Under the pieces are notes generated by a model that had not been told where the DNA came from, did no database searches, and was given only the letters and a program-made list of their open reading frames with translations. A stretch of 34,220 nt of DNA, from the IMG/VR virus record IMGVR_UViG_3300022921_000057, positions 1 to 34,220 of that record. One strand, written 5' to 3'. The position numbers were made by a program, and so were the translations under genes. This DNA comes from a virus. The stretch's first letter is position 1; the number at the start of each line of letters is the position of its first letter. This document shows, in pieces, positions 1 to 34,220 of the stretch.

Positions 1-123
1 TGTGCCAGTGCCCCAAATCGTGTTAAGATTTGCAGTACCGTTGTCACCTGTACCTGCCGCGTTACCAGTGGCAAACGTATTATACTCATCGTCGAGTATG
101 GTATCGCCTGCTGTATATGCCAT
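1..123 (-). CDS. Tail-fibre-like structural protein, 5' part only
   Basis: The open frame starts at an ATG (121-123 on the minus strand) and runs off the left window edge after 41 codons. The visible N-terminus begins MAYTAGDTILDDEYNTF and continues Gly/Thr/Asn-rich to NTIWGTGT. From memory, similar short N-termini occur in fibre-like virion proteins of marine T4-like phages. An AGAGGAA ribosome-binding site lies about 8 bases before the ATG, and the upstream gap is only 25 bases after the 450-residue fibre-like gene, so the two are probably co-transcribed. An imperfect late-promoter-like CTAAATA overlaps the stop codon of that upstream gene. Both neighbouring proteins begin MAYT. The domain content beyond the window is unknown, so the fibre assignment is an inference from the N-terminus and from position. 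Confidence 0.6.
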   Translation of the reverse strand, partial: MAYTAGDTILDDEYNTFATGNAAGTGDNGTANLNTIWGTGT

Positions 124-148
124 GTTTAAATTCCTCTAATATCTATAT

Positions 149-1501
149 TTAGTGAGATACGGTAACTACTGCTAAGACAGTACCTTCTTCACTTGTTGCT
201 TTTGCTTCTAGTGCCCTGCCGATCACGTTGAACGCTGTGACTTCTTCCTTCGAAGCCGCCCTTGCCAAACCGTTACCTGCTGATACCAGTCTATCGCCCT
301 TGTTCACTGTGCCTACTACTCTCACAGGAACTCTACCGTTCATAGCGATCGGTGGGTGTGTCTCATTACTACCTGCTCCCGAGTTCATCAAGTAAGCCGC
401 CTTTGTTGATATAACACCAAAAACTGCGTCACTTAATTCGTCCTGTGCCATGGTAATTTCTTTTGCTCCGCCTAGTTCTACAACTGTGCCTGCTGGATAC
501 ACTGTATCTGTCTCAAAGCGTTCAGCCAAGTCAGAATATTCAGCGGCTGATGCTGTACCGTTAAAGTTCGTGGCATATATGTTTGCCCAGACATTTCCTG
601 AAGCACCTATGTCGTACGTGTTGTTCGCACCTGGTAACACGGAAGCCGTTGCTCCGTCAACGACAGCAACGTTCTTGGAAACGCCGCCATCATTTACCCT
701 GAGTATAAGGTCACCATCTGAAGTTTGGTTCTGTACTGTAACGTCAGCGCCGGATACGCTTACCCTGAAGTCACTGTCAACACCAACTGCAAGACCCGTG
801 TCATTTAACACGCCTAATGTTCCTGATGTCGTGTCATTTGCGATGGCACTTAGGAAGTCTGTTGAATCTAAGTTATCTAATAATTGTGCATTTGTCGCTG
901 AGCCCTTGAACACAGCGTTTGAAACTGATGAGCTTAACTGTACACCTGGACCAATTGTCGCAAAACCAGTGATGGCCGCACCTGGAGTGAACGTTGCGTC
1001 TTTGGATACAGTTGCTACGATGTCGTCCTCAACGTAGAGTTTAACGACAACGTGATCAACTGCCACATTGTCTTCTACGGTGTCAACGATGGCACCGGAA
1101 GTGCCCGTGCCAGCAGTGAATGAAGGACCTACCAAGATCCAAGCACTACCGTCATATACTTTTAATTGTGCATTGGTTGAGTCAAACCATAAGTCGCCTG
1201 CCACAACCGATGTCGGTGCTGTTGCTGAACTCGTAGCACTACCTAAATTCTTAAATGTTGTTCCGTTGTAGACCTTTAAAACGCCACCTGTCTTATCAAA
1301 CCATAATTGGCCTGTTAGAGGTGCGCCTGGTGCTGTCGTGTTAGCACCACTCTCGAGTAATTTGAGAACGTTCTCGTTTAGGAACTCGCCGTAACCGGCA
1401 TAGTTCTTACCAACCAGCGTGAGAGAGCTGTCAGTATTGATGGTACCGTCTGCGACTGTGGCAAATATGGTTCCATCTGTTTGGTTAATTGTGTAAGCCA
1501 T
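149..1501 (-). CDS. Tail-fibre-like virion protein with C-terminal chaperone/autoprotease-like domain
   Basis: A 450-residue protein. Residues about 1-60 (GYGEFLNENVLKLLES) resemble the N-terminus of fibre-like proteins in marine T4-like phages. Two copies of a short module follow: GQLWFDKTGGVLKVYNGT (about 64-85) and GDLWFDSTNAQLKVYDGS (about 101-120), a motif common in trimeric phage fibres. The middle is Thr/Val/Asp-rich and probably beta-structured. The last ~130 residues contain YSDLAERF, VFGVISTKAAYLMNS and GRVPVRVVGTVNKGDRLVS, which resemble the C-terminal domain found on many phage fibres and annotated as Peptidase_G2/intramolecular chaperone-like; in that family the domain helps trimerisation and may be cleaved off. 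The start is supported by GGAG eight bases upstream and by two late promoter octamers in the 58-base gap. The receptor-binding role is inferred. Confidence 0.7.
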   Translation of the reverse strand: MAYTINQTDGTIFATVADGTINTDSSLTLVGKNYAGYGEFLNENVLKLLESGANTTAPGAPLTGQLWFDKTGGVLKVYNGTTFKNLGSATSSATAPTSVVAGDLWFDSTNAQLKVYDGSAWILVGPSFTAGTGTSGAIVDTVEDNVAVDHVVVKLYVEDDIVATVSKDATFTPGAAITGFATIGPGVQLSSSVSNAVFKGSATNAQLLDNLDSTDFLSAIANDTTSGTLGVLNDTGLAVGVDSDFRVSVSGADVTVQNQTSDGDLILRVNDGGVSKNVAVVDGATASVLPGANNTYDIGASGNVWANIYATNFNGTASAAEYSDLAERFETDTVYPAGTVVELGGAKEITMAQDELSDAVFGVISTKAAYLMNSGAGSNETHPPIAMNGRVPVRVVGTVNKGDRLVSAGNGLARAASKEEVTAFNVIGRALEAKATSEEGTVLAVVTVSH

Positions 1502-1531
1502 CGTTAATACTCCGTATCCTTATTTGTATAT

Positions 1532-1551
1532 TATTTATCTGTCTATTTATA
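1532..1551 (-). promoter_or_regulatory. Tandem T4-type late promoter motifs before the fibre-like gene
   Basis: On the minus strand the gap holds TATAAATA (1544-1551), identical to the T4 late promoter -10 element, and GATAAATA (1532-1539) twelve bases downstream. Both are oriented towards the 450-residue gene. No -35 element is expected, because the T4 gp55-type late sigma recognises only this box. Confidence 0.65.
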
Positions 1552-1559
1552 TAAGCACA

Positions 1560-2225
1560 TTAAGTGGTGCTTAAATTAGTCAGAGTTTGTATTCTCACCG
1601 TGTAATCAATTTGAATTTGCCTGTTCAATGATTTCTGTACCGGGTGGAATATAACATGTGTAATTAAATCTAAATCACTGGCACTTCCCTGCCATGATTT
1701 CAAACCCAACTCGTCAAACACGAAATCTCCGTCCAAGTTCGTCGAGTTGTCAAACGCCTGCTGTCCGGAAGGTTCACCGTAGTCCAACAAGCATGATACC
1801 AATATGTCGGTGTAGAGCTTACCGGCAGTATGTAACACTGTCAATTTGTTTCTTGAAGTGTCGGTGTTCGCTGATGAAGTATCATCCACGACCTTCTGAT
1901 ATGTTTGGTTGTATAAGTCAGCGTTCTGTCCTGTGATATTCGGTGGTAGGTAAGTGATGACACCCGTGGTATCAACACTTGATCCGCCATTACCAAACGC
2001 CATTTGATAGATGTGTCCCAAGTTCTTGTTGGCCATGGCCTGTGCTAAACTGTTCGAGAAGTTCTCATAGTGGATGGCATTACGCTTATCCACGAAGACT
2101 TCCTCGTTGTTGGGATCAAATATCTTGATGTGTCCCTCTATCAGGACTCCACCTTGCTCATCTGGTTTCTTTTGTTCTTCTTTCATCTCGGTATCTTTAT
2201 TTTGTTCCATACTATATTTATCCAC
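1560..2225 (-). CDS. Conserved marine T4-like virion structural protein
   Basis: A 221-residue protein. After an acidic, Lys/Glu-rich N-terminus, residues about 25-60 read GGVLIEGHIKIFDPNNEEVF and then VDKRNAIHYENFS, a signature I recognise from a conserved but functionally uncharacterised virion protein of T4-like cyanophages. No catalytic motif, membrane segment or signal peptide is seen. The GTG start (2223-2225) shares one base with the TAG of the giant structural gene (TAGTG), and GGTGA lies nine bases before it, so translational coupling is likely. An ATG at 2208-2210 is an alternative. A late-promoter octamer (GATAAATA) overlaps codons 2-4 of the GTG-initiated frame, which would make a transcript from it begin at or near the ATG. 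The baseplate or fibre-attachment role is inferred from position. Confidence 0.65.
   Translation of the reverse strand: MDKYSMEQNKDTEMKEEQKKPDEQGGVLIEGHIKIFDPNNEEVFVDKRNAIHYENFSNSLAQAMANKNLGHIYQMAFGNGGSSVDTTGVITYLPPNITGQNADLYNQTYQKVVDDTSSANTDTSRNKLTVLHTAGKLYTDILVSCLLDYGEPSGQQAFDNSTNLDGDFVFDELGLKSWQGSASDLDLITHVIFHPVQKSLNRQIQIDYTVRIQTLTNLSTT
2215..2222 (-). promoter_or_regulatory. Late promoter octamer at the start of the 221-residue gene
   Basis: GATAAATA on the minus strand matches the NATAAATA late box. It lies immediately after the GTG start and four bases before an in-frame ATG, so initiation here would give a nearly leaderless message starting with that ATG. Confidence 0.4.
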
Positions 2226-5200
2226 TATGAATTTTCACCCTTTAAGAACTTGGCTGGCACCGTTGTGGTATTCTGTAGTGCCTTGCCCTGGGTCACTGAA
2301 CTACCGTCATCCACAGTCGGTACGTCATACCAGGTCTTACCATAACTGTAATCCAGATATGTTGCTATGGAGTAATCATAGGCAACGCTACCTGCCGCAT
2401 GTGATGTCGCACCGGTACCAGCGGTGCCCCTACGTAGCCCGCTCAGTGTATTATTAGTGACATCACGCTCACGATATGTTATACGCTCGCCGTTGATTAT
2501 CACGATACCGAACGTGCCCACAGTTAGGTTAGGTTGGGCCAACTTGCTGGCATCTGTTACATATATGGTATCTGCCGTTGCTGACAATGCCTGTGTTAAT
2601 TTAGTTTGTTCGCTGGTCTTGATCCTATAGACCGCGTTGTTATCTCTCATGTCCTTGAATACAGCAAAGTTCAAGTTATCGGGCACCTCGTTCTCTGTCT
2701 GTAAGGTCACGACAACAACATCACTGTCAGTTATCGACATAGAGATGAACTGTAACTCAGTGCTATCTGTCGAGTTCATCTGCCAGTCCCTGCCAAGATA
2801 CTTGCGTAGCCCGTTCACTGTGACACGTAACTTGTCTGGCTTGGTTATGCTTCTACCTAAGTCAAAGTTACTGAGATCCACTGTGGTTCCAACTGTCTTG
2901 TCAAACGGTTCACCGTCAGCGTCAAAGCCAACGTAGTCAAAGCCGGTTACTATCGTGGTACCTGTTGAGGTTGGTCCCCTATAACATCTGTTGATGATGT
3001 CAAGCTCGGATGTGTTGTTATCTGTGGTCACCATTATACGGGCACCAGTGATAGGGGCAGTATTAAATGTTATCTTATTGAGACCAGGGCTCACAGGTAC
3101 TCCGCTGTATGATATCTTGTATTCTGCCGCTGTCTCGACGAATATCTTGACGTCCGCTCCCGCCGCGGGTGCCGTTGTGAACACCACATATCTCACCGAG
3201 CTGGCATCTGCCGCACTCACTGTGAAGTCCTCATACAATTTTTGTTCGACCCCGTCAACGAAGCAGTGTACGTCACTGTCAACTATCAATGTCTGGAATA
3301 GGTCTTCGGTTGACTTCCAGTTAGTTAGATTGAGATAGAATGGTCCTTCGCTAGATCCATCACCTGTATATTCTATACCTTCTGCAGGAGTCAGTCTCTT
3401 ACCGTCCACTTCCACTACTGCCGTGAATGCGTTGGTACCCTGTATGTCATTGATCAGGGAGAACTCAGTGCGTGTGCCATCACCATACATTATCTGTGAT
3501 GTGGGGTGGCTGGATGAGTGTACTAAGTGCTCGTCGTGTGTGATGTATCCAGGGATAGTTGATATCTCATTTTCATCATATCCGAACACGGCAACACCGA
3601 TGTAATCGCCCACTGCCAACGGATCCCTATTATCATACTTGACTTCTAGGTCAGCAGTTCCGTTGCCATCTATATCCTGCGTACCAAATGTTATGCGTGT
3701 AGTCACATCATCTATCTCGGAGAACGTATAGTTCGTTACGCGATATCCATTGACCTTAATCATCGCTTCATATATCTGTTCGAACGCCACCGGAATGTCT
3801 ATGTACAAGCCGTCAGTCGAGTCATCGATTAACAAGTCTGCCACTGAGTAATTGTCTACCCAGAGTTGATCACCACCACCGATGCCGTATGATTCGACAC
3901 GTAGTATGTCGCCCACTGAGACGCCCGTACCTGTCAGTGTCACTGTCTTGTTGAGCCAGTTTGCTGAATAGTCAACAGTGCCCTCATATGGTGCGAAGTA
4001 TTCAAAGCGTAAGGTCAACCCGGTAGTAACGTTGAACACTCTTACAGCGAAAGGATTCTCTATCAGATCCCAACTTACTGTGGTGGTCTCGGCAGTACCG
4101 TCATATTCCCATGTGTATGATCCAAATGGTTGACCGTGTCCGTCGCCCTCATAATCATAACCTGGACGTGTGAACACCTTCATGTTCAATGTGTCAAAGA
4201 TTGATGCTGGAACAAGTTCTTCCGGTGAATGTGAGCTGTACGTGTCTATGTACTCGCCACCGTCCACATTGATGTCTGTTACCTGTGTACCTAGATATGT
4301 GTCTGTGTAATCACCTGGATTGTATTTCGTATCCAATAATGATTCCGCATAAGTGGGTAATCCTTCCTCACCAAAGTCTAAGTTATCAAACGGATTGAGG
4401 TCGAAGTTACCGATGTCGTAACCTGTGTTCTGATTATATAAAACGCCCTTGACTTGTACGCCCGGATAGTCAGTACCGGATACCAATAGGCCCAAGTCTA
4501 AACCAGTGTTGTTGACTGCTGGAACATATAAGCCCATAGTCCTATTCACACCACTGAGTGTGCTTGGGTCCACTACTACGAAGTCATCAGTGTTAAATGA
4601 TGTACCTGTGACTGCCAACGTGCTGTCATCCTCGTTCCTGGCCTCATATACCTTGTTGTTGTATCTAACCAGTGTACCTGCCTCGTATGCCGTATTGGCT
4701 TCCCAATCCACTATCTCAGACTGATATTCGTAACGGTCATATCGTAATGTCGTCTTGAGATCACGTACGGTGCCCGGAGATGTCACTGCCACTGCTGTCG
4801 CGCCAGTTCCGTTACCACCACTTAAGGTAATGGTTGGTGCTGTGGTGTATCCTACTCCTGGGTTGGTAACCTCTATGGATACCACCTCTCCGGCAGTGTT
4901 GACTTTCGCTACCATGGTCGCTGGAGTAGTCGCAGTTCCGGACACTGTCACTGTTGGTGCTTCGGTGTACCCACTACCGCCCTTGAGAACAGTGACGCTG
5001 TCGATACTTAAGGTGTAGTTCGCTATCCATTGGTTATATGGCCAAGTGCTCCAGATGCTATCAGTTGAAACGAAGTCGCCTGCGACTCCATCACTTGCTA
5101 ACTTAGGACTGATGAATTTATTCGCAGTTTCCTCATAATAGGCAGGTAAATCAAAGTCTGTGGCATCACCGCCAAATAAGTCATCGCCCTTGTACGTCAG

Positions 5201-8200
5201 TGAGAATTCCTTGACCTGTACATGGTAGGGCTTGATCTCATTAATGTATTTCTCTATGAAGTCTTGGTTGTCAACCTGATAGATGTTGAATTGCTTGAGC
5301 TCACGTAGGTTATGTTCAACATCTATCAATGATGTCTTGATCAACCAATCAGATGCCGTGTGTTCGCTCTTGGTATATTCAAATATCAAGTTAATTAGAT
5401 CTATGCGTTCATGGGATCGATCACCAATGAACAGTTCCTCGTTTATGGCCTTGATTATCTGTCTGGTTTCTGTGACTGGCTCCTCATCAAAGTATTGTGC
5501 GTCAAATCCCTCGACATCAAAGCCATTCCTTCCCGCAGTGTAATCATAGACGGATTTGTTAATCTCGATAGTTCCGTCCTCCAAGCCGATCCTATCCCAG
5601 CCCGACGTCGTTTTTACGTAAAGTTCAAATTTGCCCGCACTATTGGTTGTTACCTTAACCACCTCTCCCGTCGCCGTCTTGCTGTCAACTGTCGATAATC
5701 TTGAATATGTCGCAACCTCGTTTACAGGTTTATCTTCTGCCGAATATCCTGTGGCATACCAATCCTTGTATGACCAATATCTAGATGTCTTGTAATTCTG
5801 TACCCTAGTCAGTAACAGAGTCTTGTCGCTCTGTACTTCATATAAAGTCCATAGGTTGCTCTGTGTGCTGTCATTGGCCACTAGATATTTGTAACCTGCT
5901 GACACCAATGCCAGATCTTGATATGTTAGTTCTTCGTATGTCAATAATCGCTTATTGTACGCAGTGGCCGCTGGCTCGTTATCCTTGCTGTTCAGCAAGT
6001 TGAACGATTTGCCCTCACTGATAGGATATAAAGCCAATTGTCTGTTAGCTCTTGTCAGATAGTTCTTGAGGGCGGTATATCTATCCTTGAACATGCTTTG
6101 TCTCGGCCTGAACTCAACACCATAACGATCGGCCTCTGATAGGAAAGCATCAGGTACCTTGTTACCTGCGGTGTCAACACCTGCGAAACTGTCGAGCAGT
6201 TTCCTGTAGAGTTGATCATTTAGGAACTGATCCGGGTCACCCACCTTGATCAGTTCATATTCGACGTGTACGTTGTTGTCAGTCTGTTTCCGGTCATACT
6301 CGATGTGTAAGATGCTGTCCCTGGCGGATAGGTATTGTCCCACATTATACAATGCGCCGGTGTTGGCATCCACTGGAGCCAGATATGCGATGCCACTTGA
6401 CCTTGGGTCTTCGATGTATTGAGCTAGGACTGATGTGCTCAGTGTCTTGCCACTTGGTACCGCAGGAATATTTTTGACCCAATAATAGTAGAGTGTCTCA
6501 ACTATACCACTGTTACCTATCTGTGTCTTAGTGGCATATGAAGTGGTGTTATATACTGTTCCGGTACCTGTGTAATCCGCAGGTGCTTGGGTGCTTTCTA
6601 TCCACTGGTAAACATCCACACTGGATCCTGTGAACAGTTGACCCCATCTCTTGGCCCTGTACTCAGGGTCTCCCTGATAATGATTGATGTATCTGGTATT
6701 TGATGTGTTCCACCAGATCTCGCCGACATGCTCGTCTCTCCAAGTCTGACCATAGTTGTTGACACTGCCCACGTCATACCCTGCTGGGTCAACTGGAGTT
6801 AGATAATCTAAGTTTTGTCTAACGGCCCCTAACAGTTTGCCCTGTAACGGATCAAAGAAATCAACGTCTACCTTGTTTTCTAATGTCGTTCTATCATAGA
6901 TGAATGAGCTGTTCAATAGATCAATATTAACTACCTGACCTTCCTCTCTTATGATCTTCCAAGCGAATTCCTTGTTATCGTTGTGATATATCACTAGTCG
7001 ACCGACGATGCTGGAACCATCCCCGCCCACGTGACCGGGACTCGTTATCAATAATCTTCCGCCCTTGTAATCGACGGCCTTACCGAACTCTGCCAATTCC
7101 ACCACGGTGTTGTCAACTACCTGTTGACCGAACACCAACTTACCTGGATTCGATATGCTGTCGCTGGCAGATGTTAGATAGTCAAACGTGTACACGCTAC
7201 CGCTCTGTATCCTAACGTCTCTGATTCTCGTGCTACCACCGTCCAAGTTCGTAGTCTTGTTGTCAAATGTCGTTGGTAAGTTGCTGGCACCCTTGCTAGT
7301 ACCTACCACCAATGTTAATGCGTCATCGCCCACTGATAGGCTCTCGCCGAAGCGAGCATTCTGTGATGGATATGGTGATGTAATAGTTTGTAGATATTTG
7401 AATATATCGAGACCCAAATCAGTCAATGCATCATTGTTGTTGCCCGCAGGATACACGTATAATTTGTTAGCGACCGCACCGGCATTGACATTAGTTAGAG
7501 ATATCGTCAGTTTGCCATTGGAGTTCACTGCCTTGACATTTGGTATCGTTGCGTTGTTGATGTCCGTGACCACTTGGTCTAAAGTTGTTCCCGTGAATGT
7601 TACCACAACATTGTTGATCCTGATCTTCTCACCCACTGTCACGGTCGGATTTGACACAGTTCCAGTTATGGTTCCGTATAGTCTTGATTGGTTCACAGAA
7701 CGTTGTACGCTACCCGCACTTGGTAACACGTTGCCATCATCTGGTGCACTCACATATACTGAACAGTTCGTTGGGCATATGGTCACTTTGTGTCCGAACT
7801 GTGCCGCTTGATATGCATTGGTCATCTCAATGGTATCTACCAATAAGAAGTTGTTGGTCTCTATCTCAACGAAGTCACCCAATCCAGGTGCCGTCGCTAA
7901 TGTGACAGTGCTACCCGATACCGTATATGTTCCACCGATGTATCTTGCCGAATCCTGTAATATGGTTCCGTTAACGGATACCACTGCCCTTCCAACGGGG
8001 CTCTTGTCTGACACGTAGGTCTTGTCAGTGTCATCTGTGACCACTTGTCTCTCGACATCTCTGTCATAGATATAGGCTTTATTTGCTGTCCTCGCACCAA
8101 CAACCAACTGCCTGCCATCTGTTGTTGTTGCTAAACTATAACCAAATTCTTCACCCTTGGTGCCCACGATGGCTGTGACATATTCGTAGTAGTCGCTCGA

Positions 8201-11200
8201 CCTAACCTGTATCACTGCACCATCTGCTGGAGCAGTCGCGAATGCGAACACGTTTGATGAGTCATGTGCGTAGTCATAATCGATGTTTAATCTCTGTAAC
8301 ACACCGTCGACTAATACAGTGAGTGAGAACTCACCGTCCGCAGTATATAATCCTGTGATGTCAAACTCTGTCGTGGACCCATCACCTTCCAAGGTCAGTG
8401 TTTCTCTCCTGGTCACGGCAATGGTATCATCAGCGGTCAGTCCCGTGTTAAGTGTCAATATGCCTGTGCTTGACACGCTGGATGTGAATGTGTAATCAGT
8501 AACACCTAGCTCGACGTTGTTGACCACGACAGCCAATTGATCTGGCTCATCTGCTATGATGTAGTCACTTAGGTCATATTGTGCGTTGCTGTCGTCGTTG
8601 CCCACTCCGGTAAATCTCTGTAACTGCCTGTCGATGCGTTGGAACACGTAGACAGAATCCTTGCCAGGTGCTGACACGTATGCCCATCTGCCGTCATCTG
8701 ACATGGCAACCGCATGGCCGAACTCAGCCTCATCGTTGGCGTCACTCGGATTCACTAACAACTGATGTTCAGATATTAGGTTTGAGTTCAGTTGCTTGAG
8801 TACGTAGGCATAGCCCTCGCCGTTGTTGGATGTTGACGCACCTGCTATCGACCAGGTCTCATTGGCACAGGCAATATCGTTACCATAGTTGTCCAGTGCC
8901 GTGGTTCCCGTACCAGTGAGTATGCTGTTCTGTGCCATGACATCATTTGCTGTCTTGACGTATGTGAACAGGCCGCCCTTGCTACTGTTGTAGCCCGGAG
9001 CACCTACAAATGCTGTTAGACTTTCTGCGTTTTGTGCTACTGATGTACCAAAATCAATATTAACTAAGTTTTGGTCTGTGAGGCCATTGAGGAAGTTTCT
9101 TGCTGGTTCTAAACTACTTTCCCGTTTGAAGGGATCTACCTTCTCGAGCACTTGCCATCTGTCACTGCCGTTGTTGTCTATCCATACTCTGTTACCTGGA
9201 TCGATCTCATTGGCAAACGGTAAATTCAATACGTCACTGCCCTGGGCTACCCTAACTGAATTTAATTTGTATGTAAGTCCTTCCAACGTTATGGAAGTGA
9301 TGTCATCGGGTAATGATAACTGTATTGATATTTTGTTTAAGCTCTGAACCTCACTTACCCTAAATGCGGAATCAACGATTATCTGGTCATCAACCCCCCA
9401 TTTGACCAGAATGATGTCGTCCTTGGCCAATCCGTGATTACCTGCGAATAACAATGTGCTAGAACCATCCAGGTTGTCCGTCACCTTAGATAGAGTTGAC
9501 AGCACAAGGCTGGATCTGTACACGTTCCAATCCCAGGCATTGTCCCTGGCCACCCATATGGTCGTGCCCTCACCTATCTGAGGCATGTACGGAACTAGAT
9601 CCTCTAGGTCAAGTATGTCAAATAATTGTATGTCGATGTCATCCACGTTGACGTAACCCGCCGTTGGCAAATTAAGTTCCGATGCCACTGAGTAACGCTG
9701 TGGTAATATAGGAGTAGATGCTATCTTGTAGCTCTGTTTATATAGATTATTTAGGCTAATGCTCTGATCAACTGTGCCATCTGATCCAGTGTTAGTGATT
9801 TTAATTGTGGATGGGTTGGCTCCCAACAGGCTCTCGTCCATTCGGAGCTCGACGTATGCCCTGTTGCCTTCCGCACCATATTGACCCTGCTTGACAGCCC
9901 AGTTCTCATAGATATCGTAATCGGCTATCTCTTTTGCTAATCTTGATGTCTTGAATAGGTCAGCCGCACGCTTGGTGCCCTTGTTGCCGATGAAACTGCG
10001 GAACACGTTAACCTGACTGATGTCATCGAGGCCCATGCTTGATAGGTAATCTCTCTCATTGAACCCGATGAGGTTGAAGCCTAATCTGTCACCGTCCTTC
10101 TCTAGGTTGGCGACATTGGTGTCATAGTAATCTCTGAGTTGATCTGTCTTGAGGCTAAGGTTAGGTAGCAGTCCCTTCTTGATCGTGTCATATTCCGTCT
10201 CTAACCAATCACTGTAATCAAACTTCTCTTTTGGATACACTGACTTGGCCGCGGCGTAGTAACCGTTCTTGAAGAGCACTATGTCGCCCTTGCTGTATTC
10301 CTTGTTGTTGGCCCATTCCTCAACATTGTCGATGTTGAACATGAAGCCTTGTGCGTCAACCTGACCGTTCCAATCAGCAGTCTTGTATCCTGACACCCTC
10401 AATCTCTGTTGTCTTGACCCGGTAGTCGGATCATATATCAGATCATTGAAGATGGACTTGTTGTCAAAGACCAGCATATGCTCATAGCTCGTGAACTCGG
10501 CCTTGAGGTACGCTATGGCATCCTCATCCAGGCTCTCCACTTCAAATGTGTTGTCTAACCTATTGAAGTTTAATTTGTTGTTCGGTATGGCTTTGAGATT
10601 CTGATTGAGAACGAAGTCATCTGCCGTTCCGCCGGTCACTGGAGCAACGATGCTCTGTGCTCTCCTAATCTTAAGCCTGTTGGCATTTGGATTCAGATTG
10701 ATTATGCTACCATCTGCCCAGCCCTGTTGGCTCCAATGTAGGAATTCTCTAATCATCTGGTTCCAATCAAGGAGATAGTTGTTATCCTGATCCTCAAAGA
10801 CGTAACCCTTGCCCTCTAGGTATCTTCCATAACTTATCAGGAAGTCTGCCACGGCACTGGTGCTGGTGAACACATAACCGTATGGCACACGTGTGGTCCT
10901 TGTGTCAAAGTCCTTGCTGACCCTGACAGAACGGCGTCCTACCTTGATCATCTGATAGTTCCCATTCACTATGCTGTTGTATATCGTAAAGTACGGATCT
11001 AGGAAACTGTTGCCGCTCACGGCCCATCCATCTGCCGTTTGTTGTATTATAATAGATGAGTATTCTGCTGTGTCAAATACCTCGTTGCTATATAGGAAAA
11101 CGTCAAAGCTCTCATCGGGCAATAGCAGGCTGGTGTTGTTTGAGTTCGGCGAGCTCTTTTCTGTGTAGATCTTGAGATATTCCTTGTCGCTGAATGAAGC

Positions 11201-14200
11201 CAATCTGTAGGTCAACTGTATGTTGATGTTCTCTAACAGATCCTTGATGTTTGTTATCGTTGACACGCCCTGTTTCTTGCTGTAATCAACACACCAATTG
11301 ATGTATGAGTGCTTGGCCGTGCCATCTCCGTATAGTACGATATCCTCTGCCTTGATCCTCGACCTTCCATCATATAGGTATTGGTCTAACTCACTGTCAT
11401 ACTTGTATAGGTCTCTGTCAGCGTTGAGTGCGAAGAACTCCGCAGGTTTGCTCAGTGCCAACATTCTGATGACTGCGAATGGAAAACTGCTTGATCTCCT
11501 CCAGGCCGTCTCCACCGGACCGCTATCTCCTGATACCCAGGATTTTTCAAAACTGAGACTGTCATAGTTGCCAACTATGCTGTCAAACGCCGATTTGAGA
11601 TTACCCTCGTCGTCCACTGGAATGATCTTGCTGAGTCCTGGACGTTTCCATTTGTCCACGACGGTGTATGCATCAACGCCGTCCCATACCCGACCGTTCT
11701 CTAGGTCGTCCCACAGCACCTCGTTGCCTGACGTGTATGGTGCGGGACCGTACTTGACATTCCACCATACGGGTTTCTCCGTGAACCCAATCATCTCCCA
11801 TGGAGTTATATGCGGAATGTCAGTGTCGTAATATTTTAAGTAGGCTCCACGCTGGTTACCAGGCAATAGCTCTCCGTCTACCTTATCCTGCGACTGTGTA
11901 TAGTTCCAAGTCTTCTGATTGTTTTCATCATAGTCCTGCTTCTTGTAATCCAATCTGTTCCATGCCACCCAGGATAGGAAATCTCTGTTCAGTAGTTCTG
12001 TGATCTCCGCACTCAAATAGTCTGTTGTCCTGAACTTGCCTGGTGCCACGTCCTGTAGGCACAAGGGGATGTCACCAATCCACTTGATGTTGTTGTATAT
12101 GCGTTTTTCGAATTCTAATAGTATGTCATCTCTGTTGTCGCCAAAGGCTATCGTCTTGCTACCATCATGACCCACTATGACATCCTGTGCCTCTACGTAA
12201 CTGTCATCTGTTATCTTCTCGGGCTTAAACTTGTTGTAGAGTCCCAACTTAGTCGGTGTTGACGGTATGAAACTTCCAGCGGTACTGGTATATTCCCTGA
12301 TCTTGACAACATCACCAACGTTCAGCGTCGCTGATATGGTCATTCTCGGAGCATCTGATGCTACCGTGTAATCATACCCCTTGATCAACTGTACATCATT
12401 CACATAGACAGTCAACCCTAGGTAATTTGCCTTGGTAAAATCATATGTCGTTGATAGATCAAATATGTCATCATCGATCGCTGTTATGGTGTACTTGGTT
12501 TCTGAGAATACCTGTCCACAAGGGATCATGTCTGACCAATAGAATGATTCACTGTTCTGCCTGCCATTGTTTACGAAAGACAATGCATTGTCTAATTGTT
12601 CCGCTATCGTGCCTTGGAAGTCATTCTTAGCCAGTGCGTCTAATAGTTTACCTTTATATTTCTCATATTCACGTGAGGAATAATCCAACGAGTTGAAGAA
12701 ATTGATGTTGCTGTCTCTGACAAAAGTGGACGCTAGATGTAAAGGTGAGCTTTGCTGTGCTATCTTACTTCCATATGGTACTATATCACCTAAGTCTCTC
12801 GAGTTGTTACTACCAAAAATCTTTCCTGTCAGGTCTGTTAGATTCTGTGCTAGATCAATGTAGTGATTTCGAACGGTGCCCAATGTGACATCTGTGAACG
12901 TTCCATTGAGAGCATTGTTCTCTAAGTTCGTTGGTATCTCATAGTATCCGAATTGGCTGGTCTTATCACTCTGTATCTTAACGGTTACGTTGGAGTCCGT
13001 GGCCGGCTCGTAGGCACTGCCAAACGTTATGGTGGTCTGTGTGGCTGACACCGTGTATGAGTATCTGGACGTTTCCTGGAACACATTGTCGACGTACACG
13101 ACCACAGGTATGTCTTCTGATAACTTAGCCGGTATGTCCGCTACTAGCGGAACACCAGAGTAGGTAAAGGTCAGAATCTGATATTGCGTTGACTTGTTGA
13201 CGTGCTTCTTCCATCCTATTTCCTTAGTGAAGGTCGTCCTATCCGAGTAATTGCGTACGAAACCGGTGCTGATGTTCACAGTCGTTGACACGGAATCAGC
13301 AGTGTATATGAAGGTGTCCTTCTCTAGGTTGTTATCAAATACTATGTCACCCACGTTATTGATCGTTTGATACTTCAGCCTGATGCCGAGCTCCGTGTCG
13401 GCGGAACCTGAACCTGGTGCGTATGAGAACAATTTAGTTCCCTTGAAGTTGGTTGATGGATAGTATGTACCATCTCCCAGGCTACGTCCTTTCTTGTCAA
13501 ATACGTCAAACAACGGAGCCTGATTTATCGCTGTCTTCTGTTGCGTTTCCTGCCATGCCGTGCCATCATATCTCCAGGACTTGCCCTGACCCTTGGCTCC
13601 ACTCAATTGATAGACCACGTCATCCGTGGCAACGTCGCTGACCTTTGTGAGGTTGATGATCCTGGCTGTTGAGTTGACACCGTCCTCATCAATCAGTTCT
13701 ACCTGATAGATCTTGTTGCGTACCTCAGGGTCTGTGTCTTTCGTGAAGATGATCTTGCTACCTGTTACAAGTGTGTAACCATCAATGCTGTATCCAGTCT
13801 TGCCGTTGACGTTTGACAGTGCGTCCGTCTCTCTGTCATCAACAATGTTGATATCGCCCAGTGAGTTTGTTCCATGATCAAAAAGTCTCAATCCGGCCTT
13901 AAATTCAAGAATAGGTCGCTTGGCTCTCTTGTCCTGATCTAACAGAGCAGTTGTCTTGTTGTATTCGGCTGTCTTATTGATGACATCTACGTGTGTCCAT
14001 CTGTTGCTTCGACTCCAAGCATTCCTATCCGGACTTGCCTTGTTCACGGTAAAATAGTCTAACTCCTGTGGTGCGTTCAGGCTCTCGTCAAAGGGAGTTG
14101 AATCGTATCCGTACACGTCAAAGGGCTGTGTCTCTGACTTGGTATATGTCTCTGGTGTCTTATAATCACTCGTGGGCAATAGTTTGATGGATGTACCCAC

Positions 14201-15628
14201 TCCCTCGATGTAGTACTCGCCGTCCTGATACGTGCTAGGTTCTGTATTGCCACGGAACTTTATCTTCATCCCGTTTGTGAATACGACACCATTGGGAGAA
14301 GTATAAGTCTTCTTGCCTAGGATGTCATCAGTAACGAATAATAAATCCTTAGTGGTTTCGTCTACAAGTTTGATCACGCCGAACTTGGTGCTGTCATTGG
14401 CATCCTGATAGTATAGGGTATCCTTGACGGCTGTCAGTGGAGGGATCAGTTCCCAGAAACCTTCTGCGGTCCTGTAATAAGACCTCGATGCTGACACTGT
14501 TCCGTATTCTACCTCTATCTTATTGAGATTGGCCGTGTCCTTGACTCTCCTCAACTTCATGTACGGACGTGTGCTACTGGTGTCAGTGAAGAACTGTATC
14601 TGCCATACCGAGTACCTCTCGTCCTGACTGGTTATCTCTGTTTCCACGTCAAATCCGGAGGTGTCGTAATTGACCCCATCGGTGTCAAATCTGTCTGAGT
14701 ATCTCCAACCACTGTTTGCCGGATCGGATTGTGTGTTCCTGTTTAAGAAGATTATTGTTCTTCCATCCAAGTCCCTGATCTCGTCTATGCCATCTGTGGC
14801 GTCGAGGAATACATCAACGAATTGATTGTTGATCTCATCAAATCTCAAGGTCGTTGCTAGATCGACTGTGCCTAGATCTGTCAGTCCGTAATAAAAACTC
14901 TGTGCGTCAGCCAAGGGTACGTTGAACTGTATGGTACCGTTGTCGTCACCGTTATTGGAAACACCGAATACCTCACGGCTGGAGATGTTCTCTTGTCCAG
15001 GAACTACCCCGCTGGTTCCTGGATTGCTCTGGATCCAGAAGGGATTACCTGTTTGTGCGACATTAAATGTATAATTGCCGCCCCTTGCCAAGGTCAGTGT
15101 TGGATTATCGCCGGATGTCCCGCTCAGTGTGTAACCGTCACCGGTTCTAGTTACATCAAAGTCATCAGTGACTGCTACTTCCGTTGCCTGTACGTCGACA
15201 GGGTCAGGTCCTGAACTCAACCAATAGTATTGTCCAAAGTTGATGAACTTGTCATAATCCACGAGTGGATCCCATGTGTAGTAATCGCTTGAGAATAACC
15301 TATCGTGCCTGTCAGTGATAGCATCGTTGACATTCAGAGCATCTATCAATCCCGGGTATGTCAACAGGTCCTTAGTTTTCTGTGTTCCGGCTGTCTTGTA
15401 CACTACCGTGGGCTCTAACTGATAGTCTGTCCTTTCCTTGTCGGGTTCAATGACGTACTTGTCATTTTGATCAACACCGATTCCGTAACGCTTTCCTATG
15501 TAGCCCTGTACCCTCCTGAGTTTCGAGGGTTGGATCATTTGATCCAAGGTAGCCGCGAGGAACTTCTTGTTGGTCTCGGTTCTAAATATCTCAGGTAGTA
15601 GATCTACCGTTCTAATTCTAGTTGCCAT
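2225..15628 (-). CDS. Giant baseplate/tail structural protein (4467 aa)
   Basis: The N-terminus (MATRIRTVDLLPEIF, then TNKKFLAATLDQM and KYVIEPDKERTDYQLEP) matches a very large virion protein that I recognise from T4-like cyanophages, where it follows gp6. The order gp25-gp6-giant suggests a wedge or fibre component taking the place of some of T4 gp7-gp10; that is inference. Internal features: at least nine beta modules of the type VxVNGxxL...DYT...ITF...APxxGDxVxI (for example about 840-890, 1070-1115, 2365-2480, 2547-2593, 3950-4000, 4120-4170, 4260-4310); seven FG-GAP-like repeats at about 2190-2885; a GSGYTEAPTVTVSG/GVGYTTAPTITLSG repeat pair at about 3550-3625; and a C-terminal NGERITYRERD...GLRRGTAGTGATSHAAGS module. 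The ATG shares one base with the gp6 stop (TAATG). No enzyme motif was recognised. The frame is uninterrupted over 13.4 kb. Confidence 0.8.
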   Translation of the reverse strand: MATRIRTVDLLPEIFRTETNKKFLAATLDQMIQPSKLRRVQGYIGKRYGIGVDQNDKYVIEPDKERTDYQLEPTVVYKTAGTQKTKDLLTYPGLIDALNVNDAITDRHDRLFSSDYYTWDPLVDYDKFINFGQYYWLSSGPDPVDVQATEVAVTDDFDVTRTGDGYTLSGTSGDNPTLTLARGGNYTFNVAQTGNPFWIQSNPGTSGVVPGQENISSREVFGVSNNGDDNGTIQFNVPLADAQSFYYGLTDLGTVDLATTLRFDEINNQFVDVFLDATDGIDEIRDLDGRTIIFLNRNTQSDPANSGWRYSDRFDTDGVNYDTSGFDVETEITSQDERYSVWQIQFFTDTSSTRPYMKLRRVKDTANLNKIEVEYGTVSASRSYYRTAEGFWELIPPLTAVKDTLYYQDANDSTKFGVIKLVDETTKDLLFVTDDILGKKTYTSPNGVVFTNGMKIKFRGNTEPSTYQDGEYYIEGVGTSIKLLPTSDYKTPETYTKSETQPFDVYGYDSTPFDESLNAPQELDYFTVNKASPDRNAWSRSNRWTHVDVINKTAEYNKTTALLDQDKRAKRPILEFKAGLRLFDHGTNSLGDINIVDDRETDALSNVNGKTGYSIDGYTLVTGSKIIFTKDTDPEVRNKIYQVELIDEDGVNSTARIINLTKVSDVATDDVVYQLSGAKGQGKSWRYDGTAWQETQQKTAINQAPLFDVFDKKGRSLGDGTYYPSTNFKGTKLFSYAPGSGSADTELGIRLKYQTINNVGDIVFDNNLEKDTFIYTADSVSTTVNISTGFVRNYSDRTTFTKEIGWKKHVNKSTQYQILTFTYSGVPLVADIPAKLSEDIPVVVYVDNVFQETSRYSYTVSATQTTITFGSAYEPATDSNVTVKIQSDKTSQFGYYEIPTNLENNALNGTFTDVTLGTVRNHYIDLAQNLTDLTGKIFGSNNSRDLGDIVPYGSKIAQQSSPLHLASTFVRDSNINFFNSLDYSSREYEKYKGKLLDALAKNDFQGTIAEQLDNALSFVNNGRQNSESFYWSDMIPCGQVFSETKYTITAIDDDIFDLSTTYDFTKANYLGLTVYVNDVQLIKGYDYTVASDAPRMTISATLNVGDVVKIREYTSTAGSFIPSTPTKLGLYNKFKPEKITDDSYVEAQDVIVGHDGSKTIAFGDNRDDILLEFEKRIYNNIKWIGDIPLCLQDVAPGKFRTTDYLSAEITELLNRDFLSWVAWNRLDYKKQDYDENNQKTWNYTQSQDKVDGELLPGNQRGAYLKYYDTDIPHITPWEMIGFTEKPVWWNVKYGPAPYTSGNEVLWDDLENGRVWDGVDAYTVVDKWKRPGLSKIIPVDDEGNLKSAFDSIVGNYDSLSFEKSWVSGDSGPVETAWRRSSSFPFAVIRMLALSKPAEFFALNADRDLYKYDSELDQYLYDGRSRIKAEDIVLYGDGTAKHSYINWCVDYSKKQGVSTITNIKDLLENINIQLTYRLASFSDKEYLKIYTEKSSPNSNNTSLLLPDESFDVFLYSNEVFDTAEYSSIIIQQTADGWAVSGNSFLDPYFTIYNSIVNGNYQMIKVGRRSVRVSKDFDTRTTRVPYGYVFTSTSAVADFLISYGRYLEGKGYVFEDQDNNYLLDWNQMIREFLHWSQQGWADGSIINLNPNANRLKIRRAQSIVAPVTGGTADDFVLNQNLKAIPNNKLNFNRLDNTFEVESLDEDAIAYLKAEFTSYEHMLVFDNKSIFNDLIYDPTTGSRQQRLRVSGYKTADWNGQVDAQGFMFNIDNVEEWANNKEYSKGDIVLFKNGYYAAAKSVYPKEKFDYSDWLETEYDTIKKGLLPNLSLKTDQLRDYYDTNVANLEKDGDRLGFNLIGFNERDYLSSMGLDDISQVNVFRSFIGNKGTKRAADLFKTSRLAKEIADYDIYENWAVKQGQYGAEGNRAYVELRMDESLLGANPSTIKITNTGSDGTVDQSISLNNLYKQSYKIASTPILPQRYSVASELNLPTAGYVNVDDIDIQLFDILDLEDLVPYMPQIGEGTTIWVARDNAWDWNVYRSSLVLSTLSKVTDNLDGSSTLLFAGNHGLAKDDIILVKWGVDDQIIVDSAFRVSEVQSLNKISIQLSLPDDITSITLEGLTYKLNSVRVAQGSDVLNLPFANEIDPGNRVWIDNNGSDRWQVLEKVDPFKRESSLEPARNFLNGLTDQNLVNIDFGTSVAQNAESLTAFVGAPGYNSSKGGLFTYVKTANDVMAQNSILTGTGTTALDNYGNDIACANETWSIAGASTSNNGEGYAYVLKQLNSNLISEHQLLVNPSDANDEAEFGHAVAMSDDGRWAYVSAPGKDSVYVFQRIDRQLQRFTGVGNDDSNAQYDLSDYIIADEPDQLAVVVNNVELGVTDYTFTSSVSSTGILTLNTGLTADDTIAVTRRETLTLEGDGSTTEFDITGLYTADGEFSLTVLVDGVLQRLNIDYDYAHDSSNVFAFATAPADGAVIQVRSSDYYEYVTAIVGTKGEEFGYSLATTTDGRQLVVGARTANKAYIYDRDVERQVVTDDTDKTYVSDKSPVGRAVVSVNGTILQDSARYIGGTYTVSGSTVTLATAPGLGDFVEIETNNFLLVDTIEMTNAYQAAQFGHKVTICPTNCSVYVSAPDDGNVLPSAGSVQRSVNQSRLYGTITGTVSNPTVTVGEKIRINNVVVTFTGTTLDQVVTDINNATIPNVKAVNSNGKLTISLTNVNAGAVANKLYVYPAGNNNDALTDLGLDIFKYLQTITSPYPSQNARFGESLSVGDDALTLVVGTSKGASNLPTTFDNKTTNLDGGSTRIRDVRIQSGSVYTFDYLTSASDSISNPGKLVFGQQVVDNTVVELAEFGKAVDYKGGRLLITSPGHVGGDGSSIVGRLVIYHNDNKEFAWKIIREEGQVVNIDLLNSSFIYDRTTLENKVDVDFFDPLQGKLLGAVRQNLDYLTPVDPAGYDVGSVNNYGQTWRDEHVGEIWWNTSNTRYINHYQGDPEYRAKRWGQLFTGSSVDVYQWIESTQAPADYTGTGTVYNTTSYATKTQIGNSGIVETLYYYWVKNIPAVPSGKTLSTSVLAQYIEDPRSSGIAYLAPVDANTGALYNVGQYLSARDSILHIEYDRKQTDNNVHVEYELIKVGDPDQFLNDQLYRKLLDSFAGVDTAGNKVPDAFLSEADRYGVEFRPRQSMFKDRYTALKNYLTRANRQLALYPISEGKSFNLLNSKDNEPAATAYNKRLLTYEELTYQDLALVSAGYKYLVANDSTQSNLWTLYEVQSDKTLLLTRVQNYKTSRYWSYKDWYATGYSAEDKPVNEVATYSRLSTVDSKTATGEVVKVTTNSAGKFELYVKTTSGWDRIGLEDGTIEINKSVYDYTAGRNGFDVEGFDAQYFDEEPVTETRQIIKAINEELFIGDRSHERIDLINLIFEYTKSEHTASDWLIKTSLIDVEHNLRELKQFNIYQVDNQDFIEKYINEIKPYHVQVKEFSLTYKGDDLFGGDATDFDLPAYYEETANKFISPKLASDGVAGDFVSTDSIWSTWPYNQWIANYTLSIDSVTVLKGGSGYTEAPTVTVSGTATTPATMVAKVNTAGEVVSIEVTNPGVGYTTAPTITLSGGNGTGATAVAVTSPGTVRDLKTTLRYDRYEYQSEIVDWEANTAYEAGTLVRYNNKVYEARNEDDSTLAVTGTSFNTDDFVVVDPSTLSGVNRTMGLYVPAVNNTGLDLGLLVSGTDYPGVQVKGVLYNQNTGYDIGNFDLNPFDNLDFGEEGLPTYAESLLDTKYNPGDYTDTYLGTQVTDINVDGGEYIDTYSSHSPEELVPASIFDTLNMKVFTRPGYDYEGDGHGQPFGSYTWEYDGTAETTTVSWDLIENPFAVRVFNVTTGLTLRFEYFAPYEGTVDYSANWLNKTVTLTGTGVSVGDILRVESYGIGGGDQLWVDNYSVADLLIDDSTDGLYIDIPVAFEQIYEAMIKVNGYRVTNYTFSEIDDVTTRITFGTQDIDGNGTADLEVKYDNRDPLAVGDYIGVAVFGYDENEISTIPGYITHDEHLVHSSSHPTSQIMYGDGTRTEFSLINDIQGTNAFTAVVEVDGKRLTPAEGIEYTGDGSSEGPFYLNLTNWKSTEDLFQTLIVDSDVHCFVDGVEQKLYEDFTVSAADASSVRYVVFTTAPAAGADVKIFVETAAEYKISYSGVPVSPGLNKITFNTAPITGARIMVTTDNNTSELDIINRCYRGPTSTGTTIVTGFDYVGFDADGEPFDKTVGTTVDLSNFDLGRSITKPDKLRVTVNGLRKYLGRDWQMNSTDSTELQFISMSITDSDVVVVTLQTENEVPDNLNFAVFKDMRDNNAVYRIKTSEQTKLTQALSATADTIYVTDASKLAQPNLTVGTFGIVIINGERITYRERDVTNNTLSGLRRGTAGTGATSHAAGSVAYDYSIATYLDYSYGKTWYDVPTVDDGSSVTQGKALQNTTTVPAKFLKGENS
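6980..9065 (-). other. Seven FG-GAP-like repeats inside the giant protein, predicted beta-propeller
   Basis: Seven units start with (F/Y)G and end with a V(S/G)AP/VGA-type turn: FGTSVAQNAESLTAFVGAPG (near residue 2193), YGNDIACANETWSIAGAS (2248), FGHAVAMSDDGRWAYVSAPG (2303), FGYSLATTTDGRQLVVGA (2494), FGHKVTICPTNCSVYVSAP (2610), FGESLSVGDDALTLVVG (2759) and FGKAVDYKGGRLLITSPG (2847). Most are followed by a strand such as YVFQR or YIYDR. Seven copies fit an integrin-alpha-type seven-bladed propeller. Uneven spacing reflects beta modules inserted between blades 3-4, 4-5 and 5-6. The calcium-loop DxDxDG typical of integrins is not seen. Confidence 0.6.
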
Positions 15629-18600
15629 TAAACAATCCCACTATTTGATGCTGTTCTTAATACGCTAGGTGTCAGTGCGTCCACGACCTCGATGTCATTG
15701 ACCGTTGCCGCATTGACGAATATCTCGTTTGGTGCTGATCTGATCTCATATAGATCACCAAAGCTCTTCTCAGGATCATTTGGTACCAGCACGACTGATG
15801 ACACTATGTCGCCCAACTGATCGTGTAGGTAGGCACTCAGTTCTGAGAAATAGAATGTGTCTCCGAAATCCCATTTGTCAATGGTAAAAAACTCATTCAA
15901 TGACTCAACCACACGCGATTTGATCTCGCTGGTTGATGTCACAGTGTCTGAATATCTAATGACCTTGATCCTGCCCTGTAACTCCAGTGCCGCCTTGTTA
16001 CCAAATAACGGTTTGAAGCTCACTGAGTTGAGTATCATATTGTCACTGATCATCTTGTACTGGTTTAACGTGCTATAACTCACAGCCAGCTCATCAATGG
16101 TCGGAACCTCTGGTCTGGGCACTGTGTTCGTTGTATCTTTAATCCAGTTCTGATATGACGTGTAGTATGAGCTGGTCACTAGGAACATGTCAACGATGTT
16201 AGTGATTCCAGGATCCACCCTCTTGTTGTTTGATGAGTTGTGCCTGTATTGGAAATATATGTCCTGCCTGCCCGTTCTGTATATGTAATCTGTCGTTACC
16301 GCCAATGTATATGTGGTTCCAACCACTGTTAACTTGTAAAATTTCTTATCTGTGGTACCATAAAACACCTGACCGTTTAGATATTCTGTCTTTGCTAGTT
16401 CTATAGCATCTAAATCAGCATAGAGTGTGTTGATCACACCCGATGCTACCGGTAAGTATCTTTCTAAATTGTCAAAGTCTGTTGTTTTCTCTAGGAACAC
16501 GACCTTGCCTGATGCGTTAACCGTGGGTGCCACTATCTCTGTGAACACATCTGGATCATCTGCAACACCATCGCTGTCGCTGTCTGCATAACTTACCAAT
16601 ACCTTGAAGTTGTCAATGAAGCCGTCTGTTTCCACTTCCTGTCCGATGATGTCTAATTTCATGTCTGTGGTGAAGCTGGCATTTGAGTCAGGCTGGCTGT
16701 TCATCTTCAGCACGTTGACATAGTCATTCACAGTCCTGCCGGTCTTGGGGTCAAATATCTTGTCACTGCTGTCGTAGATGAACCTATTTTCCTGTACGCT
16801 GGCAAAATAATAATTTAGATTCCTGTATTTTACCGTGTATGTCTCGCCATCCGTCGTGAACTGTACCAACCAGCTCGCGTCACGCTGTAATCTGTCAGTG
16901 TTCTTGGCATATGATGTTGACCAAGCGGCATTTGTATTAAGGTTGTCTGCTGTTATCACATACCATGATGATGTCGTGTTGTCATAACCAATACCAAAGT
17001 CTCTGTATAGTTCCACCTGCTCGATCATTGATGCCTCGATGCTGGTAGGTAGGTCTGTTACCAACTTGGCTATCACCTGTGTAGGTATCGCTCCCGTTGG
17101 TACGAATTGGTTTAGTGTTACAGGGCCTGATCCGTCACTAAGGTTACCGTTGCCAAAATTGGTACCATCCAATGTCAACGCAGATACCGTCGACCATAAC
17201 ACTAATTTTTCATTAGGTAGTGTCGGAGTACCTGCCTTTAGTCTATTGTTTGAGTCAAAGAAATATCCTGTGGGAGGCTCGAACTTAACTAGGCTTCCCT
17301 GAGCAATATATTTTGCATTATTTGATGCCGTAGTTCCGACTGACACTGTGTTGTCAAGGCTATTCTTGAAATATCCTGTCGCCTGATTGGTTGAGCTAGT
17401 GGACTGTTGCCATAATATGTCGATGCTGGTCAGGCTAGGTCTCACGAACTTGTCATGATAGAAGTGTGAGAATGCCCTGGATGCCAACACTGGCTCGAGT
17501 TGGTTCACTAACACGTTTGAGATGTCATTGGTGTCAACGAACGTGAACGTGAAATTTGGATCCTCATAGGTCCTATACATCATTCCATCCGCACAGAATG
17601 TATTCGTGCTAGAATATTTGCCCGTTGGATCCAATAGGTCAAGGTATCTTGATAGACCGATGCTTGATCTTCCCACAGCCTTCGACTTCAGTATCGAAGT
17701 GAATTGTGTATAAGGGAAGTTATTATAGTCCTCACCGTTGACCATCCTGTTCTGCGTGTAGAAACTTGATGGTGCTCGTGTTCTGATCTCATCTAGTGCC
17801 TCTCTTGCCTTTGGATTAGTTATCGGTTGTTGTAGGCTCAGGGTAAATGTCAATGATTCGTTGCGTCCTGTCTTGCTGACATATGGCAACGACACCTGCA
17901 CGTTCTGTAACTCATCTGGGTTTATCACATACTCTAATCCGTTTGACGATCTCACGAAGGTCCTGAAAGTGCCCACTGGTACTTTTGAAAACACCCCGTC
18001 ACCAAACACTAGCCCGATCTGATCGTTCCCCCTTGATTTTACTGAGAAGACCTTTCTCAGTTGATTGTTCGTCGACGGTGTTGCTCCCACGGCATAGATA
18101 TCATCAACCTTTTTCCATTCAGTCAGATTCCTGCCATCATTTTCTACCTCGAATAACCATACGTCAGTGTTGTTGATGCCATCTATGTTCAGCTCAACCA
18201 CCCTGTTAGGTATCCTCTCCTGGACTGTAAAGTCTTGGTTGATTAGATTACCTTGCTTAAAGAGAAAGAAGAAACCAGTGTTCGCACTGCCATACCCTAA
18301 TTTGTCATTGCGATATAACACATTCATCTGCCCATTGGTCTGTGGCGCTGGTTCATATAGATATGTCTGTCCTGATGATGTCGCTGACACTACCTCAAAA
18401 GACATGTTCAGTCCATCAACTTCTGCTTGGAAGGGGATCACAGGTATGTAGCCAGCGGCCACGTTAAATTCATATTCGTCAGTGGTGACACCCAATATTT
18501 CTTGGCTATTGCCCGATCTGCCCACACGCTGGCTTGACACAAACGCCGCATTCATTATGCTAGTGAATTGCTCATACCAATCAACGTTAGTGGCATCGTT

Positions 18601-19032
18601 CCAGTTGACTGTCAATCCTCCCAGATTAAATCCGTTGTAGTCTATCACTGATTCGGTCGTGCTAATGGAGGTTATCTTGAGGTATCCTTCACCATTGGTG
18701 TTACGCTTGGGAGTGTATCCCACGAGCTCTGCCAACTTGACCACTGAATCTCTACGTTCAGCAGTACCCAGGAAGTTTTCTCTGGTGTTTAAGTCATTGC
18801 GGAAGGACAGGCCCTGTCCCATGAATGCCATGAGATCGAGAAGGGCGATGAACTCCGATGACTCTATGTAATCGTTGAAAGTCTCAGGATAGTACAACCT
18901 GAGATAGTCAACCATGGACTTACGTAAGGTCTCGTAGTCATAGCTCTGAAGGTCTGCCTCACGGAAGGTTTGATAGAGTCGCCTCCAATCTTCCGCTCCA
19001 AATATTGCTGTCTGTCTGGTAGTCTTAGCCAT
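15628..19032 (-). CDS. 6: Baseplate wedge subunit, gp6-like
   Basis: An 1134-residue protein that begins MAKTTRQTAIFGAEDWRRLY and contains LRLYYPETFNDYIESSEFIA, then NTRENFLGTAERRDSVVKLA, the characteristic N-terminal region of gp6 baseplate wedge proteins of marine T4-like phages. In T4, gp6 dimers form the ring that links the six wedges around the hub and transmits the sheath-contraction signal. The C-terminal part (PNDPEKSFGDLYEIRSAPNE) also looks like conserved gp6 sequence. It is much longer than T4 gp6 (660 residues), with a long Thr/Asn/Asp-rich middle. It sits directly after gp25 and overlaps the giant structural gene by one base, matching wedge gene clustering. A late promoter octamer and a GAGAG ribosome-binding site precede the ATG. 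Confidence 0.85.
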   Translation of the reverse strand: MAKTTRQTAIFGAEDWRRLYQTFREADLQSYDYETLRKSMVDYLRLYYPETFNDYIESSEFIALLDLMAFMGQGLSFRNDLNTRENFLGTAERRDSVVKLAELVGYTPKRNTNGEGYLKITSISTTESVIDYNGFNLGGLTVNWNDATNVDWYEQFTSIMNAAFVSSQRVGRSGNSQEILGVTTDEYEFNVAAGYIPVIPFQAEVDGLNMSFEVVSATSSGQTYLYEPAPQTNGQMNVLYRNDKLGYGSANTGFFFLFKQGNLINQDFTVQERIPNRVVELNIDGINNTDVWLFEVENDGRNLTEWKKVDDIYAVGATPSTNNQLRKVFSVKSRGNDQIGLVFGDGVFSKVPVGTFRTFVRSSNGLEYVINPDELQNVQVSLPYVSKTGRNESLTFTLSLQQPITNPKAREALDEIRTRAPSSFYTQNRMVNGEDYNNFPYTQFTSILKSKAVGRSSIGLSRYLDLLDPTGKYSSTNTFCADGMMYRTYEDPNFTFTFVDTNDISNVLVNQLEPVLASRAFSHFYHDKFVRPSLTSIDILWQQSTSSTNQATGYFKNSLDNTVSVGTTASNNAKYIAQGSLVKFEPPTGYFFDSNNRLKAGTPTLPNEKLVLWSTVSALTLDGTNFGNGNLSDGSGPVTLNQFVPTGAIPTQVIAKLVTDLPTSIEASMIEQVELYRDFGIGYDNTTSSWYVITADNLNTNAAWSTSYAKNTDRLQRDASWLVQFTTDGETYTVKYRNLNYYFASVQENRFIYDSSDKIFDPKTGRTVNDYVNVLKMNSQPDSNASFTTDMKLDIIGQEVETDGFIDNFKVLVSYADSDSDGVADDPDVFTEIVAPTVNASGKVVFLEKTTDFDNLERYLPVASGVINTLYADLDAIELAKTEYLNGQVFYGTTDKKFYKLTVVGTTYTLAVTTDYIYRTGRQDIYFQYRHNSSNNKRVDPGITNIVDMFLVTSSYYTSYQNWIKDTTNTVPRPEVPTIDELAVSYSTLNQYKMISDNMILNSVSFKPLFGNKAALELQGRIKVIRYSDTVTSTSEIKSRVVESLNEFFTIDKWDFGDTFYFSELSAYLHDQLGDIVSSVVLVPNDPEKSFGDLYEIRSAPNEIFVNAATVNDIEVVDALTPSVLRTASNSGIV

Positions 19033-19052
19033 AGTATCTCTCTGTTATCCAG

Positions 19053-19060
19053 TATTTATC
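19053..19060 (-). promoter_or_regulatory. Late promoter octamer before gp6
   Basis: GATAAATA on the minus strand in the 69-base gap between gp25 and gp6, about 20 bases before the gp6 ATG. Its orientation and position fit a gp55-type late promoter for gp6 and the giant gene. Confidence 0.6.
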
Positions 19061-19101
19061 ACCTTAGATAACTGCGTACTTTATAAATTAAAGTGAAGAT
19101 A

Positions 19102-19476
19102 TTAAGCCAAGCTGACTTGTTGTGTGGTTTGATCGAAGAATAGGTTCAATCGTTGTTGTTGTGACGTTGGAAGTATTGTTATGAACAGCTCAACTAGCAG
19201 TCCGTTTGGTTGTGTATAGGCCTGTGCGTCTTCGAATCTAACACGCGGATCCTGCTCTATGGTGTCTCTTAGCTCTTGTTGTAGATCCTTGACCATCTGA
19301 TCATTTAATGTTTCAAAGACTATCCCCCATAGATCCGTGCCAAGCCCCGGACGTCCTAACTTCTCGCCCTTTCTAATCATCAGGCTGTTGAGGACGTCAC
19401 GTATGACTAGATCTGTGTCAGTCATTGTGAACTTCCTCTTCCTGCCAATGGTATTAAATCCGATGTATGTAGCCAT
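19102..19476 (-). CDS. 25: Baseplate wedge subunit gp25 (GPW/gp25 family)
   Basis: A 124-residue protein, close to the 132 residues of T4 gp25. It starts MATYIGFNTIGRKRKFTMTD and contains the family features DTDLVIRDVLNSLMIRKGE, GRPGLGTDLWGIVFE and IEQDPRVRF; the last corresponds to the conserved EPR-type motif, which in T4 engages the sheath. In the GPW/gp25 family this small protein joins gp6 and gp53 in the wedge core and initiates sheath assembly. It lies between the gp5 spike and gp6, the usual clustering of contractile-tail core genes. No clear Shine-Dalgarno is present; a GATAAATA late box sits only five bases upstream of the ATG. Confidence 0.93.
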   Translation of the reverse strand: MATYIGFNTIGRKRKFTMTDTDLVIRDVLNSLMIRKGEKLGRPGLGTDLWGIVFETLNDQMVKDLQQELRDTIEQDPRVRFEDAQAYTQPNGLLVELFITILPTSQQQRLNLFFDQTTQQVSLA

Positions 19477-19481
19477 GTTAA

Positions 19482-19489
19482 TATTTATC
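19482..19489 (-). promoter_or_regulatory. Late promoter octamer five bases before gp25
   Basis: GATAAATA on the minus strand fits the NATAAATA box. T4 late transcripts start roughly six bases past this box, which would place the 5' end at the gp25 ATG and give a leaderless or nearly leaderless message. Confidence 0.45.
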
Positions 19490-19491
19490 TA

Positions 19492-21735
19492 TCAGTATTT
19501 TGGTAAGTTTACCTTGAGGCTGGATACCAGGCTGTTCGCCGCTTGATCAACACCCGTTCTCTGTGTGGTGTTCGCGAATCCTCCGGGATTGCTGAATCCA
19601 CTCAGGTCTGGAGTGATCTTGCTGTCAACGAACTTGGTCGCATACTGCCCGTTCCTCACAGTCTGGCTTATGCTATTTGCCGCCGCCGTGTTGAGATTGC
19701 CGCTGTTGTTGGTCCATGCTATTACATTGGCACTGCCGTGCTTGGCGCTGGCATTTAACATGCCTGCCACATCTGCCGGATTTTCGGTGCCACGCAACAC
19801 GCCATTTGCCTTCAACTTGCTGAGATCAGTCTTATAAATATCCTGTATTACAGTATCCTGTGTGCTTTCTGAGCTTAAGAACTCAGTTAGGTTAGTGGCT
19901 CCTCCCTTGTTCGTCCATACATTGGTATTGGATAACACCTTCTCATAGTCTGTCCTGGTGTTGCCTAACAGATCGGTTGATGTGTTATTTGGATTTTGTA
20001 AGAAATTACTTACCGTACCTGGTTTGAGGTAACCCGTTTCTTCCAACTGTTGCGGGCTGACACCGAACTTACCTATGCCCTTGTCAACTGAGAACTCGTT
20101 ATAGTTCTGTGATGTTTCCTTGCTCAACTGTGCCATCATGCCAGTAGTCTGATCGGCATTCAAATTAGCCACACCCTTGTCCACCCGTGTCTGGGCTGTA
20201 AATTGGTCCAAGGTCAATCCATCGGGTGTTAGGGCCTGTGCCTGATCCAATTTTGTCTGTGTCTTCGTGGGTGCCGTCGATACTGGTGTTGTTCCAAGGC
20301 TCGCTGAGTTCTCGACACCTAATCCATGATATGGATAAGGTTCATGAGTTGGTGCTCTCGTGGTTATGGTTTCTAACTTACTGCTCTCGACCTGCCACCC
20401 TGTCGCATCGTTGAACTTGGTGTCGGGCAACTTGTTCTTACGTATCGCGGGCACTGTCTTGGCAGGTAATGCTCCCCCACCGTTGAGATTTATACATCCT
20501 CCCTCGAGCTGTAATCCCTCTCCCCCATCTACGCTGGTTGTCTTGTCTGCCTGAAGTGAAATGGTTCCGTTGCTCTTCGCAGAGATTTTAGCCTTGCTGT
20601 ATAAGTTTAATTCAGTATCTGCCCTCTGATTAACGACCAGGGATTCCAAGTTGGCTTCCTGCTTCGCGTATAAGTTGAGCTTCATGCCTGCTGATATATT
20701 GACGTCCTTATCGGCATGTAGGTTTATGCTACCCTGTGTCCTCACGTTCACGGAGTTAGTGGAGAACACGTCAACAGTGCCTTCCTTACCTAACTCGATC
20801 CAGGATTGTCCATTGGCATGTACTATGTAGAATGCGTCACCGTCGTCACTCATCGTGATCTGATGTCCCTTGGCAGTCCTGATCCTAATTAACTGGTCCT
20901 TGCCCGTGAGATCACCATCATCCAATACCAGGCTGTGTCCGCCGTTGCGTCCAATGACTTTTATCTGATCGTATGTTATGTCACCAGCTTCCAACTGTGC
21001 CTTGACCTGTTCTTCTCTCAGTCCACCGGCATATATGGGTTTGCCCGGAGTGCTTACCCCGAACACCTTGCTGGGAGATTCCCTCTGGCTTGTTGATGTT
21101 ATGGGACCTCGTATGTTGTCGGTTATCAGTCCCTGTTGGAACAGTTCCATTGCCAACACGTCATGTACCGGTTTGCTCTCGTCATAAAATCTGGGTGACT
21201 CCAATATGGCTGGATTGAGATCATTGATCTCCGTCACGGGTATCTGGCTGGCACCGGAGAGATAATTCTGTTGTCCCGCACTCTTGACATACTTGGTTGA
21301 TGAACCGATGCCGGGAACCATGTGTCCCAGGCCTGGACTGGGTAGGCATGCTATGTAGTATCCCTGATTGGGATCTCCCTCGACGAACACGCAGAGCACC
21401 TTGGTGCCGATGTCCGGTGGTGTGAACCACCAACCATAACTGTGCTTGTTGCCAACGAACTCACCAGTTCCGGTCTTGCTGTTTGTCAAGGATGGGTCTA
21501 TGACTCCGATGTCACCGTAGAAGGGAGTGGCATATGACACAGTCCTCCAGTTTGACTCGTTATCCGGATTCTGTCCACCGAATGATTCGATATAGACCTG
21601 CAATCTACCTGCCCTCGTGGGGTCAACGTTGTTCTTTACCGTGCCTATGAACGGGCCGAACTCCGAGGGTACTCCGCCCTTGTCGTACTTGTAGGCTTGT
21701 CCCCTGCCTCTATTTCTCTGTATATTCTCTGCCAT
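19492..21735 (-). CDS. 5: Baseplate hub spike gp5-like (OB fold plus beta-helix needle, no lysozyme domain)
   Basis: A 747-residue protein. Residues about 24-132 (FGPFIGTVKNNVDPTRAGRL, then SYGWWFTPPDIGTKVLCVF and GDPNQGYYIACLP) form the gp5/VgrG N-terminal OB fold. Residues about 265-420 carry short alternating-hydrophobic repeats (GHSLVLDDGD, GHQITMSDDGD, SINLHADKDVNISAG, KLNLYAKQEANLES, TISLQADKTTSV), the trimeric beta-helix needle. T4 gp5 has a lysozyme domain between these parts; here the ~130-residue connector shows no lysozyme motif. After the needle and a Pro/Thr-rich linker comes a C-terminal region (about 515-747) with GKFGVSPQQLEETGYLKPGT, of unknown function. In T4, gp5 forms the membrane-piercing spike on gp27. 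It is placed four genes after gp48 and directly before gp25. Confidence 0.85.
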   Translation of the reverse strand: MAENIQRNRGRGQAYKYDKGGVPSEFGPFIGTVKNNVDPTRAGRLQVYIESFGGQNPDNESNWRTVSYATPFYGDIGVIDPSLTNSKTGTGEFVGNKHSYGWWFTPPDIGTKVLCVFVEGDPNQGYYIACLPSPGLGHMVPGIGSSTKYVKSAGQQNYLSGASQIPVTEINDLNPAILESPRFYDESKPVHDVLAMELFQQGLITDNIRGPITSTSQRESPSKVFGVSTPGKPIYAGGLREEQVKAQLEAGDITYDQIKVIGRNGGHSLVLDDGDLTGKDQLIRIRTAKGHQITMSDDGDAFYIVHANGQSWIELGKEGTVDVFSTNSVNVRTQGSINLHADKDVNISAGMKLNLYAKQEANLESLVVNQRADTELNLYSKAKISAKSNGTISLQADKTTSVDGGEGLQLEGGCINLNGGGALPAKTVPAIRKNKLPDTKFNDATGWQVESSKLETITTRAPTHEPYPYHGLGVENSASLGTTPVSTAPTKTQTKLDQAQALTPDGLTLDQFTAQTRVDKGVANLNADQTTGMMAQLSKETSQNYNEFSVDKGIGKFGVSPQQLEETGYLKPGTVSNFLQNPNNTSTDLLGNTRTDYEKVLSNTNVWTNKGGATNLTEFLSSESTQDTVIQDIYKTDLSKLKANGVLRGTENPADVAGMLNASAKHGSANVIAWTNNSGNLNTAAANSISQTVRNGQYATKFVDSKITPDLSGFSNPGGFANTTQRTGVDQAANSLVSSLKVNLPKY

Positions 21736-21743
21736 ATCTCTAT

Positions 21744-24700
21744 TTAATTACCAGCGTCTTCGGGTGGTGCTTTTCTAACTCCGCCCACTGGTCCCGTTGG
21801 CGGTACTGTATCAACAACCACTGTGCCATCAAATTCAAGATTATCATCGCCAAACGAGTTGAACAAGTCAACATTCTGTGAATTGTATGGATTATTAGGG
21901 AACGAAAAGTTAGGAGCCTGTTGAAGATCTCCCTGTATCGCTTGTTGTCCAGGCACGTTCTGTCCCGTCTGTATTCCCCTCTGTGCCCTCTGGAAGTCTG
22001 GTCCTACCGGATCACCATCTGAGTAGTTACCCCTCTCTCCGGGAACCGCACTACCAGTGTTAAAGTTTGGTCTTGGGGTTCCTGTGCCTTCGGTTACCGC
22101 ACGGTTACCTCCGATCATGTTGCCCTGCTGTCCCCCACCACTCGCAAAATTATAATCGGGTCCGATCAAGGGAGAATTCTTGCCAGTTGCTGGTTGTCCT
22201 CCCACTCCGTTGCTAGCAGTTCCCGGTGTCGGGGTTGGTTGTGCTTGTCTGGTAGTATCAGCCGGAGGTTGTGAATGTACGCCCTCCTTGAACTCTCTTA
22301 ACAGTCCCCTGAGTTCCTGTGTAAACTTGCCTTCCTTGAACACGTTAGTTACTCCCGTGATGACATAGATCAATCCCGGAGTGGCCGTTATGTTCTGTTG
22401 CTCGGCGCTCTTCTTTTCTATCTCTATGACCTCTGCCTCACCGGTCTTGTCATCATAGTCCTCTATGGTGTTCCAGTTGACCTCTATCAGCGGTTCGAAA
22501 GCGTCAAAGTTAATAGTGCCATCTGGATAGAACCTAGATGCTATCTTATCTATGGAGTAGAAGACATCGCCCTGTACTATGTAATCGGGATCGCCGAATA
22601 TCTCCATACGTAACATGGCGAAGTCCACGGGAGAGTACAGCACTGACGCCGCCCGTGCTCCCGGGTCAGCGGACTTGCCCGCACCGCTGGTATCTGCTTC
22701 CATTGGTGGTTCAGCCGCCTTGGGAGAATCATCTCCCTTCTCAGTCCTGGTATCCTGTGTGTTCTTTATGTCGGTGCTCATGCCCACATAGAACAAGGAG
22801 TTGAACTCCACCTCGTAACTAAGCACTTCGGTATTGAACCCTGTGAACCAGTAGTCGTATCTCTTGTGTACGCCGTAGAACTTGGGCTTGGGAAAGAACT
22901 CGCTCTTGACGTCCGTGACCTGTGATGGTATGATCTTGTACTCTATCTCGTAGGCATAGTCATTCTTAACAGGACAATACCCCCTTGGTGTGACCTTGAC
23001 TCCGATCCTGTACCATGCCATGACGTCATTGGCCTTGTTATTACTCTTTGGTTGGCCGGTATTGGGATCCAATGTGAACGTCTGTTGCTTAGTCACGTAT
23101 TCGCTGGTACGTATGATGAGATCGATAAACTGTTGTAATTGCTGGCCCGCATTGGTGCTGATTGTGAACATGTCGCCCTGAACCTGTCCCTTGCTGGAGA
23201 GGTATTGTGAGGCGTCCTTCTGTATCTGTGTCATCGGAGTCCTTGACTTCCTGACACTGCCCGGTGGGAATATCTTGGATGCTGACATCCCGGACGACTT
23301 ATCAAATGTGACCTTGTATCTATCGTATACGGAACCAGGGTCCTTTTTCTCCAATTCTATCATGCGATTGTTTATGGCTGTGACCAGTCCAGTGCTGACC
23401 GCCGTCTTGGATGCTGTGTTTATGCCAGCAGGTTGGCTCAGCAAGGGGGATCCTATCTGTCCATTAGGTTGCCTTCCGTCACTGAGCACCACATCCGTTT
23501 GCTGTGCGTCACTGGTTCCGTTGAATAGGTCGTTCAAGGTCTGTCCCTTGATCTCTACCTGGAAGGGTATCGATGCCCTCTTCTGGCTCAAACCCTCTAT
23601 GTGATTGACGGGCAGTGCCTCACAGTCATAGGTCACGGGACCTGTTGCGGCCTTTGTGGTTATTTTGGTAAACTTGAATGGTATGAACTTCTCTATCAGT
23701 GATCTGTTGACTGATCTATTGTTGTCCGCGGCCGAAGCCTCAGGGACCACGGGGTTGCCGTTGTCGTCCTCTCCGAAGAATCTGATGACCATGAGATAGT
23801 GTTGCTTGAGGAAACTGTCGTTGCCCAACTTCCTTATGGCGGCCCTTTTCAATCTGTTGATGAATGAGAAGCCATATGGCTCAGTGACCTGGAAGGTTAT
23901 CTTGGTGGCATTCGTGGCTCCCCTAACCTCCTGTGGCATCAATGTCTCTATCTCCAAGTTCTCGATGAAGTAGTCCAGATCGAACTCCGGAGCCCTGCGG
24001 GCACCTCCCGTGGCCTCTCCGCCCTCAAAGGATATGCCTCCGCTCTGTATCAGCAGATCCAGTCCTGCCACTGACTTCCTCTCTGCCTGTGCCAATGTGG
24101 TGTACTCGTTGGGAGTCAGCATGAATATTGCTACTTGATATGTATAGTGTCCGAGATCTATCAAGGGATTCGGAGTATCTCTGAATGCCGTGACGAATGT
24201 GGAGGGTAGATTTATCCCCTCCTGTTCAGATGTTGCTCCTCCCCCTACAATTTCTATGGTCTCAATTTGATCATCGTCAGGAGTTTCACTACCAAATCCG
24301 CCGACTATGGTTATTTCTTCAACCTGGCCCTGGTCGTCTGGAGAGTCAAACTGTGGGTCACCTCCCAGATTAGATTGTGTCGCTTCATCTGCGTTGGACG
24401 GAACGTTCTCCTCAGAATCTAACTTGAGCTCTGGTGTCTGTGTTGTTGCCTTTTCCGCCCGAGCCTCGGCATCATTGCTGGCGATATCCGCGGCACTGTT
24501 CTGTGAAGTGTTGGTCTCGGCCAGCCTTCCACGGACGCCTCTGATCTCTTCGAGCTGTCCCTGCATGTAGGCATTGTCGAAGGATAGGTCCCGAATGATC
24601 CCATCCGCTGAATTGTCAGTGATATTTGCCTCAAGATCATTGATGGTCTCCTCATTGGACTGTATCTGTTGGAGGATGACATTCTGTTGCTTACTAAACT

Positions 24701-24857
24701 TGACATCCTCAGATTGGGGATTCGTTCCCTTGGGCAGGTATCTCGTTGAGTTGCGATATGGATCAAGAAGAGCATCAGTGGTATCAGTGACTTGATCCGA
24801 TGTCTGGACCTTCTGGTTGCCCAGGTTCTTGAGCTGTGCGTTTAGTTGCTCGGACAT
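21744..24857 (-). CDS. Large baseplate hub-region structural protein (gp27 position)
   Basis: A 1037-residue protein between gp53 and the gp5 spike. The first ~230 residues are acidic and rich in Gln, Asn, Asp and Glu, with coiled-coil-like stretches and a duplicated motif (EEITIVGG and IETIEIVGG near residues 180-210). The centre (about 230-860) is ordered in appearance, with STFVTAFRDTPNPLIDLGHY, YEIEYKIIPSQVTDVKSEFF and YWFTGFNTEVLSYEVEFNSL. The last ~160 residues are Gly/Pro/Gln/Asn-rich and probably disordered. Its location next to gp5, and the absence of another hub candidate in the operon, suggest that it takes the role of T4 gp27 (the trimeric hub holding gp5), but I see no decisive gp27 motif. 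The ATG lies four bases after the gp53 stop. Confidence 0.55.
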   Translation of the reverse strand: MSEQLNAQLKNLGNQKVQTSDQVTDTTDALLDPYRNSTRYLPKGTNPQSEDVKFSKQQNVILQQIQSNEETINDLEANITDNSADGIIRDLSFDNAYMQGQLEEIRGVRGRLAETNTSQNSAADIASNDAEARAEKATTQTPELKLDSEENVPSNADEATQSNLGGDPQFDSPDDQGQVEEITIVGGFGSETPDDDQIETIEIVGGGATSEQEGINLPSTFVTAFRDTPNPLIDLGHYTYQVAIFMLTPNEYTTLAQAERKSVAGLDLLIQSGGISFEGGEATGGARRAPEFDLDYFIENLEIETLMPQEVRGATNATKITFQVTEPYGFSFINRLKRAAIRKLGNDSFLKQHYLMVIRFFGEDDNGNPVVPEASAADNNRSVNRSLIEKFIPFKFTKITTKAATGPVTYDCEALPVNHIEGLSQKRASIPFQVEIKGQTLNDLFNGTSDAQQTDVVLSDGRQPNGQIGSPLLSQPAGINTASKTAVSTGLVTAINNRMIELEKKDPGSVYDRYKVTFDKSSGMSASKIFPPGSVRKSRTPMTQIQKDASQYLSSKGQVQGDMFTISTNAGQQLQQFIDLIIRTSEYVTKQQTFTLDPNTGQPKSNNKANDVMAWYRIGVKVTPRGYCPVKNDYAYEIEYKIIPSQVTDVKSEFFPKPKFYGVHKRYDYWFTGFNTEVLSYEVEFNSLFYVGMSTDIKNTQDTRTEKGDDSPKAAEPPMEADTSGAGKSADPGARAASVLYSPVDFAMLRMEIFGDPDYIVQGDVFYSIDKIASRFYPDGTINFDAFEPLIEVNWNTIEDYDDKTGEAEVIEIEKKSAEQQNITATPGLIYVITGVTNVFKEGKFTQELRGLLREFKEGVHSQPPADTTRQAQPTPTPGTASNGVGGQPATGKNSPLIGPDYNFASGGGQQGNMIGGNRAVTEGTGTPRPNFNTGSAVPGERGNYSDGDPVGPDFQRAQRGIQTGQNVPGQQAIQGDLQQAPNFSFPNNPYNSQNVDLFNSFGDDNLEFDGTVVVDTVPPTGPVGGVRKAPPEDAGN

Positions 24858-24861
24858 CAGG

Positions 24862-25170
24862 CTAGAATCCTAGCGCCTTCTTCAGCGTGTCTAGAGTTGG
24901 AATGTAAATGGTCTTGCCCACAGTGAAATCATAGATGGGATCTTCGATGGTGTTGGGATTTCGTTGTGCGAATACCCACCATAACTGTGCGTCATCGTAG
25001 AGATCATATGCCAACAGGTCGGGCCTGTACTGGTACTTGACTGTTATCTTAAATCTGCGATCACTCCTATACTTGGGTATGGAACGATCAGTCATGATCT
25101 CAAGATATCCGTCCACCTTTGGTGTGTTAAAATAGGGCGATCTAGATGTGTATTGTACTGTCTTAGCCAT
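24862..25170 (-). CDS. 53: Baseplate wedge subunit gp53
   Basis: A 102-residue protein (MAKTVQYTSRSPYFNTPKVD...) with the conserved gp53 signature: RPDLLAYDLYDDAQLWWVFA, then RNPNTIEDPIYDF and GKTIYIPTLDTLKKALGF. The last part resembles a LysM-like element seen at the end of marine gp53 proteins. T4 gp53 is longer (196 residues) and, together with gp25 and gp6, forms the wedge core that binds the hub. The short version is usual, as I recall, in marine T4-like phages. The ATG overlaps the gp48 stop by one base (TAATG), so its translation is probably coupled to gp48. Confidence 0.88.
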   Translation of the reverse strand: MAKTVQYTSRSPYFNTPKVDGYLEIMTDRSIPKYRSDRRFKITVKYQYRPDLLAYDLYDDAQLWWVFAQRNPNTIEDPIYDFTVGKTIYIPTLDTLKKALGF

Positions 25171-26537
25171 TACCAGAATCCTTTCTTGCTTAATAGTTCA
25201 CCTGACGCATATCGCTCGAGTCCAAAGTCCTGTGACTGTTTCTTGCGAGTAACGATAGGATGTAGTGTCAGTGCTATGTCTATCTTCGTGGGAACGTATG
25301 ACTGCTTGCCATTGCTGAGAGAGCCTATGTTACCATACTGTGTCTGCTGTGGGCCACCACCCTTGCCTATGCCCTGGGTGAATAAGTCAAATAACCTGGC
25401 TAGGGGTGACTTGTATGCTCCTGGGCCTATCCTCTTCTCTGAAAGATCCAATGTGGCCGCACCACTGTCCCCACTGGTCCTCACGTAATCCACGTCCGGT
25501 GGTAATATGTAGTTGAACTGCTGTATCACACAGGGCATGTCGCTGAATTGGTTCTCGCCAAAACCGTGTAGGAACACCAACGGTGGCGGTGCGCCGGCAT
25601 TGTAGTCCTCACCATAGAACATCTTGGTCGCTGAGCGGAAGAAGTGTATGGCGGCCAATAGGTAATCTGCCTCCCTGGTTGACTGTGCCGTGAACTGCCC
25701 GGTGATCTGTATGTCGCTGATCTGTGAGCCCTGGTAGAAGTATTGCTTGTAATTAGAATGTGTGGGCTGTGCTTGGCTATAATCTGCCTGATAGTTGACC
25801 ATGACCTGCGGAGTGTACGGAAATATCACACCATCTGTCTCAGCCAACGGGGCCAATATGCCCGGAGTGCCTGACTTGTAGAGATGTTGTGACCTTGGTG
25901 CCAATCTTATGCGGAATCTCCAATCATCCGCGGTTGCCTCGATGTCTCTGATGTTGGCCTGTTGCTTGAACAGTTCCGGATCATATCCACCAGGCTCTCC
26001 CTGTTTGCTGTCGGGATCCACCGGTACGGGAGTGAAGTCCGGTCCTTGGTTGTAGTCGTTGGTTATCGCCGCCTCGCCCGGTACCCTATTGCCCGCTACC
26101 GATACTGGAGTGAAGTCAGGTGCCTGATTATAGTCCTGACCGATGGCGGTGTCACCGGGTACCCTGTTACCAAAGTCAGCAGTCCTTAGGCTGGGTCCGA
26201 TGTTGTAGTCATTGGTTATCGCCGCCTGACCGGGTATCTCATTGCCAAAGTTAGATGGTTGAAAGTTGGGTGCCGGATTGTAGTCATTGGTTATCGCGGC
26301 CACTCCAGGAACGTTCTGTCCTATGACTCCCCTCTGTAACACGTTTTGGTCAGCACCGATGGTATAGTCAGTGGTCACTGCGGCCTGTCCAGGAATCTGA
26401 TTGCCGTATGATGTCGGTTCTATGGGCGAAAAGTTGGGAGCATACGTGGGATTCACGATGCTCTCTGCCTGTGCCCTGGTAAGGCCCTGTGCCTGTAACC
26501 TCAATATAGCCGATTGTTCTTCTTGTGGTGTTGCCAT
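25170..26537 (-). CDS. 48: Baseplate tail-tube cap protein gp48-like, with N-terminal tandem repeats
   Basis: A 455-residue protein, compared with 364 in T4 gp48. The C-terminal part contains DDWRFRIRLAPRSQHLYKSG, GVIFPYTPQVMVNYQADYS, HSNYKQYFYQGSQISDIQIT, LLAAIHFFRSATKMFYGED and PCVIQQFNYILPPDVDYV, the conserved body of marine gp48 tail-tube cap proteins. In T4, gp48 and gp54 cap the hub and start tail-tube polymerisation. Residues 45 to about 172 hold five tandem units beginning GNxxPGxAAITNDYN, spaced 25-28 residues apart, which I do not know from T4 gp48. The first ~30 residues (LRLQAQGLTRAQAESIVNP) look like a small helical motif. It is the first gene of the operon, with an AATAAATA late box and a GAGGAA ribosome-binding site before its ATG. 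Confidence 0.78.
   Translation of the reverse strand: MATPQEEQSAILRLQAQGLTRAQAESIVNPTYAPNFSPIEPTSYGNQIPGQAAVTTDYTIGADQNVLQRGVIGQNVPGVAAITNDYNPAPNFQPSNFGNEIPGQAAITNDYNIGPSLRTADFGNRVPGDTAIGQDYNQAPDFTPVSVAGNRVPGEAAITNDYNQGPDFTPVPVDPDSKQGEPGGYDPELFKQQANIRDIEATADDWRFRIRLAPRSQHLYKSGTPGILAPLAETDGVIFPYTPQVMVNYQADYSQAQPTHSNYKQYFYQGSQISDIQITGQFTAQSTREADYLLAAIHFFRSATKMFYGEDYNAGAPPPLVFLHGFGENQFSDMPCVIQQFNYILPPDVDYVRTSGDSGAATLDLSEKRIGPGAYKSPLARLFDLFTQGIGKGGGPQQTQYGNIGSLSNGKQSYVPTKIDIALTLHPIVTRKKQSQDFGLERYASGELLSKKGFW
26012..26408 (-). repeat. Five in-frame tandem repeats in the 5' part of gp48
   Basis: Units begin at residues 45, 73, 98, 123 and 149 with GNQIPG, GQNVPG, GNEIPG, GNRVPG and GNRVPG, each followed by a version of AAITNDYN and a Pro-Phe-Pro stretch. 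At DNA level the segment TTGGTTATCGCCGCC (plus strand) recurs nearly exactly, while other positions differ. This points to expansion followed by divergence, with the protein motif retained. Confidence 0.8.
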
Positions 26538-26558
26538 TAGTATTCCTCGTTATAGTAC

Positions 26559-26566
26559 TATTTATT
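26559..26566 (-). promoter_or_regulatory. Late promoter octamer before gp48
   Basis: AATAAATA on the minus strand, 22 bases before the gp48 ATG, matches NATAAATA. It is the most upstream candidate for transcription of the whole tail/baseplate operon. A GAGGAA Shine-Dalgarno lies between it and the ATG. Confidence 0.6.
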
Positions 26567-26609
26567 GATATCATTATAACCCAATATAATTGTCGCTAAC
26601 CAAAAAAGG

Positions 26610-26637
26610 TTGACAGGGGCCTTAAAGGCGTTATAAT
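26610..26637 (+). promoter_or_regulatory. Consensus sigma70 promoter for the gp55-gp47-gp46 operon, with palindromic spacer
   Basis: TTGACA (26610-26615) and TATAAT (26632-26637) are both perfect consensus elements separated by 16 bases. The spacer contains the palindrome GCCTT-A-AAGGC (26619-26629), which could be an operator. The predicted start near 26644 gives a short leader with GGAG before the gp55 GTG. This is an early-type promoter for unmodified host polymerase. Confidence 0.8.
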
Positions 26638-26667
26638 TAATAGTATATAAACGCGGAGAAATACCAA

Positions 26668-27573
26668 GTGTCAGAAGATAAAGTTATCACCAGAACCGGA
26701 AGAAGAGTCAATTATCTCAACAACAGAGATATCCTAAAAGAGATACACAAGTCAAAGAAGACCTATTGCTCATACAACGAGTTTGACAGGGACTCAGACT
26801 TTGACATAATCGTGCATGACATCAAGAAGATCAACAAAACTCGCATCAAAGAAGCCAGGGAGCTCAAATGTGCCAAGTACAAGAAAGAGTACGGAGAGGA
26901 ACTGGACCCAAAGACGATAGCAGACACAGATTTGGTATTCCGTGTGATGACTTGGGATCACATACCGTTAGTTCCTAAGAAACCTACCAAAGCACAGATG
27001 AAGAAACGTGCTAAGATTGAAGAAATGTTTGATGACATCGAAGAGGCTAGAGATCAAGAGGACTATGGCATTGACGACCATGTTCATGCCAAGGTAAACT
27101 TTCCTCCATTCCAACACTACAAAGTAGATGAGGATGGCAAGCCTTACAAGGTTGGACAGAGCCATTGGAAGGGAACATTGGAGAATGGTAAGTTCTCAAA
27201 GGATCACGGTCAGATGACCAGCAAACTGGCACACATGTTCATCAAACTGTGTGAGCGTTATGCCACCCGTTCTAACTGGCGTGGATATACATATAATGAG
27301 GAGATGCGTGGACAGGCGCTACTTCAACTATCACAGATTGGCCTACAGTTTGATGAGTCAAAGTCAGACAATCCGTTTGCCTATTACACTGCGGCTATTA
27401 CCAATTCATTTACTCGTGTGCTTAATATCGAGAAGAAAAATCAATCAATCCGAGACGACATCCTAGAAATGAACGGATTGAACCCGAGCTGGACTAGACA
27501 GAATGCCGAGCTAGATGCTAAACTAGAGGAAAGAGCTAACAAAGAAGCAGAGAAACAAGAACAATCAAAGTAA
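26668..27573 (+). CDS. 55: Late-transcription sigma factor gp55-like
   Basis: A 301-residue protein. Residues about 185-280 contain SKLAHMFIKLCERYATRSNW, YNEEMRGQALLQLSQIGLQF, NPFAYYTAAITNSFTRVLN and IRDDILEMNGLNPSWTRQ, the conserved core of gp55 that corresponds to sigma region 2 and opens the NATAAATA promoters. T4 gp55 has 185 residues; the extra length here is mainly N-terminal (residues about 40-170, charged, including KVNFPPFQHY). The C-terminus (LEERANKEAEKQEQSK) is hydrophilic and lacks the hydrophobic/acidic sliding-clamp-binding tail known in T4 gp55. The start is GTG with GGAG nine bases upstream; no ATG lies near the N-terminus. It is the first gene behind the consensus sigma70 promoter, as expected for a factor needed before late transcription. 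Confidence 0.9.
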   Translation: MSEDKVITRTGRRVNYLNNRDILKEIHKSKKTYCSYNEFDRDSDFDIIVHDIKKINKTRIKEARELKCAKYKKEYGEELDPKTIADTDLVFRVMTWDHIPLVPKKPTKAQMKKRAKIEEMFDDIEEARDQEDYGIDDHVHAKVNFPPFQHYKVDEDGKPYKVGQSHWKGTLENGKFSKDHGQMTSKLAHMFIKLCERYATRSNWRGYTYNEEMRGQALLQLSQIGLQFDESKSDNPFAYYTAAITNSFTRVLNIEKKNQSIRDDILEMNGLNPSWTRQNAELDAKLEERANKEAEKQEQSK

Positions 27574-27588
27574 CTACTAAGGAAGGTT

Positions 27589-28605
27589 ATGGCGAATTTA
27601 TTCAAGAGGGCCGCGATCCTCACTGACATCCATTTTGGATTGAAGTCAAATTCGACGACACACAACGAGGACTGTCTTGGTTTTGTAAAATGGTTTATTG
27701 AAAAAGCCAAACAAGAAGACTGCGACGTCTGTATCATGATGGGTGACTGGCACAACAACCGTGCCGCAATCAACATCGTCACACTCAATTATAGCCTGAC
27801 AGCACTAGAACTACTGGGCGATGCTTTTGATCGTGTGTTCTTCATTCCAGGCAATCACGATCTATACTACAGAGACAAACGTGACATACAGTCAGCGGCC
27901 TGGGCCAAACACATCAAGAACGTACACATCATGAACGACTTTTACTCAGAGGGTGATGTACAGTTCATACCTTGGCTGGTGGGAGATGAGGCCAAGAAGG
28001 TCAAGAAGATGGAAGGCAGATATGCGTTTGGACATCTGGAACTTCCTCACTTCTTTATGAATGCCATGGTACAGATGCCAGACACAGGTGAGATACAGCG
28101 TGAGGACTTCCGTGGCTTAGAACAAGTCTACACGGGACATTTCCATAAACGTCAAAGTCACAACAACATTATCTATACCGGTAACTGCTTTCCCCACAAC
28201 TACGCAGACGCAGGTGATGATGACAGAGGAATGACCATTGTTGAATGGGGCAAGGATCCCGTGTATCATTCTTGGCCAGACCAACCCAGATATCGTGTCT
28301 ACAACTTGGATCAGATGTTGGATGATCCGGATGGCCTGCTGAAGGAGAAGATGCACATCAGGGTCAACCTAAACATTGACATATCATACGAAGAGGCAAG
28401 TTTCATCCGTGAGACCTTCGTAGGCAAGTATAATCTACGTGAGCTCACACTGATCCCAGTCAAGAAAGATGTGGAGTATGCTGACGTACAACCGGGAGAG
28501 TTAAAGTTCGAATCGGTTGACACCATAGTGACAAATCAGTTAACATCAATAGAGAGTGATCACTACGATCCCAAGTTGTTATTAGAGATCTACAGGGACC
28601 TATAA
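27589..28605 (+). CDS. 47: Recombination endonuclease subunit gp47 (Mre11/SbcD-like)
   Basis: A 338-residue protein, almost the same length as T4 gp47 (339). All metallophosphoesterase motifs are present: DIHFG (13-17), GDWHNNR (52-58), GNHD (88-91), GHLE (148-151) and GHFHKRQ (183-189), which coordinate the two Mn/Mg ions. With gp46 it forms the Mre11-Rad50-type nuclease that resects DNA ends for recombination-dependent replication and host DNA breakdown in T4. The ATG follows an AAGGAAGG ribosome-binding site 15 bases after gp55. Its stop codon is immediately followed, in the same frame, by the gp46 start. Confidence 0.95.
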   Translation: MANLFKRAAILTDIHFGLKSNSTTHNEDCLGFVKWFIEKAKQEDCDVCIMMGDWHNNRAAINIVTLNYSLTALELLGDAFDRVFFIPGNHDLYYRDKRDIQSAAWAKHIKNVHIMNDFYSEGDVQFIPWLVGDEAKKVKKMEGRYAFGHLELPHFFMNAMVQMPDTGEIQREDFRGLEQVYTGHFHKRQSHNNIIYTGNCFPHNYADAGDDDRGMTIVEWGKDPVYHSWPDQPRYRVYNLDQMLDDPDGLLKEKMHIRVNLNIDISYEEASFIRETFVGKYNLRELTLIPVKKDVEYADVQPGELKFESVDTIVTNQLTSIESDHYDPKLLLEIYRDL

Positions 28606-30375
28606 TTGTTTAAAATAAAGTATCTAACAGTCAAGAATTTCATGAGCGTGGGCAACGCCACACAGGCTGTCAACTTCGACAGGGACGATCTCACATTAGT
28701 GTTGGGCGTCAATGTGGACTTGGGTGGTGATGACAGCGGTGCCCGTAACGGCACGGGTAAGACAACGATACTGAACGCACTCAGTTATGCCCTGTTTGGT
28801 CAGGCACTGACCAATATCAAACGTGATAACTTGATCAACAAGACCAACTCAAAAGGTATGTTGGTTTCGTTAGACTTTGAACACAACGGACAACAATATA
28901 AGATAGAACGTGGACGCAAGAAGAACGTCATGCGTTTCTTCGTGGGAGAGGATGAACAAGAGATCTCTGACATGGCACAAGGTGATTCACGAGAAACACA
29001 AAAGGCCATCGAAAGTATGTTGGGTATGAGCCATGAGATGTTCAAGCACTTAGTTGCCTTAAACACTTACACTGATCCCTTCTTAAACTTACGTGCTAAC
29101 GATCAAAAGGACATCATCGAGCAGTTGCTTGGTATCACCATGCTGAGTGAGAAGGCAGAGGCACTCAAGGAGAGGCTCAAGGCCACGAAGGAGTCCATCA
29201 AGGAAGAGGAATACAGGATACAGGCACAGCAGGAGGCCAATGAGAAGATCAAGGATCAGATAGAGAGTTTGAAACGTAGGCAATCCATGTGGGAGCAGAA
29301 GAAAGAGGATGACATCGATTATCTGGAAGCAGGTATTGCCAAGCTCGAAGAGATCAACATCGAGTCTGAATTGGAGTTACACAAGGGACTCAAGGATTGG
29401 AAGGAACAGACACAACAGATAGAGCAGGTACGATTGGCGATCAAGCAGGCAGAGAAGGACTACCAACGTGAGGAAGCCGCGATGATCAAGTTACAGGCCG
29501 ACATCGACCTGTTACAGGAACACAAGTGCCATGCCTGTGGACAAGAGGTACATGACGACAAGCACGAGAAACTGCTCAAGCAGAAACAGGACAGCATAGA
29601 TGATGCCAAACAGCAACACGAGAAACACTCTAACACCCACAAGGAACTATGCGATGCAGAGAAGGAACTGGGAGATCCCGGTGAGAGGCCTGAGACCTAT
29701 TACTCCAATACCGAGGACGCATACGAACACAAGAACAATTTAGACAAGTTGCAGTCACAACTGGAACAACGCAGAGAAGAAACAGATCCCTACAAGGAAC
29801 AGATAGAGGAGATGGAGAACACTGCGGCGGCCGAGATCGATTATGACAGCATGAACACGTTGACCAGACTGCGTGACCATCAGGAGTTCCTACAGAAACT
29901 ATTGACTAACAAGGATTCATTCATACGTAAAAGAATAATTGATCAGAATCTTTCCTACCTCAACTCACGTTTGAGCTATTACCTTGACAAGATCGGACTG
30001 CCACACACAGTCACCTTCCTTAGCGATCTGTCAGTGGAGATACAGGAACTGGGTAGGGAACTGGATTTTGACAATCTAAGTAGAGGCGAACGTAATAGGC
30101 TGATACTGTCTCTGAGTTGGGCGTTCCGTGACGTCTACGAGAGTCTCTACGACCCTATAAACTTGCTGTTCATTGACGAGCTGATCGACAGTGGCATGGA
30201 TAGCAGTGGTGTTGAATCAGCACTGGCCATACTCAAGAAGATGAGCCGAGAGCATAAGAAATCAATTTGGTTAGTATCACACAAAGATGAACTATCAGGA
30301 CGTGTCAACAATATCATGACCGTAACCAAGGAAAATGGCTTTACCACTTATGGTACAGACGTGGACACCATCTAA
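28606..30375 (+). CDS. 46: Recombination endonuclease subunit gp46 (Rad50/SbcC-like ATPase)
   Basis: A 589-residue protein, compared with 560 in T4. Walker A GARNGTGKTT lies at about 45-54. Long coiled coils (about 180-310 and 315-440) flank a zinc hook CHAC (308-311). The ABC signature LSRGERNRLILSLS lies at about 490-503 and Walker B NLLFIDELID at about 516-525. It is the ATPase partner of gp47. The start chosen is TTG at 28606, directly after the gp47 TAA, because FKIKYLTVKNFMSVGN matches the first beta strand of the family, and AGGGA lies seven bases upstream; the first ATG is at codon 13 and would cut this strand. The reading frame is the same as that of gp47, separated only by TAA. Confidence 0.95.
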   Translation: MFKIKYLTVKNFMSVGNATQAVNFDRDDLTLVLGVNVDLGGDDSGARNGTGKTTILNALSYALFGQALTNIKRDNLINKTNSKGMLVSLDFEHNGQQYKIERGRKKNVMRFFVGEDEQEISDMAQGDSRETQKAIESMLGMSHEMFKHLVALNTYTDPFLNLRANDQKDIIEQLLGITMLSEKAEALKERLKATKESIKEEEYRIQAQQEANEKIKDQIESLKRRQSMWEQKKEDDIDYLEAGIAKLEEINIESELELHKGLKDWKEQTQQIEQVRLAIKQAEKDYQREEAAMIKLQADIDLLQEHKCHACGQEVHDDKHEKLLKQKQDSIDDAKQQHEKHSNTHKELCDAEKELGDPGERPETYYSNTEDAYEHKNNLDKLQSQLEQRREETDPYKEQIEEMENTAAAEIDYDSMNTLTRLRDHQEFLQKLLTNKDSFIRKRIIDQNLSYLNSRLSYYLDKIGLPHTVTFLSDLSVEIQELGRELDFDNLSRGERNRLILSLSWAFRDVYESLYDPINLLFIDELIDSGMDSSGVESALAILKKMSREHKKSIWLVSHKDELSGRVNNIMTVTKENGFTTYGTDVDTI

Positions 30376-30384
30376 ATTTTCTAG

Positions 30385-30400
30385 GCCTGAATCATCAGGC
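30385..30400 (+). other. Hairpin just after gp46
   Basis: GCCTGA-ATCA-TCAGGC forms a perfect 6-bp stem with a four-base loop, ten bases after the gp46 stop and before the TTG of the nuclease gene. No U-tract follows, so it is more likely an mRNA-stability or processing element than a terminator. Confidence 0.4.
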
Positions 30401-30437
30401 ATAAATGTTAGTGCTACACTCATAGAAAGGAACAGAA

Positions 30438-30878
30438 TTGTCATACGAAAACCCTTGGATGCTTCAAGAAAAAGTCTTCGACTCAGAGGACATCGGTGAC
30501 AACTACGGTTTCGTCTACAGAATAACAAACACTACAAACGGACACGACTACATTGGCAAGAAGTTCTTTTGGCGCAAGGTCACACGTCCACCACTCAAAG
30601 GTAAGAAAAATAAAAGAAGATCATTGGCAGAATCTGATTGGAAGGAATACTGGGGCTCCAGTGACCGACTACAGGCAGATATAGAAAAACTAGGCAAAGA
30701 CAAATTCTCAAGACAAATAATCCATTTGTGCAAATCCAAAGGCTCAACAAACTATTTGGAGTGCTACTATCAAATGAAAGAGAACGTGCTGTTACGTGAT
30801 GACAATTACAACGGCATTATTAACATTCGACTTGGTGTAGGCTCTGTTAAAGACGTATTACTAGAAGATTTAAAATAA
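30438..30878 (+). CDS. GIY-YIG-like small nuclease, phage type
   Basis: A 146-residue protein. GFVYRITN (24-31) and DYIGKKFF (37-44) correspond to the GIY and YIG halves of the catalytic domain. KRRSLAESDWKEYWGSS (about 59-75), KFSRQIIHLCKSKG and NYLECYYQMKENVLLRDD (105-122) match a nuclease-like family I recognise from T4-like marine phages, with E108 as the candidate metal-binding Glu. The catalytic Arg after YIG could be R46 or R50. Family members are often described as homing-type or Seg-like, but no DNA-binding tail beyond the domain is present. The start is TTG with AAGGA six bases upstream. It lies downstream of gp46 and directly before the structured non-coding stretch. Confidence 0.75.
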   Translation: MSYENPWMLQEKVFDSEDIGDNYGFVYRITNTTNGHDYIGKKFFWRKVTRPPLKGKKNKRRSLAESDWKEYWGSSDRLQADIEKLGKDKFSRQIIHLCKSKGSTNYLECYYQMKENVLLRDDNYNGIINIRLGVGSVKDVLLEDLK

Positions 30879-31272
30879 CAGCCACTGATGCGGAGTGTAC
30901 TCCGTGTCCTATGAGGTGATCGCAGGAGACTGCGTGGAACTCGCGAGAATAGACTCGCGAACGGGACGGCATTGTAACATCATAAGTTTAAAAACCAAAT
31001 GATGTGGGCTCTGTGAAAAAGAGACAACCCACGTGACTGTATAGTTTCGCTGACTGGGGATTATACAGCACCCGCCATATGAATCTAGAGTAGGGAGTAC
31101 AGGATGACCGCTTCCGTTCTTAGGAAATCTCTATCAGTCAGTACGATGCCGAACACGGATAATGTGTAGGTTGTGATTTGCCTGCTTAAGGTGAATTACG
31201 ACTTGAATCAGGATAATGCGAAGCAACAGTTATTTCGAGCGTTAGCGAAGAAATAGATGTCTATAGACATCT
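30878..31272 (+). ncRNA. Candidate large structured RNA, about 390 nt, plus strand
   Basis: This gene-free stretch has at least eight helices. Domain 1 (30878-30975): ACAGCC pairs with GGC..TGT and encloses a 9-bp hairpin (30887-30908, loop UGUA), a CGCAG hairpin with GAGA tetraloop (30921-30934) and TCGCGA hairpin (30941-30960). Next come ACATCAT/ATGATGT (30977-31005), GTGGGCTCT/AGAG..CCCAC (31004-31032) and CTGTATA/TATACAG (31037-31068). The loop of the last can pair with CAGTCAG (31135-31141) in a pseudoknot. A 17-bp helix (31167-31183 with 31189-31205) and terminal hairpins at 31231-31255 and 31255-31272 follow. Many pairs are G-U and work only in plus-strand RNA. I do not recognise a known RNA family. 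No own promoter was found, so it may be processed from the gp46 operon. Confidence 0.6.
31255..31272. terminator. Perfect palindrome at the junction of convergent transcripts
   Basis: AGATGTC-TATA-GACATCT is a perfect 7-bp stem that overlaps the stop codon of the leftward sulfotransferase gene and closes the structured RNA region. No strong U-tract follows on either strand, so a terminator or RNA 3'-end role is only likely from its place between converging genes. Confidence 0.35.
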
Positions 31273-31961
31273 CAGAATGCGTATCCAAATTGTTCTATCT
31301 CAAACTTACTTCCCTCGTTAACGACATCGATGCACTTTTGGTCAACATAGTAATCTTGATAACGTTCAGGCCTCACACGCCATTCAGTCTTGTGTTTGGG
31401 AAATAATGACCAATCCATCTCGACCTGTAACTGCCTTGCCAGTTCTTCCAAGTGATCATGTAGATGCTCATACTTTATCACATAGTCTATCTTGAAATCA
31501 CCATCAACACAAAATCTATCTCGCTCGTCCGTCATTAGGTAATGGTTGTTCTTGTTGCGTATGAACTTTGTGAACAGGTGTTGTATCTGTTTGAAGTCCG
31601 CGACCCTGAGCTCTTCCAGCCTGTGCTTGTTGTAGTTCCAGAACATGCTGACCATCTTGTCCCATGGATTGCGTGTGTTGGCTATGAAGTTAAAGCGATC
31701 AAAGGCCCAGCCACACTCGTGAGTCAACCTATCTCGTATCTCATGTAAGGGCATGTGGTTGTAAAACGTGTCTCCGACCCTGACCCCGTGATACCTACCT
31801 CCCACTATGCCGTATTCCGTGACAGTCATGAACCTCGAGTGCTCACCGATGTCAGTCACCGTCGGTGGTAGGCAGTAGCGTTCCAACCATGCCTCGGTAC
31901 TGGTGCCCGCGGTCTTCATGGTCTTGACGTAGATGAACTGTTTGCTGTAACTCACTAACAT
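31272..31961 (-). CDS. Sulfotransferase-family protein
   Basis: Starting from ATG at 31959-31961 the protein has 229 residues. KQFIYVKTMKTAGTSTEAWL near the N-terminus fits the 5'-phosphosulfate-binding loop of PAPS-dependent sulfotransferases, and FIANTRNPWDKMVSMFWNY (about 90-110) fits the 3'-phosphate-binding element with its Arg-Asn-Pro. A His in YNHMPLHEI lies where the family has its catalytic region, but that assignment is uncertain. In the Sulfotransfer_2 family, sulfate is moved from PAPS to sugars or other acceptors; a role in modifying host or phage surface glycans is inference. An upstream in-frame TTG (31988) lies inside a terminator U-tract, so the ATG is preferred. No good ribosome-binding site is visible; an imperfect late box TGTAAATA is about eight bases upstream. 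Confidence 0.7.
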   Translation of the reverse strand: MLVSYSKQFIYVKTMKTAGTSTEAWLERYCLPPTVTDIGEHSRFMTVTEYGIVGGRYHGVRVGDTFYNHMPLHEIRDRLTHECGWAFDRFNFIANTRNPWDKMVSMFWNYNKHRLEELRVADFKQIQHLFTKFIRNKNNHYLMTDERDRFCVDGDFKIDYVIKYEHLHDHLEELARQLQVEMDWSLFPKHKTEWRVRPERYQDYYVDQKCIDVVNEGSKFEIEQFGYAF

Positions 31962-31986
31962 GCTAGTATTTACAGAAGTTCCGGCC

Positions 31987-32024
31987 AAAAAAAAGGACCA
32001 TTGGTCTTCAAATGATCCTTTTTA
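31987..32024 (-). terminator. Rho-independent terminator after the two-helix membrane protein gene
   Basis: On the minus strand AAAAAGGA..CATT pairs with AATG..TCCTTTTT in a 12-bp stem with one mismatch, followed by a run of eight T in all. It lies about 30 bases after the stop of the small membrane protein gene and before the sulfotransferase gene. Confidence 0.75.
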
Positions 32025-32052
32025 GTTGGTTTATTCTATTAAGGAAAACTCT

Positions 32053-32286
32053 CTATTTCTTTTCCCAGATTGTATATAAAACCCATACTGCGATCAAACC
32101 AGCTAAGCCTTCGTTGCCCAGTGATTTAACGATGCCAGTTACAGAACCAATAACGTCTGTGCCTGGAAGAAATGGAACTGTGTTACCGCCAAATAAAATT
32201 TCTAAAGCGATGAACATTGCCATCAAAGTCACTGCTAAATGAGCGATTTCGTTAGCCCACTTCTTTACGTTTTCTAATACTTTCAT
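32053..32286 (-). CDS. Small two-helix membrane protein, holin-like
   Basis: A 77-residue protein. Two hydrophobic segments, about 15-34 (IAHLAVTLMAMFIALEILFG) and about 60-74 (GLAGLIAVWVLYTIW), are joined by a Gly/Pro/Val loop (NTVPFLPGTDVIGSVTGIVK). The N-terminus is Lys-rich and the C-terminus ends EKK. Size, two membrane segments and charged ends fit a class II holin, and similar small proteins occur in marine T4-like phages, but no endolysin gene is nearby in the window, so holin function is an inference. An excellent AGGAGGT ribosome-binding site lies seven bases upstream. The gene has its own promoter-like sequence, a structured leader of about 170 bases and a terminator, so it is expressed as a separate strong unit. 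Confidence 0.6.
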   Translation of the reverse strand: MKVLENVKKWANEIAHLAVTLMAMFIALEILFGGNTVPFLPGTDVIGSVTGIVKSLGNEGLAGLIAVWVLYTIWEKK

Positions 32287-32352
32287 TAGTATTACCTCCT
32301 AAAAAGTGATCAGGCGTTTCCGCCCAACCTTTTACCGCTTTACGCGGTACAT
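32287..32352 (-). promoter_or_regulatory. Structured leader of the holin-like gene
   Basis: Two hairpins precede the AGGAGGT site (32294-32300): TACCGC-GTAAA-GCGGTA (32333-32349) and GGCG-GAAA-CGCC (32313-32324, GNRA loop). A six-codon frame MYRVKR (32332-32352), preceded by GAAGGTGG, overlaps the first hairpin and could be a leader peptide. Translation or attenuation control is possible. Confidence 0.45.
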
Positions 32353-32461
32353 ACCACCTTCATCATCCTCGTAGTATCCGATTATTTAGAGTCCATTTTC
32401 TAGCCAATTAATACAGTTATTATGATCTGTGCCGTGGCATAATTATAGTCTCTCAGTGTTT

Positions 32462-32490
32462 ATTATACGGTTAAATGGCGATTTGGTCAA
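32462..32490 (-). promoter_or_regulatory. Sigma70-like promoter for the holin-like gene
   Basis: TTGACC (32485-32490) and TATAAT (32462-32467) on the minus strand are separated by exactly 17 bases. The predicted start near 32455 lies just after the stop of the small chaperone-extension frame and about 170 bases before the holin-like ATG. Confidence 0.65.
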
Positions 32491-32491
32491 C

Positions 32492-32680
32492 CTAAAAGAA
32501 GGGCATCTTGCTCTTTTTGGTGGTTTCCAGATTATCCTTGATTATTTGGTTGATCATCTCTCGCTCGTCAGATCCCAGGTTAGCGGCCTCCTCATATGTG
32601 AGTCCCCCACGCATGTACCATGTCATCTTGAGCAAATCCTGCTTTATGGCCTTGGTGTTCTTCTCCATGGAGTCCACCAA
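32492..32680 (-). CDS. Frameshift extension of the gp26-like protein (tail-chaperone C-terminal part)
   Basis: This frame encodes EEIEQLVDSMEKNTKAIKQD, then LLKMTWYMRGGLTYEEAANL and ends ETTKKSKMPFF. A similar short module (WYMRGG...ETTKKSGMPFF type) is one I recognise from marine T4-like phages. The frame has no stop back to 32722 and beyond, where the upstream gp26-like gene carries a TTTTTTC slippery heptamer. A -1 shift would add 76 residues to 277 residues of the gp26-like protein, giving 353. Independent initiation at TTG (32680) or ATG (32666-32668, with GGTGG upstream) would give 62 or 58 residues. I favour the frameshift, because the sequence between slip site and ATG reads as plausible protein. 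The parallel is lambda G/GT; direct evidence is lacking. Confidence 0.65.
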   Translation of the reverse strand: MVDSMEKNTKAIKQDLLKMTWYMRGGLTYEEAANLGSDEREMINQIIKDNLETTKKSKMPFF

Positions 32681-32715
32681 CTGCTCGATCTCTTCAGGAG
32701 TCGAGGTCAGGAGCC

Positions 32716-33552
32716 TTATGCGAAAAAATTCGCTTGATCCAGTGTGAAGGGAGCATCAAACTCCTTCTCACATTCCTTGCACTTGATGTGTAAGGGTTTC
32801 ATCTCAGTGCCCTCCCTCATGCCCATCATGTGGTCTCTGATCTTGTCAAATGTGTCTGAGCTGGTGTTTTCTAGGAACTCCCTGATGTGTTCCTGGTTCT
32901 CCACCAAGGTCTCTGCGGTCTTGATGGCCGCGATGCTGTTGACCATGCTGTCAGTGGTCAGTTTAGTGATTGACTCTAACGCAAGACCCATGGCGTTGAT
33001 GCGTTCCTCTTCGGTGATGTCACTGTTCTCTCCTGAGCTGACCTGTAACAGTCTCTGATTCTCGAACTGCTTCTTCGAAGACTCGTTGACTTCCCTGTAG
33101 GTCAGTGGACGGAAATAGATCTCCATGTCCGCCATACTGAGATGCTTGTTGTAATCCGGGGTCTTGATCTGATCCACGACAGTGCGTAGATCCATGACAT
33201 ATTCCTGTTCCTCCTCGCAGTGTGGGCACCTGACTGACATTTCCAGCTCATGTCCATAACTGGCTATCCTTATGGATGTTAGTAATAGGTCTAGGTCCGT
33301 GCTGGGTATGGCCCAGGGGTCCTTGATGTTTGGCACGCAACTATTGAATAGTCGCACATTTGATGTGCCGTTGAACAGTGCGTCCGGTGTACGCATGACT
33401 ATCTCGTCCATGGCTGTCATTGGGTACACGGGTATCTCTCTGTTTGGTGGCATTTCTAGGGCACCCGGTGGATATCCCTTGCCGTCTGATGGCAATTTGA
33501 TGTAGATCGCAGGTTGCCTAAAGTATTTCTGTAATGGGTTATTTTCCGCCAT
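32716..33552 (-). CDS. 26: Baseplate hub/assembly protein gp26-like
   Basis: A 278-residue protein from ATG 33550-33552 (MAENNPLQKYFRQPAIYIKL). NPLQKYFRxPxIxIxLPS, then PVYPMTAMDEIVMRTPDALF, NGTSNVRLFNSCVPNIKDPW and MADMEIYFRPLTYREVNE are conserved in the T4 baseplate protein family that contains gp26. Two Cys pairs, CPHC (about residue 119) and CKEC (about 263), could form a zinc site. T4 gp26 (208 residues) is a hub assembly protein. An upstream GTG (33582) lies at the predicted late transcription start and is rejected. The gene ends AAT TTT TTC GCA TAA, where TTTTTTC is a canonical -1 slippery site leading into the next frame. A perfect TATAAATA late box lies 34 bases upstream. Confidence 0.75.
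   Translation of the reverse strand: MAENNPLQKYFRQPAIYIKLPSDGKGYPPGALEMPPNREIPVYPMTAMDEIVMRTPDALFNGTSNVRLFNSCVPNIKDPWAIPSTDLDLLLTSIRIASYGHELEMSVRCPHCEEEQEYVMDLRTVVDQIKTPDYNKHLSMADMEIYFRPLTYREVNESSKKQFENQRLLQVSSGENSDITEEERINAMGLALESITKLTTDSMVNSIAAIKTAETLVENQEHIREFLENTSSDTFDKIRDHMMGMREGTEMKPLHIKCKECEKEFDAPFTLDQANFFA
32722..32728 (-). other. Putative -1 ribosomal frameshift heptamer
   Basis: T TTT TTC in the gp26-like reading frame (P-site TTT, A-site TTC), two codons before the TAA stop, has the X XXY YYZ pattern used in programmed -1 frameshifting. It is embedded in the palindrome GCGAATTTTTTCGC. About 16 bases downstream, CTCGA and TCGAG can form a stem with a 12-base loop that might stimulate slippage. 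Confidence 0.6.
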
Positions 33553-33562
33553 TTTTAAAGAC

Positions 33563-33570
33563 CATAAATA
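33563..33570 (+). promoter_or_regulatory. Late promoter octamer for the rightward gene
   Basis: CATAAATA on the plus strand fits NATAAATA and lies 49 bases before the ATG at 33620. Together with the minus-strand TATAAATA at 33586-33593 it forms a compact divergent late promoter pair. Confidence 0.55.
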
Positions 33571-33585
33571 GTTATATAACACTAA

Positions 33586-33593
33586 TATTTATA
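33586..33593 (-). promoter_or_regulatory. Perfect late promoter octamer for the gp26-like gene
   Basis: TATAAATA on the minus strand equals the T4 late consensus. Transcription would start near 33580, giving a leader of about 28 bases to the ATG at 33552. Confidence 0.65.
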
Positions 33594-33619
33594 TGCGTAT
33601 ATAACCAGGTATCTAATTA

Positions 33620-34220
33620 ATGGACGAACAAGAAGTACAACGGATATTACAGACCATAATGGACCAGCAGAGTCGTGGCATCCCCTTGACTGCCGAGCAA
33701 TTGAAGCAGTTAAAGGAAGCCACTAGTGAGCTAGCCAATTTCAAGAAGGGATTGGTATCTGCGGCCAAGGATGTGACCAAGGGTTTCACTGAGACCTCAA
33801 AAGCACTAGCCGGTGGAAATAGGGACCTATCAACGATGTCCGGTGCCCTTAGGGGATTCAGTGATGCCGTAGACAAGGCAGTGGCACCGTTGATGGTGTC
33901 CATGCCGGTCTTCGGAGCCGCCCTGGGCGGTGCCAATCAGGCACTGAAAGCGGCAACGGCCTCACTGGGATTGATGCAGACACGTCTCGACGGGTATCGA
34001 GAGATTGGAAGGATAGGCGCACAAGGTGCCCAGGGACTGAGCACCCTACAACAGCAATTCGTTAGATCAAGATTATCAGTGACTAGATTCACTGACATAA
34101 TGAGCAAAAACTCAGTGGCATTGGCCAGGATGGGCGGCTCAACGGCACTGGGTGCTGAAAAACTGACGGATGTTTTCGAAGGCCTGACCACTGATCGAGG
34201 CCTGATGAGATTGGGCATGA
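33620..34220 (+). CDS. Tail structural protein, candidate tape measure, 5' part only
   Basis: The open frame starts at ATG 33620-33622 and runs off the right window edge after 200 codons. It begins MDEQEVQRILQTIMDQQSRG and IPLTAEQLKQLKEATSELAN, a helical, Gln/Lys/Glu-rich region, followed by a Gly/Ala/Leu-rich stretch (about 95-125: APLMVSMPVFGAALGGANQA). The Gly/Ala-rich hydrophobic stretch after a helical N-terminus is typical of tape measure proteins, and the neighbour is a gene pair that looks like tail chaperones with a frameshift. T4 gp29 is the tape measure of this phage type. I do not recognise a diagnostic motif, so another virion protein is possible. No strong ribosome-binding site is seen (AGGTATCTAATTA before the ATG). 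A late promoter octamer precedes it. Confidence 0.5.
   Translation, partial: MDEQEVQRILQTIMDQQSRGIPLTAEQLKQLKEATSELANFKKGLVSAAKDVTKGFTETSKALAGGNRDLSTMSGALRGFSDAVDKAVAPLMVSMPVFGAALGGANQALKAATASLGLMQTRLDGYREIGRIGAQGAQGLSTLQQQFVRSRLSVTRFTDIMSKNSVALARMGGSTALGAEKLTDVFEGLTTDRGLMRLGM

Follow-up and report, generated by a model that had tools for sequence, protein, structure and literature searches.

Phages lambda (G/GT) and P2 (E/E') produce short and long tail assembly proteins from a single gene, in which a -1 slip occurs close to the 3' end. The slippery heptamer of lambda is G GGA AAG. In phage T4, gp26 and gp51, described in reviews as hub assembly chaperones (PMC3004832), are encoded by two separate and divergently transcribed genes with no frameshift. 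In relatives of T4, the gp51 of cyanophages and marine vibriophages was described as lacking approximately the first 200 residues, that of cyanophages appeared shortened to roughly 20% of its length, and gp51 was missing in Aeh1 (Sullivan et al. 2010, PMC3037559). The tail assembly chaperones of T4-like phages (Vladimirov et al. 2022) are given as a short gene and a longer fusion gene in a passage of the PRFect paper (PMC10274946). A passage on the Pakpunavirus Adele cites the same work for poly-T slippery signals in the TAC-N genes of T4-like phages (PMC12846349).

The gp26-like locus and its coding capacity

The window, i.e. the whole stretch of DNA analysed here, is an IMG/VR virus record of 34,220 bases. 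Its gene content is T4-like and includes SbcC/SbcD-type recombination endonuclease subunits, a late sigma factor, and baseplate wedge and hub proteins. The parts of the frameshift locus were located as follows:

32716..33552, minus strand: gp26-like gene encoding the short form (TAC-N) of 278 aa, from the ATG at 33552 to the stop codon TAA at 32716-32718
32722..32728, minus strand: slippery heptamer T TTT TTC (U UUU UUC) in the phase of a -1 slip, with G as the next base
32492..32722, minus strand: extension in the -1 frame, 76 codons and a TAG (32492-32494), the C-terminal part of a predicted 353-aa long form (TAC-NC)
32666..32668, minus strand: internal ATG at extension codon 19, the earliest in the small frame; its Shine-Dalgarno score is fair, and its position varies among relatives
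32640..32721, minus strand: region 3' of the slip site with a candidate stem-loop GGCU...GGCC and an inner CUCGA/UCGAG, which did not reach significance in the window
33620..34219, plus strand: divergent neighbour gene, incomplete at the window end; weak matches point to a virion-structural product of tape-measure-like composition

The gp26-like reading frame ended in GCG AAT TTT TTC GCA TAA on the minus strand. A heptamer of the X XXY YYZ type was thus present in phase ahead of the 0-frame stop, which lay two to three codons past it. After the slip, the -1 frame read CGC ATA AGG CTC CTG... and stayed open to its TAG, and the predicted size of the long form was 277 + 76 = 353 aa. Read from the genes alone, a short and a long form with a common N-part are encoded at the locus. 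The two strands of the window together held one TTTTTTC, compared to 3.4 copies expected in shuffles, and this sole copy was the in-phase heptamer near the gp26-like stop. A preliminary description had placed T TTT TTC at the gp26-like end in the right phase for a -1 slip, with an extension of 76 residues and a product of 353 aa; its phase, frame, coordinates, and counts were all confirmed when the window was read again.

The gp26-like protein matched the T4_baseplate family PF12322 (E 1e-17, 65 bits, against a curated cut-off of 24.5) and the baseplate hub family phrog_150 (E 3e-21). An AlphaFold2 model of the short form (pLDDT 86) was compared to BFVD and matched T4-like baseplate hub assembly proteins, with a best E of 1.5e-23 and a TM of 0.89. 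In the PDB, no significant match was obtained by sequence or by fold, including any solved tail assembly chaperone fold such as HK97 gp13 or the lambda gpG N-domain, a result that excludes nothing. The model of the extension (pLDDT 82) displayed helices at residues 11-40 and 53-73. The extension gave no usable match in Pfam, PHROGs, or NCBIfam, and that of the window did not match phrog_634.

The arrangement was compared to the described systems. The window resembles lambda and P2 in encoding both forms in one gene with a predicted -1 slip near the 3' end, and its heptamer differs from that of lambda; the likeness is known here from the gene layout, and a role in tail assembly would be shared by analogy. 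The chaperone gene of Adele and the Andersonviridae (PMC12846349) also belongs to a myovirus and has a T-rich slip site and a -1 extension that is stop-free across genomes. However, it comes from another phage family, its motif is GTTTTT, and it is located just ahead of the tape measure gene. In S-RIM4, P-SSM3, HTVC008M, and KVP40, gp26 and a small 'gp51' ORF are joined by xxT TTT TTY in the -1 phase, with the order of parts seen in the window, although these cyanophage, pelagiphage, and vibriophage loci have low sequence identity to it. The proposed mechanism is of a known kind and not categorically new.

Conservation of the slip site and the -1 frame

Homologues were collected at 187 loci on 183 distinct contigs, made up of 182 loci and five further isolates chosen for spread (KVP40, HTVC008M, Cr30, Yut3, and phiAS5); four contigs were counted twice across two locus sets. 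They were picked by similarity to the gp26 protein and not by their 3' ends, and a few jumbo-phage loci were reached via the extension. The sets held 80 marine cyanophage-like loci, 80 loci from the lineage of the window itself (one on a 357-kb contig), and jumbo-phage homologues from Agrobacterium, Sinorhizobium, enterobacteria, Pseudomonas, Xanthomonas, Stenotrophomonas, Vibrio, and Salicola hosts.

All 182 loci displayed an in-phase T TTT TTY and an extension in the -1 frame, as did the further isolates (5/5). Except in XacN1 and RAS14, the heptamer of the 182 loci was T TTT TTC. A frame-blind profile search placed the extension in the -1 frame in 78 of 78 loci of the window's lineage. Homopolymers are common places for indels, and an assembly or sequencing indel could have split one gene in two. 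This explanation was refuted by the occurrence of the same -1 arrangement in about 180 independent contigs and isolate genomes, and its probability is negligible.

The preliminary description had proposed a programmed -1 frameshift of the G/GT type and had pointed to marine T4-like homologues as the place to look for the heptamer and the -1 phase. Both recurred without exception among recognisable relatives, and this conservation supports the interpretation. Small frames in the 0 or +1 frame, loci without a slippery site, or conserved independent starts with a ribosome-binding site were not seen, except in one or two very distant relatives. In the Microcystis phage Mel-JY01 (L035 3190-3470), a distant misfit, the gp26-like end was AAC TTT TTT TGG CCT AAG TAA, and the extension likely lies in the +1/-2 frame and not in the -1 frame. 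A switch of slip direction is possible in this phage. The metagenomic jumbo phage L046, a very distant relative, was without T TTT TTY.

The slip site was further analyzed at the nucleotide level. Across 59 non-redundant loci, the residue ahead of the two Phe codons was S, A, N, H, Y, D, or R, and its codon always ended in T; serine at this place was encoded exclusively by AGT or TCT. Given the codon use of each locus, the joint probability of this T together with TTT as the first Phe codon was about 10^-34 if the loci were independent, which they are not. The entropy of third bases within an alignment is a better control. In 39 non-redundant marine loci, third-base entropy was zero at the three heptamer codons, the sole such positions among 20 codons. 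Of the remaining 17 codons, nearly all had 0.9-2 bits and one had 0.48, indicating that synonymous sites elsewhere are well mixed. With third bases invariant at the heptamer alone, the site is kept at the nucleotide level beyond what the amino acids need. In an alignment of 28 loci of the window's lineage (mean identity 72%), the first eight columns, TTTTTTCG, were all invariant.

Among the homologues, runs of T6 to T8 (TTTTTTC, TTTTTTT) were found at the site. Such runs would suit transcriptional slippage, in which a mixed mRNA pool made on the T run gives rise to the long form. However, in almost all loci the run is broken by a C exactly at the Z of X XXY YYZ, as expected for tandem tRNA re-pairing but not for a longer homopolymer, and six Ts are short for polymerase slippage. 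We consider transcriptional slippage highly improbable.

Coding selection was observed directly after the slip. In close marine pairs, the 18 codons that follow it had a pN/pS of 0.21 in the -1 frame, compared to 1.37 and 3.33 in the other frames, and a value of 0.09 was obtained between the window sequence (L002) and L003. Distant pairs, such as Atu_ph07 and Phosso, were saturated and uninformative for this ratio. These 18 codons precede the first ATG in most loci. Purifying selection on the stretch ahead of any ATG was confined to the -1 frame, and the stretch reads as protein, as the preliminary description had proposed for the region between the slip and the first ATG.

This result bears on the possibility that the small frame represents an independent gene. 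Its translation would begin internally, at ATG 32668 or at a TTG/GTG upstream of it, by coupling to the gp26-like end, and the poly-T would be incidental. Public annotations give the small frame as a separate ORF with varying starts, and the stop and the candidate starts are close together, as in coupled genes. In the window, the ATG at extension codon 19 had a fair Shine-Dalgarno score of -4.9, and TTG and GTG were present at codons 15 and 16. A good Shine-Dalgarno start within 30 codons was found in 11 of 97 loci, the window among them; an additional product from an internal start may therefore be made there. As the source of the extension in general, however, a separate start conflicts with several observations. 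The first ATG varies in position from codon 1 to 36. No ATG is present in the first 18 extension codons in 56/97 loci, and neither ATG, GTG, nor TTG in 33/97; ten of the 97 loci have none of the three in the first 30 codons. The block ahead of the ATG is conserved protein sequence under purifying selection, and the same two parts are fused in frame in T4 gp51. Furthermore, a separate start leaves both the invariant heptamer and the invariant phase unexplained. This alternative is improbable, and a programmed -1 frameshift at TTTTTTC very probably makes the long form.

Downstream RNA structure was analyzed in the 80 nt located 3' of the heptamer. The mean z-score was -1.17, compared to -0.58 in control windows. 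Strong stems beginning 6-13 nt past the heptamer were found in Atu_ph07 (z -7.3), Phosso (-4.3), and XacN1 (-4.6), and most loci were without them. The stem of Atu_ph07 (L013 4001-4080) is very strong and nested, with GGCUCUUUGU...ACAAAGAGCC around AGAACCGG...CCGGUUCU (z ~ -7), and begins about 6 nt past the heptamer. No consensus fold was found by RNAalifold in 43 sequences, Rfam gave no match, and no candidate for a common downstream stem passed the controls. A 7-bp stem AGGAUCU/AGAUCCU in the window's wider lineage was rejected, as it paired in 90.3% of cells compared to 88.9% in shuffles; its pairing may follow simply from conserved R-I-L and E-I-L codons. The claim of frameshifting rests on the heptamer, and no structure is required.

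Relation to T4 gp26 and gp51

T4 gp26 (208 aa) ends in ...KEFFELL, and gp51 (249 aa) continues from that point as ...DVFKLLVNPDEI... The N-part of gp51 matched T4 gp26 with an E of 1.9e-24. In profile comparisons, the cyanophage-type fused protein aligned with T4 gp51 along the whole length, junction included (E 5.7e-17), and the cyanophage extension alone matched the gp51 C-terminus (E 3.5e-8) and did not match gp26. The fused profile of the jumbo and window type aligned with gp51 through the junction over 246 columns (E 4.2e-6). For the window-type extension alone, the match of the jumbo-type profile to the gp51 C-terminus was weak (P 0.0021, probability 13%). In PHROGs, the gp51 C-terminus and the cyanophage small ORF fall in phrog_634, and the gp51 N-part and gp26 fall in phrog_150. 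As judged from these alignments, the long form is present in T4 as gp51, where it is encoded in frame. T4 and the window share the short family (PF12322, phrog_150) and a long form made of a gp26-like N-part and a C-terminal part, whereas the window has one gene with a slip site for both.

A maximum-likelihood tree of the gp26-like parts was constructed. T4-type gp26 and gp51 formed one set (99/96), with gp51 as one group (100/99), and this set adjoined the frameshifting vibriophage KVP40 and Aeromonas phage phiAS5, both of which have the slip site. All 33 frameshifting rows fell on one side of a branch. On this tree, a single switch from slip to two genes suffices. Because the root was placed by midpoint only, the direction of change was taken from the width of the frameshifting set, and the two-gene state of T4 looks derived.

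These results together make it likely that the U UUU UUY slip in gp26 is ancestral and nearly universal in T4-related phages, including cyanophages, pelagiphages, KVP40, phiAS5, and several jumbo groups with that of the window, and that it was lost once, in T4 and its close kin, by keeping gene 26 for the short form and gene 51 for the long form in frame. If this is true, an annotation gap accounts for the gp51 of marine phages being 'truncated' or 'missing'; the cyanophage protein would appear truncated because the slip supplies the missing residues from gp26. In phiAS5, the -1 extension lies at L213 2180-2400, and the 'missing' gp51 of Aeh1 may likewise be a poorly annotated -1 extension.

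The preliminary description had taken gp26 and gp51 as separate genes and their fusion as a new view of T4-like phages. The separation holds for T4 itself. The novelty does not, since T4-like frameshift chaperones were named in 2022, reportedly with poly-T signals according to the passages that cite that work. The window's lineage is a new member of this known kind, and the present analysis measured how broadly the arrangement is conserved and placed a single switch within the T4 branch. Hundreds of marine and jumbo phage genomes have these two proteins under separate annotations or unannotated, and the frameshift unites them. It also connects T4 gp26 and gp51, hub chaperones that have long been unclear, with the lambda-type system of short and long chaperones. 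Therefore, their role becomes testable by one silent change of the slip site where one gene makes both forms.

Proposed chaperone role and gene neighbourhood

We regard the locus with high confidence as a tail assembly chaperone pair like lambda G/GT, predicted to be made from a single gene by programmed -1 frameshifting. The sequences show the site, its phase, its conservation, the coding selection, and the relation to T4 gp26 and gp51, whereas the occurrence and rate of slippage and the binding partners of each form are inferred. The majority of ribosomes would terminate at the TAA and release the gp26-like short form. At U UUU UUC, where re-pairing with UUU is open to both tRNA-Phe, a minority would slip by -1 and read the 76 extra codons to yield the long form with its helical C-terminal domain. 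T4 and its near relatives would have swapped this slip for two genes, gp26 for the short form and gp51 for the long form in frame.

The chaperone role is drawn from the T4 and lambda literature, and both forms probably act as tape measure or hub chaperones. If the pair works like lambda G/GT and P2 E/E', molecules of the short form would cover the tape measure or hub while the tail is assembled, and the long form would tether this covering to tail tube or hub proteins with its C-terminal domain. Both forms would depart before the tail is completed.

The gene neighbourhood was compared among isolates. HTVC008M has the order tube, gp26, extension (the small 'gp51' ORF), small ORF, and tape measure, and Cr30 has gp26, extension ('gp51' ORF), small ORF, and tape measure. 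This order is usual for tail assembly chaperones. In HTVC008M, Cr30, and KVP40, the locus has the tube and/or tape measure genes as same-strand neighbours, whereas the structural and weakly tape-measure-like neighbour in the window is divergent. A relative of this neighbour is complete in L004 (632 aa), where it lies between gp26 and the portal gene.

Several other genes of the window were noted. Just 3' of the frameshift gene, a 77-aa hydrophobic ORF (MKVLENVKKWANEIAHLAVTLMAMFIALEILFGG..., 32053-32286, minus strand) encodes a small membrane protein; it is preceded by a perfect AGGAGGT and had no match in Pfam. A 238-aa protein (31272-31988, minus strand) has a sulfotransferase-like look (YVKTMKTAGTSTEAWLERYC) with no match in Pfam, and a relative of it occupies the equivalent place in L004 (4548-5240). 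A single ORF of 4,467 codons (2225-15628, minus strand) encodes a giant adhesin or fibre protein, with matches to the FG-GAP repeat, the CBM_5_12 carbohydrate-binding module, and the T7 tail-fibre N-domain. A SegE-like GIY-YIG endonuclease gene (30438-30878, plus strand; PF19835, E 4.4e-41) adjoins the SbcC-like gene.
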